A stretch of DNA of 64,000 nt. It comes from Rheinheimera nanhaiensis E407-8. GTDB lineage: Bacteria; Pseudomonadota; Gammaproteobacteria; Enterobacterales; Alteromonadaceae. Below are positions 1 to 64,000 of the stretch, piece after piece. The notes under the pieces were generated by a model, which worked only from the letters and a program-made list of their open reading frames with translations, ran no database searches and had not been told where the DNA came from. The number at the start of each line of letters is the position of its first letter. Positions within the stretch are counted from its first letter, which is position 1. The translations under genes were made by a program, and so were the position numbers. The stretch is taken from positions 62,001 through 126,000 of the forward strand of contig NZ_BAFK01000006.1 of NCBI RefSeq assembly GCF_000296695.1, written 5' to 3'.

Positions 1-685
1 CATAGGGAATGGTGGCCACCAGCTCCAGATTCACGTCTAAAAAGCGATCTGTGACCCGGGTGAGCTTAGCAAACAGCTCCTGCCCTTCTTTTAAACTGCG
101 CACCATATTGGCGACAATTTTAAATTTTTCTACCCCATGATCGCGGCTTAAAATTTTCATCAAGGCATAAGCGTCGGTTATGGATGAAGGTTCATCACAT
201 ACCACGACCATCACATCCTGCGAGGCGCGGGAGAAACTCAGTACCATATCAGAAATGCCGGCGGCAGTATCAACCAACAGCACGTCAACCGGTGTTTTAA
301 GTTCACTGAAGGCGCGAATAAGGCCGGCATGTTCGGCCGGCGCCAGCTCGGTCATATTTTGCGAGCCGGAAGTGGCCGGGATAATTTTAATACCAAAGGG
401 GCCGTCAATAATGATGTCATCCAGCTCAGCTTCACCGGCTAACACGTGCGAGAGGTTTTTTTCTACCCTAAGGCCCAGCATTACATCACAGTTGGCCAGG
501 CCCAGATCGGCATCCAGTACCAGTACCCGTTTGCCCAGTTGCGCCAGCGACATGGCAAGATTTAGCGTAACGTTGGTTTTACCCACGCCGCCTTTACCAC
601 CGGTTACTGATATTACCTTTACCATCTGCTTATTCATTTTTCTCAGGCCACTGGCTTGATCATCAATATTTACATGACTATGCAT
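1..685 (-). CDS. flhG: FlhG (FleN) MinD-like ATPase, 3' end beyond window
   Basis: ParA/MinD-family ATPase that limits flagellar number in polar flagellates and works against FlhF and the master regulator FlrA. The translation shows the deviant Walker A GGKGGVGKT at residues 29-37, followed by VLVLDADLGLAN, the usual Walker A' region. I place the ATG at 683-685. It overlaps the flhF stop (ATGCATAG), so the two genes are probably translationally coupled; a second in-frame ATG 16 codons downstream is possible. The reading frame is open to base 1, so about 228 residues are present and the C-terminus is missing. It is the last gene visible in the flhA-flhF-flhG unit. The family call is secure; the exact start is less so. 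Confidence 0.93.
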   Translation of the reverse strand, partial: MHSHVNIDDQASGLRKMNKQMVKVISVTGGKGGVGKTNVTLNLAMSLAQLGKRVLVLDADLGLANCDVMLGLRVEKNLSHVLAGEAELDDIIIDGPFGIKIIPATSGSQNMTELAPAEHAGLIRAFSELKTPVDVLLVDTAAGISDMVLSFSRASQDVMVVVCDEPSSITDAYALMKILSRDHGVEKFKIVANMVRSLKEGQELFAKLTRVTDRFLDVNLELVATIPY

Positions 686-2066
686 AGGTTCCGTCCGCGC
701 GGCTCATCCCGTCGTTGTACCACTGATGTGCCGTACTGCTATGTGCGATTCGTAATTTCTCTGCCTGCTGCACCAGGGTATGGGCATCGGCAACCGCTAT
801 ATCTTCCGGTACACGTTGCCCGTTGGTCAAGTAACTGACCGGCAGTGCATTGGCTATAGCGACATTGATCACTTCACCCAAACTTAAGCATTCATCAAGT
901 TTGGTGAAAATACAACCAGAGAGGGGAATGCGTTTAAAATGCATGACGCTTTCCTGCATTACCCTTGATTGCGCTGTGGCAGACAATACCAGATAACTTT
1001 TTATTTTGACACGACTATTATGCACCAGCGTGGCAAGTTTCTCCGCCAAACGGACATCGCGCTGGCTCATGCCGGCGGTGTCGATAAGAATAAGTTTACG
1101 CTGTTGTAACTGATTAATTAACAGTGCCAGCTCATCGCTGTCTTTCGCCTGCTTTACCGGACAGCCGATAATACGGCCAAAGGTGGCCAGTTGCTCAAAA
1201 GCGCCGATCCGGTAACTGTCGGTGGTGATAAGCGCCACCTGATCAGCGCCGTGCCGCTTGGCAAATTCGGCCGCCAGTTTCGCTACAGTGGTGGTTTTGC
1301 CTACACCGGTCGGGCCAACCAGCGCCACTACGCCACCACGGCGCAAAATGTCATCGTTAGTGGTACTTAACTGGCCGCTTAACAGCTCCAGTGCCGCTTG
1401 CCAGGCATCGGTAGTGTTAAGATCTTCAGGCATAAAGCACGCCAGTTGATCAGCCACTTGTTCAGATAAGCCCAGCTGCTGCAGATGTTCAATTACCAGC
1501 GCACGCACCGGCTCCCGCCGTGCCAAATCCTGCCACATTAAACCGGAGACCTGATGTTGCAGCAGCTGGCGCATTGACAGCATTTCATTGCGCATCGCGT
1601 CCATTTGCTGTTGCACCAGCTTCGCTTGCTGCTCCTGCTGTTTGGTCAGCTCGGTCAGTTGCAGCGGGTTAATGGCCTGCACTGATGCAGTGCCAGAAGT
1701 TTGACGCTCAAAGGCAGCGGCCCGGGCAGGCTGCGCCGCTGCAGGCTTAACTGCCGCGCCCTGACTAACCTGCTGTTTAATCATTTGCCGTGCCAGCAAC
1801 GCTTTTAACGAGTCGGCAGGCGCGCCGGCCGGCTCGGCCATATCGGTATCATCAGCTACAGTGGCAACAAAACGCGGCTGCGCGGGCTTGGCCGCTGCTA
1901 CCGGTGCCTTTACACTGGCCTGCGCTTCCTGGTCAATAGCGGCAACAATTTCAACACCTTCAGCGACTTTTTTATTGGACAGAATAATGGCGTCCGGCCC
2001 GAGAAAGTCTTTTACTTCCTGCAAGGCGGTGCGCATATCTTTTGCTACAAAGCGTTTAATTTTCAT
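678..2066 (-). CDS. flhF: FlhF, SRP-type GTPase for polar flagellum placement
   Basis: Signal-recognition-particle-type GTPase that marks the cell pole for flagellar assembly and recruits the FliF ring. The 462 residues divide into an N-terminal basic domain (MKIKRFVAKDMRTAL start), a Q/A-rich linker, and a C-terminal NG GTPase domain. That domain has the P-loop GPTGVGKTTT near residue 250, the G3 motif DTAG, and the G4 motif TKLDE near residue 388. The start lies 10 bases after the flhA stop, so it should be co-transcribed with flhA from the sigma-54 promoter upstream of flhA. The stop overlaps the flhG start. The presence of flhF plus flhG implies a polar flagellum. Confidence 0.97.
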   Translation of the reverse strand: MKIKRFVAKDMRTALQEVKDFLGPDAIILSNKKVAEGVEIVAAIDQEAQASVKAPVAAAKPAQPRFVATVADDTDMAEPAGAPADSLKALLARQMIKQQVSQGAAVKPAAAQPARAAAFERQTSGTASVQAINPLQLTELTKQQEQQAKLVQQQMDAMRNEMLSMRQLLQHQVSGLMWQDLARREPVRALVIEHLQQLGLSEQVADQLACFMPEDLNTTDAWQAALELLSGQLSTTNDDILRRGGVVALVGPTGVGKTTTVAKLAAEFAKRHGADQVALITTDSYRIGAFEQLATFGRIIGCPVKQAKDSDELALLINQLQQRKLILIDTAGMSQRDVRLAEKLATLVHNSRVKIKSYLVLSATAQSRVMQESVMHFKRIPLSGCIFTKLDECLSLGEVINVAIANALPVSYLTNGQRVPEDIAVADAHTLVQQAEKLRIAHSSTAHQWYNDGMSRADGTYA

Positions 2067-2076
2067 CTGTTAACTC

Positions 2077-4179
2077 CTAGCTTGCCTGGCCAATAACGCT
2101 GACAATGCGAATTTGTTTATCGTCCGGTATTTCCTGATAGGACAATACCCGAAGCCCTGGAATGGTGTATTTCACGAATCGTGCCATTACCGAGCGTAAA
2201 ATTCCTGACGTCAGTAACACTGCGCTGTCGCCGTTTAACTCCTGCTCCTGATGCGCTTGCTGCAATGATTGCTGTATGCGATCGGCAAGGCCAGGCTCTA
2301 TGCCGGCGCCATCGTTACCGGCGGCCTGCATCGACTGATGCAGCATCTGCTCTAATTCGGGCGCAAAGGTAATCACCGGAATTTCTTTGCGGCTACCACC
2401 CACTTCCTGCACGATTAAGCGGCGCAGCGCGATACGACAAGCCGCAGTTAATACTTCTACGTCCTGACTCTTGGCACCGTATTCCACCAGCGTTTGCACT
2501 ATGGTGCGCATATCACGGATCGGCACGCCTTCATTGAGCAGGTTTTGTAGCACTTTTACTACCGCTGTCAGCGGCAGCGTATCCGGCACCAGCCCTTCAA
2601 CCAACTTCGGCGAGTGTTTAGCCAGCATATCCAGCAGGTTTTGTACTTCTTCATGGCCGAGTAAACTGGCGGCATGGTTAGTTAAAATCTGGCTTAAATG
2701 GGTTGCCACCACCGTGGCTGCGTCCACCACGGTGTAGCCCAGGGTTTGTGCATGCTCGCGCTGATCTTTGGCTATCCATACTGCATCCAGGCCAAAAGCC
2801 GGATCTTTAGTGGCAATGCCTTTTACTGTGCCAAACACCTGGCCGGGGTTAATGGCCAGCTCGTTATCATGGCGCAGCTCGCCCTCGCCGCTGGTCACAC
2901 CCATTAATGTCATGCGATAGCTGTTGGGCTCTAAATCCAGGTTGTCGCGGATATGCACGGCGGGAATAAGAAAGCCCAGCTCTTGTGACAGTTTTTTGCG
3001 CACCCCTTTAATGCGGCTTAACAGCTCACCACCCTGGGATTTGTCAACCAGCGGAATTAAGCGGTACCCCACCTCCAGGCCGATAGTGTCTACGCCCTGC
3101 ACGTCGTCCCAGCCGATTTCTTTTACCACATTGGATTCTACCGGTGCCACCGGGTTATTATTGCGGCTAAGTAGCTCAGCGCTCACTTCTTTTTGCCGTT
3201 TATGAATAAAGTAGGCACTGGCGCCCACCACAGCGGCCAGCGATAAAAAGGCAAAGTGCGGCATGCCAGGCACTATGCCCATCAGGGTTAACACACCGGT
3301 CGCGACATACAACACCTGCACATTGCCCAGCTGGGCACTCATTTGCTCGCCCATGTTTTCCGACTTGTTCTGCCGGGTAACGATAATGGCAGTACCAATG
3401 GACAACAGCAGGCCGGGAATTTGTGCAACCAGGCCATCACCGATGGTCAGCAGGGTATAAATTTCCATCGCCTCGCCAAACGACAGGTCGTGCTGCATCA
3501 TGCCGATAAACAAGCCACCGACCAGGTTAATCACCAAAATGACAATACCGGCGATCGCGTCACCTTTAACAAATTTACTGGCACCGTCCATCGAGCCATA
3601 AAAGTCGGCTTCACTGGTCACTTCTTCGCGTCTTTTACGTGCATCTTCCTGCGTAATTAACCCCGAGTTTAAATCGGCATCTATTGCCATTTGCTTGCCC
3701 GGCATCGCATCTAAGGTAAAACGGGCAGTTACCTCGGCAATACGGCCGGCACCTTTGGTGACCACCACAAAGTTAATAATGATCAGAATTAAGAACACGA
3801 CGATACCGACGGCATAGTTGCCGCCGATCACTACTGAGCCGAAGGCTTCTATCACTTTACCGGCAGCATCGGGGCCGTTATGGCCCTCCAGTAATACCAC
3901 CCGGGTACTGGCGACATTCAGCGCCAGCCGCATTATGGTGGCCACCAGCAAAATGGCGGGGAAAATCGCAAAATCCAGTGGCCGCAGGGTGTAAATGGTG
4001 ACCAGCAACACCACCAGCGCCAGGGCGATATTAAACGAGAACAGGATATCGAGCAGCATAGGTGGCAGTGGCAGCACCACCATGGCCAGCGCCGCCAGAA
4101 TAAACAACGGTGTGCCCAGGCCCTTAGCAAAGGCGAACTTTGAGCGGTCGAACTTGGTAAAGTAACTGGCTAACTGCAT
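2077..4179 (-). CDS. flhA: FlhA, flagellar type III export gate protein
   Basis: Largest membrane component of the flagellar export gate. It couples proton flow to export and docks chaperone-substrate complexes through its cytoplasmic domain. The 700-residue length is typical. The N-terminal half has about eight hydrophobic segments and carries the FHIPEP signature region (RFTLDAMPGKQMAIDADLNS). The C-terminal half is the soluble nonameric domain. It normally follows flhB directly; here an RHS cassette of about 5 kb separates the two. A terminator and a sigma-54-type promoter immediately upstream let it be expressed independently of the cassette. Confidence 0.98.
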   Translation of the reverse strand: MQLASYFTKFDRSKFAFAKGLGTPLFILAALAMVVLPLPPMLLDILFSFNIALALVVLLVTIYTLRPLDFAIFPAILLVATIMRLALNVASTRVVLLEGHNGPDAAGKVIEAFGSVVIGGNYAVGIVVFLILIIINFVVVTKGAGRIAEVTARFTLDAMPGKQMAIDADLNSGLITQEDARKRREEVTSEADFYGSMDGASKFVKGDAIAGIVILVINLVGGLFIGMMQHDLSFGEAMEIYTLLTIGDGLVAQIPGLLLSIGTAIIVTRQNKSENMGEQMSAQLGNVQVLYVATGVLTLMGIVPGMPHFAFLSLAAVVGASAYFIHKRQKEVSAELLSRNNNPVAPVESNVVKEIGWDDVQGVDTIGLEVGYRLIPLVDKSQGGELLSRIKGVRKKLSQELGFLIPAVHIRDNLDLEPNSYRMTLMGVTSGEGELRHDNELAINPGQVFGTVKGIATKDPAFGLDAVWIAKDQREHAQTLGYTVVDAATVVATHLSQILTNHAASLLGHEEVQNLLDMLAKHSPKLVEGLVPDTLPLTAVVKVLQNLLNEGVPIRDMRTIVQTLVEYGAKSQDVEVLTAACRIALRRLIVQEVGGSRKEIPVITFAPELEQMLHQSMQAAGNDGAGIEPGLADRIQQSLQQAHQEQELNGDSAVLLTSGILRSVMARFVKYTIPGLRVLSYQEIPDDKQIRIVSVIGQAS

Positions 4180-4217
4180 GACAACCCTGACAGTAAATTG
4201 GCGCTATGCAGCTGTTC

Positions 4218-4233
4218 AGCAAGAAGTGTTCCA
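4218..4233 (-). promoter_or_regulatory. Sigma-54 promoter for flhA-flhF-flhG
   Basis: Reading the minus strand gives TGGAAC-ACTTC-TTGCT against the consensus TGGCAC-N5-TTGCW. There is one mismatch in the -24 box, and the GG/GC spacing is correct. It lies 38 bases before the flhA ATG, which fits RpoN-dependent flagellar class II/III control by FlrA or FlrC. The -24 box touches the U-tract of the upstream terminator. Confidence 0.72.
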
Positions 4234-4257
4234 AAAAAGGCTGCAAACGCAGCCTTT
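4233..4257 (-). terminator. Intrinsic terminator after the RHS cassette
   Basis: A 9-bp perfect stem (AAAGGCTGC / GCAGCCTTT) with a four-base loop, followed on the minus strand by a run of six T. It lies 40 bases after the stop of the small gene at 4298-4795 and separates the cassette from flhA. Confidence 0.8.
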
Positions 4258-4297
4258 ATGAACAGTCAGAATTATTACAGCTTGAACAAAATTAATC

Positions 4298-4795
4298 TCA
4301 GCTACCTAAAGCCTTCCATGACACTTCGATATCTCTGGCACAAATAGACCAAACCTTTCCGGCAACCCACTCAATCTGATGCATAAACATCTGGCAGTCA
4401 ATTTTATGCGACTTGTAAGCATCATAAAATAGAAATTGCTCATAGCGCCAAGTTAAAGAACGTACCGAAATAAAATCTTCATTAGGAATATCTAACTTAA
4501 AAACGCCTTTATATACGATCTCAATTTCAAACGGTTGCGCCACATATGCACGCTTAACTAACTTTAGCTTCACACTCGCATTCTCTGTTCCGGGCTCGCT
4601 CATGATAAACGACTCAAGATCTGCATAGTATGGTGCATTTGAAGCGCTTCCACCGTACCAGTTTTCATTTTCAAGCAGTTCAAGAACACTGCGGGGAAAC
4701 CTAGAGCAATTGTCTTTCACGTAAACATTATATATATCAAAAAACAAGCCAGGATTTTTAACGTTATCAAGCTGTTGGCTTAGTTTAAAAGTCAT
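4298..4795 (-). CDS. Hypothetical protein, candidate immunity partner of the RHS tail
   Basis: A 165-residue protein of no family I recognise. It is a mixed alpha/beta, aromatic-rich soluble sequence with no signal peptide or membrane segment. The open frame reaches 4870, overlapping the RHS gene, but I choose the ATG at 4793-4795 because it has a good ribosome site (TAGGGT about 8 bases upstream) and begins right after the RHS stop. Small soluble genes directly downstream of an RHS C-terminal tail are usually the cognate immunity protein. That position, not any sequence match, is the only basis for the suggestion. The DNA is visibly more A/T-rich than the flagellar genes around it, consistent with transfer. 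Confidence 0.6.
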   Translation of the reverse strand: MTFKLSQQLDNVKNPGLFFDIYNVYVKDNCSRFPRSVLELLENENWYGGSASNAPYYADLESFIMSEPGTENASVKLKLVKRAYVAQPFEIEIVYKGVFKLDIPNEDFISVRSLTWRYEQFLFYDAYKSHKIDCQMFMHQIEWVAGKVWSICARDIEVSWKALGS

Positions 4796-4820
4796 TTGAA
4801 TTACCCTACAATTTGAATTT

Positions 4821-7800
4821 TTAAATACACAACTCACACTCGTTCGCTGCAATATAGCTTTGTACGGCAATATCTAAGATCATTAGTGGTCCCATTCCTC
4901 TCACCATTATTGTACGGGGATAATGCCCGCCAAAGTTTGGTCCTTTTATATTTGCAGTTCCTTTTGGAGGAATTAGCCCACGAGCTCTGGCTTGCTCGGC
5001 GACCTGGCCTCTAGCCGAATTACAGACATTTTCAGGTACACCTGCCGGAGTACCTGAATGCCCGTGCTTGTTAATCCAATTACCGTCTGGCCCCATTACA
5101 CCTCGTTCAACTCCCTTTGCATCATAAACATGCAATTCAAATAAGGCTCTCCCTCCATAGTTAAAAGAGTCAACCCGTCCAGTGAAACCACTACCAAGAT
5201 TGACTTCACTTAAACCTGAGGGATCAATTAATACAATGGGATTGGCACCAACATACCCATAAGTATTTAACCCACCCGCCAGACCAATAGGATCACTCTG
5301 CAAATACCGCCCTAAAGTCGCATCATAGTCGCGGAAGTAGTTATACCAGCTTTGCTTTTCAGCATCCCAGTATTGGCCAGGGAAGCCGATATTAAACTCG
5401 CCTATGCTACTGGTTAACACTGAACGGTCAAACGCTTCCAGCTTCGCCCGCCAGACAATGGCTTTGCTGGCGTTGGTAATCACCTCCGGCCGGCCTAAGT
5501 GGTCGTTATGCACATAATACAACTGGTTGTTGTTGATATACCCTACCAGTTGGCCTTGAAAGTAAATATATTGCTTTGCCGTGCCTTCAGCCAACAGCTG
5601 GCCTTCTGGGCTGTAGATAAAGCGGGTAATGTTGCTGCCTACCTTTTTATACACCCGCTGACCTATTGCGTTGTATGCGTAATCAGTAGAACCGGCTTTT
5701 ACCATGCGATTATCATTGTTATAAGTGTAAGCGAAGTTACTGCCGTCAAAACGCTTTTCATTAGTCACATTCCCGTTGGCATCGTAGGTAAATACCCTGG
5801 TTTGGCTACCACGGGTTACCTGATTAAGCCGGTTGGAGGCGGTGTTAATGGCATAGCTCTCCGAAATAGCCCCGCTGCGCGCAGTACGGTTACCCAAGTC
5901 GTCATAGCTAAAGTTGTGATTACCAAGACCGGTGCTACTAATGTTTGTTAACCGGTTTAGCTTGTCATAAGTAAAGGTCTGCGTATATGCAGTATTAATG
6001 CCATTGGTAATTTTGGTTATATTGCCATCACCATCATAGGCAAAGTTTAACCTTTGTATAGTATCGGTTATGACACCACTAACTCTGAAATCGGTGTTGT
6101 AATAAATATTACGTTTTAAACCATTACCAAAGGTCCATTCTTTTATGGGTGCAAAAGGTAGCTTTTTAATTCCGGAAATCAAACTACGGTTTACACCGTT
6201 AATACTAACAGTGATCGTCGCCGGAACGCCATATACATCATAACCATAGGTTACCTTATTGCCGCCGGGATATGTCAAAGTGCTAACGCGCCCTAGAGTA
6301 TCGTAACTCCAGTTAGTTTGATAACTGGTTCCTTGGATAACGCTGGTTTGTCTGGTTAAAGAGCCCCAACTACCATACTCGTATGAAGTAGAACCGCTAT
6401 CATCGCTAAACCCAGTTAACTTACCTTGAGCATAGATACCATTGTCATAATACCAATTATGCGTAGTATTGGTTGTTTTACGCGTGACACGTCCTAAATC
6501 GTCATAGATATAGCTTGAAGTTCTGTTGCGGGCATCGCGTTTAGTCTCCAACCTTCCTGCATTGTCATAGTTCAACACACTTGTGCCGGTATCCGGGCTG
6601 ATTTGCTGCTCTATATCGGTAAGGGCATTCCTGCTATAACTTGTCACTTTACTGCGTGCATCAGTAACGCTTTTTAACCCTCTTACATCATGAGCAAAGC
6701 GGGTTGTTTTACCGTTCGCATCAGTTTGTCCGGTAATTCTATCCAACGCATCATAAATATAGCTTATCGTATATCCTTTGGTATTTTTTTCAGAAATGAC
6801 ATTTCCGTTTTTGTCATATAAGAAATTCCTTTGATTTTCTCTACCTAGCAACCCTTGAACATCATAAACATAAGTTTTGGAGTAAATTGGGCTAACATAA
6901 TCATAGCATTCATCTACATAAGGAGGGTCGTAATAGCACTGAGAGTATACATTGTCAGGATCTATGATACTTTCAAAGGACACATTTCCAAGAAGATTAT
7001 AAGAAAAATTATGTGAATAGACCTTACCTGCGCGAACCTGCTCTTTAGACAATAATCTGCCAGCAGGATCATACTTGTATGCCATAGAGAAACCAGAACT
7101 ATGAACTTCTGACGAAACTTTATCGAACTGATTATAGGTATACTGGATGCTTGAAACATTTCCGTCTGCTGCAACTTTGTCATGCTTTATTACCTTACTA
7201 CGCTTATCGTAGGTAAAAGCTTCCTGAGTTCCATCAGGGTAGGTTATCCTTCCAACATTACCCAAAGTATCGTAATTACTATAAGTAGTTGTATGCAGCA
7301 TCGGGTCGGTATACCGAATGAGATTTCCTGATGTATCGTAATCTATTGTTGAAGTTGCGCCATCAGGGGCAGTAATAGTTAATTTCTGAATGCCGTTATT
7401 GCTGTAGTATTGATAATTATAAGATGTCGTTAAGTCACGACTATCAGCTATTGCCTGTTGGCTCGTTATATTCATACGATCATCGTAGCTATAACGGCGT
7501 GTCATACCACCGGTTTCTGTAACTTCAGTGGGCAAATTAAGTACCGTATCCCAACTGTAGCCATAAGTAATGCTAGCTGTAGTTCCATCTGCTACTTTTT
7601 TCGTAGCTAGCTTTCCATCTGCATATGTATAGGCGGTGCGGTTACCTTTCCAGTCCATTTCGAAGGTCTTATTACCAGCACTATCATAAATGGTTTGCTG
7701 GCTGGCAGCCTCACAGTATGCGCTACCGTCTTTATCAACACGACTTAGCCGGCTCTTTGATGTGCTTGTATATACATAGGTTGTTTTATGTCCTAAAGGG

Positions 7801-8849
7801 TTGGTTACCACTGTAGTAATGCCATTGTAGACGAAACTATATTTATCAATATTCTGGCTGTGTCTGGTTTCTATTGCACGCCCTGAACTATCATAAGTAA
7901 ACCAGGAATAACGGGAGGAGCCTAACGTCACTCCGGTTAAAGCAAAAGGAAAGCGACTATCTTCGTAGTGATAAGTCTTGCTGCTAGCATCCGGAAAACT
8001 CACTTTTGCCAGAACACCGTTGGTATAGCTATAACTATACTGATTACCGGCGTTATCTTTAATATTGCTGATCCTGTTACCGGACCAAGCAACTGTTAGC
8101 TTTCGCCCGTTAGAGTGACTGATACTGGTTACTTTCCCATTGGTATAAGTGTATGTATGGGTGACGCCCGGTCCATTTGGTTGTTTTGAGTAGGTTATTT
8201 TGATTAGCTTACCTTGGGCATTGTATGTTTCGTAGGTATTATTTTCTTTCCTGAAAATCCAGTTACCAACTGTATCCTTATAAATATAATTTTTACCAGA
8301 TGCCGTTTTATAAGCATTTAACCAGCCAACGTAAGGCACATTAAAGTATTCTGCTTGAAAACTAACTTCCAAGCCATTTTCATCGATGACTTTCGGGCCA
8401 GAGGAAGCTACGCTGGTTAAATCCAGCCTCTTATCAACTAAAGTGCCCCAGCCTTTGCCCATAGCCCCGTCAAAATCATTCTTACTGGAGTAACTTCTTA
8501 CTATAGCTAACGGATACTGCTCTTTACCAATAAAGTCGATGTCGTACTCGACCTTTTTCCCACTCGATACAACGACAGGGTTGCCACACTTTTCGTCTTC
8601 TGCTGGAGACTCATTTTGACTGACATCAGAGGAAGTGAATTCTGATGGCTGTTCATAAGAACCACTATGATCGTACGCCCAACTCCAGCCTCCGGACCAT
8701 CCCCAGCCACCACCACTAGCCCAACACGCTTCCTGCGGAACACTGCCATTACCACTATTAGTGTAAACGGTTTTGCAATGTGCTTCTGCTTCAGCAGGTG
8801 ATAGCCCTGCTAACGCCAAAGCCGCAAGTGCATAATATTTCTTTTGCAT
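4821..8849 (-). CDS. Secreted RHS/YD-repeat protein with polymorphic C-terminal tail
   Basis: A 1342-residue RHS-family protein. The N-terminus is a Sec signal peptide (MQKKYYALAALALAGLSPAEAEA). A Gly/Trp/Ser-rich stretch and a DUF6531-like segment (NPVVVSSGKKVEYDIDFIG) follow, then many YD repeats (for example YTYTNGKVTS and YDDLGRVTR). The RHS core ends at about residue 1213 with GRYLQSDPIGLAGGLNTYGY and DPSGL. The last 129 residues are the variable tail, containing VYDAKGVERGVMGPDGNW, KHGHSG and three cysteines; I do not recognise its activity. In RHS systems the core forms a cocoon enclosing a tail that is often a toxin. There is no PAAR or VgrG domain, so general secretion rather than type VI delivery is suggested. 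It breaks the usual flhB-flhA adjacency. Confidence 0.9.
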   Translation of the reverse strand: MQKKYYALAALALAGLSPAEAEAHCKTVYTNSGNGSVPQEACWASGGGWGWSGGWSWAYDHSGSYEQPSEFTSSDVSQNESPAEDEKCGNPVVVSSGKKVEYDIDFIGKEQYPLAIVRSYSSKNDFDGAMGKGWGTLVDKRLDLTSVASSGPKVIDENGLEVSFQAEYFNVPYVGWLNAYKTASGKNYIYKDTVGNWIFRKENNTYETYNAQGKLIKITYSKQPNGPGVTHTYTYTNGKVTSISHSNGRKLTVAWSGNRISNIKDNAGNQYSYSYTNGVLAKVSFPDASSKTYHYEDSRFPFALTGVTLGSSRYSWFTYDSSGRAIETRHSQNIDKYSFVYNGITTVVTNPLGHKTTYVYTSTSKSRLSRVDKDGSAYCEAASQQTIYDSAGNKTFEMDWKGNRTAYTYADGKLATKKVADGTTASITYGYSWDTVLNLPTEVTETGGMTRRYSYDDRMNITSQQAIADSRDLTTSYNYQYYSNNGIQKLTITAPDGATSTIDYDTSGNLIRYTDPMLHTTTYSNYDTLGNVGRITYPDGTQEAFTYDKRSKVIKHDKVAADGNVSSIQYTYNQFDKVSSEVHSSGFSMAYKYDPAGRLLSKEQVRAGKVYSHNFSYNLLGNVSFESIIDPDNVYSQCYYDPPYVDECYDYVSPIYSKTYVYDVQGLLGRENQRNFLYDKNGNVISEKNTKGYTISYIYDALDRITGQTDANGKTTRFAHDVRGLKSVTDARSKVTSYSRNALTDIEQQISPDTGTSVLNYDNAGRLETKRDARNRTSSYIYDDLGRVTRKTTNTTHNWYYDNGIYAQGKLTGFSDDSGSTSYEYGSWGSLTRQTSVIQGTSYQTNWSYDTLGRVSTLTYPGGNKVTYGYDVYGVPATITVSINGVNRSLISGIKKLPFAPIKEWTFGNGLKRNIYYNTDFRVSGVITDTIQRLNFAYDGDGNITKITNGINTAYTQTFTYDKLNRLTNISSTGLGNHNFSYDDLGNRTARSGAISESYAINTASNRLNQVTRGSQTRVFTYDANGNVTNEKRFDGSNFAYTYNNDNRMVKAGSTDYAYNAIGQRVYKKVGSNITRFIYSPEGQLLAEGTAKQYIYFQGQLVGYINNNQLYYVHNDHLGRPEVITNASKAIVWRAKLEAFDRSVLTSSIGEFNIGFPGQYWDAEKQSWYNYFRDYDATLGRYLQSDPIGLAGGLNTYGYVGANPIVLIDPSGLSEVNLGSGFTGRVDSFNYGGRALFELHVYDAKGVERGVMGPDGNWINKHGHSGTPAGVPENVCNSARGQVAEQARARGLIPPKGTANIKGPNFGGHYPRTIMVRGMGPLMILDIAVQSYIAANECELCI

Positions 8850-8864
8850 TGATATTCTCTTAAA

Positions 8865-9536
8865 TTAAGATTGGATAATAATTGGGTATGTTATGTCTGG
8901 TAACAACGTCCGGACATTCTTATAAATACTGTTGATCAACTGCTGCTTTTTGCCGATATCTGTTTGGAGTAAGAACGCTTTTATTGCTATTGAGGTTTCG
9001 CCAAAATCTGTCGTAAGAATATTCATCTGTTGTTTAATTGCGCAGGGCGGAACCCCAGCAATATAAAATAGACATTTTTTAACGATATTAATGAAATCAT
9101 TACTGTAAATTAGGTAAAAATAGCGATCTTGCTGATTACAGCTAAGTTTTTGGTAGCAACTTTCCAAAGTGTAAGTTAACCTTGTTAACTGATCAGGAGC
9201 TAACATAGGTCTATAAATTTGTTTGATTTGTTTTGCCGTTTTCAGTAACAATGTTATCGGTTCAGCGTCAGTAACATTTTGACCTGTTGAAAAGGCGCTA
9301 AGCCATAAAGGCTCCCGCGCTCGCAACATCTCAAACGCCTGTTCCAGCGACATTTCAAAAATATCAAACACGGCATCTTCAATCTTGTGAATCTTATGAG
9401 TAAATACCGATTCTGTAGTAAACAATACTATATCGGTATCACTGTCCGGTTTGGGGCTATTCAGTTGCGAGCCAAAAAGTACAGCGCCTGTGTACTTGGG
9501 ATCTATCAGAAAAAGTTTTTTTATTTTTTCTATCAC
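8865..9536 (-). CDS. MNT-type nucleotidyltransferase domain protein
   Basis: A 223-residue protein. The N-terminal half is a minimal nucleotidyltransferase fold: a hydrophobic strand into GSQLNSPKPDSDTD (residues about 22-35) gives the GS...D-x-D metal site, and a later Asp follows in VFDIFEMS. The C-terminal half is helical and HEPN- or substrate-domain-like. The start is GTG at 9534-9536 with an AAGGAGG ribosome site five bases upstream; an overlapping ATG is out of frame. Such proteins act as antitoxins in MNT/HEPN pairs or modify small molecules or proteins. No HEPN partner is adjacent. It ends 15 bases before the RHS gene and probably forms one transcript with it. Function unknown. Confidence 0.75.
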   Translation of the reverse strand: MIEKIKKLFLIDPKYTGAVLFGSQLNSPKPDSDTDIVLFTTESVFTHKIHKIEDAVFDIFEMSLEQAFEMLRAREPLWLSAFSTGQNVTDAEPITLLLKTAKQIKQIYRPMLAPDQLTRLTYTLESCYQKLSCNQQDRYFYLIYSNDFINIVKKCLFYIAGVPPCAIKQQMNILTTDFGETSIAIKAFLLQTDIGKKQQLINSIYKNVRTLLPDITYPIIIQS

Positions 9537-9601
9537 ATTTCCTCCTTGAAAAGCGGTAGAAAGTATACATAAAAAAATAAATTGTAATATAGAACCAAAT
9601 C

Positions 9602-9630
9602 ATATTAATGATAAATATTTTTCTTGACAA
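9602..9630 (-). promoter_or_regulatory. Putative sigma-70 promoter for the RHS cassette
   Basis: The minus strand reads TTGTCA, a 17-base spacer, then TAATAT, about 60 bases before the GTG of the nucleotidyltransferase gene. The A/T-rich setting lowers specificity, but the box match and spacing are good. It would make the cassette independent of flagellar promoters. Confidence 0.45.
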
Positions 9631-9641
9631 AAACATTACAA

Positions 9642-10769
9642 CTAATGCCGTAAATCTTCCGGTATCGGCAGCTCTTTGGCCAGGGTTTTCGGCCGGCTGC
9701 CTTTACCTTTTTTGTACATATTCAGCTGATACACATAAGCCAGCACCTGGGCTACGGCGGCAAACAGCTGTTCCGGGATCGGGTGGTCAAGCTCAGTGGT
9801 GTGGAAAATGGAACGCGCCAGCGCTGGCGATTCGATAACCGGCACCTTATGCTCTTTGGCAATTTTACGGATATGCAGCGCCACTTCATCAACGCCTTTG
9901 GCCACTACCACCGGCGCGCGGAATTTACCCTGATCGTACTTCAGCGCCACCGCGTAGTGCGTCGGGTTGGTCACTATCACATCGGCTTTGGGCACTTCCT
10001 GCATCATGCGTTTCATTGACATCTGCATTTGGGTGCGGCGAATGCGCGCTTTAATCTGCGGGTCGCCCTCAGCGTTTTTGTATTCGTCTTTAATTTCCTG
10101 CAGCGACATTTTCAGCTGCTTGATGTGGTGCCACTTCTGATAAGGCGCATCGACAATGGCAATCACCGACACACTGGCGCACAGGCCCAAAAACAGCCAG
10201 GCCAGAAAGTACATGGCCGACTCGATATTGTTCGGTTCACTCATCAGCGACAGCGCCATAATGTCAAAGAAAAACAGCTTTAACAGCAGATAAGCAATAC
10301 CCACTACTACGATGACTTTAAGGATACTTTTTAACAGCTCGACCAGTGCCTGCAAGCCAAACATGCGTTTAAAGCCGTTCAGCGGGTTCATTTTGCTGGC
10401 TTTAGGGCCGGCTGCCTGCCAGCTAAAATTAAAGCCCCCCAGCAGGCAGTTACCGACAAAGGCAGCAATCAGAATTATCAGAAAAATACCAGAGAGCGGC
10501 GCGACCAAGCGCTCACCGGCGGTGCCCCAGGCGGTAAACATCGAATTGGTTTCGAAAATATCTTTATGATCCAACCGCAACATACGCTGGCAAATATCCA
10601 GCATCGCCATTGCCAGCATTTTACCAAACACCAGGAGCGCCGCTGCGCTGCCAATCAGCACAAAGGCGGTGCCCATATCTTTTGAGCGGGCTATCTGGCC
10701 CTTTTCGGCTGCGTCTTGCAGCTTCTTGGGCGTGGGCTGTTCGGTCTTTTCGGCGCTTTCATCTGCCAT
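9642..10769 (-). CDS. flhB: FlhB, flagellar export substrate-specificity switch
   Basis: Export-gate membrane protein whose autocleavage switches secretion from rod/hook to filament substrates, prompted by FliK. The 375 residues show the charged N-terminus EKTEQPTPKKLQDA, four hydrophobic segments, and the cytoplasmic domain with the self-cleaving NPTH motif near residues 266-269 (VTNPTHYAVALKY). It follows fliR by 15 bases at the end of the fliLMNOPQR-flhB run. Its usual downstream neighbour flhA is displaced by the RHS cassette, but the flhB coding sequence looks intact with a complete C-terminus. Confidence 0.98.
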   Translation of the reverse strand: MADESAEKTEQPTPKKLQDAAEKGQIARSKDMGTAFVLIGSAAALLVFGKMLAMAMLDICQRMLRLDHKDIFETNSMFTAWGTAGERLVAPLSGIFLIILIAAFVGNCLLGGFNFSWQAAGPKASKMNPLNGFKRMFGLQALVELLKSILKVIVVVGIAYLLLKLFFFDIMALSLMSEPNNIESAMYFLAWLFLGLCASVSVIAIVDAPYQKWHHIKQLKMSLQEIKDEYKNAEGDPQIKARIRRTQMQMSMKRMMQEVPKADVIVTNPTHYAVALKYDQGKFRAPVVVAKGVDEVALHIRKIAKEHKVPVIESPALARSIFHTTELDHPIPEQLFAAVAQVLAYVYQLNMYKKGKGSRPKTLAKELPIPEDLRH

Positions 10770-10784
10770 TGCAGTGCCCTGTGC

Positions 10785-11558
10785 TTAACAACCAATCAGC
10801 CGGCAGCTGTAATCAATCGCGTGCTGCCACTGTTTGTCGTAGTGAAATAAAAAGGTATCCAGCGTTAGCCATAAAATGAGTAAGCCGGCGAGCATGGTAA
10901 TAGGAAAACCAATTGAGAAGATATTCAGCTGTGGCGCTGCGCGCGTCATAATGCCAAAGGATAAATTGACCACCAGCATAGAGACTATAGGCGCCAGCGC
11001 GATGGCCAGGGCAGTGGCAAACATCCAGCCGCCAAACTCTATTACTGTCCAGTAACTGGTTACTTCCCACCACTGGCCCTTAATCGGCAGGGTATCAAAA
11101 CTGAACACCAGCATCTGGATCATGATCAGATGACCGTCAAACACCCAAAACAGCAAGGTAGCCAAAATAAGATAAAACTGACCGATAGCGGCCACGTTAA
11201 CGCCGCTGGCCGGGTCAACCATAGACGCAAAGCCAAGGCCAGTCTGGGTGGCTAATAGCTGGCCGGCCAGCACAAAGGTGGTAATAAACATCAGCGAAAT
11301 AAAGCCCAGCGCAAAGCCTATCAGCAGCTGCAGCAGCACCTGAAGAAACATCTGACCGGACATTAAGTCCGGATTTGTTACCGGCGGCAAGGTGGGCATA
11401 ATGATAAGCGAAATAAACACCACCAGGCCGGTTTTAATGCGCATCGGAATATTGCGCACCCCTATACCGGCCATAATTAAAAACATCCCGGTAACGCGGC
11501 ACAGCGGCAGCAGATAATCAGCCAGCGCCTGCATCAGTACACTCAGTGGAAATTCCAC
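10785..11558 (-). CDS. fliR: FliR, flagellar export gate protein
   Basis: Inner-membrane export-gate subunit that forms the export channel with FliP and FliQ. The 257 residues are almost entirely hydrophobic segments, with the family pattern from the N-terminus (LPLCRVTGMFLIMAGIGVRN) through FASMVDPASGVNV to a C-terminal LIL-rich helix. It lies five bases after fliQ and 15 before flhB, so it is part of one operon. The length is normal for the family. Confidence 0.96.
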   Translation of the reverse strand: MEFPLSVLMQALADYLLPLCRVTGMFLIMAGIGVRNIPMRIKTGLVVFISLIIMPTLPPVTNPDLMSGQMFLQVLLQLLIGFALGFISLMFITTFVLAGQLLATQTGLGFASMVDPASGVNVAAIGQFYLILATLLFWVFDGHLIMIQMLVFSFDTLPIKGQWWEVTSYWTVIEFGGWMFATALAIALAPIVSMLVVNLSFGIMTRAAPQLNIFSIGFPITMLAGLLILWLTLDTFLFHYDKQWQHAIDYSCRLIGC

Positions 11559-11563
11559 CTGTA

Positions 11564-11833
11564 CTACCCCACCACCGTCGGAATGCTTAAAAACAGCTCA
11601 TTGGTGTATTCCATAATAACCCGGGTAAACCAATGGCCACCAAAAATAAGCGCCAGCAAGGTGACAATCAAACGCGGCAGAAAGCTCAAGGTTTGCTCGT
11701 TAATAGAAGTGGCCGCCTGAAACACCGCCACAATAAGGCCAACAAACAGCGACGGCAAAATAATGGCACTGACCAGTAAAATCACCAGAAACAGCGCATC
11801 ACGCAGTACATCAACAAAAATCTCCGGGCTCAT
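11564..11833 (-). CDS. fliQ: FliQ, flagellar export gate protein
   Basis: Small export-gate subunit of 89 residues with two transmembrane helices. The first has the pattern [20 protein letters not shown], followed by [20 protein letters not shown], the conserved family core. Its ATG overlaps the fliP stop by four bases (ATGA), implying translational coupling. Complete and ordinary. Confidence 0.96.
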
Positions 11834-12576
11834 GTGCCAACTCCATAACTGGTGGCCAGCGTGCCCATCACTAAAATCCAGCCGTCAACCAGTACAAACA
11901 TCATCAGCTTAAATGGCAGTGAGATAATCATTGGCGATAACATCATCATACCCATCGCCATCAGTACACTGGCCACCACTAAATCGATAATCAAAAACGG
12001 AATAAACAGCATAAAGCCAATCTGAAAAGCGGTTTTCAGCTCGCTGGTAATAAAAGCCGGTATTACCACTGTGATCGGATAATCCTGTGGCTGCGCTGCC
12101 ACCTCTAAGCCGGCAATTTGGGCAAAGGTGTCTAAATCTTTGGTGCGGGTTTGGTGCAGCATAAAGGCTTTAATCGGCACTATGGCGGCATCTAACGCCT
12201 GCACCGGCGAAATTTCTTCCGCCAGATAGGGCTGAATGGCAGTGTCATTAATGTTTTTAAACACCGGTGCCATTATAAAAAAGGTTAAAAACAAGGTAAT
12301 GCCAATCAGTACCTGATTCGACGGCGATTGCTGCAACCCTATGGCCTGGCGCAGGATTGCCAGCACCACAATAATGCGGGTAAAGCTGGTCATCATAATG
12401 ACCATGGCGGGAATAAAACTTAGCGCCGTCATCAGCGCCAGCACTTGCAGCGTCACACTGTATTGCTGGCTGCCATCGGCAGCCGTGGTTACTGTCACAG
12501 CAGATAAAGCGCCGTTATCGGCAAATACAGCGGGGCTTAGCAGTATGGCCAGCACCAGACACAACAGTCGCAGCAT
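11830..12576 (-). CDS. fliP: FliP, flagellar export gate protein
   Basis: Core subunit of the export gate, present as five copies in the channel. The 248-residue protein starts with a cleavable signal peptide ([19 protein letters not shown]), as usual for FliP. The conserved stretch [20 protein letters not shown] follows, then [11 protein letters not shown], and the C-terminal membrane pair with [20 protein letters not shown]. It lies between fliO and fliQ with minimal spacing. Confidence 0.97.
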
Positions 12577-12584
12577 AGTTCACG

Positions 12585-13175
12585 CTATTTTTTCAGGAAC
12601 GATTGCAACTGTGTATGAAAGTCTGATGCCAACTTTTCTTCAGGTAGGGAGTTTTCCAGTTCAAACAGCAAATTAATACTGTGGGCGGTTACGCCCAACA
12701 CCCGCTGTTTTCCTTGCATTTCAATAACTAACAAGCGCTCTTTGGGCCCAAGCGGCATGCTGGAAATTATTTTTATATGCTTACTGCCTGGCAGCCGTAG
12801 TGTCAATTTTTTGAATGTCCAGCCAAGGGCAATCACTATCGCCACCACCAGCAGCAACGACAGCGCCATTTTCCCCAGGCCGATACCGGCCGTGGGCCGC
12901 TCAGTGCTTTGCAGTGCGCCGGGCTTTGCCATCTCGCTGGCAGCCGTTTTTACGGCAGGCTGTTGCTCAGTCTCTGGCGTCTTCGCAACTGCGGGGTTTG
13001 CTTCTGCATCTGACTGCTGAGCTTCTGGCTGCAGAGCTGCGGCCGGCGGCGGTGTCTGGCTATGGGCCGGTGGCTGTGCCTGCTCTGCGGCTTCAGGCAC
13101 AGCGGTATCCTGCTGTGCCCAGCCATACAGCGGGGCACAAAGCAGCAATAGCACACTTAAGCTTAGTAAACGCAT
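12585..13175 (-). CDS. fliO: FliO, flagellar export gate assembly protein
   Basis: Poorly conserved membrane protein that helps FliP assemble. The 196 residues show an N-terminal signal-like segment, a long Pro/Ala/Gln-rich periplasmic stretch, one transmembrane helix (MALSLLLVVAIVIALGWTF) and a C-terminal cytoplasmic domain with the FliO pattern PLGPKERLLVIEMQGKQRVL and a GVT motif. Identification rests on that pattern plus position between fliN and fliP. It shares one base with the fliN stop. Confidence 0.92.
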   Translation of the reverse strand: MRLLSLSVLLLLCAPLYGWAQQDTAVPEAAEQAQPPAHSQTPPPAAALQPEAQQSDAEANPAVAKTPETEQQPAVKTAASEMAKPGALQSTERPTAGIGLGKMALSLLLVVAIVIALGWTFKKLTLRLPGSKHIKIISSMPLGPKERLLVIEMQGKQRVLGVTAHSINLLFELENSLPEEKLASDFHTQLQSFLKK

Positions 13176-13567
13176 TAACGTAGCTTCTTAATCCGTTCAA
13201 TCTGGCTTATCACGTCGGTTAAGCGGATACCAAATTTGTCGTTTACTACCACCACTTCACCATGTGCAATCAAAGTGCCGTTTACCAGTACGTCAAGCGG
13301 CTCACCGGCCACCCGCTCTAACTCGACCACCGAGCCCTGGTTTAACTGCAGCAGGTTGCGGATACTGATCTTGGCCCGGCCTACCTCCATCGAAATGGTC
13401 ACCGGTATATCTAAAATAGTGTCGAGCTTGCGCTTTTCATCGACCGTGATATCGGCTTTTTCATCACGCAGCTCTTCCAGTTCAACCGGCTCGGCACCGT
13501 CACCTGCGCCTTCAGCCTCTGCCATGGCGGCAGCCCATTCGTCCATGGTGTCTTTATCATCAGCCAT
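13175..13567 (-). CDS. fliN: FliN, flagellar switch C-ring protein
   Basis: C-ring component that binds FliH and takes part in rotation switching. The 130 residues consist of an acidic N-terminal tail followed by the SpoA domain (ILDIPVTISMEVGRAKISIR, then LNQGSVVELERVAGEPLDVL and VNDKFGIRLTDVISQIERIK). It lies between fliM (five-base gap) and fliO. Complete, with normal length. Confidence 0.97.
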   Translation of the reverse strand: MADDKDTMDEWAAAMAEAEGAGDGAEPVELEELRDEKADITVDEKRKLDTILDIPVTISMEVGRAKISIRNLLQLNQGSVVELERVAGEPLDVLVNGTLIAHGEVVVVNDKFGIRLTDVISQIERIKKLR

Positions 13568-13572
13568 TATGC

Positions 13573-14661
13573 TTACCTTCTTTCGCGATCTGACAGGTTC
13601 AGATCGGCTTCTAACTCGGAAATATCGGCATCGCTGTCAAGCCGACGCCCACCCTTGGTAAAGACATGCATTTCAGATTTAACCAACTCTGGCCGCTTAA
13701 TTTTCTCGGTAATTTTCAGCGCCACATTCTCGCGAGAGCGGCCAAGTTTAGCGCGGTAAGTCGGTAAATCTTCAATCAGCACCGTAATATGCTCTGGTAT
13801 TTCGACCGGGATGATATCGCCGGCTTTCAGCTCCATAATCTCGCGCAACGTCAAATCGACATCGAGCATCTTGGTGCTTAAATCTACCTTCACATCCATA
13901 ATTTCATCACGCAGCGCCTTACTCCAGCGCAAATCGGTATCTTCTTTGTCACTTTGTACGCCGGCATCCAACAGCTCACGAATAGGCTCCAACATCGAAT
14001 AAGGCAGTGCCACGTGAAAATCGCCACCACCGCCGTCCAGCTCAATATGAAACGAGCTGATTACCACCACTTCGGTTGGGCTGACGATATTGGCCATCGC
14101 CGGGTTCACTTCTGAGTCGAGGTATTCAAACGACACATCCATTACCGGTGCCCAGGCTTCTTTGTAATCTTCAAAAATCAGCTTCAGCAGCATCTGAATA
14201 ATACGCCGCTCGGTGGGGGTAAATTCCCGGCCTTCGATTTTGGCGTGGTAACGGCCGTCACCACCAAAAAAGTTATCTACCAGAATAAACACCAGCCGGG
14301 CTTCCATGGTAATCAGGCCGGTGCCTTTTAACGGCCTGAAGCGCACCATATTTAAACTGGTGGGCACAAACAAGGTGTGCACATACTCACCAAACTTAAT
14401 CATCTGCACGCCGTTAATCGACACTTCAGCCGTGCGGCGCATCATATTGAATAAACTGATACGCATATGACGGGCAAAGCGCTCGTTCACCATCTCCAGC
14501 GTAGGCATACGGCCACGGACAATACGATCCTGCGACGAGAAATCGTATTCCATAGCAGAGCGGCCCCGGCCATCGCCGGATTCGTCTATTTCTTCTTCTT
14601 CAACGTCATCAACGCCATGTAACAGCGCATCAATTTCGTCTTGTGACAATAAGTCGGTCAC
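13573..14661 (-). CDS. fliM: FliM, flagellar motor switch protein
   Basis: C-ring protein that receives CheY-phosphate and reverses the motor. The 362 residues begin with the CheY-binding motif LLSQDEIDALLHGVDD. The middle domain contains the GGDGR region and the conserved TPTERRIIQMLLKLIF helix. A C-terminal SpoA domain homologous to FliN follows. It begins 12 bases after fliL. The intact CheY-binding motif implies that the flagellum is under chemotactic control. Confidence 0.98.
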   Translation of the reverse strand: MTDLLSQDEIDALLHGVDDVEEEEIDESGDGRGRSAMEYDFSSQDRIVRGRMPTLEMVNERFARHMRISLFNMMRRTAEVSINGVQMIKFGEYVHTLFVPTSLNMVRFRPLKGTGLITMEARLVFILVDNFFGGDGRYHAKIEGREFTPTERRIIQMLLKLIFEDYKEAWAPVMDVSFEYLDSEVNPAMANIVSPTEVVVISSFHIELDGGGGDFHVALPYSMLEPIRELLDAGVQSDKEDTDLRWSKALRDEIMDVKVDLSTKMLDVDLTLREIMELKAGDIIPVEIPEHITVLIEDLPTYRAKLGRSRENVALKITEKIKRPELVKSEMHVFTKGGRRLDSDADISELEADLNLSDRERR

Positions 14662-14673
14662 GGCTGCTCACTC

Positions 14674-15195
14674 TTATTGCATGACAAAACCGGTGAACAG
14701 GACTTCGTCTACCACTACCGAGCCCACCACTTCAATCATTGCCTGTTGTAAATCGCTTAGCGCTTTGTTTTTCAGCGCATCGCGCCCTGCTACCGTTACC
14801 AGCTCGTCAGCATTGGCCGAGCTGAAGGTTTCTAACAAACTGCCCTCAATGAGGGGAATGTGCCGCATGGCCAGGGTTTCATTGTTACTGCCCCGCACCA
14901 ACAGTTGCACTTTAATTTGCACCATACGATCGCGTGAGGCGCCGGGTACATTAAACACAAAAGGCCGTGGCAGAGCGACATACAGCGCCGTGCCTTTTTG
15001 CTCGGTACCGCTGCCTGCGCCACCCTGAGCACCGGCAGGATCAGCAGCACTTCTCGCCGTCGAACTGTCACCACCACTGAACATCAAAAAGCCCACCAGT
15101 GCCAGCAGCACCACGGCCGCAGCGGCGCCAGCAATAATAAACAGCTTCTTTTTGCCACCGCCTTCTGCAATTACCAAATCTTTCTCTGCTGCCAT
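14674..15195 (-). CDS. fliL: FliL, flagellar basal-body stator-associated protein
   Basis: Single-pass membrane protein that surrounds stators and supports torque. The 173 residues have a short cytoplasmic N-terminus, one helix (LFIIAGAAAAVVLLALVGFL), a Gly/Ser-rich linker and a periplasmic stomatin-like domain (YVALPRPFVFNVPG through VVGSVVVDEVLFTGFVMQ). The 136-base stretch between it and fliK has no open gene and no clear promoter consensus that I could read. Confidence 0.95.
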   Translation of the reverse strand: MAAEKDLVIAEGGGKKKLFIIAGAAAAVVLLALVGFLMFSGGDSSTARSAADPAGAQGGAGSGTEQKGTALYVALPRPFVFNVPGASRDRMVQIKVQLLVRGSNNETLAMRHIPLIEGSLLETFSSANADELVTVAGRDALKNKALSDLQQAMIEVVGSVVVDEVLFTGFVMQ

Positions 15196-15331
15196 CTGCG
15201 TTTTATCTCTTGGTTAAGCTGGCAGTATTATGCTCATCTGCCGGCGTTAATGTAAATCATTGGCCGCTAAATTCGCCCGTTTGGCTGCCAAAGCGCAATG
15301 CCGCCAGTGCTGTTATGCGGTGCCGTTGTGT

Positions 15332-17089
15332 CTAGGCGTAATAATCGACCAAACGCTCACTCACACTGGCACTAACCTGCACCTGCGTAGCAGGCAGTTC
15401 ATCACCGGCTTCGCCACTGCCCTGGCCGGCATTATTACCGTTGCTACTATGCTGCGCACTGTGGCGCTGCTGCTGCGATTGCTGCTGCACCTGGCCGTCA
15501 CTTAGTAAAATACCCTGCTGCTGTAACAGCTCACGCAGACGCGGTAGCTGCTGCTCTAACAGCTCTTTGGCCTGCGGTTGTTGCACGACAAACTGCACTG
15601 AGGCCTGATCCTGCTGCATATCTATTTTAATTTGCATCTGGCCCAGGCCGGCCGGGTCCAGCCGGATTTCAGCCACCTGAATATTCTGCCGCACCATCAG
15701 GTTTACCCGCTCGCGCAGCTGCCCTGCCGCGTCCTGTTGCAGCAGATTCAGGCTTTGCTTTAACTGCTCAGCAACCGATGCGGCCGGCTTTGCCACTGGC
15801 CGTGGCGCACCACTCTGGCGCTGCTCAGCCTGTGCAATAGCCGCGCTAAAGGCGTTTTCGCTGCGCACCAAAGCAGCTGGCTCAGCAGCTTTGCTGTTGG
15901 CTGCGCCGTGTTGTTGCAACATATCCTGCAAAGCTGCTGCGCTCTGTTGCCGCTGCTGCTGTGATGATTGCGGGTTATCTTCTGTGCCCGTTTTTGTTGT
16001 GCTGCTGGCAACTTTGTCACCGGCCTGTCCAGCTGCATGTCCAGCGGCCTGATTGGCCAGAACCGTCGCTTTGCTGCTTTGGCTATCAGTAGTAACGGCC
16101 ACCTCAGATGGTGCAGCAGCACGCAGTTGCGGGTTGGTAACATCCGCTGCCTGCAGGCTTTGCTGCGCACTATTACCTGGCGGCTCGCTACTCACTGCTT
16201 TGGCTGTCTGCTGTGCTGTTTTGCCGTGTAAGGGGATGGCTGGCGTATTCGGCTTGCCATCGCCATCCTGCCCGGCGCCAGGCAGTGAGGCCTGCTCTGC
16301 TGTCGTCTGTTTATTGACGGCCTGCTCCGCCGCGTCTGTTAGCGCCTGCTCTGTTTGTGTCATTGCTGTGCTATCGCCAACTGACGCAGCTGCCTGAGTT
16401 GCTCCTTTGGCTTGTGTAAGCTTGCTCTGCTGGCCGGATAGCTGCTGGTCAGCCTCTGCTGCCTGCTTTTTGGCACTGGCCGCTGCGGATAATTCGGCAT
16501 CGGCATCCGCTTCTGCCTTGCCTTGCGCCGCCGACAACAGCATACCAGCCTCTGGTTTACCGTTTGACAGCGTCAGATCCGGCATAGCAGGTTTTGTTTT
16601 AGCCTCAGCAGCATTTTGGGCTTCTGCGGCTTCGGCAGCTACTGCAGCTTTAGCAACAGATTTAGCCAGTTCCGCAGTACTGCTGGTTAATTCGCCATCG
16701 CTGTTCGCCGCAGCTTGTTTGCCATCCGCTTTGCCATCCACTTTGTCATCTGCGTTAACCGCCGTAAAACCAAGTTGTGCCAGGATACTGGCGGTAAGGG
16801 CACTGTCTGCCCCGACAGCGTCGTCAGTAGCCATAACCTCGGTGGCACTGGCATCGGTGGCTGCAGCAACGGCCTGACTGACGGCAGATAACAAGCTGAT
16901 ATCGGCAGGCAATTGCCGCCCTTTGCTATCCTGGCCGGTTTTTGCCGGTGCCACCAGCTGCCCCAACATATCGCCAAATGCCAGGCCGCCTTCGGCCGAC
17001 GGGCCAGCTGCCTCTGACGCTGCGGCATCAGATAACAGCGCAGTGTCTGCGCCTGTCATAAGGATCGAAAGCTGTAAGCCTTGTGTCAT
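15332..17089 (-). CDS. fliK: FliK, flagellar hook-length control protein
   Basis: Secreted molecular ruler that triggers the FlhB specificity switch. I start at the ATG at 17087-17089 because it has the ribosome site AGGAGA seven bases upstream; the open frame runs 10 codons further without a good site. The 585 residues are mostly low-complexity Ala/Gln/Asp/Lys, typical of FliK rulers. The C-terminal Flg_hook domain is at about residues 455-560 (IQVAEIRLDPAGLGQMQIKI, LRELLQQQGI). It is longer than enterobacterial FliK (about 400 residues), as in other marine polar flagellates. Confidence 0.93.
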   Translation of the reverse strand: MTQGLQLSILMTGADTALLSDAAASEAAGPSAEGGLAFGDMLGQLVAPAKTGQDSKGRQLPADISLLSAVSQAVAAATDASATEVMATDDAVGADSALTASILAQLGFTAVNADDKVDGKADGKQAAANSDGELTSSTAELAKSVAKAAVAAEAAEAQNAAEAKTKPAMPDLTLSNGKPEAGMLLSAAQGKAEADADAELSAAASAKKQAAEADQQLSGQQSKLTQAKGATQAAASVGDSTAMTQTEQALTDAAEQAVNKQTTAEQASLPGAGQDGDGKPNTPAIPLHGKTAQQTAKAVSSEPPGNSAQQSLQAADVTNPQLRAAAPSEVAVTTDSQSSKATVLANQAAGHAAGQAGDKVASSTTKTGTEDNPQSSQQQRQQSAAALQDMLQQHGAANSKAAEPAALVRSENAFSAAIAQAEQRQSGAPRPVAKPAASVAEQLKQSLNLLQQDAAGQLRERVNLMVRQNIQVAEIRLDPAGLGQMQIKIDMQQDQASVQFVVQQPQAKELLEQQLPRLRELLQQQGILLSDGQVQQQSQQQRHSAQHSSNGNNAGQGSGEAGDELPATQVQVSASVSERLVDYYA

Positions 17090-17202
17090 GCTGTTCTCCT
17101 GTACCGCGCGGCCATCCAAACGCGATGCTTAGCTATGGCTGTTATTCTTGTTATTCAAATTTCAGGCCAGTTTGTTAAAGCCCAATATTTACCGCTCAGC
17201 CG

Positions 17203-17655
17203 TCACAACTCAGCCAAAGCCCGCTGCCGCATAAGCTGTTGGCTGGCGTATTCATCGGCATTTTTCTGCTCTTGTTTCAGTTGTTTTTGCAGCTCTGCCA
17301 TATCGTTACGCTGCACCAGCAGTTCCAGGGCTTTACGTTTTTTCTGCATCGTCAGCCAGCTTTGCTTGCGCTGCTCGGCGGCGGCCTTGGCTTGCTGTAC
17401 AGCCTTGGCCTGCAGCGATATCGCCTGATCCAGCTTGGCAATAAAGTTAACGAACTGATTATACTGACGGCTTTGTAAACCGGCGCTGCCTTGCTGCTGG
17501 CTTTGCTGAATATAGTCGGTACGGTAGTTGGCCAGGCCCTGATATTTTTGCTCGGCCTGGGCATAAAACTGCTGGGCTTTGATAAACAGTGCCTGCAGCT
17601 TTTCTTCCCGCTCCTGCTGAATTTTAATCAGCATGCTAAAACGCTGTGACATCAT
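17203..17655 (-). CDS. fliJ: FliJ, flagellar export chaperone-escort coiled coil
   Basis: Coiled-coil stalk of the FliI ATPase ring, similar to the gamma subunit of F1-ATPase. The 150 residues are almost wholly helical, rich in Gln, Lys and Ala, with heptad-like spacing. The ATG overlaps the fliI stop by four bases. The call rests on composition, length and place after fliI, since FliJ sequences are weakly conserved. Confidence 0.9.
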
Positions 17656-18998
17656 GCGCCGTTACTCCTGGCTGGTGGCACCAAGTTACTCAGGGCCTGC
17701 AGGCTGTCATCGTAGGTGATGACATCGTGCATGCCCTGCTGCAAAAAGCGGTTGATATTAGGCATCATACCGATGGCTTTATCCAATTGCGGGTCGCTGC
17801 CGCGCACGTAGGCACCGATGGCGATTAAGTCTTTGCTTTGCTGGTAGCTGGCATACAGCTGTTTGACACTGCGGGCCATTTGCTGATGCTCGATGCTGGT
17901 AACCGCCGGCATAACCCGGCTAATGGATTTTTCCACATCGACCGCCGGAAAATGGCCGGCGTCGGACAGCGCCCGCGACAAGACGATGTGGCCATCGAGA
18001 ATGGCGCGAGAGGCATCAGCAATAGGGTCTTGCAAGTCGTCACCTTCAGACAACACGGTATAAAACGCGGTAATAGAGCCCTGATTGCCGCTGCCATTGC
18101 CGGCACGTTCGACCAGTGCCGGTAATTTGGCGAATACCGAGGGCGGATAGCCTTTGGTCGCCGGCGGTTCCCCCACTGCCAGCGCAATTTCGCGCTGCGC
18201 CTGGGCATAACGGGTTATAGAATCAATCAGCAGCAGCACATCCAGGCCCTGGTCGCGAAAATACTCGGCGACCTGTACTGCGGTTTCACAGCCTTTTAAC
18301 CGCATCAGCGGTGACACATCGGCCGGCGCTGCGATTACCACCGAGCGCGCTTTACCCTCTTCCCCTAAAATTTCATCAATAAACTCTTTTACCTCGCGGC
18401 CACGCTCGCCCACCAGCCCCACCACCACGACATCAGCAGCGGTGCCGCGGGTCATCATGCCCAGCAACACACTTTTACCCACGCCCGAGCCGGCAAACAA
18501 CCCCATACGCTGGCCTTTACCGACCGTAAGAATACTATTAATGGCGCGCACGCCAACATCGAGCGGCTGCTTAATGGGCCGACGGTGCAAAGGGTTAATT
18601 GGCCGCGCTTTAGTGCCGCCAAATTGGCTGGCGGCAATAGGGCCTTTACCGTCCAGTGGTGTGCCCACGCCATCAATAACCCGGCCCAGCAAATTCATGC
18701 TAAGCGGCACACCTTTGTAGTTCAGCAGCGGTGTGACTTTGGCACCGGGCACTACGCCGGACACATCGTCTTTGGGCATTAAAAAAATACGCTCATTAGC
18801 AAAGCCAACCACTTCGGCCATAATATTGCCACGTGCCGTTTCCACGCTGCAGGGTTGGCCAATCGCTGCGCTGCAGCCGGTCGCTTCCAGTGTTAGCCCC
18901 ACCACACGCACCAAATGGCCCGCCACCGCCGGGCGAGAGCTGTGAATAAAGCCCTGTTGCTGATGTAAAAACTGTACTAGCGGTTTACTGGCCGTCAT
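17652..18998 (-). CDS. fliI: FliI, flagellum-specific export ATPase
   Basis: Hexameric ATPase of the export apparatus, related to F1 beta. The 448 residues show the Walker [16 protein letters not shown] near residues 162-176, the catalytic region [18 protein letters not shown], the Walker [21 protein letters not shown], and the signature [17 protein letters not shown]. Its start overlaps the end of fliH by 14 bases. Complete and ordinary. Confidence 0.98.
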
Positions 18999-19899
18999 GC
19001 CCGGGCTCCGCAGCGGTATTATCAGCGCTGCTGTTTGTATCTGCTGTGCTGTCTGCTATGTGAGCAGCTGTGTTGTCCGCATCGGTGGCGCTGCTGCTAT
19101 CAGCTAACTGCTGTAGCTGTAAAAAGTGCTCCAGGCTGCCCTGTAAGCGCTGCGCCAGCGAGCGATCAACACTGGATTTGGCGGTTTCGACCAGACAGCC
19201 GCCTCGTGCCACGGCTGGCTCGGCCTGCAATTGCCATTGCCGCTGCGCCAATTGCTCGGCACTGTAGTGTTGCTCGATAATGGCCATATCGGCCGGGTGT
19301 AATTTAATCATCAAGGCGCCGGCATTAAGCGGCAATGCCGATACGGCTTCGTTCAGCGCCTTTAAAATAACATTGGCATTGGTACTAACCTCAACACCAA
19401 TTACGGCTTGCGCCATCGCCAGGCTTAGTTGCAAGAGTTGTTGTTTTACCTGCTCATCCACCGCGGCCAGCGGTTGCTGCAGTTGGTTAAGCAAAGCGCT
19501 TAGCTCACTTAACCGCTGCTGTAGTTCTTCTTCTCCGGCGGCTAAGCCCTGCTTTTTGCCCTCTGCCAGCCCTTGCGCCAGGCCATCACTCTGGCCTTGT
19601 TCGCGCCCCTCGGCATAACCTTTACTAAAACCGTCGTCTTTACCTTCAGCAAAGCCCTCGTCATAAGCAGCCTGACGAATTTGCTCGATATCCTCTGCCG
19701 TCAGCGGTTTTACCAGTAGATCTTCATCTGCCACTGCTGGCGCTGCTTTGGCTACCGGCTGGGTTTTATTCAGCGCATTGGTGCGGCTATGTACCCGCTG
19801 CTCGGCGGTTAAATCCGGCACCTGCCATTGCTGTAACAGCTCATCGGTTTCGGCATCCGGCGAGAACGGCCTTTTGTACTTAAACGCATCGGTATTCAT
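18985..19899 (-). CDS. fliH: FliH, regulator of the export ATPase
   Basis: Peripheral stalk protein that tethers FliI to the C-ring. The 304 residues contain the diagnostic run of GxxxG repeats at about residues 80-125 ([20 protein letters not shown]), a coiled coil, and the C-terminal FliH/V-ATPase E-like domain ending in [12 protein letters not shown] low-complexity Ser/Ala/Asp/Thr tail of about 40 residues follows and looks unstructured. It lies between fliG and fliI. Confidence 0.95.
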
Positions 19900-19932
19900 A
19901 GCAGGTTTCCGCTTGGCTTTAACAAGTCAGGC

Positions 19933-20967
19933 TTACAGGAAGTCATCACCACCACCACTGCCCAGCATAATTTCACCGGCATCTGACAGACGCCTTGCGG
20001 TGGACAGAATTTCTTTTTGTGCCGCTTCGACATCGCTAACCCGCACCGGCCCCATGGCTTCCAAGTCATCCTGCAGCAGCTCGGCTGCGCGTTTAGACAT
20101 ATTTTTAAAGATTTTCTCTTTTAAGTTCTCGTCGGTGCCTTTTAATGCCTTCATCAGCACGTCTTGCTGCACTTCACGCAGCAGCGTCTGGATACCACGG
20201 TCATCTACGTCAATCAGGTTTTCAAACACGAACATTAAGTCCTGAATTTGCTGCGCCATCTCTTCGTCATGCTCGCGGATTGAATCCATCAGCTGACCTT
20301 CAATGTTGGTATCCATATAGTTGAGGATATCGGCGGCTGCTTTTAAGCCGCCCATTTTCGCGGTTTGCGTGCCTGCCTGACCAGCGAACTGTTTCTCCAT
20401 AATTTCGTTCAGCTCTTGCAGAGCGGCCGGCTGCACTTCTTCTAAGTTGGCGATCCGCATGGTTAAATCCAGCCGCACTTTTTCCGGGAACTGCGATAAA
20501 ATCTCTGCCGACTGCTCCGGCTCCAGGTACGACAATACAATGGTCTGAATTTGCGGGTGTTCGTTGCGAATAATATTGGCGACCTGCTTCGAGTCCATCC
20601 ACTTCAGTGAGTCCAGGCCCTTAGCACCGCCGCCCAGTACAATCTGGTCAATCAGGTTGGCGGCTTTTTCTTCACCCAGCGCCGCGGTTAACGCGCGCTT
20701 AATAAACTCTTCGCTTTGGAAACCGATGGTACTGAAATTCTGAATTTGCTCGATAAACAAGCGGTGCACGGCGGAAATTTTCGCCTGATTCAGATCCGTC
20801 ATCTGCGCCATCGCCAGACCGACTTTCTGTACCTGCTTGGGCTCTAAGTGTTTTAGAATTTGCGCAGCATCCTCCTCTGACAAGCTCAGCAGTAAGATGG
20901 CGGCTTTTTCAACACCGTCCAGTTTGCCTACATCAAACGCAGGCTTTGTCGCTTCTATGCTACTCAT
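19933..20967 (-). CDS. fliG: FliG, flagellar motor switch protein
   Basis: C-ring protein that contacts the stators and generates torque. The 344 residues include the N-terminal FliF-binding domain (LDGVEKAAILLLSLSEEDAA), the middle domain with EHPQ (IIRNEHPQIQTIVLSYL), and the C-terminal domain with the charged torque helix (MFVFENLIDVDDRGIQTLLR). The ATG overlaps the fliF stop by eight bases. Complete. Confidence 0.98.
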   Translation of the reverse strand: MSSIEATKPAFDVGKLDGVEKAAILLLSLSEEDAAQILKHLEPKQVQKVGLAMAQMTDLNQAKISAVHRLFIEQIQNFSTIGFQSEEFIKRALTAALGEEKAANLIDQIVLGGGAKGLDSLKWMDSKQVANIIRNEHPQIQTIVLSYLEPEQSAEILSQFPEKVRLDLTMRIANLEEVQPAALQELNEIMEKQFAGQAGTQTAKMGGLKAAADILNYMDTNIEGQLMDSIREHDEEMAQQIQDLMFVFENLIDVDDRGIQTLLREVQQDVLMKALKGTDENLKEKIFKNMSKRAAELLQDDLEAMGPVRVSDVEAAQKEILSTARRLSDAGEIMLGSGGGDDFL

Positions 20968-22648
20968 CTTCGGCCAACCAGTTCTTCACAACTAACGAGG
21001 ATAGTTCCGGCTCGTTGGCCACCAGGGCCCGAACCGCGCGTAATAAGTCATCATCACCATGCAAGTCTGGCAGCATTAAGGTGCCATCCGGTGCAAAGCC
21101 GACTGCATTCTCATCAAAGGTTGAGTTTAGCATGTCGATGGTGTCGTCCCCTAAGTCCAGGCCAGATGACAGCGCATTCTCATCATAGGCATCTTTGGTA
21201 TCTTCAGGGTAAATCAGTTTTTTCAGCATTGGCCGCACTATCGCCACTATCAGCACGATAATAATCAGGCCGCCCATGATCAGACGTACCACCCGCAAGA
21301 ACCACTCTTCTTCATAGAATTGCGGCGCCGGCGCTTCAACAATTTCATCTTTCATAAAGGGGACGGAGATCACTTCTATCATGTCGCCGCGCTGGGCATC
21401 AAAGCCGATGCCACCTTGTAATAAACGGCGAATATTGCTCAGCTCCGCCTGGGTACGTGGCTGTGGCTCGCCGTTCTCGCCGGCCTTATAGTCAATGGCC
21501 ACCGACACACTGAGCCGGCGAATAACACCACTTTGCTGCGATATATGGCTGATGGTGGTATCCAGCTCATAGTTACGGGTGGCTTCTTTACTGTTACGGC
21601 CAGGTACTATGGGTTTGGCATCCCCACCGGTAGCTTGTTCGGGAATATTCGAGTTCAGTGGCGGCTGGTTTGACAAAGCGCCCGGTATACCGCCGCTAAC
21701 GCCGCCCACACTGTTTTCCTCAATGGTCATTTCGCTGCGAATGGCCGGCAGGTCGGGGTTAAAGCGCTTTTGCGTTTGCTCGGTGGCGGTAAAGTCCATC
21801 AACAAATCCACTTGCGCGGTGTAGTTACCAAAGCCCAGTACCGGCATTAGGATTGAGTCAACTTTCTGACGGTATTCTTCCTCACGGGTACGCTGTAGCT
21901 CGTACTCTTTGCGCGTGCGGCTGGAGCTGGCATCCTGCGAGCCACTGTTTAGCAGGCGACCGTTCTGATCGGTTACTGTTACGCGCGAAGGCGATAAGCC
22001 CTGTACGGCAGAGGCGACGATATCAACTATGGCATCTACTTCGCTGTCGCGGATCACGGTGCCGCCACGGGCGGTAACCAGCACAGTCGCTGAGGGCAGT
22101 TTTTCTACCCGGGCAAAGACGTTTTCTTTTGGAATAGCCAACAGCACACGGGCGCGGGCGACGCTTTGCAGCTCTTCAATAGTGCGGGCCAGCTGCTGCT
22201 CGCGGCTGTGTTTTAACCGCTCCATTTCTAAACGCTGGCTGACGCCAAAGCCACTGTCTTGCAGTAAAAACTCGGTGCCGGTGTCAGGCTCTTTGGCCAG
22301 CCCGGCGCGGGATAGCGACAGCTTAATGCTCTGGAACTTATCTTCCGGCACATAGATCACATTACCCTCGAGCTTGTAATCAAGCTTCTGTGCATCCAAA
22401 TGATCCAGGGTTTGAATCAGCTCCTGGGTAGGGAAGTTGCCCAGCGGCCGCATTTCCGGCTGGCGGGCCCAGAGGATAATCAGAATGGCAATCGCCAGAC
22501 AAATGGTTAAGGCCACAATTAGGGTGATCTGGCGCACCAGATCCATGCCGCCCAGCGAACCGATAAAGCCGGCTTTTTGCTCTTGCTGCTCACCGCTGTT
22601 GTAATCGTTACCTGTCAGCGCCAGCTCGGTGGATTGATTTTCAGCCAC
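20960..22648 (-). CDS. fliF: FliF, flagellar MS-ring protein
   Basis: Builds the membrane MS ring, the base on which the flagellum assembles. The 562 residues have two transmembrane helices (ITLIVALTICLAIAILIILW near the N-terminus and LIMGGLIIIVLIVAIVRPML near residue 460). Between them lie the ring-building motifs, with LEMERLKHSREQQLARTIEE and PSATVLVTARGG. The C-terminal tail (DDLLRAVRALVANEPE) binds FliG. The start is GTG at 22646-22648 with GGAGGAA eight bases upstream. It follows fliE in the sigma-54-driven fliEFGHIJ unit. Confidence 0.98.
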   Translation of the reverse strand: MAENQSTELALTGNDYNSGEQQEQKAGFIGSLGGMDLVRQITLIVALTICLAIAILIILWARQPEMRPLGNFPTQELIQTLDHLDAQKLDYKLEGNVIYVPEDKFQSIKLSLSRAGLAKEPDTGTEFLLQDSGFGVSQRLEMERLKHSREQQLARTIEELQSVARARVLLAIPKENVFARVEKLPSATVLVTARGGTVIRDSEVDAIVDIVASAVQGLSPSRVTVTDQNGRLLNSGSQDASSSRTRKEYELQRTREEEYRQKVDSILMPVLGFGNYTAQVDLLMDFTATEQTQKRFNPDLPAIRSEMTIEENSVGGVSGGIPGALSNQPPLNSNIPEQATGGDAKPIVPGRNSKEATRNYELDTTISHISQQSGVIRRLSVSVAIDYKAGENGEPQPRTQAELSNIRRLLQGGIGFDAQRGDMIEVISVPFMKDEIVEAPAPQFYEEEWFLRVVRLIMGGLIIIVLIVAIVRPMLKKLIYPEDTKDAYDENALSSGLDLGDDTIDMLNSTFDENAVGFAPDGTLMLPDLHGDDDLLRAVRALVANEPELSSLVVKNWLAEDE

Positions 22649-22662
22649 AACTTATTCCTCCG

Positions 22663-22998
22663 TTACACCGGCATCGACATAATGTCTTTGTAGGCTTCAA
22701 CCAGTTTATTGCGTACCTGTACTGTCGCTTCAAACGCCAGCGACGACTTTTGGCTGGCAATCATCACCTGGGCCAGTGACACATTAGGATCGCCCAGCTC
22801 CACAGCAGTGCGCAGCTTGCTGGTTTCTTGTGCCAGGTTATTTACATGATTTAAGGCATTTGTCAGCATGCTGCTAAAATCGCTTTGGCTGGCGTTAACC
22901 TGCTCGACTTTGGGCAGTCGTAGCTCAGTGCCAACGCCTCTGGCCTGGCTGGCCAGCGATTGCATTTCGGCGTAAAGGGCCTGACCTTTAATATTCAT
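22663..22998 (-). CDS. fliE: FliE, flagellar hook-basal body adaptor
   Basis: Small export substrate that joins the MS ring to the rod. The open frame begins at a TTG at 23013, but I choose the ATG at 22996-22998 because AGGTGA lies five bases upstream, giving 111 residues. The C-terminal helix pattern SLAQVMIASQKSSLAFEATV and QVRNKLVEAYKDIMSMPV is diagnostic. It is the first gene of its operon, with a sigma-54 promoter about 50 bases upstream. Confidence 0.96.
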   Translation of the reverse strand: MNIKGQALYAEMQSLASQARGVGTELRLPKVEQVNASQSDFSSMLTNALNHVNNLAQETSKLRTAVELGDPNVSLAQVMIASQKSSLAFEATVQVRNKLVEAYKDIMSMPV

Positions 22999-23045
22999 GG
23001 CATCACCTGTCAAATAATTGCTGCCTGGGTAGTTAGGCTAACTAA

Positions 23046-23061
23046 AGCAGGAGTTGTGCCA
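23046..23061 (-). promoter_or_regulatory. Sigma-54 promoter of the fliE operon
   Basis: The minus strand reads TGGCAC-AACTC-CTGCT, a perfect -24 box with one mismatch in the -12 box and exact spacing. It is about 48 bases before the fliE ATG and just after the flrC terminator. In related bacteria this promoter is activated by FlrC. Confidence 0.88.
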
Positions 23062-23084
23062 GTTTTAAACTATTGATTTATAGC

Positions 23085-23111
23085 AAAAAAACCCTCACTT
23101 TTGAGGGTTTT
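23085..23111 (-). terminator. Terminator after flrC
   Basis: A stem of about ten base pairs, AAAACCCTCA / TGAGGGTTTT, with loop CTTT. T-rich tracts follow on both strands, so it could work in either direction. It lies between the flrC stop and the fliE promoter. Confidence 0.85.
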
Positions 23112-23143
23112 GTTGTTTTACCGCTGTAGCCTGCGCAGCGATT

Positions 23144-24514
23144 TCAGGCGGGACCGGCAATACCTTGTTGCTTCATTCTGGCCAATTTATACCGCAAGGT
23201 GCGATCACTAATGCCCAGACGCTCGGCGACTTCCTTGCGCCGGTTGGCACAGGCTTTCATCGTCGCCAGAATAATACGGTGCTCCTGCTCGTGCACACTG
23301 CTTTTAAAATCACCGGCTGCGTGATCATCGCGACTACTGCTGCTGTCTGTCACCGGCGACATCTGATTTATCACCGTTACGGGATTACTGTTCACCTGCT
23401 CCAGCAAAATATCCTCTACCTTTATCAGTGCATCACTGCTAATGATCAGTGCCCGCTGTATCACGTTATCCAGCTCGCGCACATTGCCCGGCCAGTGGTA
23501 ACTTTTCAAATACGCTGCCGCCTGTGGGCTTAATGTGGCCAACGGGCGGCCGGCCAGGCGGCAGTGGCGCTGCAATAAATGCTCCGCCAAAGGGACTATG
23601 TCGTCCGGACGCTGGCACAGCGCCGGCCAACAAAGCGGAAACACATTTAAGCGGTAATACAAGTCTTCGCGAAAACGCCCCTCGGCCACGGCCTGTTTTA
23701 AGTCGCGGTTGCTGGTGGCCAGCACCCGCACATCCAGCTTAATGGTTTTACGGCCACCTAAGCGTTCAACCTCACGCTCTTGCAATACCCGCAGTAACTT
23801 CGCCTGCAGATTTAAATCCATCTCGGTAATTTCATCCAGTAAAATGGTGCCCTGCTGCGCCTGTTCAAACTTGCCCGGACACGCGTTAATCGCGCCGGTA
23901 AAGGCGCCTTTCTCATAGCCAAATAAGGTCGACTCCAGCATATTTTCTGGAATGGCCGCGCAATTTATCGCCACAAAAGGCCCCTGGCTGCGCTCAGACA
24001 ACTGATGAATATAGCGTGCCAGCACTTCCTTACCCGAGCCGCTGGGGCCGGTGATCATCACACTGGCGTCCGTGCGTGCCACTTTGGCACATAGCAGCAG
24101 CAGTTGTTTCGAGCTCTGTGCCGCCACCACTGGCTCACTCAGGCTCACCGGTGCCGGGCTGACATAGCGGCTTACCGTATTCACCAGCACCTGCGGTGCA
24201 AAAGGTTTGGCCAGATAATCCACTGCGCCCAGCTGAATTGCCTCTACGGCAGCCTGCACCGTGGCGTAGGCGGTCATCATCAGCACCGGGGTTTGCGGGT
24301 ACTGTTCACGCAGGGTTTTTAGCAGCGTTAAGCCGGACACCCCCTGCATTTGCACGTCGCTTATTACCAGCTCAACACGGTGCTGTTTTAACAGTAACAG
24401 CGCCTGCTCGGCGCTGTCTGCCGCTATCACCTGATAATCAGCCAGTTGCAGCGTATCCTGCAGCGCTTCGCGCAGGCCACTGTCATCCTCTACCAGTAAA
24501 ATGCGTTGGCTCAT
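23144..24514 (-). CDS. flrC: FlrC, sigma-54 response regulator of flagellar genes
   Basis: NtrC-type activator of class III flagellar genes, phosphorylated by FlrB. The 456 residues show a receiver domain with the phospho-acceptor Asp near residue 54 (LVISDVQMQG) and an AAA+ domain with Walker A GPSGSGKE and the sigma-54-contact loop GAFTGA near residue 204. A C-terminal Fis-type helix-turn-helix (RRKEVAERLGISDRTLRYKL) completes it. It lies three bases after flrB and is followed by a strong terminator. Confidence 0.96.
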   Translation of the reverse strand: MSQRILLVEDDSGLREALQDTLQLADYQVIAADSAEQALLLLKQHRVELVISDVQMQGVSGLTLLKTLREQYPQTPVLMMTAYATVQAAVEAIQLGAVDYLAKPFAPQVLVNTVSRYVSPAPVSLSEPVVAAQSSKQLLLLCAKVARTDASVMITGPSGSGKEVLARYIHQLSERSQGPFVAINCAAIPENMLESTLFGYEKGAFTGAINACPGKFEQAQQGTILLDEITEMDLNLQAKLLRVLQEREVERLGGRKTIKLDVRVLATSNRDLKQAVAEGRFREDLYYRLNVFPLCWPALCQRPDDIVPLAEHLLQRHCRLAGRPLATLSPQAAAYLKSYHWPGNVRELDNVIQRALIISSDALIKVEDILLEQVNSNPVTVINQMSPVTDSSSSRDDHAAGDFKSSVHEQEHRIILATMKACANRRKEVAERLGISDRTLRYKLARMKQQGIAGPA

Positions 24515-24517
24515 CGG

Positions 24518-25633
24518 TTACTCCTCTGACGTTAGCGGGTGAACTGGCAGCCTGAGCTGAAAACAAGCACCGCTGTACCCTGGTACATAACACACTGAGC
24601 CCTGATGGGAGCTAACGACCGCTTTGACTACCGCCAGGCCAAGGCCAGTGCCATTAGCACGACCGGTAACAAAGGGTTCAAACAAGCTGTGCTGTAGTGC
24701 GGGGGCTACCCCGGGGCCATTGTCCGTCAGCTGTATTAGCAGCATGTTGCTGTTGGCCGGATCGGGCCCAAGCTTAAGCGCAATACGGGCGCCACAGCCT
24801 TTGGCCTGCACACTGTTCTGTATCAGGTTTTGCAGTGCACCGCACAGCGCGTGCTGGTTACCCAGCACATTTACCCTGTCATCTGCGCAACTTACCTGCA
24901 GTGTCGCCTGCTGTTGCTGTAACAGCAGCTCAACACTGCTATGCAGTTGGCTTAACAGGGCGTTCAGGCTAACAGGCGCAACTTGCTCGGCACTGCCACT
25001 GCGGGCAAATAGCAGCATGTCTTCTACTTGCTGAGCTAAATCATTTAACCGCGACAACAGCTTTTGCTGAAATTGTTGCTGCATCTGTAAGGTGGCGCGC
25101 GGGTTGGCCAGGTTTTGTGCATATAACAGTGCCGCTGATAATGGCGTGCGGATTTGATGTGCCAGACTGGCCATCATTTTACCCAGTGACGACAGCCGCT
25201 GCAGATGCGCCAGCCGGCTTTGCAGCTGCCGGGTTTCGGTTAAATCGGTTAGCATGATCAGCTGGCCGGCACGATGCCCCGCCTCGCCGGGCAAGGTACT
25301 GATTTGCAGCTTCACCCGGCGGCCATCTTTTAACGACACTTCCAGGCCATCATCACTGCGCGGGCGAAAACAACGGCTTATTACGTTAAACCAGGCTTGG
25401 CCGAGTAAGGGCTCACCTAACAGTGCGATAGCAGCCGGGTTGGCCTGATACACCAGGCCGCGCTGATCAAGCAGGATCACCGCGGCCGGCAGAGCTTGCA
25501 ATAGTGGATCTGGCGCAGTGGCAGGCAATAGCTGTAACGACGGGCGCATCGCCGCCAGGTTATAGCTTAGTGGTGTCGTTTCTGCTGGCGCTGGCTGGTT
25601 TACCAGGCTTGTTGCACGCTCTGCTGACATCAT
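24518..25633 (-). CDS. flrB: FlrB, sensor histidine kinase of flagellar genes
   Basis: Soluble histidine kinase that phosphorylates FlrC. The 371 residues contain an N-terminal PAS-like domain (AVILLDQRGLVYQANPAAIA), a HisKA helix with the phosphoryl His near residue 159 (SLAHQIRTPLSAALLYAQNL), and a HATPase_c domain with N, G1 and G2 boxes (NLIQNSVQA, LTDNGPGVA, GTGLGLAVVK). No membrane segment is present, as expected for FlrB/FleS. A sigma-54 promoter lies just upstream. Confidence 0.95.
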   Translation of the reverse strand: MMSAERATSLVNQPAPAETTPLSYNLAAMRPSLQLLPATAPDPLLQALPAAVILLDQRGLVYQANPAAIALLGEPLLGQAWFNVISRCFRPRSDDGLEVSLKDGRRVKLQISTLPGEAGHRAGQLIMLTDLTETRQLQSRLAHLQRLSSLGKMMASLAHQIRTPLSAALLYAQNLANPRATLQMQQQFQQKLLSRLNDLAQQVEDMLLFARSGSAEQVAPVSLNALLSQLHSSVELLLQQQQATLQVSCADDRVNVLGNQHALCGALQNLIQNSVQAKGCGARIALKLGPDPANSNMLLIQLTDNGPGVAPALQHSLFEPFVTGRANGTGLGLAVVKAVVSSHQGSVCYVPGYSGACFQLRLPVHPLTSEE

Positions 25634-25666
25634 TCCCCCTGCACATCAGTTATCAGCAGGTGACTA

Positions 25667-25682
25667 TGCAGGCATTATGCCA
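25667..25682 (-). promoter_or_regulatory. Sigma-54 promoter of flrBC
   Basis: The minus strand reads TGGCAT-AATGC-CTGCA, close to consensus with correct GG/GC spacing, 34 bases before the flrB start. It fits the known class II position of flrBC under FlrA control. Confidence 0.82.
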
Positions 25683-25763
25683 GCAGATTTTATACGTAAA
25701 ATCAGCGCTTTATATTAGATAGCATAGCGTCAAAGCACTGACGCCATGCTAATTAGGCGGTAT

Positions 25764-27239
25764 TTACTCTTCTTTACCCAGGTTGTATTTGCGCATTTTT
25801 TCCACCAGTGTGGTGCGGCGCAGCCCCAGCACCTCAGCCGCTCGGGCCACAACAAATTCGTGGCGCTCCAGGGCCTGCGAAATAAAGCGGATCTCAAGCT
25901 CAGCCAGGTATTCTTTTAAATCCAGGCCATGCTCTGGCAAGTCCTGTATCGCCCCAGCGGCATTGCTGCTAAACAGATTGTCAGCGTTGTCGTCCAGGCT
26001 GCTGTCGTCATCACTACTGTCGTTATCAGTAGCCTGAAACAACTCATTTAGCAAATCACGCTCTTGCAGGCTCTCCGGATATTGCGGCACATAGCTGTCG
26101 ATGTCCAGATGGCGGTACTTTTGCGGCAGCTCTGCCACATCGACCACCTGATCCGGGTACATAATCACCATCCGCTCCAGCAGATTAGCCAACTCGCGCA
26201 CGTTACCCGGCCAGCTGTGTAGCTGTAAGCTTTGCATCGCATGCTCGGTAAATTTGACCATAGCCTGGCTTTGTTTGGCCTGGCGTTTTAACAGCTCGCT
26301 TATCAATAGCGGCAGATCTTCGCTACGCTCACTCAGCGCCGGCGTTTCAATCGGAAACACATTTAAGCGGTAATACAAATCTTCGCGAAAACTGTTGTCG
26401 CTGATCATCTGCTCTAAATCACGGTGTGTTGCCGCGACAATACGCACATCGGCTTTAATGGCCGTGGTACCGCCAACCCGCTCATAAGTACGCTCCTGCA
26501 GTACCCGCAGTAACTTCACCTGCATATTCAGCGGCATATCGCCAATTTCATCTAAAAACAGCGTGCCACCCTGCGCCAGCTCAAAGCGGCCTTTGCGGGT
26601 TGATATGGCACCGGTAAAGGCGCCCTTTTCATGACCAAACAGCTCGCTTTCCAAAAGCTCGGCCGGGATAGCGCCGCAGTTAATCGGCACAAAGGGGCCA
26701 GCAGAGCGGTTAGACAATAAATGAATGTTGCGCGCCACCACTTCTTTACCGGTACCAGAGGGGCCCAGTACTAACACGTTGGCATCGGTTTTGGCCACTT
26801 GGGAGATTAAAAACCTGACCTGTTGCATTGGCGCAGAGTTGCCCACCATGCCATCGAACTTTAGCGTGCTGTTTTGCTCGCGCTGCAGTGGTAATAAACG
26901 ATGATATTGCTGGGCATCGCGCAGCAGCTGGGTCAGGCTGGCGTAGGCAAAAGGTTCGGTCAGTAAACCCACTGCATTGGCATATTGCAGTAACGGCTGC
27001 TGAGTTTCGCCTAACAACAGAAAGGCCGTAGCCGGGTAACGCTTCAGTAAACCGGCCTGTACCGGCTCAGATAAGGCCCCTAACAACACCACAGCAGAGG
27101 GCTCTGCCGTTAAACGCTGCTGTAGCTCTTGCAGGCTAAGTTGTTGATGAGGCTCGTTAAGAAAGCTGAGCACCGTACTTAACCGGCTACTACGTCCGCT
27201 TTGTTCATCCACAATATAGATTGAAGGGGTATTTGACAT
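25764..27239 (-). CDS. flrA: FlrA (FleQ family), master flagellar activator
   Basis: Sigma-54-dependent master regulator at the top of the polar flagellar cascade. I start at the ATG at 27237-27239 ([16 protein letters not shown]) because family similarity begins there; the frame extends 16 codons further without a clear ribosome site. An N-terminal FleQ domain lacks the canonical phospho-Asp arrangement. The AAA+ domain has Walker A GPSGTGKE and GAFTGA near residue 207. The C-terminal Fis-type helix-turn-helix contains [20 protein letters not shown]. FleQ proteins also bind FlhG and cyclic-di-GMP. A linker rich in Asp and Ser ([12 protein letters not shown]) precedes the DNA-binding domain. 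Confidence 0.95.
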
Positions 27240-27290
27240 GCCGCTGCTTTTGCTTTTATCAGGCTTTAGCTGCATTGTACTGCGCATCGG

Positions 27291-27306
27291 TCAGCTTGCA
27301 AGCTGA
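27291..27306. repeat. 16-bp perfect palindrome upstream of flrA
   Basis: TCAGCTTGCAAGCTGA is fully self-complementary and lies about 52 bases upstream of the flrA ATG. It could be an operator for control of flrA, but no known binding consensus was matched. Confidence 0.5.
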
Positions 27307-27307
27307 T

Positions 27308-27344
27308 ACGCTATTTTTTTGACACTGTGTCAAAAAAATAGCGT
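27308..27344. repeat. 37-base perfect inverted repeat, probable bidirectional terminator
   Basis: Two 18-base arms around a single central T. Each arm contains a seven-base A or T run next to GACAC, with an outer ACGCTA. It sits between the flagellin-like gene (stop at 27387) and flrA, both on the minus strand. A terminator is the simplest reading. The arms also create TTGACA on both strands, so a promoter or operator role is possible. Confidence 0.6.
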
Positions 27345-27386
27345 TTTAATCTGACATACGAATTAGCGGAGTAACTCAGCCAGGCA

Positions 27387-28181
27387 TTAACTTAGCAGGT
27401 TCAGTGCCTGTTGCTGCGACAATCTGGCCTGCAGCGCCACACTAACCGAACTGTTCGCCAGCACATCAGCGGCAGCTTTATCGCTGGTCGCACGGGCAAA
27501 ATCCAGATCTTCAATCCGGCTGCGTGCCGCCGATTCGGCAATTTGCTGGTTGTTTAAATTGCTGGCAGTACTGGCAAAGCGGTTGGCTTCAGCGCCGGCC
27601 TGAGTTTGTAATTCACCGATATAATCCCGCGCCTGTGCCAGGCTATCCAGCGCGGCCGCGGCACCGGCGCTGCTGGTTAAATCAATATTCAGTGCATTAG
27701 TGCTTTGTAAGCCAGCAGCAACGTCGGTTGTGGTCAGGTTCACACTGCCTGAGCCGGTGCCAAAAGCCACGGAGGCATCGGCACCAAACAGTTTTTTACC
27801 GGCAAACTCTGAGTTATCAATAATTTGCTGAGTATTCGCCAGGTATGAATCGGCTTCTGCCTGCAACGCAGCACGTTCTTGTGTACCGTAAATGCCATTA
27901 CCGGCCGCCACGGCTAAACGGCTTAACTCGCCTAAATTATCGTTAATGCCCTGCAAGCTTTGCTCGTACACCCGCGCCAGTGATATACCGTCATAAACGT
28001 TACGCTCACCCTGCGCTTTGCCGTTGATACTGCTAGACAGCTGATTGGCAATTTGCAAACCGGCGGCATCGTCAGCGGCGTTATTGATCCGGCGGGCGGT
28101 TGCCAGCTTTTTCAGTAAATTCTCTTGCTGTAACTGCGCCTGATTTAAACCGTTCAGACTACCCGGAGCATTTAGTTTCAT
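27387..28181 (-). CDS. Divergent flagellin-like protein
   Basis: A 264-residue flagellin-family protein starting at the ATG at 28179-28181, with GGTGGT-type ribosome site upstream. The open frame is 54 codons longer but that part resembles nothing. The N-terminal D0/D1 helix is recognisable (RRINNAADDAAGLQIANQLS) but starts with MKLNAPGSLNG rather than the usual MAITVNTNV-like sequence. The C-terminal helix is also divergent (SRIEDLDFARATSDKAAADV, ending QQQALNLLS). There is no D2/D3 insert; the centre is short and rich in Ser, Thr and Ala. It is probably a minor flagellin. No fliD or fliS is in the window. I found no sigma-28 or sigma-54 promoter match in its upstream 200 bases. Confidence 0.8.
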   Translation of the reverse strand: MKLNAPGSLNGLNQAQLQQENLLKKLATARRINNAADDAAGLQIANQLSSSINGKAQGERNVYDGISLARVYEQSLQGINDNLGELSRLAVAAGNGIYGTQERAALQAEADSYLANTQQIIDNSEFAGKKLFGADASVAFGTGSGSVNLTTTDVAAGLQSTNALNIDLTSSAGAAAALDSLAQARDYIGELQTQAGAEANRFASTASNLNNQQIAESAARSRIEDLDFARATSDKAAADVLANSSVSVALQARLSQQQALNLLS

Positions 28182-28315
28182 AACACCACCACTTCGCTGC
28201 AAAAACTGGTTATAGTTTAGCCAATAACGCCGCTGGCAGCCAGCAAATAAAATTGCGCCATTACAGCTAAACTGGTTTAGTATTAAAGTGTTTAAACTGA
28301 ATGTGTTAGCTGTTT

Positions 28316-28331
28316 CGGCATGCTTTATGCT
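28316..28331 (+). promoter_or_regulatory. Candidate sigma-54 promoter of the pse operon
   Basis: CGGCAT-GCTTT-ATGCT keeps the invariant GG and GC at the correct 10-base interval and matches 8 of 11 consensus positions. It lies 52 bases before the pseB ATG. The core GGCAT-N5-ATGCT is identical to that of the site at 53027-53042. Confidence 0.5.
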
Positions 28332-28373
28332 AAGGTCAGGCAAACCTTATTTCGCAGATTAAGTGCTTGTTGA

Positions 28374-30525
<2,152 letters not shown>

Positions 30526-30529
<4 letters not shown>

Positions 30530-31224
30530 ACATTGCTATTATCCCGGCCCGCGGCGGCAGTAAACGTATTCCACGTAAAAACATCAAAGATTTTTGCGGC
30601 AAGCCCATGCTGGCCTACCCGATAGATGCAGCCCTTAACAGCGGCGTGATAGACAAAGTGGTGGTGTCGACGGACGATGATGAAATTGCCGCTATCGCCC
30701 GTCAATACGGTGCGGAAGTGCCTTTTATCCGCAGCAGCACACTGGCCGATGATTACACCGGCACCAGCGCCGTTGTTCGCGATGCCATTACACAGCTGCA
30801 AGCGCTTGGCTGGCCGCTTAATTACTGCGCCTGTCTGTACGCCACCACGCCCTTATTAACCGCCAACGTGATCCGCGACAGCCTGCAGCAACTTGAGCAA
30901 AGTGGTGCAGATTATGTGTTTACCGCGGCGCGCTTTTCCTTTCCGATTCAGCGCGCCCTGGTAATGACAGACAGCGGCGGCGTGGCGCCGTTTGATCCGG
31001 CCAGCATAGGTAAACGCTCGCAGGATTTAACGCCAGCCTATCATGATGCCGGTCAACTGTATTGGGCTAAAGCCAACAGTTGGCTGGATAACAGCAAAAG
31101 CATTTTTGGCGCCAACTCGCGCATGCTGGTACTGCCTGATCACCTGGTACAGGATATTGACACCCCCGGAGACTGGCAGCGGGCAGAACTGCTATACAAC
31201 ATGCTGCAACAGGAAAATGCCTGA
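30526..31224 (+). CDS. pseF: PseF, CMP-pseudaminic acid synthetase
   Basis: Activates pseudaminic acid with CTP to give CMP-Pse. The 232-residue CMP-NeuAc synthetase-family protein has the CTP-binding IIPARGGSKRIPRKNIKDFC at the N-terminus, YATTPLLTA and, near the C-terminus, the DIDTPGDWQRAE metal-site region. Its ATG overlaps the pseC stop (ATGA). In this family, order within the pse operon and the PseF-like sequence favour Pse over neuraminic acid. Confidence 0.94.
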
Positions 31225-31225
31225 C

Positions 31226-32266
31226 ATGAAGGTGCTGCTACGTGCCGATGCCTCGGTGTCTGTGGGTAGCGGCCATATAATGCGCTGTCTGACACTGGCC
31301 AAAGCACTTAAGCAGCAGGGGGCAGTTTGTGATTTTATCTGCCGGCCACATCAAGGCCATTTAATCGCCTGGCTCAGTAGCCAAGGCGTTAATGTGATTG
31401 TGCTGCCCGCTCCTATCGACAACGAAGTTGATGACGCCCGCCAGTGCCTGAACAATCTCACCACGTCTTATCAGTTGTTAGTGCTGGATCATTATCAGTT
31501 GGGGCAAGCCTATTGCCAACGGATGCGCGAACGCTGCGATAACATATTGGTGATAGACGATTTAGCCAACCGACAGCATGACTGTGACATCTTACTGGAT
31601 CAAAACCTGCTGCCAAATGGTAACGAACGCTATCAGCACTTAGTGCCGGCGCACTGCATACAACTATTAGGCCCGCGTTATGCGCTGCTGCGCGATGAAT
31701 TTTACCAGCGCCCAAGCAATAGCAATGGCCAGCCAAAGCATATTTTGGTTAGCTTTGGCGGTAGTGATGAGCAAAATTTAACCACACTGGCCGTTAATGC
31801 CATTGCACAGCTAAAGCCAGAGCAGGTTACGGCCGATATAGTGATAGGCGCAAATAACCCGTGGCGCGCTATGCTACAGCAGCAAGTGGCGCGCCTGCCT
31901 AATGTGCAATTACATGTGCAATGTAATTACATGGCCAGCCTGATGTACCAAGCCAGACTCATGCTTGGTGCAGGCGGTGCCACCCATTGGGAGAGGTGTA
32001 TTTGTGGTCTGCCGGGCTTAGTAGTGACCGTTGCCGAAAATCAGCAGGCGACAACGGCGTATCTGGACGAGCTTGGTGCCTGTGTCTGGTTGGGTCAGGC
32101 TGCTGAAATGTCAGCAGAGTTCTTTGCAGAGCAACTATGCTATTACCTGTCCCAGCCAGCACTGCTGGACGAAATTGGCCAGCTGGCGAAAAACCTGGTA
32201 CCGGCTAATGCCGGTACGCCTTTAGTGATAGAGCAAATAATGGCACTTGCAGAGGGTACATGCTAA
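31226..32266 (+). CDS. pseG: PseG, UDP-sugar hydrolase
   Basis: Removes UDP from UDP-2,4-diacetamido-2,4,6-trideoxy-L-altrose. The 346-residue GT-B-fold protein starts at the ATG at 31226 (MKVLLRADASVSVGSGHIMR), where PseG homology begins; the open frame from 31043 overlaps pseF and is spurious. The catalytic His lies in SGHIMRC. The C-terminal GAGGATHWERCICGLP nucleotide site is present. Positioned one base after the pseF stop. Confidence 0.94.
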   Translation: MKVLLRADASVSVGSGHIMRCLTLAKALKQQGAVCDFICRPHQGHLIAWLSSQGVNVIVLPAPIDNEVDDARQCLNNLTTSYQLLVLDHYQLGQAYCQRMRERCDNILVIDDLANRQHDCDILLDQNLLPNGNERYQHLVPAHCIQLLGPRYALLRDEFYQRPSNSNGQPKHILVSFGGSDEQNLTTLAVNAIAQLKPEQVTADIVIGANNPWRAMLQQQVARLPNVQLHVQCNYMASLMYQARLMLGAGGATHWERCICGLPGLVVTVAENQQATTAYLDELGACVWLGQAAEMSAEFFAEQLCYYLSQPALLDEIGQLAKNLVPANAGTPLVIEQIMALAEGTC

Positions 32267-33309
32267 CCATGAAATTGGGCAAACGGGCAGTAGGCCCAGG
32301 CGAACAGCCTTTTATCATCGCTGAGCTATCAGGCAACCATGACCAATCGCTGGAGAAAGCCTTGGCGATGGTCGATGCTGCTGCCGCTTGTGGCGCTGAT
32401 GCCATCAAAATACAAACCTACACTGCAGATAGCATGACGCTGGATATCAATAGCGGCGATTTTGTTATTCAGGACGCCGGTAATCTCTGGCAAGGCCAGT
32501 CGCTGTATCAGTTATATCAAAAAGCCATGACGCCCTGGGGTTGGCACCAGGCAATATTCGACCGCGCTGCAGCACATGGCATGCTGGCGTTTAGCACGCC
32601 CTTTGATCAGGCGGCGGTCGATTTTCTGGAAAGCTTACAGGTGCCCTGCTATAAAATTGCCTCATTTGAAAATAGCGACCATGGCTTACTGGCTGCGGTG
32701 GCTAAAACCGGCAAGCCGGTCATCATGTCAACCGGCATGGCAACACAGAGCGAACTGGCAGAGTCGGTTGAAGTGCTGCGACAACATGGCTGCACCAAGC
32801 TTATTTTACTCAAATGCACTTCGCATTATCCTGCCGATCCGATAGACGCCAACCTGGCGACCATACCCCACCTTGCGGCACTGTTTGGCTGTCAGGTGGG
32901 GTTATCTGACCATACTGCCGGCATAGGTGTCGCGGTGGCCAGTGTTGTGCTGGGCGCTACAGTGATTGAAAAGCACTTTGTGCTGGACAGAAGCGAAGGC
33001 GGTGTTGACGCCGAGTTTTCACTAGAGCCGGCTGAGTTTTCAGCCCTGATTACCGAGTGCAAGCGCGCAGCGGTTGCGCTTGGCAAAGTGACCTATGGCG
33101 GCACCGAAAAAGAACAGGCATCACGTAAGTACCGCCGCTCACTGTATATTGCGCAAGACATGCACGCCGGAGAGGTGTTTACTGTGGACAATCTGCGCTC
33201 GGTGCGCCCCGGTTTTGGCCTGGAGCCTAAATATCTGCCAATGTTGCTCGGTAAACCGATTAAAAAGGCGGCTAACAAAGGCACGCCAATGAGCTGGGAC
33301 TTTATTTAA
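32260..33309 (+). CDS. pseI: PseI, pseudaminic acid synthase
   Basis: Condenses the PseG product with phosphoenolpyruvate to form pseudaminic acid. The 349 residues include the NeuB TIM barrel (FIIAELSGNHDQSLEKALAM, KIASFENSD, KCTSHYPADP, GLSDHTAGIGVAVA, EKHFVLDR) and a C-terminal SAF/antifreeze-like domain (RSLYIAQDMHAGEVFTVDNL). ATG at 32260 overlaps the pseG stop, with GAGG four bases upstream; an alternative ATG lies nine bases later. NEU-type synthases are told apart from PseI by operon context here. Confidence 0.95.
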   Translation: MLTMKLGKRAVGPGEQPFIIAELSGNHDQSLEKALAMVDAAAACGADAIKIQTYTADSMTLDINSGDFVIQDAGNLWQGQSLYQLYQKAMTPWGWHQAIFDRAAAHGMLAFSTPFDQAAVDFLESLQVPCYKIASFENSDHGLLAAVAKTGKPVIMSTGMATQSELAESVEVLRQHGCTKLILLKCTSHYPADPIDANLATIPHLAALFGCQVGLSDHTAGIGVAVASVVLGATVIEKHFVLDRSEGGVDAEFSLEPAEFSALITECKRAAVALGKVTYGGTEKEQASRKYRRSLYIAQDMHAGEVFTVDNLRSVRPGFGLEPKYLPMLLGKPIKKAANKGTPMSWDFI

Positions 33310-33313
33310 CCCT

Positions 33314-33898
33314 ATGTCAGCAGCGAAACGCTATCCACTGTCTGAATTTAAGCCGCTCACAGCCGACTGGCTGGCGCTGGTGTGGCAGTGGCGCAACCTG
33401 CCAGACATTCGGCGTAATATGCACAATGATAGCCCGATTAGCTGGCAGCAACACCAGGCCTGGTTTGCAGCGCTACAGAACGATAAACAACGCAAAGTTT
33501 TTGTGTTTTTGCAGGATCAACGCCCTATCGGCGTACTGAACTTCACCTGGCATACCGACGGCAAGCTGGAATGGGGCTGTTATTTGGGTGAAACCAACGT
33601 TTGGCCCGGCTCTGGCTTATTACTGGAAATTGCTGCCCTGGATTACGCCGCCAGTCACACTGACTGCCCTGCCCTGCACGCCGAAGTGTTATCCTTTAAC
33701 CACAGCGTGGTTAAAATGCATCAGTTGTTTGGTTATCAGCCACTACCAGATAAGACCGGCAGCCTGCGTGATGGTCAACATTATAATGTTAAAGTATTTT
33801 CTTATGCGCTTGAGCAGTGGCGGCACAACCGCACAGCCATTTTGGCTCAGTTACCCAAGCAAATTGCCGCCGCGGCGCAACAGATCCATTTTTACTAA
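33314..33898 (+). CDS. pseH: PseH-like GNAT N-acyltransferase
   Basis: Predicted to acylate the 4-amino group of the PseC product, between the PseC and PseG steps. The 194-residue GNAT-fold protein has the family pattern RNLPDIRRNMHNDSPISWQQ, then HQAWFAAL, followed by the acyl-CoA binding region and VLSFNHSVVKMHQLFGYQ. PseH normally uses acetyl-CoA. With an acyl-carrier protein and ligase immediately downstream, a different acyl donor is possible here (inference). Confidence 0.85.
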   Translation: MSAAKRYPLSEFKPLTADWLALVWQWRNLPDIRRNMHNDSPISWQQHQAWFAALQNDKQRKVFVFLQDQRPIGVLNFTWHTDGKLEWGCYLGETNVWPGSGLLLEIAALDYAASHTDCPALHAEVLSFNHSVVKMHQLFGYQPLPDKTGSLRDGQHYNVKVFSYALEQWRHNRTAILAQLPKQIAAAAQQIHFY

Positions 33899-33912
33899 CA
33901 CCGGGTTTAACC

Positions 33913-34164
33913 ATGAACATAGAACAACAGATTAAAGACAGCCTTAGCCAAGTCGCTTTGCTCGCCAATTGTCAGCTGATTGCCGATATCAATAACGATA
34001 CCGTGTTGTTACAAAGCGGGCTGGACTCTTTGGGTTTTGCCATGCTGGTTGCCCAACTGGAGGAAGATCTGGGCATAGATCCGTTCAGTCAGATGCAAAT
34101 TGCCGTGTATCCACGCACCTTTGGTGAGTTTGTCGGCATTTATCAGCAAGCCCTGAAGGGGTAA
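33913..34164 (+). CDS. Acyl carrier protein
   Basis: An 83-residue stand-alone carrier protein. The phosphopantetheine Ser lies in the GLDSLGFAMLVAQLEEDLGI motif near residue 39. It starts at the ATG at 33913; the longer open frame runs into the preceding gene. It is followed eight bases later by an acyl-ligase, which probably loads it. It is not the housekeeping AcpP, given the divergent sequence and glycan context. Confidence 0.9.
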   Translation: MNIEQQIKDSLSQVALLANCQLIADINNDTVLLQSGLDSLGFAMLVAQLEEDLGIDPFSQMQIAVYPRTFGEFVGIYQQALKG

Positions 34165-34172
34165 CTGACGGT

Positions 34173-35474
34173 ATGACATTGCTGCAACGCCTGGAGCAGG
34201 CTAATTATCAAACCACAGCGATAATAGCTGGCTCAGGAAGCAGCTTCAGCCAGTTAGTTGCCAATGCCCGGCAACTTCGTCTTAAGAATCCGGCACTGCA
34301 ACATCAGGCAATCGCCCTGGTTTATACTGATTTATCAAGCTTTTGCGCTCAGCTCCTGGCATTTGATGGCTGGTGTGCGAAGCTGTATTTATTACCAGAC
34401 CCGGCACTGCTGCCTGACAATACCTGGGTGTTTTCTGGCCCCGCTGTTACCCCACCATCGCGGCCAGAAAACCACCCGTCAACCCCGGCAGACAGCGATA
34501 CCCAGTGGTTTATGGCCACATCTGGCACCACCGGCACACCCAAATGGATAAGCCATAGTGTTAATAGCTTAACTCGGGCAGTGAAAATCAACGCTGACAG
34601 CAAAACCCTGCGCTGGGCGCTATGCTACCAGCCCACTCGCTTTGCCGGGCTACAGGTTGTGCTGCAAAGCCTGCTGTCCGGTGCCGCACTGGCAGACTGT
34701 AGCAATGGCGATGCGGCTGAGCGCCTGGCTAAAATACAGCAGGCCAAGGTTAATGCGGTGTCAGCCACCCCGTCATTGTGGCGCCAGTTATTAATGGCCG
34801 GGGACATCCAAAGTCTGGCGCTGAAGCAAATTACCCTGGGCGGTGAAATTGCGGACCAGTCAATTCTCGATACCTTATCAAAGCTGTTTCCACATGCCAG
34901 GCTACTACATATTTACGCCTCTACTGAGGCAGGCGTTGGCTTTGCGGTCGCCGATAAAAAGGCCGGCTTTCCCGCCAGCTGGTTAACACAAGGTCATAGT
35001 GAGCTGGCATTTAAAATAGATAGCCAACAGCATTTGTGGCTAAAACCACCGCAACAGCCCGACAGCAAACTGGCCGCCAGGCTGGATAATAATGGCTTTC
35101 TCGACACCGAAGACTTAGTTGGCGTCACGGCAGAGCGGGTGTATTTTCTTGGCCGGGCCAGCGGGCTGATTAATGTCGGTGGCAATAAGGTGGTGCCGGA
35201 ACAGGTTGAGCAGGTATTGCTGCAACACCCTTGTGTTGTGCAGGCGCGGGTCTATGGCAAAAGCAGCAGCCTGTTAGGCCAACTGGTGGTAGCCGATGTG
35301 CAATTAACACAAGGCTGCGATAATAAAACACTAAAACTGCAGCTTATTCAGCATTGTATGGCATCTTTAGCACGCTATCAGGTGCCAACACAGCTAAACT
35401 TTGTCGACAACATGGCGACTAATGCCAGTGGCAAACTTAGCCGACAGCTAAAGGATAAAATACAGCATGACTAA
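34173..35474 (+). CDS. AMP-forming acyl-CoA/ACP ligase
   Basis: A 433-residue ANL-superfamily enzyme that adenylates a carboxylic acid and presumably transfers it to the adjacent carrier protein. Motifs in order: TSGTTGTPK (phosphate loop, about residue 116), LGGEI, YASTEAG (aromatic/substrate site), DTEDLV, FLGRASGLINVGGNKVVPEQ (hinge), and NASGKLSRQ with the catalytic Lys near the C-terminus. It is shorter than typical 500-550-residue ligases, with a reduced N-terminal domain, as in small glycan-cluster ligases. It overlaps the next gene by eight bases. Confidence 0.88.
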   Translation: MTLLQRLEQANYQTTAIIAGSGSSFSQLVANARQLRLKNPALQHQAIALVYTDLSSFCAQLLAFDGWCAKLYLLPDPALLPDNTWVFSGPAVTPPSRPENHPSTPADSDTQWFMATSGTTGTPKWISHSVNSLTRAVKINADSKTLRWALCYQPTRFAGLQVVLQSLLSGAALADCSNGDAAERLAKIQQAKVNAVSATPSLWRQLLMAGDIQSLALKQITLGGEIADQSILDTLSKLFPHARLLHIYASTEAGVGFAVADKKAGFPASWLTQGHSELAFKIDSQQHLWLKPPQQPDSKLAARLDNNGFLDTEDLVGVTAERVYFLGRASGLINVGGNKVVPEQVEQVLLQHPCVVQARVYGKSSSLLGQLVVADVQLTQGCDNKTLKLQLIQHCMASLARYQVPTQLNFVDNMATNASGKLSRQLKDKIQHD

Positions 35475-36192
35475 ATTAGTCGTCGTCACCGGCGCCAGCC
35501 GCGGTTTGGGCTTAGCCATTTGCCGGCAGCTACTTAGCGCAGGATATCAAGTAGTGGCACTGGCCAGAACCCAGAGCCCGGAACTTAGCGCGCTAGCGGC
35601 CCGGCATGCTACCGCGCTTAGCTTTGTCGCGGCGGATCTGTCAGATCTTGAGGCTATCGCGCCGCTTTGCACTGAGCTGGTTAAACAGCACGGCCGACCT
35701 TATGCGCTGATTAACAATGCTGCCGTCGGTTATGATGGTGTGCTGGCCACCATGCACAACAGTGAAATTAATACCCTGCTTAACCTGAACATTCAGGCAC
35801 CGATTTTGCTTTGTAAATATTTGCTCAGGCCCATGTTACTGAACCAAAGTGGCCGTATCGTCAATATTTCGTCGATTATCGCCCGCACCGGTTTTAACGG
35901 CTTAAGCGTATACGCCGCCAGCAAAGCCGCGCTGGAGGGGTTTAGTAAATCCCTGGCGCGCGAAGTGGGTAAAGCCGGCATCACGGTAAACTGCGTGGCG
36001 CCGGGTTATATGCAGACTGACATGACCAATAGTTTACAAGGCGAAAAACTGGAAAGTATTAAAAGGCGCAGCCCGCTGGGCCGGCTGGCAACGCCGGATG
36101 ATGCCGCCGGCGCTGTGCTGTATTTACTGAGCGAGCAAGCAAGTGCAGTTACCGGAACGACGATAACTGTCGATGCCGGTAGCACTGCTTAA
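35467..36192 (+). CDS. FabG-like SDR ketoreductase
   Basis: A 241-residue short-chain dehydrogenase with NAD(P) motif TGASRGLG at the N-terminus, NNAAVG, catalytic Ser in NISSIIA and YAASKAALEGF. It resembles 3-oxoacyl-ACP reductase FabG. Following an acyl carrier protein and an acyl-ligase, the simplest role is reducing a 3-oxoacyl-ACP to 3-hydroxyacyl-ACP, which would then be put on a sugar amine. A sugar-ketone reductase is the alternative. Confidence 0.88.
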   Translation: MTKLVVVTGASRGLGLAICRQLLSAGYQVVALARTQSPELSALAARHATALSFVAADLSDLEAIAPLCTELVKQHGRPYALINNAAVGYDGVLATMHNSEINTLLNLNIQAPILLCKYLLRPMLLNQSGRIVNISSIIARTGFNGLSVYAASKAALEGFSKSLAREVGKAGITVNCVAPGYMQTDMTNSLQGEKLESIKRRSPLGRLATPDDAAGAVLYLLSEQASAVTGTTITVDAGSTA

Positions 36193-36215
36193 ACCGCAAG
36201 CATAGAGGTAAAAAC

Positions 36216-36722
36216 ATGACATCCGCGGCATTAAATGGTAGTGGCAATAAACATGAACATCAGATCCCGCAGGTTGATCCCGAAACGACCTGGCAACATT
36301 TTATCACCAAGCGACAAATGTCATTATCAGGCTTGCAAGCTGACATTGCGGCAGAATTAGGTGTTGCGGAGCAGGAACAGGAACAGTTAACCGTGTTGCA
36401 AAACATTAGGCCTTTTTCCAGCGTACTGAGAAAAATAGAAAAGCGCTTTGCTATTACCGGTGATATTGCCGCCAAAACATTACCAGAATTGCATAACCTT
36501 GCACTAGAACAACAACTAAACGTTATGACAATTGCTGCCATAGCACTACAACAAGAATATGAGCAGCAGCGCGACCTCAACTCCCTTAACAGTACGATCA
36601 AAATGACTGACAAGATTTGCTATTTATTACCGTCAGTATCACCAACGGCAATATTAGCACAACGTATTCATCGACTAATAAAGCAGCAATTGCAGCTGCT
36701 GAGTAACTTACACCATGCTTGA
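36216..36722 (+). CDS. Hypothetical helical protein of the glycan island
   Basis: A 168-residue protein that I do not recognise. It has a good ribosome site (GAGGT) and overlaps the next gene by eight bases, so it is real and coupled. It is predicted to be mainly helical and rich in Gln, Leu and Ala (for example ELGVAEQEQEQLTVLQNIRP), with no signal peptide, membrane helix or metal motif. It could be a scaffold or accessory subunit of the neighbouring formyltransferase-like protein or ligase. No function is claimed. Confidence 0.7.
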   Translation: MTSAALNGSGNKHEHQIPQVDPETTWQHFITKRQMSLSGLQADIAAELGVAEQEQEQLTVLQNIRPFSSVLRKIEKRFAITGDIAAKTLPELHNLALEQQLNVMTIAAIALQQEYEQQRDLNSLNSTIKMTDKICYLLPSVSPTAILAQRIHRLIKQQLQLLSNLHHA

Positions 36723-37476
36723 ACGCCCGGGCTTTATCTTTTTTCCTGGCTGCCGTGCCAGCGCTTATCTGGATATTATGCAACAGCTAACCATGCCGCC
36801 AGCCTGTATTGTCTTAATGCAAAACCCGCTGGCAGAGCGTGGCATTCAGGCAGCATCCTCACATCCTCTAGTGCAGCGGTTTTATCAGCCTGATGCAGAT
36901 ATCGAAGCGTTTTGTCAGCAATATAATGTTCCGCTATATGTTAGCAGCGCGCAGAGTATCAATGATGCAGAATTAACCAAATTACTGCTCAGGCAAGGCT
37001 GCCGCCACTGGTTATTCAGCGGTGGTGGTATAGTGCAGCCCAAAGTATTAGCGACGGGTTTGAAGTTTTTGCATGTGCATCCTGGGCAAATGCCTGAAGT
37101 AAGGGGAAGTACTTGTTTTTACTACTCTTTGCTTCATGATTTAACGCTTGCTGCAAGCGCATTTTTTCTCGAAGCAGAACTCGATGCTGGCCCAAGCATA
37201 CTGTGCCGGCATTTTCACATCAATATACCACCTGCGTTACTGTCTTCCGATTTTATTGATTATATCGTCGACCCCTATATTCGTGCCGAAACCCTCAAGC
37301 CATTGTGGCAACATTGGCCGGATATATCAGATGTTAGTAAGGTAGCAAAGCTAAGTACACCGCCGTCGGACCGGCCTTGCTATGTAATGCACCCGGTTCT
37401 CAGAGCAATGGCGATACAACGTGTTGCTGCCAGCTATAACGCCAGTAATGAAACAGGAGTATTTCATTATGCCTAA
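36715..37476 (+). CDS. Formyltransferase-fold protein
   Basis: A 253-residue protein related to the methionyl-tRNA/sugar N-formyltransferase family. Support is the motif LHVHPGQMPEVRGSTCFYYS near residue 121, matching the family pattern HPG-x-LP-x-RG with the catalytic His, and the preceding strand HWLFSGGGIVQPKVL. The N-terminal folate site is not clear. It could N-formylate an amino sugar, for example a pseudaminic acid derivative. The stop lies inside the start of the next gene (ATGCCTAA). Confidence 0.7.
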   Translation: MLERPGFIFFPGCRASAYLDIMQQLTMPPACIVLMQNPLAERGIQAASSHPLVQRFYQPDADIEAFCQQYNVPLYVSSAQSINDAELTKLLLRQGCRHWLFSGGGIVQPKVLATGLKFLHVHPGQMPEVRGSTCFYYSLLHDLTLAASAFFLEAELDAGPSILCRHFHINIPPALLSSDFIDYIVDPYIRAETLKPLWQHWPDISDVSKVAKLSTPPSDRPCYVMHPVLRAMAIQRVAASYNASNETGVFHYA

Positions 37477-38035
37477 CACGCCAACGGGTCATGTCATTTG
37501 GCTGACAGGTCTGTCAGGTGCCGGTAAAAGTACTATAGCGCAGCAGTTGGTAAAGCTTTATCGTGCGGCGTCAATTAATCCAATCTTACTGGATGGGGAT
37601 GCCGTGCGCGCAGCAATCAATGACCCCAACTGGGGATTTGATACCGACAGCCGACGCCGTGGTTCATACATTTATGCCAGGCTGGCTGCAATGTTATCAG
37701 GCCAGGGCCATTTAGTTATTGTTCCTACTATCAGTATGTTTCATGAAGTCCGCCACTGGAACCGCCAGCATATTGCGGGCTATTTTGAAGTGTATTTACG
37801 CGTGTCGCAGCATGTAAGGCAGCAGCGTGATCCGAAAGCGTTATATCGTCAACATCAGTCAGGTAGTAACCACAATATGGCCGGGCTGGATTTAACATAT
37901 GAAGAGCCTGACAACCCTGATTTAATTATCGACAACAATGGCGATAAGAGCGACATAGCACAGATTGCGCAGACCATATACACACAGTTTCATCAACGCT
38001 TTACAGGCACCGCAAACCAGGAGCGCCCCGAATGA
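37469..38035 (+). CDS. CysC-like kinase, likely cytidine diphosphoramidate kinase
   Basis: A 188-residue APS-kinase-fold protein. I start at the ATG at 37469, with AGGAG upstream; the open frame from 37421 is too long. Walker A GLSGAGKST is at residues 14-22, followed by LLDGDAVR and RDPKALYRQ, the family equivalents of CysC substrate motifs. No sulfate-assimilation gene is nearby. It heads four coupled genes whose families match C. jejuni Cj1415-Cj1418. There Cj1415 phosphorylates the 3'-OH of cytidine diphosphoramidate. Function is assigned by family plus context. Confidence 0.82.
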   Translation: MPNTPTGHVIWLTGLSGAGKSTIAQQLVKLYRAASINPILLDGDAVRAAINDPNWGFDTDSRRRGSYIYARLAAMLSGQGHLVIVPTISMFHEVRHWNRQHIAGYFEVYLRVSQHVRQQRDPKALYRQHQSGSNHNMAGLDLTYEEPDNPDLIIDNNGDKSDIAQIAQTIYTQFHQRFTGTANQERPE

Positions 38036-40356
38036 CCGTGGCAAATTATGTCAGTTTAACTAAAGCCGACACTCTGGCCAGCCTGGCCGGCCGGCTAAAG
38101 CATGCCAGTATATTGCCGCAGATTACGTTTACATTCACACAATGGCAGCATGATTCTGAACAGCTGATTACTGATATTTTAACTCAGTTCCAACAGCCGG
38201 TAGCGGTACGTTCCAGTGCGAAAAATGAAGATACAACCACGCAAAGTAACGCCGGTAAGTACAGCTCTGTACTAAACGTTGCAACAGAAGCCATAGCGTT
38301 ACAGCAAGCTATTGCACAGGTATTTAACTCCTATGATGGCGCACAAGCTGATGATCAGGTTTTTATTCAGCCCATGATATCTGACGCCGACTATGCCGGC
38401 GTTGCCTTTAGCCATGATGCCAGCACCGGCGCACCTTATTATGTTATCAGCACCGATTTAACAGGCGATACGCAAACCGTGACCGCTGGCGTCGATGCCC
38501 AAACACAAACCTGGTATATTCGCCACGATAGCAAACCTGAACAACTATGGCTGGCTCAGCTGGTTGACTTACTGCAGGAACTGGCATTGCTATACCCGGC
38601 GCAAGCATTAGATCTGGAATTTGTCTTTCGCAGCAACCAGCTGATATTACTGCAATTACGCCCACTGATTATCAACAATACACTTGATTTTGAAGCGACA
38701 CAGTACCAAACAGAATTGCATTGTATTGACAAAAAGTTGCATCGTTTAACTCAGCGCCATCCCTATCTGCTGGGCGAGCAAACCTGTTTTGGCGTGATGC
38801 CGGATTGGAATCCTGCAGAAATCATTGGCATGAAGCCAAGGCCTTTAGCACTGTCCTTGTATAAAGAGCTTATTACTGATGCTATATGGGCCACACAACG
38901 CTGTAATTATGGCTACCGGGATGTTCGCGACCATGCTTTATTAATTGTGCTTGGTGGTACACCCTATATTGATATTCGGGTAAGTTTTAATTCGTTTATT
39001 CCGGCCAGCCTTGACACCGCTTTAGCGGAAAAACTGGTTAACTTCTATCTGAATAAATTAAAGCAAGCACCACAATTGCACGACAAGGTTGAGTTCGCTA
39101 TCGTTGCGTCGTGCTTCGCATTTGACTTAGATGACAAACTTACGGAACTTGCCGCACATAATTTCAGTAACAAGGAATGCCAACAAATCCGTTCAGCCCT
39201 AATCGACCTGACAAAAAATATCATTGCCGACAACCAAGGCGTTTTTGCTAAGGACATTGCCAGCATTACCCAACTTGAGCATCGGCAAAAGCAATTAATA
39301 GCCTCAGATTTGAATAAACTGGATAAAATTTACTGGCTAATTCAGGATTGCAAACGCTACGGTACCCTTCCATTTGCCGGCTTAGCCCGGGCAGGCTTTA
39401 TTGCTATGCAACTTTTAGCATCGCTGAAATACAAGCGGCTGTTAACGGACGATAACTATCAGGCATTCTTACGGGATGTGCGTACCGTTAGCTCGTCGCT
39501 GGTACATGACAAACAGCACCTGCCGGCGTCGGAGTTTTTCGCGCAATATGGCCATTTACGACCCGGCACTTACGAAATCACGTCATATCGCTATGATGAG
39601 CAACCTGAGAAATATTTTGCCATCGCTGACGATAGTAAAGCTGATAGCGGAGCGTCAGCGGGCTTTAGCTTGTCGCTGCAACAACTGAACGCGATTAATC
39701 AGGTGCTGGCCGATGCTAAGATGGATCTCGATGCTGTTGCCTTGTTTAACTTCATTAAGCAAGCCATCGAAGCGCGTGAGTATAGCAAGTTTGTATTTAC
39801 TCGTAGTTTAAGTGATGCCCTGGTTCTGATCGAGCAATTAGGCCAGCAAGTTGGCTTTAGCCGTGAGCAACTGGCATTTGCCGATATCAAAGATATCTTG
39901 CGCCTGCACTCGACGACACATAGCGCCGCAGCAACGTTGCAAAGCTCAATTGCGCTTGGGCAAAACTACTACCGCTTGTGTCAAAGTATCAAGCTACCGG
40001 CCCTGATCAGCAGCACCCATCAAGCCCGGTATTTTGCTTTGCTGGCTGATGAGCCCAATTTTATTACCACAAAACGGGTGTCTGCAGCCTGCACCAGCGC
40101 CAACCAAAGCGGCAATCTGGCAGGCAAAATCGTCTTTATTGAAGCCGCTGATCCCGGCTACGACTGGTTGTTTTCGCATGGCATTGCCGGCCTGGTAACG
40201 CAGTACGGCGGCTGCAATTCGCATATGGCGATCAGAGCGCAGGAGCTTGGCATTCCGGCAATCATAGGAGCAGGCGAACTACTTTATAATAAATGGCGTA
40301 CGGCCAAGTGGTTAACCATTGATTGCGCAAGTAAAAAAGTAGAGCCCGGCCAATGA
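38032..40356 (+). CDS. PEP-synthase-like protein, likely L-glutamine kinase
   Basis: A 774-residue protein with the PEP-synthase/PPDK layout minus the PEP-binding barrel. An N-terminal ATP-grasp domain contains VRSSAKNEDTTTQSNAGKYSS, a long middle domain follows, and a C-terminal phospho-histidine swivel domain has TQYGGCNSHMAIRAQELGIP with the catalytic His near residue 730. C. jejuni Cj1418 has this layout and phosphorylates the amide nitrogen of L-glutamine using ATP, starting phosphoramidate synthesis. Start and stop overlap its neighbours by four bases each (ATGA), indicating coupling with the other three pathway genes. Confidence 0.85.
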   Translation: MTVANYVSLTKADTLASLAGRLKHASILPQITFTFTQWQHDSEQLITDILTQFQQPVAVRSSAKNEDTTTQSNAGKYSSVLNVATEAIALQQAIAQVFNSYDGAQADDQVFIQPMISDADYAGVAFSHDASTGAPYYVISTDLTGDTQTVTAGVDAQTQTWYIRHDSKPEQLWLAQLVDLLQELALLYPAQALDLEFVFRSNQLILLQLRPLIINNTLDFEATQYQTELHCIDKKLHRLTQRHPYLLGEQTCFGVMPDWNPAEIIGMKPRPLALSLYKELITDAIWATQRCNYGYRDVRDHALLIVLGGTPYIDIRVSFNSFIPASLDTALAEKLVNFYLNKLKQAPQLHDKVEFAIVASCFAFDLDDKLTELAAHNFSNKECQQIRSALIDLTKNIIADNQGVFAKDIASITQLEHRQKQLIASDLNKLDKIYWLIQDCKRYGTLPFAGLARAGFIAMQLLASLKYKRLLTDDNYQAFLRDVRTVSSSLVHDKQHLPASEFFAQYGHLRPGTYEITSYRYDEQPEKYFAIADDSKADSGASAGFSLSLQQLNAINQVLADAKMDLDAVALFNFIKQAIEAREYSKFVFTRSLSDALVLIEQLGQQVGFSREQLAFADIKDILRLHSTTHSAAATLQSSIALGQNYYRLCQSIKLPALISSTHQARYFALLADEPNFITTKRVSAACTSANQSGNLAGKIVFIEAADPGYDWLFSHGIAGLVTQYGGCNSHMAIRAQELGIPAIIGAGELLYNKWRTAKWLTIDCASKKVEPGQ

Positions 40357-40952
40357 TCAGGCTTGGAATAACGCAACGAGTCGATATTCATCCTGTGTAT
40401 CACGAACGGCGCGATGCACTGGACCAAAGATGGCAGTTGCTGGCGGATGCGGCAAATGTTGAGCTGCTACGTTTGCCAAATAATGCCGCTGCCGCCCTGT
40501 CATTGTTAAAAGCGATACCGGTTCAGGGGCTGATATTCAGTGGTGGCAATACACTTACCAGTCTGGGCGGCGATGCTCCTGAACGCGACGAGACAGAACA
40601 AGCTTTACTTACGTTGGCAATGAAACAACACATGCCTGTACTTGGCGTGTGCCGTGGTATGCAGTTTATACAACACTATTTTGGCCAGACACTCATTCCG
40701 GTGACAGGCCATGTCAGCCAACAGATTACCATCTCTGCCGGCTCTGAGATTCGCCAGGTTAACAGTTATCATCAATGGGGCAGCTATAACTGTCCTGCTC
40801 CGCTTATCGTCACTGCAAAAGCTGCCGATGGCGTGGTTAAAGCCTGTCGCCATGACACGCTTCCGCTATTTGGTATTATGTGGCATCCAGAGCGAATGTC
40901 CGCTTTTGATCCGCGCGATCTACAGTTAATTAAAGGATTCAGTCAAAAATGA
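40353..40952 (+). CDS. Class I glutamine amidotransferase-like, likely gamma-glutamyl-CDP-amidate hydrolase
   Basis: A 199-residue peptidase C26-type amidohydrolase. The nucleophile Cys is near residue 99 in LGVCRGMQFIQHYFG, and the catalytic His/Glu pair is in MWHPER near residue 177. C. jejuni Cj1417 of this family cleaves gamma-glutamyl-CDP-amidate to glutamate and cytidine diphosphoramidate. Free gamma-glutamyl-compound hydrolysis (PuuD-like) is the alternative, but the flanking genes favour the phosphoramidate role. Confidence 0.85.
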   Translation: MIRLGITQRVDIHPVYHERRDALDQRWQLLADAANVELLRLPNNAAAALSLLKAIPVQGLIFSGGNTLTSLGGDAPERDETEQALLTLAMKQHMPVLGVCRGMQFIQHYFGQTLIPVTGHVSQQITISAGSEIRQVNSYHQWGSYNCPAPLIVTAKAADGVVKACRHDTLPLFGIMWHPERMSAFDPRDLQLIKGFSQK

Positions 40953-41695
40953 GAGCGCTTATTCTCGCCGCCGGTATGGGCACCCGGTTGCGCCCGCACA
41001 CTAACGACAAGCCTAAAGCGCTGGTACCGCTAAACAATAAGCCGCTGCTGGATTATCAATTATCGGTTTTACGTCATGCAGGGATCCGCGATATCAGCCT
41101 GTTAACCGGCTATCTGGCAGCATGTTTTGCACCTTACCGTCTATCGACCATACACAACCCGGATTATGCTAACACCAATATGGTGTGGTCCCTGTTTAAA
41201 GCCAGACAACTGTTTGATAGTAAAACAGACTTGCTGGTTTGTTATGGCGATATTGCCTACAACGATGCGGTATTGTCAGCAGTGTTACAACAAACCGGCC
41301 CGGTGGTCATCGCTGCCGACAGGCAATGGCAATCGCTGTGGCAACTCAGAATGGAAGATGTACTGGCTGACGCAGAAACCTTTAAAATGGCACCTGGAAG
41401 CCATAAAGTCGTTAACCTGGGGCAAAAAATTACCGATTTGAACCAGGTACAGGCCCAGTATATCGGCCTGATTAAATTCCGGGCCGCCAGCCATCAGCAG
41501 GTCCTTAGTTTGTATGATCAATTACCTGAATCACAACAGCGGAAAATGTATATGACTGATTTTATTCAGCATCTTATTAACTGCGACATAGAAGTCAACG
41601 CTGCTTTGCATAATGGCGGCTGGCTGGAGGTCGATACCACTACAGACTTAACTATCTATAGCTCGCACGCTAGGCAGATCCTCAGGCAGCCATAA
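40949..41695 (+). CDS. Nucleotidyltransferase, likely CTP:phosphoglutamine cytidylyltransferase
   Basis: A 248-residue NTP-transferase-fold protein with LAAGMGTRLRP at residues 6-16, KPKALVP, and acceptor-site acids in LLVCYGDIAYND. C. jejuni Cj1416, of this family, joins CTP and L-glutamine phosphate to give gamma-glutamyl-CDP-amidate. It is the last of the four coupled genes. No sugar-phosphate pathway next to it calls for another nucleotidyltransferase. Together with the three preceding genes it completes the route to 3'-phospho-cytidine diphosphoramidate. Confidence 0.84.
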   Translation: MRALILAAGMGTRLRPHTNDKPKALVPLNNKPLLDYQLSVLRHAGIRDISLLTGYLAACFAPYRLSTIHNPDYANTNMVWSLFKARQLFDSKTDLLVCYGDIAYNDAVLSAVLQQTGPVVIAADRQWQSLWQLRMEDVLADAETFKMAPGSHKVVNLGQKITDLNQVQAQYIGLIKFRAASHQQVLSLYDQLPESQQRKMYMTDFIQHLINCDIEVNAALHNGGWLEVDTTTDLTIYSSHARQILRQP

Positions 41696-41766
41696 CCGGC
41701 AAAGACGAGCTTGAGCAGAGCGGAATTAAGCGCAGCTACCAGTACACGCATCGAAGGAGAACAGGG

Positions 41767-42504
41767 TTGGAGAACAATAATAACGACGCGCTGCAACGCA
41801 TCAACCGGGTATTATTTGCCGACGGTGATTCACAATCCCAATACGATATGCATTGCCAACTGCTGCAGACAAAAAGTTATGTAAACTACTTTTCGCTTGC
41901 AAGCGGTACACAGAGCATCTATCGCCATCCTAAACTGCACATTGCCCCTGACGAACAGATTATCTCAATCAACCCTCATCTGGGTGGTCCATTGAAATTC
42001 TTTAAACAACAGGCAAACAGTGCATGCCAAATTCATGTTTTTGAAGAGCGCAACCATCAATTTGCTAACCTTTGCAGGAACATTGCTTTATGGCGTATCC
42101 AGGATGGCATCACCCCGGTTTGTGCCGCTGCATGGTCAGCCTCTGGTCTTCACACTACTAAACACGATGGCCATAGTGGCATCGTATATGTACCTCAGAT
42201 AGTTTCTGTTCAGCAGTGTCCTGCCGACGAGATTGGTGCGGTCCATCAAGCATACCGGTTAGATGACTATCTTGCCACGCAACGATTCCACCCAACGTTA
42301 ATCGAATGTGGTCGGCCTGGTATAGCCAGCCACATTATTCGTGGTGCCGAGCACACGATAAAGTCAACTAAACCAAAACTATTGCTAGTAGACTCGCCCT
42401 GGGCCGATTGGTTAGGTCTGGTGAAACAATGGGTACCTGAATACCAGGTTTATTACCACGAGGCTGGCAGACGAAAAGCCGCAGCATTTTTGCTGACCCT
42501 TTAA
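41767..42504 (+). CDS. FkbM-like protein with degenerate SAM motif (copy 1)
   Basis: A 245-residue protein starting with TTG at 41767, chosen because AGGAG lies seven bases upstream. The fold pattern is that of FkbM-type methyltransferases: ISINPHLGGPLKFF in the motif I position, YRLDDYL, a strand where FkbM proteins have IDVEGAE but here reads TLIECGRPGIASHIIRGAEH, and C-terminal PEYQVYYHEAGR. The glycine-rich SAM loop and the acidic residue after it are changed, so normal methyl transfer is doubtful. It is clearly paralogous to the next gene. A role in capping or transferring the phosphoramidate made by the genes upstream is possible but unsupported by motif. Confidence 0.65.
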   Translation: MENNNNDALQRINRVLFADGDSQSQYDMHCQLLQTKSYVNYFSLASGTQSIYRHPKLHIAPDEQIISINPHLGGPLKFFKQQANSACQIHVFEERNHQFANLCRNIALWRIQDGITPVCAAAWSASGLHTTKHDGHSGIVYVPQIVSVQQCPADEIGAVHQAYRLDDYLATQRFHPTLIECGRPGIASHIIRGAEHTIKSTKPKLLLVDSPWADWLGLVKQWVPEYQVYYHEAGRRKAAAFLLTL

Positions 42505-42524
42505 CATGCGCAAGTGCAGAGGCA

Positions 42525-43577
42525 TTGATGGAATCACAACAATTTATCGCAAAGCTGCAGCAACTCCCTATTAGTCCCATTCCTTATGTAAACCTTGAGC
42601 AATGTAACAAACTAAACATTGTCATTGTTGGCACGCCGGAACTGGTGGTAGCCTGCACTAGCGAGCTGGAGCAACAGCAAGCAAATGTGTTAATGACACT
42701 AGTGCATAACAATAGTAGTGATACTTTAGCACTGGAAGCGACGCTGGCCGGAATATCAATACACGACCTTGATATATTGGTACTTGCAAGTTCACATAAT
42801 CTGTTACTTATTGAAGCCTTAGCGCGTTTTAGAGCAAAACTTGCCTTGTACCAGGCAAAAGATGCCAGATCCGATCACGCTAACATCGCATTGCTTGCTG
42901 ACGATATCTCTAAACGAGTTATGCAGCAACAGTTTGATATGCTTCAACAAAATTTTTATTTTGACGGCTTTTCTGTAGAAGCTGGTGAGCAATACACCCA
43001 CCCGGTAGTTCATGCAATGCCTGGAGAAAAAATTCTTTGTATCGGGCCTTATCTCGGAAACCCGTTTAAATTTTTTGCCAAAACCAGCGCAGGCGACTTT
43101 ACCGCACATACGTTAGAGGCTAACCCCTACACTTACGCTGAATTGTGCAGCAACCTGGTAAGTTGGGGGCTGCACAAGCAGGTTCGCCCCGTTTGTGCCG
43201 GAGCCTGGTCAAGTACCGGAATGGTGGCCTTTGCCAGCGAGGGGCATACCGGCGGAGGTAATGTGCTTGAGCTGACGGCGGATAAAACCGTTAAACCTGG
43301 CGATATCGATATGGCTATTTTCACCTATGCTGTTGATGACTATGTAGCAGAAACGGGTTTTATACCAACCTTAATTGAAAGTGGCAGGATTGGCATTGCG
43401 ACCGAAGTGATAAAAGGGGCAAGACAAACTATTATCGAGTACAAGCCAAAATTGATTTTGCTGGATTATCCGGATAGTGATTCCGTACGGTTAATCAACG
43501 CTTGGGTGCCTGAATACAAAATTTACTATAGCGAGTGCGGCAGGCAACGTTATGGCGTTTTCTTTCTGACACTTTAA
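42525..43577 (+). CDS. FkbM-like protein with degenerate SAM motif (copy 2)
   Basis: A 350-residue paralogue of the preceding gene, with an extra N-terminal domain of about 120 residues (NIVIVGTPELVVACTSELEQ, a Rossmann-like start, then LDILVLASSHNLLLIEALAR). The C-terminal part aligns closely with copy 1: LCIGPYLGNPFKFF, VDDYVAETGFIPTLIESGRI, GIATEVIKGARQTI, and PEYKIYYSECGRQRYGVFFL. The SAM-binding loop is again non-canonical. It is the last gene of the plus-strand island, before a convergent operon. Function unknown; it may form a heteromer with copy 1. Confidence 0.65.
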   Translation: MMESQQFIAKLQQLPISPIPYVNLEQCNKLNIVIVGTPELVVACTSELEQQQANVLMTLVHNNSSDTLALEATLAGISIHDLDILVLASSHNLLLIEALARFRAKLALYQAKDARSDHANIALLADDISKRVMQQQFDMLQQNFYFDGFSVEAGEQYTHPVVHAMPGEKILCIGPYLGNPFKFFAKTSAGDFTAHTLEANPYTYAELCSNLVSWGLHKQVRPVCAGAWSSTGMVAFASEGHTGGGNVLELTADKTVKPGDIDMAIFTYAVDDYVAETGFIPTLIESGRIGIATEVIKGARQTIIEYKPKLILLDYPDSDSVRLINAWVPEYKIYYSECGRQRYGVFFLTL

Positions 43578-43603
43578 GCGACGGATGAATAAAAACCTGG
43601 TTA

Positions 43604-43646
43604 ACGTGCTGACGGTGTAACAGCTAGTATTTGCCTGTCAGCACGT
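43604..43646. terminator. Hairpin between convergent operons
   Basis: A perfect 10-bp stem, ACGTGCTGAC / GTCAGCACGT, with a 23-base loop, in the 74-base gap between convergent genes. It lacks a clear U-tract, so termination is likely but not certain. Confidence 0.45.
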
Positions 43647-43651
43647 ACCTT

Positions 43652-44434
43652 CTAGACCCGGCGTAAAAAACCATCGGGAGCAACAGTGATTAGCAGCTTC
43701 GACTCAATAGTTTTATCGATAACAAATTCCGGATGCTGTTTCAAAAACGCATGCACCGCCGTTTTCGGATTATAACCCGGCCCCCATGGACGGTCAGGAA
43801 ACATGTCAGCCGGCATATCTTCCACCACGGTATCGTACACAATACAGTAGCTGCCACTACTGACTAATGGACTATATGCAGCCAGTTCGGCAAGCACATG
43901 TTCATGTGTATGATTAGAGTCAAGGCACACCAGCACGCGCTGATAACCGGCTGCCGCCTGTTTAACCTGATCTACTAAAGCCGGATCAATACTGGAGCCT
44001 TGAAACATCTGAATCATGTGTGACATCGGGTGGGCTTCAATAGCCTGGCGATTGTGTACGCGAATGTCGATATCGATACCGATAACTTTTCGTTTTGACT
44101 GCAGCGGATCCAAGGCTTCGCCATTGCTCACAGCATCAGCATAATCCAGTAACGCCAGTAAAGAAGCACTAAGGATAAGCGAACCACCATGCGCTATGCC
44201 GGTTTCAATTATCAGATCCGGTTTTACCCGCCAAACCAGCTCTTGCAGTGCAATCATATCCTGCGGCACCTGAATAATTGGTCTGCCTAACCAATTGAAG
44301 TTGTAGCTGTATTTACAGGGCGCGGAATCAACGATAAATTGATTTGCCAATTGCTTAAGATGAGCGTTTTCACCCAGCTTACTAATATTGTCCGCAACCT
44401 CTTGCTGGAACGCCAGGTTTGCATCATTTTTCAT
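43652..44434 (-). CDS. CmcI/cephalosporin hydroxylase-family methyltransferase
   Basis: A 260-residue protein of the CmcI family, a class I SAM-dependent fold. Motif I is IIETGIAHGGSLILSASLL, then VIGIDIDIR, VLVCLDSNHTHEHVLAELAA (metal/substrate His pair) and YCIVYDTVVEDMP. In glycan clusters CmcI proteins are thought to O-methylate sugars; CmcI itself is linked to cephamycin methoxylation. It is the last gene of the ten-gene minus-strand operon, eight bases after the TylF-like gene. Substrate unknown. Confidence 0.82.
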   Translation of the reverse strand: MKNDANLAFQQEVADNISKLGENAHLKQLANQFIVDSAPCKYSYNFNWLGRPIIQVPQDMIALQELVWRVKPDLIIETGIAHGGSLILSASLLALLDYADAVSNGEALDPLQSKRKVIGIDIDIRVHNRQAIEAHPMSHMIQMFQGSSIDPALVDQVKQAAAGYQRVLVCLDSNHTHEHVLAELAAYSPLVSSGSYCIVYDTVVEDMPADMFPDRPWGPGYNPKTAVHAFLKQHPEFVIDKTIESKLLITVAPDGFLRRV

Positions 44435-44442
44435 TCTTCACC

Positions 44443-45207
44443 TCACAAAATGGCATACGACAAAGATGGCGTATAAGGTACGCGCTGGATACGAATATTA
44501 TTAATTCCAACTTCTTCAAGTACAGCAAGCGTCTCTCCGGGCCATTGCTTTTGATTTAATTCATCAAATGCTATAACAGCCCCTTTGGGCATCCGTGGTA
44601 AAAAGTGCTTTAACGCTGCCTTAGTAGGCTCGTACAAATCGAAATCCAGATATAGCAGGGCTACTACCAGATGTTTATTGTCTGCCATATATTGAGGAAT
44701 GGTCTGCAGCGCATCTCCCTTAACCAACTCCATCTTGCTGATATGGCCCAGCGGCCGGTTTAAATCAAACAGACCGATGTTTTTTTCCAGCTCAGCCATA
44801 TGCTCAAAGCGGTAAGACCCCTGTACCTTATGTTCTGTTTCAGCACCCGTGTTCTGATCTTGCTCCCCTAGCGCCGGAAAACCATCAAACGAATCGAAGC
44901 CAATCACTTTACGGCCATGGTTTATCGGTTCATAAATTGCGCTTAATTGTGCCCAGGTAAATAAACCGCCCCCCATAAAAACACCACACTCAACGATGTT
45001 GCCATGTATAGGCAATATATGCTGAAAAATCTCGTTTTTTGCCAAAAACAAACTTAGACTTTGTCTGGAGGTAAAACGGGAAAAATTCTGCAATTTGTCA
45101 ACAACAGTGCCACTGGCCTGAGCAAAAAATTGTTCCATTTGCTGTTTATACAACGTGTCATTCGACGTTTGTGTACTTTGGTTTACCAGCGAAAATTGCT
45201 CAGTCAT
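44443..45207 (-). CDS. TylF/MycF-family O-methyltransferase
   Basis: A 254-residue macrocin-O-methyltransferase-like enzyme. Motifs: IVECGVFMGGGLFTWAQL (SAM loop), KVIGFDSFDGFP, and the metal-binding LLYLDFDLYEPTKAALKHFL with KGAVIAFDELNQKQWPGE. Members methylate sugar hydroxyls in macrolides and surface glycans. It follows the acyltransferase gene by 19 bases, so it probably modifies the same sugar as the upstream genes produce. Confidence 0.88.
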   Translation of the reverse strand: MTEQFSLVNQSTQTSNDTLYKQQMEQFFAQASGTVVDKLQNFSRFTSRQSLSLFLAKNEIFQHILPIHGNIVECGVFMGGGLFTWAQLSAIYEPINHGRKVIGFDSFDGFPALGEQDQNTGAETEHKVQGSYRFEHMAELEKNIGLFDLNRPLGHISKMELVKGDALQTIPQYMADNKHLVVALLYLDFDLYEPTKAALKHFLPRMPKGAVIAFDELNQKQWPGETLAVLEEVGINNIRIQRVPYTPSLSYAIL

Positions 45208-45226
45208 ACACTATCCTGCTTTTTTA

Positions 45227-46342
45227 TTATCTTGCTTTAATCTGCTGTGAATAATTTATCTTCACCACGCTATCAGCGGCTACATTTCCAACGATGACGG
45301 CACCAGAGGAAATAACACAGTTATCACCTATACATACGTCAGGTTCAACCACAATACCAGCGGCAAAACGAACGCCATTGCCAACAACTACATTGCCAGA
45401 TGTAGCAACTGCCGGGCCAAAAGCACAATGACTGCCAACTTTATTACCATGCTCTATGTGTATGCCTGCAGTGAGAAAATTGTTATTACCAATTTCCGTG
45501 CATGGACCAATATAGACATTAGCCAGTATGATATTGCCTACACCTAAAATAACGTGATTTCGAAGTTCGGCACTGGGGTCGATCACGTTGGCAAAAGGTA
45601 TGCCTTTTGCCTGCAACTGGTTAAACAATTCTGCGCGTTGCGCCAAATCGCGGTTAAACCCTATTACAACCTTATCTATAATCCCGTCATGCAAATACTG
45701 CTCCAGTAAATCATCTGCAGCACCAACAACCGGCACGCCTAAAATGCTCTGCCCGATGAAAGCCGGGTTCTGGTCAAATACAGCAACCGCCTGCTGTTGC
45801 GGCTGACGTAAAATGGCGTCAATAATAATCATGGCCCCGCCACCGGACACCCCACCGATAATACCTATGCGCTCCTGTGGTAAAAAGCCCATACGGCGTG
45901 GCTCGCTGGTCTGGTGGGCCAGTACAGATAACACATCCTGCTCCTGTACTTTTTTTCCTAAACGGTTAGCTAACGCATCGATGTCAACATTATGCCGCTG
46001 AGCCAGCATTGCAGCCTTTTTTGTATAACGAGCTGTGTTACCGGCGCTGAGCCCGGTCTGCGGCTCAGTAATAGCTTGCAGCCATGCCGTATGATAATCA
46101 GTTAATTCTGTATCACTAACGATGGCCAACACCTGATCAACCGCAACATCGGTATCAGCTGCGATTTCCGTATAAAAATAACCGGCGCTATCTGCTTCAA
46201 CCTCAAATAAGGTCTTAGTGGTTTCCAGCTGACACAGCACTTCAGCAGATTCGACGCGTGCCCCGGCTTCTATGTGCCAACGCAACAATCGGGCAGACTT
46301 ATCATTAACGCCCAGAAATGGCGCTTTAATCAGCTTAATCAC
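45227..46342 (-). CDS. Lipoyl-PSBD-NeuD-like acyltransferase fusion
   Basis: A 371-residue chimera. Residues 1-80 form a lipoyl domain, with the expected lipoyl Lys at 43 in QLETTKTLFEVEAD. Residues about 103-141 resemble the peripheral subunit-binding domain of E2 proteins (ARYTKKAAMLAQRHNVDIDA, QEQDVL). From residue 157 it is NeuD/PglD-like: RIGIIGGVSGGGAMIIIDAI, then a left-handed beta-helix acyltransferase (NHVILGVGNIILANVYIGPC, HIEHGN with a candidate catalytic His). It thus looks like an E2 whose catalytic CAT domain is replaced by a sugar acyltransferase. It directly follows E1-alpha and E1-beta genes. I infer acyl transfer from dihydrolipoamide to a sugar amine. Confidence 0.87.
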   Translation of the reverse strand: MIKLIKAPFLGVNDKSARLLRWHIEAGARVESAEVLCQLETTKTLFEVEADSAGYFYTEIAADTDVAVDQVLAIVSDTELTDYHTAWLQAITEPQTGLSAGNTARYTKKAAMLAQRHNVDIDALANRLGKKVQEQDVLSVLAHQTSEPRRMGFLPQERIGIIGGVSGGGAMIIIDAILRQPQQQAVAVFDQNPAFIGQSILGVPVVGAADDLLEQYLHDGIIDKVVIGFNRDLAQRAELFNQLQAKGIPFANVIDPSAELRNHVILGVGNIILANVYIGPCTEIGNNNFLTAGIHIEHGNKVGSHCAFGPAVATSGNVVVGNGVRFAAGIVVEPDVCIGDNCVISSGAVIVGNVAADSVVKINYSQQIKAR

Positions 46343-47331
46343 GACAGCATCCTGTAGATTGTTTGTTCTAGTTTTGCTGCAGTCACCAACGCTTCATCTT
46401 CCAAACGTTGCGCTGCAGGGACGACGGTATCCGCCGCGGTTAGCGTACAGATATTGGCATTACGCAGCGACGCGTACTGGCGAAGAGAGCACACCGTTTC
46501 GCTAACCCAACCATAACCCGGTGTATTGTTATCTGTTACCAGTATATTGTGGCATCCGGCGATATAATCCGTGACTATTGCGCTGTCTAAAGTCGTACTT
46601 AGCAAAGATGGCAAGATCACTCGCACATATATTTCTTCATCTGCCAGATACGGCATTAACTGCAACAGCGATTCAGATAGCCCACCATAAGACAGGATGA
46701 TCACGTCCGGCTTTTCGTCACTGTTTTGCGCAACGACCAGCGGGAATTGTTCGCCTATGGTCGTGACCCTTACGGTTTTTGGCACGCTTAAAGGTTGAGA
46801 ATACAAATTTTTATATTCGATAAACAGTACGGGCCCGTCGTCATTAATAATGCTTTGCCGTAACAATTGCCCTGGGTTATGCAATATCGATGGGCAAACC
46901 ACTTTTAACCCTGGAATGCCCAGAAACATTTTTTCCAGACACTGACTGTGGGTCGGGCCATAGCCACGGCCGCCGCCCATCGGTGTCCTGACAACCAGCG
47001 GCACTGAGACCTTATCCTGGTACATTAATGCGAATTTACTGGCACTGTTTAGCAACTGATCTGCCACTAAAGCCATAAAGTCACCAAACATAATTTCGGC
47101 AACTGGTCTGAAGCCGCGCAAGGCCATTCCGGTTGCCAGGCCGACAATAGCGCTCTCGCTAATCGGCGTCGCTAATACCCGCTGAGGATAATGCGTCGAC
47201 AGGCCTTTTGTTACTTTGAAGGCGCCGCCATAGGGGTCGAGAATATCCTCGCCCAGCACAAGCACACGGGGATCATCTGCCATGACCTGATGCAACGCTT
47301 GCTGTAACGATTCCAGGTAAGTCGTTTTCAT
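46339..47331 (-). CDS. 2-oxoacid dehydrogenase E1 component, beta subunit
   Basis: A 330-residue transketolase-like protein of the pyruvate/branched-chain/acetoin dehydrogenase E1-beta family. Motifs: VLVLGEDILDPYGGAFKVTK, TPISESAIVGLATGMALRGF, and RTPMGGGRGYGPTHSQCLEK. It forms the ThDP active site with E1-alpha. It overlaps both neighbours by four bases (ATGA). No E3 gene is nearby; the housekeeping dihydrolipoamide dehydrogenase may serve if reoxidation is needed. Direct acyl transfer would leave dihydrolipoamide, so an E3 is still required. Confidence 0.92.
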   Translation of the reverse strand: MKTTYLESLQQALHQVMADDPRVLVLGEDILDPYGGAFKVTKGLSTHYPQRVLATPISESAIVGLATGMALRGFRPVAEIMFGDFMALVADQLLNSASKFALMYQDKVSVPLVVRTPMGGGRGYGPTHSQCLEKMFLGIPGLKVVCPSILHNPGQLLRQSIINDDGPVLFIEYKNLYSQPLSVPKTVRVTTIGEQFPLVVAQNSDEKPDVIILSYGGLSESLLQLMPYLADEEIYVRVILPSLLSTTLDSAIVTDYIAGCHNILVTDNNTPGYGWVSETVCSLRQYASLRNANICTLTAADTVVPAAQRLEDEALVTAAKLEQTIYRMLS

Positions 47332-48200
47332 GCCAGCAATTCCGTAATAATCTGTTGCACTTCACTGGCCGTTTGCTGTTTGATGTCAGCGTAATCCTGC
47401 GCTGAAATAAGATGCTGGCTCAGAATCAATGGATCACGCTTGCGATGATGTTCAATCTCATCTTTATCACGGAAATCATCACCTTTGCTGTGTGGGCCTA
47501 ACCGGTAAGTTTCCAGAAACAACATGGCCGGGCCCTTCCCCGCACGCACGGATGCTGCGATCTCCGTTGCTGCAGCCCGCACCTGTAACACATCCATACC
47601 ATCAATTACCGTCACCGGAATGCCAAAACTGCTTGCTCTGGTACGCAAGTCACCCGCATGTTGCATATAACTTGACGTCGATTGGGCGTAGTGGTTGAAC
47701 TCCACGACAAACATTACCGGTGCTCGCCACAATGCAGCCAAATTAAAGGCTTCATAGATCGCACCTTCGCCAAAGGTGCCGTCGCCAATAAAAGGCACCG
47801 CCACTACGTTATTGCCTTTGTATTGTTCTGCCAACGCCATGCCAACAGTTATTGCAACGCCTGCGCCCTGAATACCGTTGGTATAAAAATTTTTATATTG
47901 CAGGTGCTGGCTACCACCAATTCCCTGACAAACGCCAGATGGCAATCCCAAAACCTCAGCAACCAAACCTTTAACATCTGCACTGTATGCCAAATAATGA
48001 CCATGACCACGATGATTTGAAAACAGAATATCCGTATCTTTATTCAGGGCCGATAATACGCCAACAGCACAAGCTTCCTGGCCCTGACAGGTATGCACTG
48101 TTCCGCGCACTCTGCCTTGGGAAAATAAATCCAACAACGCCACCTCGGTATGGCGTATTAACCACATCTGTCTTATCAAATCAGATATTGGCTCAGCCAC
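47328..48200 (-). CDS. 2-oxoacid dehydrogenase E1 component, alpha subunit
   Basis: ThDP-dependent decarboxylase subunit, 290 residues. I choose the GTG at 48198-48200 (GGAGAG ribosome site just upstream, eight-base overlap with the aminotransferase gene); an ATG at 48239 would overlap by 47 bases. Motifs: VHTCQGQEACAVGVL, HRGHGHYLAYS, and the ThDP motif GDGTFGEGAIYEAFNLAALW with VVEFNHYAQST. The substrate is probably pyruvate or another small 2-oxoacid. Location inside a sugar operon argues against central metabolism. Confidence 0.92.
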   Translation of the reverse strand: MAEPISDLIRQMWLIRHTEVALLDLFSQGRVRGTVHTCQGQEACAVGVLSALNKDTDILFSNHRGHGHYLAYSADVKGLVAEVLGLPSGVCQGIGGSQHLQYKNFYTNGIQGAGVAITVGMALAEQYKGNNVVAVPFIGDGTFGEGAIYEAFNLAALWRAPVMFVVEFNHYAQSTSSYMQHAGDLRTRASSFGIPVTVIDGMDVLQVRAAATEIAASVRAGKGPAMLFLETYRLGPHSKGDDFRDKDEIEHHRKRDPLILSQHLISAQDYADIKQQTASEVQQIITELLA

Positions 48201-49332
48201 GGCTAACTCTCCGGCACTGCAGCAGATTGACGACAACATCTGACACTCGCTGTATCTCTTCGTCAGTCATGCCAACATAGCTCGGCAAATTGATTGCTCT
48301 GGTGCAGATATCATAAGAAATTGGGGTGTGTTGTTTGCCCTTATGGCTGACAGCAAACATATTAAGGCTGCTCAGTGGCCAGAAAAATACTCTGGCATCA
48401 ATGTCCTGCTCACGAAAAGCGTCCAGTAACTGCTGCTGCCCAATACCCGTATCTTTGCTAAATACGGCAGTAGGCATCCAGGCTGAATTAATCACACCTG
48501 CAGGTTCCGGATTGAGCTGTATGTCACTAAACTGCGTCAGAAGATGACAATAGCGGGCAAACACATCTCGTTTCGCTGACACCAATTCTTCTATCCGTTC
48601 TAGCTGGGCACACCCCAGGGCAGCCTGTACATTCGACATTTTATATTTAAAACCCAGCTCATCAGGCCAGAATTGCTTTGTCTGCCCACGCATGCGACCG
48701 TGGTTACTCAGTGTTAAGACCTTTTCATACAAATCTGCATCTCGGGTAACAAAAATACCGCCCTCACCCGTTGTCATGGTTTTAGTGCCATGAAATGAAA
48801 ATACGCCAAAGGTGGCCATACTGCCTGCTTTTTCACCATGATATTCGGAACCCAGCGCCTCTGCCGCATCTTCAACCAAAGCAATGCCGTGTTTATCAGC
48901 GATAGCCTTCAGCGCTGGCATATCACATAAGTTGCCATACAGATGCACAGCTATAATCGCTTTGGTTTTTGCCGTAACAGCCTGTTCAACCGCTTGCGGG
49001 TTGATGCACCAACTATCCGGTAATATATCGACAAACACCGGTGTGGCGCCCAAATAGGTCACAGGTGCAACACTTGCAATCCAGTTAGTGTCTGCCAGGA
49101 TCACTTCATCACCCGATCCGATACCCAGCGCAGCTAACCCCATATGTAAAGCCCCGGTACAGCTGGATGTTGCAATAGCAAACTCAGTACCAAGGTATCG
49201 GCAAAACTCCGCTTCAAAGCGCTCGATATACTTATAACACTGCTCGCCCCACCCATGCGTCACCGCATCCAGCACGTAATCAATTTCCAGCTGAGTGATG
49301 GAGGGTTTGGTATAAGCAATTTTCGTTTTCAT
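48193..49332 (-). CDS. DegT-family sugar aminotransferase (perosamine synthase-like)
   Basis: PLP-dependent sugar aminotransferase of 379 residues starting at the ATG at 49330-49332, which overlaps the stop of the C-methyltransferase gene (ATGA). The open frame extends 31 codons further but that part is inside the preceding gene. The PLP Lys is present near residue 184 in FSFHGTKTMTTGEGG, a perosamine-synthase-like motif. Dehydratases such as DdhC/ColD have His there, so this enzyme should aminate a 4-keto sugar rather than deoxygenate C3. Likely substrate: the CDP-4-keto-6-deoxy C-methylated hexose made upstream. Confidence 0.92.
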   Translation of the reverse strand: MKTKIAYTKPSITQLEIDYVLDAVTHGWGEQCYKYIERFEAEFCRYLGTEFAIATSSCTGALHMGLAALGIGSGDEVILADTNWIASVAPVTYLGATPVFVDILPDSWCINPQAVEQAVTAKTKAIIAVHLYGNLCDMPALKAIADKHGIALVEDAAEALGSEYHGEKAGSMATFGVFSFHGTKTMTTGEGGIFVTRDADLYEKVLTLSNHGRMRGQTKQFWPDELGFKYKMSNVQAALGCAQLERIEELVSAKRDVFARYCHLLTQFSDIQLNPEPAGVINSAWMPTAVFSKDTGIGQQQLLDAFREQDIDARVFFWPLSSLNMFAVSHKGKQHTPISYDICTRAINLPSYVGMTDEEIQRVSDVVVNLLQCRRVSRG

Positions 49333-50552
49333 TGCAGCACTAACTCCGGAATTGCAGTAACAAACACTGTCGTATCGGGCAGCAGAGGCCGCAACTGCGA
49401 TATCACCTCGGTTTTGATATTCCAAGGCAGTATCAGGACATAATCGGGTCGTAATGCAATCAAGTCTGCCGGCGACACGATCGGAATATGACTGCCCGGC
49501 AGAAATTTTCCCTGTTTTGACTTTGCTGCATCGGCAACCACAGTGATGTCGGTATCCTTAATACCGGCATAATTTAACAACGTATTACCCTTCGCTGCCG
49601 CACCATACGCCATTATACGTTTACCCTGTGCCATAGCTTGATTGAGAAAGCCCTGCAGTTGCGTCACGATGTCATCAACACGTTGCTGAAAGCCAAGGTA
49701 AGCACGATCTTGTTGCAAACCTGCCCCCTGTTCTGCTGTTAAAACTCGACTTACCGATGCCAAGATTGGACGAGCGCTTTGCTGATGACATATCCAAACC
49801 CGCAAACTACCCCCGTGTGTGGGTAATGACTCGACATTAAACACCCTTAACCCCGCCTGACCAAACATAAGCTGCACCGTAAACAATGACAGATAGGAGT
49901 AATGCTCATGATAAATGGTATCGAACTGACACAAATTAAGCAGATTCAGCACATGCGGAAACTCGATACTCACCACACCATCGGGTGCCAAAATAATCGC
50001 TATCCCGGCGATAAAATCATTAATATCGGGCACATGCGCCAATACATTATTGGCAACTATCAGATCGGCCTGACCGTGTGATCGTTTAAGCTGCTTTGCC
50101 TGCTTAGCTCCAAAAAATACTTCTACAACCTCAAGTCCCTGCAAACGGGCGGCTGCTGCAGCAGCAGCGGTAGGCTCAACGCCAAGACAGGGGATACCTG
50201 CCTGCAGATAATTTTTCAACAAATAACCATCGTTGGAGGCTAATTCAACGACAAAACTGTGCGGAGTTAAACCAAGCGTTTGAATACTACTCAGCGCAAA
50301 CTGGCGGGCATGTTCGAGCCAACTGGCTGAGGTAGAGGAAAAATAAGCATAATCCTCAGTAAACAGCTGCTCTGGCCTGGTAAAATCTTCCGTTTGAACC
50401 AGCCAGCAGTGCTGACATACCCACACTTTAAGCGGATATGCCGGCTCTGGATGCTCTAAAGATACCGCGGTCAAATAGGCATTTGACGGTGGCATGACAC
50501 CAAGATCTATCAGAGGCAAACGCAATTCATGTTGGCAATGCCGGCATTTCAT
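49329..50552 (-). CDS. NDP-hexose C-methyltransferase
   Basis: A 407-residue three-domain C-methyltransferase (TylC3/NovU type). A zinc-binding N-terminus has paired cysteines (CRHCQHELRLPLIDLGVMPP, then KVWVCQHCWLVQTEDF). The SAM domain shows VVELASNDGYLLKNYLQAGI. The C-terminal Methyltransf_14 domain contains IMAYGAAAKGNTLLNYAGIK. It adds a methyl group to a sugar ring carbon, typically C3, next to a 4-keto group. Neighbouring rfbF/rfbG supply a CDP-4-keto-6-deoxyhexose. Confidence 0.93.
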   Translation of the reverse strand: MKCRHCQHELRLPLIDLGVMPPSNAYLTAVSLEHPEPAYPLKVWVCQHCWLVQTEDFTRPEQLFTEDYAYFSSTSASWLEHARQFALSSIQTLGLTPHSFVVELASNDGYLLKNYLQAGIPCLGVEPTAAAAAAARLQGLEVVEVFFGAKQAKQLKRSHGQADLIVANNVLAHVPDINDFIAGIAIILAPDGVVSIEFPHVLNLLNLCQFDTIYHEHYSYLSLFTVQLMFGQAGLRVFNVESLPTHGGSLRVWICHQQSARPILASVSRVLTAEQGAGLQQDRAYLGFQQRVDDIVTQLQGFLNQAMAQGKRIMAYGAAAKGNTLLNYAGIKDTDITVVADAAKSKQGKFLPGSHIPIVSPADLIALRPDYVLILPWNIKTEVISQLRPLLPDTTVFVTAIPELVLQ

Positions 50553-51109
50553 AATTTTAGTCCCGGATAATTTAGCGCCAGTGGCATAAAGTTCTGATCA
50601 CGCTCAGACATACAACTTATCGGCAGCGGCCAACGGATCTTAAGTCTGGCATCATCAGCGCGGATGCCGTCCTCTGCTTCAGGTTGATAGTACGCCGTAT
50701 GTAAATACAATAATGCCGTGTTATCCGTTAATGTTTGAAAGCCATGTGCACACCCTGGCGGAATAATAAGCATCGCATTGTTTTCAGCACTTAGTTCGTA
50801 GCTCACATGTTGTAAAAAGGTCGGAGAGTCACAGCGAAGATCAACAATAACATCAAACACGCTGCCAGCGATGCAACGAACCAGTTTATATTCCGCATAC
50901 GGGGGATGTTGAAAATGAAGGCCGCGAACCGTGCCAGACTTATCACTAAATGAATGATTTATTTGAACAATATTCTGATCTGGTAGCAAAGCGGCCAGTT
51001 CCTGCATACAGAACCAGCGACTGAAACTGCCACGATTATCAGCGTGACGGCAGGATATGACGTAACTAACACCAGATATCCGGGTACTGTACAAGCTTAG
51101 TTTGCCCAT
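50549..51109 (-). CDS. rfbC: dTDP-4-dehydrorhamnose 3,5-epimerase-like protein
   Basis: A 186-residue RmlC-family cupin epimerase. Support: the catalytic His region VRGLHFQHPPYAEYKLVRCI, the IVDLR strand, and PPGCAHGFQTLTDNTALLYL. RmlC epimerises C3 and/or C5 of 4-keto-6-deoxyhexoses. In a CDP-glucose pathway it probably acts on the CDP-linked 4-keto sugar; no rmlA/B/D genes are in the window. It overlaps the rfbG stop and the methyltransferase start. Confidence 0.92.
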   Translation of the reverse strand: MGKLSLYSTRISGVSYVISCRHADNRGSFSRWFCMQELAALLPDQNIVQINHSFSDKSGTVRGLHFQHPPYAEYKLVRCIAGSVFDVIVDLRCDSPTFLQHVSYELSAENNAMLIIPPGCAHGFQTLTDNTALLYLHTAYYQPEAEDGIRADDARLKIRWPLPISCMSERDQNFMPLALNYPGLKL

Positions 51110-52188
51110 ACCGCCCCACTGCTTCTGGCATCAGCAACGTATTGCTGCAGTTGTGTCAGACTAATAAGCTGTTGCTGCTGATAAAATGCATGATACCACT
51201 GGGCCGTTACGGTCGCGGCCTTTGTTACGTCCCACACCGGCTGCCATTGCAGCAGCAGCTGCGCTTTGTCGATATTCAGTCTGAGTACTTTAGCTTCATG
51301 AAATTCTGCGGCGCTTTTTTCTACCTGCCAGTGCAACTGCGGCCAAAACTGTCGCATCATGTCTAATACGTCTGCCACTGTTCTGCTATCTGTTGCAACC
51401 GGGCCAAAGTTCCATGCGGTCGCAAAGTGTCTGTGCCCCTGTAACAACTGAGCTCCAAGGTGCAGGTAGCCGGACAACGAGTCCAGCACATGCTGCCAGG
51501 GCCTGATTGCCTGAGGCGAACGGATTCGCATCACCTGCCCCGCTTCACATGCGCGCACCAGATCGGGCACCAGGCGATCAGTCGCCCAGTCCCCGCCGCC
51601 GATCACGTTACCCGCCCGGGCACTTGCCAACAAAGGCCCCGATGTCGTAAAGAAACTGCTTCGGTAACTCTGTATAGCAAGCTCGCAGGCTGCTTTAGAG
51701 GCACTATATGGATCATGACCACCCAACGCATCCTGTTCAGTGAATGCCGCTCCGGTTTCATTATTTTCGTATACTTTGTCCGTGGTTACCGCAATAATTG
51801 CCTTTACGGACGGCGTCTTCCTGCACGCCTCCAGCACATTTACGGTACCCATCACATTGGTCTGCCAGTTACTAACCGGCGAGTGATACGACTCCCGCAC
51901 TAACGCCTGCGCAGCCAAATGCAGCACCAAATCAGGCTTTATTTTTGCAATAACCTGCGCCAACTCGGCAGCTTTATTAATATCAAGCTCATAATGTTCA
52001 CCAGCCAGATTGAGCAATGGCCAATGCGACGGTTCAGTGTCAGGCGGCAAACTTACCCCGGTGACATTGGCACCTAATTGTTGTAGCCACAGCGTTAACC
52101 AGCCGCCTTTAAAGCCAGTATGGCCGGTAAGCAAAACTTTTTTCCCAGCGAAAATGCCACCGAAACACTGTTTTACCAGATCTTCCAT
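51097..52188 (-). CDS. rfbG: RfbG, CDP-glucose 4,6-dehydratase
   Basis: Converts CDP-D-glucose to CDP-4-keto-6-deoxyglucose. The 363-residue extended SDR shows [45 protein letters not shown] (catalytic Thr/Asp/Lys region), and [12 protein letters not shown] start at the ATG at 52186-52188, with AGGCGAGG upstream; the open frame starts seven codons earlier. It overlaps the rfbF stop by 16 bases. Confidence 0.95.
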
Positions 52189-52943
52189 GGTGCCTCGCCT
52201 GACTGCCACAACGCTTCCAACTGGTTTTTATCGCGCAATGTATCCATGGCCTGCCAAAACCCCATGTGCTGGTATGCGTTTAACTGTCCCTGTTTTGCCA
52301 GATTCATTAACGGCTGCCCCTCAAAGCTGTCACTGTCATGCTGCAGATAATCAAACACACTTGGCTCAAGCACAAAAAACCCACCGTTAATCCAGGCACC
52401 GTCACCGGCAGGCTTTTCCTGAAAACGCTGCACCAGACCGCCACTGATATCCAGTGCACCGTAGCGTCCGGGCGGTTGAATAGCGGTTACTGTCGCCGTC
52501 TTACCAGATGCCTTATGCCGCTTCATCGCTGCGCTGATATCAATGTCCGCAACACCATCGCCGTAAGTAAAACAAAAGCTTTCATTACCAACATATTCTT
52601 TTACCCGCCGTAACCGTCCTCCGGTCATACTATTTTCGCCGGTATCGACCAGAGTGACACGCCAGGGTTCAACGTGCTTTTCGTGCACTTCCATCTGATT
52701 CGAGCGCATATCAAAGGTGACATCTGACATATGCAGAAAATAGTTAGCAAAGTATTCTTTAATGATGTATCCCTTGTAGCCTAGGCAAATGACAAAGTCA
52801 TTGATACCATGAGCCGAATATATTTTCATAATGTGCCAAAGAATAGGCTTGCCACCGATTTCAATCATAGGCTTGGGGCGCAGGTGAGACTCCTCACTAA
52901 TACGAGTACCAAAGCCACCGGCCAGAATAACTGCTTTTGTCAT
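52173..52943 (-). CDS. rfbF: RfbF, glucose-1-phosphate cytidylyltransferase
   Basis: Makes CDP-glucose from CTP and glucose-1-phosphate. The 256 residues begin [20 protein letters not shown], with [20 protein letters not shown] and [11 protein letters not shown], all diagnostic of RfbF/DdhA. It is the first gene of the ten-gene operon, with a strong ribosome site (AAGGGGGG). A candidate sigma-54 promoter lies about 85 bases upstream. Confidence 0.96.
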
Positions 52944-53026
52944 TGCCCCCCCTTCCCTGCACTGTGCCCTGCAAGCAAAATCATGCCGCCAAAAAATTGG
53001 CTTTATATTTAACTATCTGACAAAAA

Positions 53027-53042
53027 AGCATATATCATGCCA
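53027..53042 (-). promoter_or_regulatory. Candidate sigma-54 promoter of the rfbF operon
   Basis: The minus strand reads TGGCAT-GATAT-ATGCT: 9 of 11 consensus positions with exact GG/GC spacing, in the 115-base gap before rfbF. It would place the CDP-sugar operon under RpoN control, like the fliE and flrB operons. Confidence 0.55.
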
Positions 53043-53058
53043 GACGCTGCGGTACTAC

Positions 53059-54843
53059 TTACTCAAGAAAAAAAATCTCATGCTGTAACTGCAACTGTTG
53101 CTTTAACTGCCAGACTATTTCTTCGGCAAAAGCAACCGAGCATATCAGTATTGGTGCCGGGTTTTGTTTTAACGACGCGACGGCATTGATACGAATATTG
53201 TGTACCTGCCTGCCGTGCAAAGCGATGTTTTGATCAACCCAGTTAACCACATTGAAGTGCTGCCTGAATGCACTGTTATCCATAAGCTTAAGCGCCAGCT
53301 CTCCTGCACCATAAAGTTGTACGGCGCCCTTACTAAGCCAGGCATCCTTTTCCGCGTGACGAAACCGCAACTGTGCCGGGCTAAAGGGCAATACCTCGTG
53401 CATGGCAGTCTTGAGCCGTAACACAAATTCTCGGTAACCTTGACTGTCGACAACGCTTTCCAGCATATATGCTCTGCAGGGCGCTGGCGCCAATAACAAG
53501 TGACGAGCCAGTTGCTCCAACTGATACTGCGTTACAGGTTGTTGCTCGAGCCAATCCGACAGCAAACTGACCGCCTTGTGCCAGAAAACCTCAACTAACT
53601 GCTGATTTTGCTGTACTGCGGTACGACTTAACGAAACCACACACGCCATCACATAGTTAAACTCACGCGGAAAATGCCGCTGTGCTGCCAACGCCAGCTT
53701 ATGAAACGGCGCCGTCCCGTCGAGATGCCGCTGAATAACAGCGGACACTGCTTCGACGCTATCTGACATATCCAGCGAAAAATAACACCAGTCCGGATGT
53801 ACTTTATCATCAAGAATGTAGTCAAACTGGCTCAGCAAATAAGCCGCTGACTTGCCAGGGTTAAACACCGTTGCCGCTGAATTGTATGCATTTTCAGCGA
53901 ATAAGACACCGGCTATCTGTTGCAACTTCGGCTCAAAATTTTCATCCAGCCTGATAACAGGCCTTGAACTAGCCAGGGCAAACAAATGGTCGCTATAATC
54001 ACGAAAACATAGCATTACCGCGCCTCTGGCATAATCATCAATGTAAGATGGACCGTCACTGAATACAAAATTGCCAAATTGCTGCCCAAGCCTAACCAGC
54101 TCAATGATTTGAGGTCGGTCGTAGTCTGCCGGAAATGGCCGGAAAATAACGTTATATTGTGGAAATCTGCTGAGCAAAAGCGGCAGCCATTGCCTGGCGA
54201 GCAGTAAGACGTCGGTTTTTTCCAGCTGCAGGTTAGATAAGTGCAAAATTATGCTGTCTGGTTTTCCCACTTGCTGGCATTTACGGACAAAACGGTCAAA
54301 TTTAGGCATGCCAAACGGGATCACAGCACAGTATGGTCGCTGGTGCTGTCGTAACATCGCAGGGTAAGCATGCAAAAACGCCGTTGTCGCCATAGGAGAA
54401 AAGGGTTTAATAGCCAATACGTAATCAAACTCAAGCAGTCCGCCATATGTCGTCAGCGTTTTTTTTAATGGGATATCCGTACCGTGTGGCAAGCCAATTC
54501 TTATCAATTCAACAGGCAGTATTAACTCAGGTGCAAAATAACTCTCCTGAATAAACATAGCATCCAAAGGAGCAGGATACTGCTGGCAATACTGCTCTAA
54601 CACGGACAACGGACATAAGGTGACCGACAAGCCTTGTACCATGTTCTCTACTGTCACGGCGTCATAACCACTATACACCAGACAATAGCTGAGTTTTTTG
54701 CTGTCGGCGGCGACACACTCTGCTACCAAATCCGTTAACTGACTTGCCACAGCAGAGGGCATTAACAAAAATCCCAACTTGATCTTGGATTGTCCGCTCT
54801 TCCAGGCAGCTAATTCAGCGGTACAGGCAATCAACTTAGTCAT
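53059..54843 (-). CDS. CDP-glycerol glycerophosphotransferase-like GT-B protein
   Basis: A 594-residue protein. I start at the ATG at 54841-54843 (MTKLIACTAELAAW), overlapping the preceding stop (ATGACTAA). The middle has features of TagB/TagF-type glycerophosphotransferases: GLPHGTDIPLKK, IPFGMPKFDRF, VIFRPFPADYD, SDGPSYIDDYARGAVMLCF, and SSRPVIRLD. The C-terminal 90 residues form a small Rossmann-like domain (VQLYGAGELALKLMDN, NVVNWVDQN, PILICSVAFAEEI). It could move glycerol-phosphate or another group from a CDP carrier to the flagellin glycan. The family call is moderate because the signature residues are loosely conserved. Confidence 0.6.
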   Translation of the reverse strand: MTKLIACTAELAAWKSGQSKIKLGFLLMPSAVASQLTDLVAECVAADSKKLSYCLVYSGYDAVTVENMVQGLSVTLCPLSVLEQYCQQYPAPLDAMFIQESYFAPELILPVELIRIGLPHGTDIPLKKTLTTYGGLLEFDYVLAIKPFSPMATTAFLHAYPAMLRQHQRPYCAVIPFGMPKFDRFVRKCQQVGKPDSIILHLSNLQLEKTDVLLLARQWLPLLLSRFPQYNVIFRPFPADYDRPQIIELVRLGQQFGNFVFSDGPSYIDDYARGAVMLCFRDYSDHLFALASSRPVIRLDENFEPKLQQIAGVLFAENAYNSAATVFNPGKSAAYLLSQFDYILDDKVHPDWCYFSLDMSDSVEAVSAVIQRHLDGTAPFHKLALAAQRHFPREFNYVMACVVSLSRTAVQQNQQLVEVFWHKAVSLLSDWLEQQPVTQYQLEQLARHLLLAPAPCRAYMLESVVDSQGYREFVLRLKTAMHEVLPFSPAQLRFRHAEKDAWLSKGAVQLYGAGELALKLMDNSAFRQHFNVVNWVDQNIALHGRQVHNIRINAVASLKQNPAPILICSVAFAEEIVWQLKQQLQLQHEIFFLE

Positions 54844-56152
54844 TGGTATCACTTTGCGGTGTAATGCCAAGCAGCTTACAACTTAGCTGATTGTAGTGAT
54901 AACAATAGTCAACTGCCGCCAGAATTCCGCCGTCTTTTGCCAAAACGTTTTTACGGGCTGGTGCTTTACCATGCTGCCAGTGTGTTTGTGCCAGTAATTT
55001 CGCAGGCATAGGCCATGGCATAGTATCAAGCTTAACTAAACCACTGTGGTAAATCTCCCGGAGACAGGGGGCTACCTGGCTAAGCGCGTCCGCACGTTGC
55101 AAAATTTCTGTTTGCTGCTGTGCTGAATACTGTGCAAGATATCTGCTAATCGCAACTTTAAAGCCCTGTTCATCATACTCAGCCCAGTCGGTTACTTCTG
55201 CCAAATCAGTTATCAACCAGCTCAGTAAGTTGGCCCGGTTAATAGTCAAATCGCGAATAGGCCCATACCGGGCTTTTTGCTGCATTACATAGTAATCATA
55301 TGCAATAAAGCTGTTGTGACCAACCCAAGCACCGGGAAACAGGGTTCTCTGAGTAAAATCAGGAATGTCATCTGCATATTCCAAACAATAATTTTTCGTC
55401 ACATTCAACGACACTTTTGTTGCCTCACCGGTTGAAATGCCCGAAGCAAACACGACCAGCATTAAACTCTGTCCCACATCAACCGCAGTTTCACTTTCGT
55501 TAAGTAAGGCAACCATAGAGGTATAATCAGGACTGTAGGGTTGAAAAATATTGCCAAAGTGCTGCATCGCTTGCTCTAACACTATGCGCTTCACACAACC
55601 AGAATAAAGCTTACCGTAGCTTGTCTTGTGCCGTAATGGGCGGTAAAAGGTTGGTGTTGCAAAGTCTAAACGTCGTTGTAACTCGCCGCGCGTAGAATAT
55701 TCAGACACAGCAACAGGTTTCATCAGTGGGTGATAATGCCCGTTTAGTAAATCATTATCGCTTACCTCATAGCGTTCAAATTGCCAGCTATAAAGATCGG
55801 CTGGTTTTCTTTGAGTCAGGTTAAAAAGTATCAACAGCGCATCCGGACGCAACATAAATTTTTCACTTAGTACAGTGATATAGTCTCCGCGGGCAAACGA
55901 TACCGCAAACTGCCAATGCCGACACATGTTGAAAGGTGTCTCAGGCCTGACATAACGGAAGCGGGGATCAGTGCGATACGGCTGAAACTGTTCATCACAC
56001 AGCTTATTTGTACCGTTATCAGATAAAATCACTTCAAACCGGGTAAAGGTTTGTCTGGCAATGCAGGCCAGGCAATATTCAACTAAATCCGGACGGTTGC
56101 GGGTAGGAATGACCAGCGAAATAAATGGCACGTCAAACGTCTCTGCCTGCAT
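54836..56152 (-). CDS. Family 2 glycosyltransferase
   Basis: A 438-residue GT-A glycosyltransferase. I start at the ATG at 56150-56152 (MQAETFDVPFISLVIPTRNR), with AAGGA upstream. The open frame begins at a TTG at 56200, but that would lie upstream of the transcript start from the FliA promoter at 56190-56216. The N-terminal domain has VIPTRNRPDLVEYCL, FEVILSDNGTN and ARGDYITVLSEKFML; the usual DxD is replaced by LSEK. The C-terminal half is unrecognised. FliA-type control links it to filament-stage flagellar expression. Confidence 0.82.
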   Translation of the reverse strand: MQAETFDVPFISLVIPTRNRPDLVEYCLACIARQTFTRFEVILSDNGTNKLCDEQFQPYRTDPRFRYVRPETPFNMCRHWQFAVSFARGDYITVLSEKFMLRPDALLILFNLTQRKPADLYSWQFERYEVSDNDLLNGHYHPLMKPVAVSEYSTRGELQRRLDFATPTFYRPLRHKTSYGKLYSGCVKRIVLEQAMQHFGNIFQPYSPDYTSMVALLNESETAVDVGQSLMLVVFASGISTGEATKVSLNVTKNYCLEYADDIPDFTQRTLFPGAWVGHNSFIAYDYYVMQQKARYGPIRDLTINRANLLSWLITDLAEVTDWAEYDEQGFKVAISRYLAQYSAQQQTEILQRADALSQVAPCLREIYHSGLVKLDTMPWPMPAKLLAQTHWQHGKAPARKNVLAKDGGILAAVDYCYHYNQLSCKLLGITPQSDTND

Positions 56153-56189
56153 ATTGGCGCATCCTTTAAACAATCGACTTAATGGCAGT

Positions 56190-56216
56190 TTATCGGCCAA
56201 CTCATCTTGAAATTTA
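56190..56216 (-). promoter_or_regulatory. FliA (sigma-28) promoter of the glycosyltransferase unit
   Basis: The minus strand reads TAAA-N15-GCCGATAA, an exact match to the sigma-28 consensus boxes and spacing. It lies about 38 bases before the chosen ATG at 56152. Confidence 0.85.
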
Positions 56217-56254
56217 CTTTTATCAGATTAACTTAACTTAATAATGGTACCTGC

Positions 56255-56281
56255 TCAAGAATGCCGTTAAGCTACCGATAA
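56255..56281 (+). promoter_or_regulatory. FliA (sigma-28) promoter of the CDP-glycerol unit
   Basis: TCAA-N15-ACCGATAA: one mismatch in the -10 box (A for G) and the common TCAAG form of the -35 box, with exact spacing, 30 bases before the ATG at 56312. It is divergent from the minus-strand FliA promoter 40 bases away. Confidence 0.78.
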
Positions 56282-56311
56282 ACATGGTTAGTATGTTAAC
56301 GGGTAAACAAG

Positions 56312-56734
56312 ATGATTATTGGCTACACCACAGGCGTATTCGATCTCTTTCATATTGGGCATTTAAATTTATTGCGCAATGCCAAAGGTATGTGCGACAA
56401 GCTTATTGTCGGCGTAACAAGCGATGACTTGGTGGCGTATAAAAACAAAAAAGCCGTTATTAACTTTGATGAACGCATGGAGATTGTCAGGGCCATCGAA
56501 TATGTCGATGCTGTTGTACCACAAGAGCATATGGATAAATTCGAAGCCTGGAAAAAACTTAAATTTGACCTCATGTTTGTAGGTGACGATTGGTACCAAA
56601 GTGACAAATGGCAGGAATTGGAGCAACAGTTCAACGAGGTTGGCGTAAGGATAGTGTATTTTCCTTACACCAAAGGCACCTCATCCAGCTTAATTAACGA
56701 TGTGTTGTTAAAGCTCAGAAACGATTCATTTTAA
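56312..56734 (+). CDS. tagD: Glycerol-3-phosphate cytidylyltransferase
   Basis: Makes CDP-glycerol from CTP and glycerol-3-phosphate. The 140-residue length is typical of TagD/GCT. Motifs: GYTTGVFDLFHIGHLNLLRN with the HIGH catalytic box, GVTSDDLV, FVGDDWYQSDKW, and FPYTKGTSSSLI, the equivalent of the RTEGISTT motif. Products would feed the CDP-glycerol transferases at 60026 and perhaps 53059. It is the first gene of a FliA-driven unit with asnB and a glycosyltransferase. Confidence 0.92.
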   Translation: MIIGYTTGVFDLFHIGHLNLLRNAKGMCDKLIVGVTSDDLVAYKNKKAVINFDERMEIVRAIEYVDAVVPQEHMDKFEAWKKLKFDLMFVGDDWYQSDKWQELEQQFNEVGVRIVYFPYTKGTSSSLINDVLLKLRNDSF

Positions 56735-56746
56735 AGGCTGCTAGTA

Positions 56747-58681
56747 ATGTGCGGAATTTTAGGTTGGTTTGAACACCTTTCTGAGCAAACTTTTCTCGAC
56801 GCACTCAATCTGCAGCGTCATCGTGGCCCTGATGATTGGGGTTATCAACGCGTTGGACATAATCTGCATCTTGGGCATCGACGTCTAAGCATCATCGATC
56901 TCAATCCACACGCTAAACAGCCAATGACGGCGGCACAAGGCCGGCTCACCGCGGTATTTAATGGTGAAATATATAATTATCAGCAACTACGGCAACAACT
57001 GACGGAGGCAGGGTATCGCTTTCAAACTGAAGGTGATACTGAAGTTCTGATTAATGCCTGGGACTACTGGGGTAGCGACGCTTTACAGCACTTTATCGGT
57101 ATGTTTGCGTTTGCAATATACTGTCACCGTAGCGGCGAACTGGTTTTGGCCCGCGACAGATTTGGTATTAAACCGCTGTTTGTTTATCAGCACAACAATT
57201 ATTTTGGTTTTGCCTCAGAGGTAAAATCACTTCTCGCCCTGATGCCAAACCAACCATCACTGGATGATGCTGCCGTCAGCGCCTATTTTAGCTTTCGTTA
57301 CCCACTGATTAATAATAGCTTTTTCAACGAAATCGTACCGCTGCCGCCGGGGCACCTACTGTATCGCTCTGCTGATGGCCAGACAAGGCGGCAACGTTAT
57401 TACAACCTGTCGCAGCATATCCCATGTCAAGCTGAACAAATCAGCATGGCAAAAGCCGGTGAACAGGTACGAGCCTTAGTGCAATCGGCTACGGAGCTCA
57501 GAATGATTGCTGATGTGCCGGTTGGTGCTTATTTATCCGGCGGCGTTGACTCAAGCGCCATCGTTGCCGCCATGGCCAGGGCAAGTCGTTCAACTGTCAA
57601 AACCTTCACCATTGGCTTTAGTGATGACGGTTATAATGAATTCTCTTACGCACGCCAGGTTGCAGAACGCTACCAGACCGAGCACTATGAAATTTTACTG
57701 AGTAACACCGACTACCTTAACAATATGCAGCGGCTCATTAAGCTTAAAGATGCGCCATTAGGCGTGCCAAATGAAGTACCACTACTATTGATGTCCGAGC
57801 AACTTAAGAAACATGTCACTGTGGTGCTGTCAGGTGAAGGTGCCGATGAAATTTTTGCCGGTTATGGTCGGCTGTTTCGTAGTAGTGATGATTACACTAA
57901 GCTTAAAAAGTTATACCGGGGTGTGCTTTCACCGCAGTCTACACTGGGTAAAAACCTGATACAACGCTATGCAAAACGACATTTTGATACGGAGTTGGAT
58001 CACTTTTTATATCTGTACCGTTATCAGGATTTAACAGAGCATCCGTCGCTGTTTACAGACAGACTGCAACGGCATGACATGCTGCTGCAACAGCGCCAAC
58101 AATTCGAGCGTCTTTTTGACGAGTGCCCGCAAGCCGACTACGCCAGTAAAATGATGTATTGTTTCGAGCACTTACATTTACCCGGCTTGTTGCAGCGGGT
58201 AGACGCGACAACCATGGCAAGCGGCGTTGAAGCCCGGGTTCCCTTTGTTGATCATCGCCTGGTTGAATATGCATTCTCGCTTCCAATGAATATCAAAATG
58301 GCCTGGCAATCAGCGCAAGCACAGTTGGCCGCCACTGAGCTCACAGGCGATGTTGTTTCAGAGCAATTTGATATGCCCAAAGCCGTACTCAAACAAGCCT
58401 TTGAGCACGATCTACCACACAGTATTCTGTATCGTAAAAAAGTGGGCTTTCCGGTGCCTCTGGCCGGCCAGCTACATAAACCCATGCATAAACTTGCACT
58501 TGAGATCCTGCCAGATGGTGTAATGGTGTCAGCAGATATAATTAGCCGGGCAGGGTTGCTTACGCTGTTGCAAAACAATCATACATCAGCGTCGACAAAA
58601 CAGGCGATGTTGATTTGGATGTTAGTTAACATGGAGTTGTTTTTGCAGCATTACTTCCCTGCTAACAGAGGCCCGTTATGA
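56747..58681 (+). CDS. asnB: AsnB-like glutamine-hydrolysing amidotransferase
   Basis: A 644-residue asparagine-synthetase-B-type enzyme: N-terminal Ntn amidase with Cys2 (MCGILGWFEHLSEQT), RGPDDWGYQ and NGEIYNY, and a C-terminal PP-loop synthetase domain (GAYLSGGVDSSAIVAAMARA, VVLSGEGADEIFAGYGR). In glycan clusters such proteins usually amidate a carboxyl group of a sugar acid or amino acid rather than make asparagine. The acceptor here is unknown; a nonulosonic acid carboxylate is one possibility. It starts 12 bases after the cytidylyltransferase gene. Confidence 0.92.
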   Translation: MCGILGWFEHLSEQTFLDALNLQRHRGPDDWGYQRVGHNLHLGHRRLSIIDLNPHAKQPMTAAQGRLTAVFNGEIYNYQQLRQQLTEAGYRFQTEGDTEVLINAWDYWGSDALQHFIGMFAFAIYCHRSGELVLARDRFGIKPLFVYQHNNYFGFASEVKSLLALMPNQPSLDDAAVSAYFSFRYPLINNSFFNEIVPLPPGHLLYRSADGQTRRQRYYNLSQHIPCQAEQISMAKAGEQVRALVQSATELRMIADVPVGAYLSGGVDSSAIVAAMARASRSTVKTFTIGFSDDGYNEFSYARQVAERYQTEHYEILLSNTDYLNNMQRLIKLKDAPLGVPNEVPLLLMSEQLKKHVTVVLSGEGADEIFAGYGRLFRSSDDYTKLKKLYRGVLSPQSTLGKNLIQRYAKRHFDTELDHFLYLYRYQDLTEHPSLFTDRLQRHDMLLQQRQQFERLFDECPQADYASKMMYCFEHLHLPGLLQRVDATTMASGVEARVPFVDHRLVEYAFSLPMNIKMAWQSAQAQLAATELTGDVVSEQFDMPKAVLKQAFEHDLPHSILYRKKVGFPVPLAGQLHKPMHKLALEILPDGVMVSADIISRAGLLTLLQNNHTSASTKQAMLIWMLVNMELFLQHYFPANRGPL

Positions 58682-60024
58682 CAAATGTTGATAATTCACT
58701 GCATGTGTCCATAATTATTCCCTGTTTTAATCAACAGGTGCTGCTCAGTCGGGCATTGAAAAGCTGCCTGCGGCAAACCCATCAGGCGTTAGAAATTATC
58801 GTCGTTGATGACGGCTCAGCGCAACCGATTTACTATCCTCAAGATCTGGGGCCCGTTGATAGCCGGGTTAGCATAGTACGACAAAGCAATGCTGGCGTGG
58901 CATCAGCACGCAATCTTGGCATAGCTAAAGCAACAGGCCGCTTTATAAAGTTTCTAGATGCAGACGATGAGCTATTACCAAATTGCATATCGCAGCAAGT
59001 TAACATACTGAACAATTTACCCAATCACTTGTGTTTCTGCGGTTATCGCCTGCAAAAAGGCCAACATTACACCGAAGGCGTGCCCAAGTTCGACAGCCTG
59101 CTGCAGGGCATTATTATGGGTAACGTAGCCCCACTGCATGCAGGCCTTTACCACACTGAAATAGTGCGCAAGGTGGGCGGCTTTGATACCAGTACCAAAA
59201 GCCTGGCAGCCCTTGAAGACTACGACTTTCACTGGAAGCTGGCATTAGCGGACATCAAGGCTGTCACCCTGCATGATATTGCTGTTATTTACCACAAGCA
59301 GCCTCAAGGTCGCTCGACTAATATGCAACATCATTTTACCGCCTATATCCGTATTTTGCTGCACCACCTCACAACATTGGTTGCACAAAACACCTTAACT
59401 GAAGCGCTGAAAGTAACGGTGATACACAGCCTGGCAGAGTTGGCTATGCAATCAGATAGGTATGAAGAGTGCTATAGCCAGTTTCATACTATGGTCAGTG
59501 CCTTTCTATTATCGCCGGTCTCTTTGCGGGCTCAGAGGTTAGGACTGACTATTAGCCAACGCTTAAGCACCGCCTGTAGCGATGACGAAGCTCGTTGGTG
59601 GCAATTGCTTGCGACACTGTGTCCGACAATGACCCTTTCGACTGAGCTCACAACACCTGCCTATGCATTTCGATGCGACACCACACCGTTTGCCAGCCAG
59701 CAGTTCGATGCACCGGTGCTGGCGCAAGCGCTACACTTGCTCCAGCAAAAAACTGCGGTATGGCTATGGGGTAAAGGTGTTTGGTGCCGATATTGGCTGC
59801 ATCTTTTGCACACCAGCAATATTGCCGTGGCAGGTATTATTGACAGTCAAGCTCAACCTGATGAACATTATTTAGGTTATGTGTGTAGCCCAGCGCAGAA
59901 TGTTCAGCTAAAACCCACGGAGGGGCTAGTGATCTGCTCGCGCGATAGCTATTTACATCTACGACAACACTGTATTGAGCGTGGATGGGCTGCCAACCTG
60001 GTCGATTATATTGCCGGGCTTTGA
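58678..60024 (+). CDS. Family 2 glycosyltransferase with C-terminal Rossmann-like domain
   Basis: A 448-residue protein. The N-terminal GT-A domain is typical GT2: VSIIIPCFNQQVLLSRALKS, EIIVVDDGS, SNAGVASARNLGIAKATG, and the metal-binding DADDE. The last 110 residues form a small nucleotide-binding-like domain (WLWGKGVWCRYWLHLL, AVAGIIDSQAQP, LVICSRDSY). Its ATG overlaps the asnB stop (ATGA). It ends one base before the convergent minus-strand gene, with no space for a separate terminator. Confidence 0.88.
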   Translation: MTNVDNSLHVSIIIPCFNQQVLLSRALKSCLRQTHQALEIIVVDDGSAQPIYYPQDLGPVDSRVSIVRQSNAGVASARNLGIAKATGRFIKFLDADDELLPNCISQQVNILNNLPNHLCFCGYRLQKGQHYTEGVPKFDSLLQGIIMGNVAPLHAGLYHTEIVRKVGGFDTSTKSLAALEDYDFHWKLALADIKAVTLHDIAVIYHKQPQGRSTNMQHHFTAYIRILLHHLTTLVAQNTLTEALKVTVIHSLAELAMQSDRYEECYSQFHTMVSAFLLSPVSLRAQRLGLTISQRLSTACSDDEARWWQLLATLCPTMTLSTELTTPAYAFRCDTTPFASQQFDAPVLAQALHLLQQKTAVWLWGKGVWCRYWLHLLHTSNIAVAGIIDSQAQPDEHYLGYVCSPAQNVQLKPTEGLVICSRDSYLHLRQHCIERGWAANLVDYIAGL

Positions 60025-60025
60025 G

Positions 60026-61474
60026 TTAGTTGCTGCCCAGTTGCCTGATATGGTCAAGTATAGCCGGCGCAGCTGGTGTGTCTGTCAATTGTAGTTGCTT
60101 GCGAAGCGCCTGGCGGATTGGCTGCCAGCGATCGCCGTGCTCTGCAAATTCAGCCAGCAACAGGCATAATTCTGTGGTATCTGAGGCTACCGGTCCGGCA
60201 GTAAAATACTCGTCGGCGACCAAAAAGGCCCCACGGGCATCCTTGTACGTAGCCCTGTCGTACTGGTATAAAAATATAGCTCCTGTATGCAGTAAGTAAT
60301 CGCTGACAACCGAAGAGTAATCTGTAATTAATGCTTCACTGTGCGCCAGCCAGGGGTAGATATTCATACCACTGGGATACAGATAAATATGTGCAAAGCC
60401 CGGCAAAGGTATTACCGCGTGCATTTCATCTTCTACGGCAAACTGCCTGGCGAGCCTGCGCGAAATAAATGGGTGCAGTTTTAATACGAAAGAGCGCTGA
60501 TATTGTGCGCAGAGCGTTTCGATGCGGCAAAGCTCGAGCTGCAGCTCACTCTCGTTATCTCTATAGGTTGGCATATACAGCCACAGCGGACCGGTGCTGG
60601 CTTGTATCTCATCTAATACCGCCTGCGGAACCGTATTACACCAATCTATGTCCTGTGCATCAGTGACGAATACATCATTGCGACTGTAGCCCAGTGCCAG
60701 ATAATGCTGCGCATTAAATAATGCCGGAAACACCTGCTGGTTATACCACAGTGAACTGGATACAAAACAGGCATCAGGTTGAGGTAATAAGTGCCGGTTA
60801 CCAGAAATATATTTATAAGGTAAACCATGCCAAAGCTGGACTATTTTCAAATAAGGCCTGAACTGCGCCAACCAGCCACCGGGATATTCGTGATCCAGCA
60901 CCACCACTTTTGCTCGCGCCAAATACCAACATAGTTGCCAGTCTGATGTTACCAAAATGACCTTGCCCCAATGCGGCAAGTCAGGCTGCCTGCTAATATT
61001 GCGGCAAAGCAGTAGCGCCTGCCCCGGTTCCTGACGCTGATGATAACGAAATTGCAAAAGTAAGTTGGTATCGACAAAATCTTCGGCGTAGTAAATGAAA
61101 AAGCTCTTGGCAAGCAGCTTACTACAGGTTTTGGCGACCAGCTGCTGCAGAGAATTTTTGAGCAGGAACTTCATTACGCCTAAGTGCCGGCAAGGCCGAA
61201 ATGTCAGGCTATCAGCTTCGGTTTGCAAAAAAATCGCACCGACAGGTACGCCCCGTTGTACCAGCCCAGACACAACACCGGCTTGGAAAGCGCCTGCGGC
61301 AACAACCACTCTATGTTGTAGGCCTAATGGTAAATGAAGTGATGTGATCTCTGGACCTGATTTTAAGTTATCAATAATACCAAGGACTTCAGTGCCAGAG
61401 CTTTGCAGTTTCAACAACAAGTTACGTCCAGCAGGGTTTGCCGGTGCAACATAATACTGTTTATCCGCCGACAC
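60026..61474 (-). CDS. CDP-glycerol glycerophosphotransferase-family protein
   Basis: A 482-residue GT-B protein. Motifs in order: VVVLDHEYPGGW, KIVQLWHGLPYKYISGN (catalytic-His region HG), ALGYSRNDVF, LWLYMPTYRDNE, FVLKLHPFIS and the signature ALITDYSSVVSDYL with a following GAIFLYQYD. These match the TagB/TagF family, which transfers glycerol-phosphate from CDP-glycerol. An N-terminal 90-residue Rossmann-like domain (YYVAPANPAGRNLLLKLQSS, VLGIIDN) resembles the C-terminal domains of the neighbouring transferases. It follows the Maf-like gene by eight bases on the minus strand. Confidence 0.88.
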   Translation of the reverse strand: MSADKQYYVAPANPAGRNLLLKLQSSGTEVLGIIDNLKSGPEITSLHLPLGLQHRVVVAAGAFQAGVVSGLVQRGVPVGAIFLQTEADSLTFRPCRHLGVMKFLLKNSLQQLVAKTCSKLLAKSFFIYYAEDFVDTNLLLQFRYHQRQEPGQALLLCRNISRQPDLPHWGKVILVTSDWQLCWYLARAKVVVLDHEYPGGWLAQFRPYLKIVQLWHGLPYKYISGNRHLLPQPDACFVSSSLWYNQQVFPALFNAQHYLALGYSRNDVFVTDAQDIDWCNTVPQAVLDEIQASTGPLWLYMPTYRDNESELQLELCRIETLCAQYQRSFVLKLHPFISRRLARQFAVEDEMHAVIPLPGFAHIYLYPSGMNIYPWLAHSEALITDYSSVVSDYLLHTGAIFLYQYDRATYKDARGAFLVADEYFTAGPVASDTTELCLLLAEFAEHGDRWQPIRQALRKQLQLTDTPAAPAILDHIRQLGSN

Positions 61475-61482
61475 CGACGCCC

Positions 61483-64000
61483 CTACTCGGTAATCAGCGG
61501 CTTACCATCTGCACGCTTGCCGTAAAGATAATGCACATATACCTGGTCAGTTGCCAGTGGCTGTGCCAAATAGGCCTCAGCTCCCAGTTTTATATATTCG
61601 CGCCAGTTTTCCAGTACCTTGGTAATGTCGGCCATATAATTTTCTACATCTGCACCGGCACTTACTGCCAACTTGGTTAATACCGCTGAGATATAATTTG
61701 TCGAGCCATGAAACAATAAATAAGCAGGGTTACCTTCAGACGTCGCTATGCTTCGGACAAATGCCCATTGCTCAGCAATAAGCTGCATCACTTGTTCTGG
61801 AGTATCTACCTCAGCTTCTACCATTAACTGCCAGCGTGTTAAACTCTCAGCAAATTTGCCCATATCTAACTTTGAAAAAATTTTATCTGCTTGTTCAGAC
61901 AGATCCGGATGAAAAGCAGCATCAAACAGCTGTGACAATACAGTCGCCTTATCCGGTAAAGAGGTGGGTAATAAAATATTATCAGGTTGCAACGCAGTCG
62001 CCCCGGCAATCTTTACACCGTCGCTACAGTTATAAACTTCACATTGAGTGCCGTGCTCTTTAATTGCTTGCTCAAGCAGCTTTCGTGATACGTCAAACTC
62101 TGGCTTGGTAAACACCGCCGGCCTAAAATTTCCCGTAGCTACAACGCCACCACCATGCACATCCTGATAGTTATAAATTTGCTTGCCATCCTGTTTGTAG
62201 TACGCCGAGCTACGTGAGTGGTGATAATTAACATCAACATAGCCCAGATCAACGCCGAACAGGTATAACAAGGGCTGGCCCAATTTCAGCATAAAATTTA
62301 CAACCAGGTTCGTCACTGTAGGATACGCATAAGCTAAAGCGGCAGTGTGATAACCGAGCTTATCTAAAGAAGGCTGAAAAACATAGGTAGAAGCCTCGCC
62401 CTCTTTGAAACATAATAACGTTTGCTTAAACAACGACGCTGTATCCGGATGAATACCATTGACACTCAGCAAACTAATATCAGCAAGGTATTCTGGATCA
62501 TTAACTTGAGATACCCAATCGAAGGTCGCACGATTCTGCTCTACCTCGGCATGAAAATCCGGCTTAATGCCGTGGCTATGTAAAGCTTTAAGTGCAGTAC
62601 CGCAGCTGATGATGATCACGTTGTGCTGATATTGCTTGAGGTAGTCATAAACCTGATCCAAACTAGGTCCGTTGCCAACTATAAATACCGGCAGTTGCCG
62701 CACAGCCAAATTCATCTTCGGGGCATCATGTTTTAAATACTTGTGTTGCTGCTTTAAGCTGTGATAGGTGTGTGCAATACCAAAGCGGGCGTGATCATAG
62801 TACTCACCTATTGCCAGCACAACCTTCAACTCTGAGCGCAGATCATTTATCGTTTTTTGCATAGTGCCATTAAAATAGGCACTTAGCAGGTAAGTGTTAG
62901 CAATAGAGTAGGCACCCACTTTATAGAACTGTGCCATCAAATCATAAAAATACTGGCTGCCATCACCACCCAAGTTCAAATAAATGCGCTTATTCCCTTC
63001 CTCTGCCTGTGTAAAAATACTGGCCCAGTCAATCACATACAAACTGGCGAAGAAAAAATCCAGGTTTGGCTCACAAATATATAAATTGATTACCTGATGT
63101 TGTTGTAGCAGTAGTTCTATATGCCGGCCGGAGGCAATCCCGAAGATAATTAAAGATTCAATCGTGTCAGGCAATCTGCTACGCTTTTTTAACGCTCGCG
63201 TTAAAATAGGTTGTATTTTAAGCATTTGCGAGAAATGCAAATAGTGCCGCAGCTTATAGCTGAACTTTTGGCCCAATATCACGTCGTCCTGGTATGGATG
63301 ATTAACAAAATAATCCACCAATCCTGCCGATTCAAGCTCAATATCCTGATAAAACAAGGCATTGCGTTTAGAATGAAACAGATTTATCTTATGATTACTA
63401 TCCTGACACAGCTGCCAGTGTTTTGGCTGGTGTTGACTAATGACCTTGTACACTTGTGGGTAAAACTGCTTTAAAGCCGCCATATTACGTTCATACTTTG
63501 CCACGTCCTTAGCCATGCTTTGCAACTGCTGATTCCCCAACACATTACCATTACGTTCGGCAACATAGTCATAAAAATGTTGATAGCCGTCAAAGTGCTG
63601 TCTGCTATCAGTTAAATTCGTTTTATCTCCACTGTGTTCAAATACATGCTGCAAAACGCTGTCCATAACAGGGTGAAAACAATGTCGATACACATACACA
63701 CGGTTAATAGGAGCTGCTGCAGATAATTCCGTTAAATCTTCTGCGAGCCTGGAGGCGTCGTTACCTAATTGCAGAAATATTTGTGTCCCAAGCGCTGCTG
63801 CGGTATCGAATAATTGTACCCAGTCATTCGCCTGAACCGTACACAGCAAGGTATCCAGATTCGGTTCGTACACCACCAGGTATTTGACACGCGCATTTTG
63901 TAATAGCTCGTTTAACTGATACCCCAGCCCCAGACCAAACATCAACACAACATCAACTTGTGCCGGTAGCGGCTCGGTTGGCCAACTGTTACTGCCGGCA
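61483..64000 (-). CDS. Maf-like (DUF115) flagellin glycosyltransferase, 5' end beyond window
   Basis: Motility-associated-factor protein, the family that transfers pseudaminic or legionaminic acid from its CMP form to flagellin Ser/Thr in Campylobacter, Helicobacter and Aeromonas. At least 838 residues are visible and the frame stays open to base 64000. Diagnostic motifs of the central MAF_flag10 domain: PVFIVGNGPSLDQVYDYLKQ, IIISCGTALKALHSHGIKPD, LFGVDLGYVDVNYHHSRSS. The N-terminal half holds two similar units (FGLGLGYQLNELLQNARV with YEPNLD, and IFGIASGRHIELLLQQ with CEPNLD). It is the expected transferase for the CMP-Pse made by the pse genes in this window. Confidence 0.93.
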   Translation of the reverse strand, partial: AGSNSWPTEPLPAQVDVVLMFGLGLGYQLNELLQNARVKYLVVYEPNLDTLLCTVQANDWVQLFDTAAALGTQIFLQLGNDASRLAEDLTELSAAAPINRVYVYRHCFHPVMDSVLQHVFEHSGDKTNLTDSRQHFDGYQHFYDYVAERNGNVLGNQQLQSMAKDVAKYERNMAALKQFYPQVYKVISQHQPKHWQLCQDSNHKINLFHSKRNALFYQDIELESAGLVDYFVNHPYQDDVILGQKFSYKLRHYLHFSQMLKIQPILTRALKKRSRLPDTIESLIIFGIASGRHIELLLQQHQVINLYICEPNLDFFFASLYVIDWASIFTQAEEGNKRIYLNLGGDGSQYFYDLMAQFYKVGAYSIANTYLLSAYFNGTMQKTINDLRSELKVVLAIGEYYDHARFGIAHTYHSLKQQHKYLKHDAPKMNLAVRQLPVFIVGNGPSLDQVYDYLKQYQHNVIIISCGTALKALHSHGIKPDFHAEVEQNRATFDWVSQVNDPEYLADISLLSVNGIHPDTASLFKQTLLCFKEGEASTYVFQPSLDKLGYHTAALAYAYPTVTNLVVNFMLKLGQPLLYLFGVDLGYVDVNYHHSRSSAYYKQDGKQIYNYQDVHGGGVVATGNFRPAVFTKPEFDVSRKLLEQAIKEHGTQCEVYNCSDGVKIAGATALQPDNILLPTSLPDKATVLSQLFDAAFHPDLSEQADKIFSKLDMGKFAESLTRWQLMVEAEVDTPEQVMQLIAEQWAFVRSIATSEGNPAYLLFHGSTNYISAVLTKLAVSAGADVENYMADITKVLENWREYIKLGAEAYLAQPLATDQVYVHYLYGKRADGKPLITE

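Follow-up and report, generated by a model that had tools for sequence, protein, structure and literature searches.

The closest described system is the O-methyl phosphoramidate pathway of Campylobacter jejuni, which comprises the enzymes Cj1415-Cj1418 and the transferases Cj1421/Cj1422 and whose enzymology has been set out elsewhere (PMC11800397; statements on cited literature refer, here and below, to the portions of each source available to us). One review terms the glutamine kinase C. jejuni-specific (PMC9561416), according to another the modification has to date been found in Campylobacter alone (PMC6429109), and the capsular phosphoramidate group is read by C. jejuni phages (PMC9561416). 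Phosphoramidate lacking the O-methyl group has been reported in the LPS of Xanthomonas campestris and Shewanella MR-4 (PMC3907429). Among flagellin glycans, that of C. difficile 630 contains phosphorylated N-methyl-L-threonine (PMC4441256), and the formulas given for S. oneidensis, a studied relative, are without phosphorus (PMC3765264). The available portions of reports on the nonulosonic acid flagellin islands of Campylobacter, Shewanella and Clostridium describe no phosphoramidate module (PMC3765264, PMC2674064, PMC13317340, PMC4875605); in the paper on the C. botulinum island the term appears in the title of a cited reference and nowhere else. Our literature search, within the portions of the sources available, gave no published description of such a module in flagellin islands and no paper linking phosphoramidate to flagellin, in line with the view of the initial annotation of this DNA that such a decoration is undescribed.

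Gene Families of the Quartet

In the window (the whole 64,000-nucleotide stretch of Rheinheimera nanhaiensis E407-8 DNA analysed here), four genes on the plus strand lie at 37469..41695 as initially annotated, with 4-base overlaps between neighbours throughout, and HMM searches bear out the families to which they had been assigned. They encode a CysC-like kinase (37469..38035; PF01583, NF004041), predicted to be a Cj1415-type cytidine-diphosphoramidate 3'-kinase; a PEP-synthase relative of the L-glutamine kinase type (GlnK; 38032..40356; NF004508), resembling Cj1418; a class I amidotransferase (GATase; 40353..40952; NF045546), a predicted gamma-glutamyl-CDP-amidate hydrolase of the Cj1417 type; and an NTP transferase (NTPT; 40949..41695; PF12804, PF00483), a predicted phosphoglutamine cytidylyltransferase of the Cj1416 type. 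The start ATG of the first gene is at 37469, within an ORF of 37421-38035. All of the motifs named beforehand are present (GLSGAGKS, GVCRGMQ, the phospho-His motif NSHMAI of GlnK and GMGTRLRP). Fifteen tightly packed genes make up a run with the pseudaminic acid pathway at its head and the quartet at its end, quartet and pse genes overlapping in one run.

The CysC-like kinase scores 120.9 bits with APS_kinase (PF01583), 169.6 bits with NF004041 (over the cut-off of 127) and 131.9 bits with TIGR00455 (ApsK), under the cut-off of 138.7. The genome encodes its own APS kinase elsewhere (L001), to which the window protein shows 33.8% identity and 83.6 bits; the window protein is closer to the CysCs of comparable modules (median 128 bits against 57 of them, itself included). 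By these scores it is a predicted nucleotide 3'-kinase type, distinct from APS kinase. GlnK, which we aligned with four relatives, reaches 952.8 bits with NF004508/PRK05849 (cut-off 501), compared with 31 bits for the genome's own PEP synthase, encoded elsewhere; the model is named only "hypothetical protein" in the database, and we take Cj1418 to belong to it. The GATase falls in Peptidase_C26/GATase, and its best NCBIfam match is the gamma-glutamyl-CDP-amidate hydrolase model NF045546, at 125.8 bits and so under the cut-off of 250. That model is the only NCBIfam match at E<=1e-20 for 58/58 module GATases, which sets them apart from PuuD-type hydrolases, and at 1e-70 it is reached by 0/58; Cys100, His178 and Glu180 are invariant across the 58 aligned. 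The NTPT matches general NTP-transferase models only (NTP_transf_3/NTP_transferase). The claimed identity with the four families of Cj1415-Cj1418 thus holds as a family-level fit but is qualified by the sub-threshold GATase, whereas the separation from APS kinases, PEP synthases and PuuD-type hydrolases is as had been anticipated.

Pseudaminic Acid Genes and the Flagellar Setting

The genes pseB, pseC, pseF, pseG, pseI and pseH overlap or abut at 28383..33898 on the plus strand, and all six products score over the curated NCBIfam equivalog cut-offs (bits/cut-off: PseB 550.7/407.75, PseC 559/423.5, PseF 314.2/205.7, PseG 308.2/153.55, PseI 496.3/340.25, PseH 134.9/93.1). Judged by these equivalogs the CMP-pseudaminic acid pathway is complete, as initially proposed. 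Genes for an acyl carrier protein (PF00550), an AMP-dependent acyl ligase (PF00501/PF13193) and a 3-oxoacyl-ACP-reductase-like SDR (PF13561/PF00106) follow at 33817..36192 on the plus strand; their products probably synthesise or load an acyl group destined for the nonulosonic acid.

On the left, the minus strand carries flagellar genes at 17652..28343 (PF18269, PF01706, PF01514, PF00158/PF00072, PF06490, PF02518/PF00512, PF00669/PF00700), encoding a flagellar-type ATPase, FliG, FliF, FlrC-, FlrB- (histidine kinase) and FlrA/FleQ-type regulators (sigma-54 activators, one of response-regulator type) and a flagellin-domain protein at 27387-28343. At the other end a Maf-type flagellin nonulosonic acid transferase (61483..63948, minus strand; PF20157 282.3 bits, PF01973 103.8 bits) continues beyond the window, its open frame in the genome being 954 aa. 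To the right of Maf, Pfam identifies FliS, FliD, FlaG, a Flagellin_N protein in the flgL position and FlgK, with four flagellin genes between FlaG and flgL, about 3.0-6.8 kb past the window end; the genes after the FlgK/flgL-position genes were named flgJ, flgI, flgH, flgG and flgF by reading only. The island therefore lies between fliF-fliG-flrCBA and Maf-fliS-fliD-flaG-flagellins, which agrees with the flagellar rather than capsular setting first suggested, and a capsule locus was rejected because flagellar genes flank both sides. No capsule-export or polysaccharide-initiating family was found among the island ORFs scanned, the small ones being covered in part. Maf is present in 20/20 same-genus genomes examined and GlnK in 3/31, and the module is therefore variable cargo on a stable base.

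Between the quartet and Maf lie two FkbM-like genes on the plus strand (the first by likeness only) and CmcI- and TylF-type methyltransferase genes on the minus strand (41767..45207); 42525-43577 has a weak TIGR01444 match (22.2 bits, under the cut-off), and the latter pair score 327 bits with PF04989 and 47.6 bits with PF05711. A CDP-hexose branch occupies 45227..52943 on the minus strand, with TIGR02623 (470.1 bits) and TIGR02622 (466.6 bits) both over their cut-offs. It comprises genes for a glucose-1-phosphate cytidylyltransferase, a CDP-glucose 4,6-dehydratase, an epimerase, a C-methyltransferase and an aminotransferase, together with TPP-dependent E1 alpha/beta and a lipoyl/hexapeptide protein (PF00908, PF08484, PF02779, PF00364/PF00132). 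The adjoining 603-aa protein (53059..54870, minus strand) gave no match in a Pfam search; profile comparisons relate it to the module-adjacent families f131 (prob. 98.7) and f129 (98.95); PF04464 recognises the f131 protein of L120 but misses the f129 protein of L118. It is accordingly described as a remote CDP-alditol phosphotransferase relative and a candidate phosphoramidate transferase. We quote profile comparisons rather than iterated HMM searches, which merged several families and were not relied on, and we set aside the predicted structure of this protein as evidence (mean pLDDT 48.7). Genes for a glycerol-3-phosphate cytidylyltransferase-like protein (TIGR01518 95.9 bits, under the cut-off of 165.4), an asparagine-synthase-type protein (PF00733), a GT2 (PF00535) and a Glyphos_transf protein lie at 56312..61474, the last (60026-61474; PF04464 105.3 bits) being a second candidate phosphotransferase.

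A Formyltransferase-fold Gene in Place of the Methyltransferase

Immediately before the quartet, in the same overlapping run, are a gene for a small protein without a Pfam or NCBIfam match at 1e-3 (36216..36722, plus strand) and one for a formyltransferase-fold protein (FT; 36715..37476, plus strand), which occupies the place of the methyltransferase in most modules; both belong with the module and go unmentioned in the initial annotation. Across 91 GlnK loci, a methyltransferase of one family (MT4), which would make the O-methyl group, is present in 59 and FT in 16, the window included, with both in 0. The 9 kb on either side of GlnK in the window contain no match to the MT4 family at 1e-10, and the methyltransferases present in the island are of other families. 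The exchange of MT4 and FT is seen even inside one Pseudomonas-type clade of modules; a phylogenetic pair test of the two gave a median p of 0.5, with too few pairs for significance. The small-protein family or the f19 family, which are probably related (profile match prob. 82.6), accompanies 14/16 FT genes (for G023 counted via the adjoining L117) and is fused to FT in L118; among the 16 FT loci neither was seen in L049 or L075.

In E. coli Fmt the catalytic residues are Asn-x-His and Asp. FT shares the fold of the 10-formyl-THF-dependent formyltransferases but has His-x-His (H120, H122; 14/14 aligned) instead of the catalytic Asn-x-His, with Asp157 kept, and its predicted activity on formyl groups is therefore not assured. 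Given the either/or pattern and the position of FT and its small partner in the methyltransferase's place, the finishing chemistry of the window phosphoramidate probably differs from the O-methyl form of Campylobacter. A wider reading, possible if doubtful, is that two finished forms are widespread on flagella, one O-methylated and one made through FT and its partner (e.g. N-formyl phosphoramidate), and are swapped among islands.

Recurrence of the Gene Set in Other Bacteria

A contig scan for the kinase family confirmed at least 547 stretches, some of which may represent the same gene; the 80 loci kept from them come from many phyla, and none from Campylobacter, and a fair proportion lie next to flagellins. 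The NTPT family is present in 80/91 GlnK loci and the GATase in 78/91, while a stand-alone CysC from the same cluster as the window protein is found in 57/91 and a CysC fused to GlnK in 9. Other fusions join an NTPT-type domain to GlnK (L118, L126, L127 and, weakly, L130) or the GATase to GlnK (L132).

A listed flagellin lies within 30 kb of GlnK in 20/50 named genomes (1.31 expected, kinship ignored), as against 0/125 polysaccharide-initiating transferases this close to one, and the setting changes at least 10 times on the GlnK tree (200 shuffles: minimum 12, mean 17.6). In L043, L044, L046 and L060 the GlnK gene is consecutive with FlgK and a flagellin-domain gene, and in the Pseudomonas-type clade four loci come directly after flgK-flgL and one more after a likely flgL. 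In the 50 named genomes the capsule setting is rare around GlnK, as judged by PF02397 and PF05159: GlnKs near a polysaccharide-initiating transferase number 3/50, and KpsC/S-type genes (PF05159) occur in 3/50 genomes, none near GlnK. An even draw of Gammaproteobacteria contained GlnK in 9/369 genomes, window included; of the eight other carriers, 0/8 had GlnK as close as 30 kb to a listed flagellin, three being without flagellin and the remaining five having one of two flagellins listed. The corresponding figure for all genomes outside the named set is 3/13. Taken with the even draw, this makes flagellar placement a minority use.

Three smaller searches are recorded here for completeness. Plasmid records with GlnK at 1e-30 numbered 14, all below 60% identity; a search of phage records gave a single faecal record, 9.5 kb long, which resembles a Firmicutes contig; and a genus search around one Pseudomonas found GlnK in 2/18 genomes, query included.

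Proposed Pathway and Alternative Readings

Starting from the gene content, order, families, fusions, setting and recurrence described above, we consider it reasonably probable that a phosphoramidate biosynthesis module has been built into a flagellin-glycosylation island. Phosphoramidate on flagellin is a prediction from the genes, and the individual reactions, the acceptor and the location of the group on flagellin are all inferences. The scheme uses the order of reactions of the C. jejuni phosphoramidate pathway. By homology to Cj1415-Cj1418, GlnK (38032) would phosphorylate the amide nitrogen of glutamine, the NTP transferase (40949) would convert the product to a CDP adduct, the amidotransferase (40353) would remove glutamate to leave CDP-phosphoramidate, and the CysC-like kinase (37469) would add the 3'-phosphate. 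A transferase, for which one of the CDP-alditol-phosphotransferase-like pair (53059, 60026) is the probable choice, would then move phosphoramidate to a sugar of the pseudaminic-acid-based glycan, which Maf would attach to flagellin in the cytoplasm, FT (36715) and its small partner (36216) replacing the usual methyltransferase. The initial description of the pathway as complete can be upheld as far as the activated donor; beyond it, the usual methyltransferase is absent and the sugar transferase is a candidate. We count against this scheme the sub-threshold GATase, the unspecific name of the NF004508 model, the 0/8 of the even draw, the kinship left in the flagellin enrichment, a same-genus genome (G030) in which GlnK lies 121 kb from flagellin, and the phosphorus-free glycan formulas of S. 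oneidensis (PMC3765264).

Alternatively, phosphoramidate might be made but end up on LPS or some other surface glycan, the genes having merely landed among flagellar ones. The unmethylated phosphoramidate reported in Xanthomonas campestris and Shewanella LPS (PMC3907429) is consistent with this, a flagellar placement was not seen for the majority of carriers beyond the 50 named genomes, nor for 30/50 of the latter at 30 kb, and the CDP-hexose genes (45227-52943) could serve an O-antigen. We nevertheless regard it as unlikely: the quartet shares one overlapping run with the entire Pse pathway, flagellar genes and Maf enclose the island, the ORFs scanned in it (the small ones in part) contain no capsule-export or polysaccharide-initiating family, KpsC/S-type genes are as rare as stated above, and the set recurs beside flagellins in unrelated bacteria, with 0/125 PF02397 polysaccharide-initiating transferase sites lying within 30 kb of a flagellin. 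Less likely again is a different pathway, yielding another N-phosphorylated or CDP-activated small molecule, with the CysC homologue phosphorylating another substrate. The GATase under its curated cut-off, the NTPT without a specific family match, and a GlnK-GATase fusion on one contig among apparent Firmicutes housekeeping genes, where a surface sugar is not obvious, would fit such a pathway; against it, the four families occur together, with fusions between different pairs of them, the gamma-glutamyl-CDP-amidate hydrolase model is the only one that module GATases match at 1e-20, and GlnK is far over the NF004508 cut-off. A chance cluster of genes from everyday sulfur and carbon metabolism (APS kinase, PEP synthase, PuuD), as the Pfam names alone might suggest, is very improbable and was rejected, since an APS kinase and a PEP synthase are encoded elsewhere in the genome, the scores are far apart (952.8 bits against 31 for PEP synthase on the GlnK model), and the quartet recurs across phyla.

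Comparison with Known Systems

The finding of phosphoramidate-type gene sets among flagellar sugar genes, here and in several unrelated bacteria, points to a hitherto undescribed flagellar decoration. The kinase family occurs in many phyla, in contrast to a review that limits the glutamine kinase to C. jejuni (PMC9561416) and another that limits the modification so far to Campylobacter (PMC6429109). Its harmless carriers, such as Rheinheimera faecalis, Chitinibacter tainanensis and Paraglaciecola algarum, lend themselves to work on P-N bond biosynthesis, with the exchange of methyltransferase and FT as a direct handle on the finishing steps. Phosphoramidates on flagella, if present, would change what is known of flagellin glycans and would be likely to act as a target of flagellum-binding phages or as a shield against them; should the reading with two finished forms also be true, flagellar phosphoramidate would be widespread and unrecognised, and no peculiarity of the Campylobacter capsule.

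Compared by family, the window has four enzyme families in common with the C. jejuni pathway, and its GlnK-GATase-NTPT order is that of the numbering Cj1418-1417-1416; presumably their orientation in C. jejuni agrees as well. It differs in lying in a flagellar island and not a capsule locus, in having FT where the usual module methyltransferase family is absent, and in its GATase being under the curated cut-off. The systems of X. campestris and Shewanella MR-4 likewise place non-O-methyl phosphoramidate on a surface glycan outside Campylobacter, but their acceptor is LPS and not flagellin (PMC3907429). C. difficile 630 has phosphorus on a flagellin glycan, and the available portion of its description mentions no phosphorus-nitrogen bond pathway (PMC4441256). 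With the nonulosonic acid flagellin islands, namely Campylobacter pse/Maf, Shewanella sfm and Clostridium FGI, the window shares, as far as the available portions of their descriptions extend, the Pse pathway, Maf, the flagellar location and accessory methyltransferases.

A phosphoramidate-type gene set in a flagellar glycosylation island

The genes for a CysC-like kinase (CysC, starting at 37469), a glutamine-kinase-type relative of PEP synthase (GlnK, 38032), a class I amidotransferase (GATase, 40353) and an NTP-transferase (NTPT, 40949) are placed and coupled as the initial annotation had claimed (37469-41695), each overlap being 4 bases. This quartet forms the final four of 15 plus-strand genes (28383-41695) that leave no more than some two dozen bases between neighbours, in the order pseB, pseC, pseF, pseG, pseI, pseH, acyl carrier protein, AMP-dependent ligase, SDR, a small gene (36216), the gene at 36715 and the quartet. 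All six Pse proteins exceed their curated equivalog cut-offs, which bears out the complete pse pathway proposed to precede the quartet. To the left lie a gene with a flagellin domain, flrABC-like genes (FleQ-type, histidine kinase and response regulator), FliF, FliG and an ATPase of flagellar type; the right border is formed by Maf and, past the window end, FliS, FliD, FlaG, four flagellins, a Flagellin_N gene in the flgL position and FlgK, followed by genes that we read as flgJ, flgI, flgH, flgG and flgF. In Pfam scans of the island, which covered its small ORFs in part, genes for sugar nucleotides, methyltransferases and glycosyltransferases were found, but no family for capsule export or for initiation on a lipid carrier. 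With flagellar genes on both sides, Maf, and no capsule-export family among the scanned island ORFs, the claimed flagellar, non-capsule setting stands.

Other features of the island were also observed. A lone short flagellin-domain protein (Flagellin_N plus Flagellin_C; 27387-28343) is encoded at the left border, apart from the four right-hand flagellins, and tblastn finds genes resembling it in loci L045, L061, L101 and L112. TPP-dependent E1 alpha and beta genes and a lipoyl-domain/hexapeptide-repeat protein (45227-48239, in the sugar island) are likely a branch for acyl transfer or carboligation that serves a CDP-sugar. Given a glycerol-3-phosphate cytidylyltransferase-like gene and a teichoic-acid-type phosphotransferase within the flagellar island (56312-61474), a pair seen again in L035, L037 and L084, the glycan may additionally carry alditol phosphate.

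Identity of the quartet proteins

GlnK scores 952.8 bits on NF004508 (cut-off 501), on which the PEP synthase of the same genome reaches only 31 bits. CysC falls above the cut-off for the PRK05541 subfamily and below that for ApsK; it shares 33.8% identity (83.6 bits) with its own genome's APS kinase and 42-72% with the seven best other CysCs of modules (the quartet plus associated genes), its median score against module CysCs being 128 bits (n = 57, the window protein counted in). Both proteins thus separate from ordinary APS kinase and PEP synthase. By far the best match of GATase is the gamma-glutamyl-CDP-amidate hydrolase model, at 125.8 bits and short of the cut-off of 250; this model is matched at 1e-20 by 58 of 58 module GATases (other NCBIfam families by 0 of 58), and none of the 58 reaches 1e-70 on it. 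NTPT has a general family match only. The proposed membership in the families of Cj1415-Cj1418, the phosphoramidate enzymes for the C. jejuni capsule, holds by their models for GlnK and CysC, both over a cut-off; GATase is under its curated cut-off, and NTPT matches at the general family level. According to PMC11800397, Cj1415-Cj1418 convert glutamine, ATP and CTP to CDP-phosphoramidate 3'-phosphate. We consider the initial interpretation right in kind, the reactions and acceptor being predicted.

Of 91 loci that carry GlnK, 80 include a member of the NTPT family, 78 GATase and 57 a separate CysC belonging to the window's cluster; several of the loci are truncated by contig ends or have divergent CysCs. 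GlnK is fused to CysC in nine loci, to GATase in L132 and to an NTPT-type domain in L118, L126, L127 and, weakly, L130, so that each of the other three quartet proteins is found as a domain within the kinase protein in at least one locus.

The CysC kinase is the N-terminal domain of GlnK proteins of 963-1060 aa in L048, L067, L069, L081, L089, L090, L091, L093 and L125, most of which come from bins of Acidobacteria type or from peat or permafrost. The 1011-aa GlnK-GATase fusion of L132 (652-3687 of MT837632.1, from human faeces) is filed under 'Bacteriophage sp.'; its neighbours read as Firmicutes housekeeping genes, and the record looks like a bacterial contig.

Distribution and recurrence of the flagellar setting

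A scan of genome contigs for GlnK gave at least 588 pattern matches and at least 547 confirmed stretches, some possibly one and the same gene; the best 80 loci among these, a selection weighted toward loci resembling the query, span many phyla. GlnK exceeds the cut-off in 9 of 369 genomes in an even draw of Gammaproteobacteria (window genome counted in) and occurs in 5 of 98 relatives. Within the genus GlnK is present in 3 of 31 genomes and Maf in all 20 examined, and the module is therefore the variable cargo, the flagellar glycosylation base the stable part. GlnK relatives also occur on 14 plasmids (H1-H14), whose hosts include Azospirillum, Vibrio, Cupriavidus and Agrobacterium; 4 of these plasmids are predicted to be conjugative.

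Flagellin and GlnK positions were mapped in the whole genomes of 50 among the best 80 loci, chosen mainly for long contigs. In 20 of the 50, GlnK shared a contig with a flagellin among the matches listed, which miss weaker copies, at a distance of no more than 30 kb (expected 1.31, P = 3e-20 under independence); in 10 the distance was no more than 15 kb (expected 0.67). The expected numbers were derived from how much of each genome is close to listed flagellins. These 20, some of which are related to one another (L043, L044 and L046 being nearly identical), include Pseudomonas, Chitinibacter, Zoogloea, a Rhodocyclaceae bacterium, Rheinheimera, Alteromonas, Pseudoalteromonas, Paraglaciecola, Clostridium guangxiense and Lachnospiraceae-type genomes. 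The same genomes served for controls: of 125 PF02397 sites, 0 had a listed flagellin within 30 kb, and such a site was near 3 of the 50 GlnKs; KpsC/S-type capsule genes were present in 3 genomes, near GlnK in none. On the GlnK tree the flagellar setting needs at least 10 changes (minimum 12, mean 17.6 in 200 shuffles), so that recruitment was repeated, though not independent of ancestry. Against recurrence, the setting was found in only 3 of 13 further genomes (the window genome, G023 and G066) and, by flagellins among the matches listed, in none of the eight even-draw Gammaproteobacteria carriers besides the window, three of which had no flagellin. In L043, L044, L046 and L060 the genes directly before GlnK are one of the FlgK family and one of a flagellin-domain family, the latter read as flgL (Pfam scan of L043 alone), and in L053 GlnK is preceded by a 416-aa protein of this iterated family; the FlgK/flagellin-domain/GlnK order was not seen in the other Pseudomonas loci L096, L098 and L100.

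Proposed alternative finishing genes

In most loci GlnK is adjoined by MT4, a SAM-methyltransferase family with no member near the window GlnK; the window has FT, a formyltransferase-fold gene (36715-37476). HMMs on six-frame translations placed MT4 within 9 kb of GlnK in 59 of the 91 loci, FT in 16, both in none and neither in 16, 11 of these last having less than 6 kb of sequence on one or both sides (Fisher P = 2e-9 for exclusion, kinship disregarded). The 56 full-context loci divide into 41 with MT4, 10 with FT, none with both and 5 with neither. At least 8 changes of state are needed on the GlnK tree (minimum 11, mean 14.9 in 200 shuffles), and one Pseudomonas-type clade holds both states (MT4 in L053 and L060; FT in L043, L044, L046 and L049); an independent-pairs test of MT4 against FT was not significant.

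The fold of FT is assigned by a model match and two structure comparisons. At the catalytic Asn-x-His, where Fmt has Asn, His replaces the Asn in all 14 aligned sequences. FT is accompanied by a small protein in 14 of its 16 loci, and in L118 the two are fused; these companions form two families that are probably related (profile match probability 82.6). We infer that MT4 would O-methylate the phosphoramidate and that FT would finish it in a different way, N-formylation being the simplest guess.

Candidate phosphoramidate transferases

The predicted donor resembles CDP-alditols and, through its 3'-phosphate, PAPS, and transferases of both matching kinds adjoin modules. The Glyphos_transf-like group comprises the window gene at 53059, family f131 beside cysC (L120), f129 beside cysC (L118) or after NTPT on the opposite strand (L054), and a 619-aa gene after NTPT (L101). 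The Sulfotransfer_3-like group in other loci comprises f12 (L048, 41 bits), f30 (below cut-off) and f59 (without a match), the latter two linked to f12 by profile. By association, the window genes at 53059 and 60026 are candidate phosphoramidate transferases.

Comparison with known systems

Phosphoramidate on flagellin is not described in the portions covered of PMC9561416, PMC6429109, PMC3907429, PMC2674064, PMC10450907, PMC7099621, PMC11800397, PMC3546167 and PMC3765264, subscription journals being mostly outside this scope. Part of PMC3907429 cites unmethylated phosphoramidate on Xanthomonas and Shewanella LPS; the group was therefore already known outside Campylobacter, on LPS. In C. jejuni, Cj1419 and Cj1420 are without assignment in the covered portion of PMC11800397. 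The window holds a predicted variant of a known pathway: compared with that of Campylobacter, it has a new setting, one that recurs elsewhere, and a different finishing gene.
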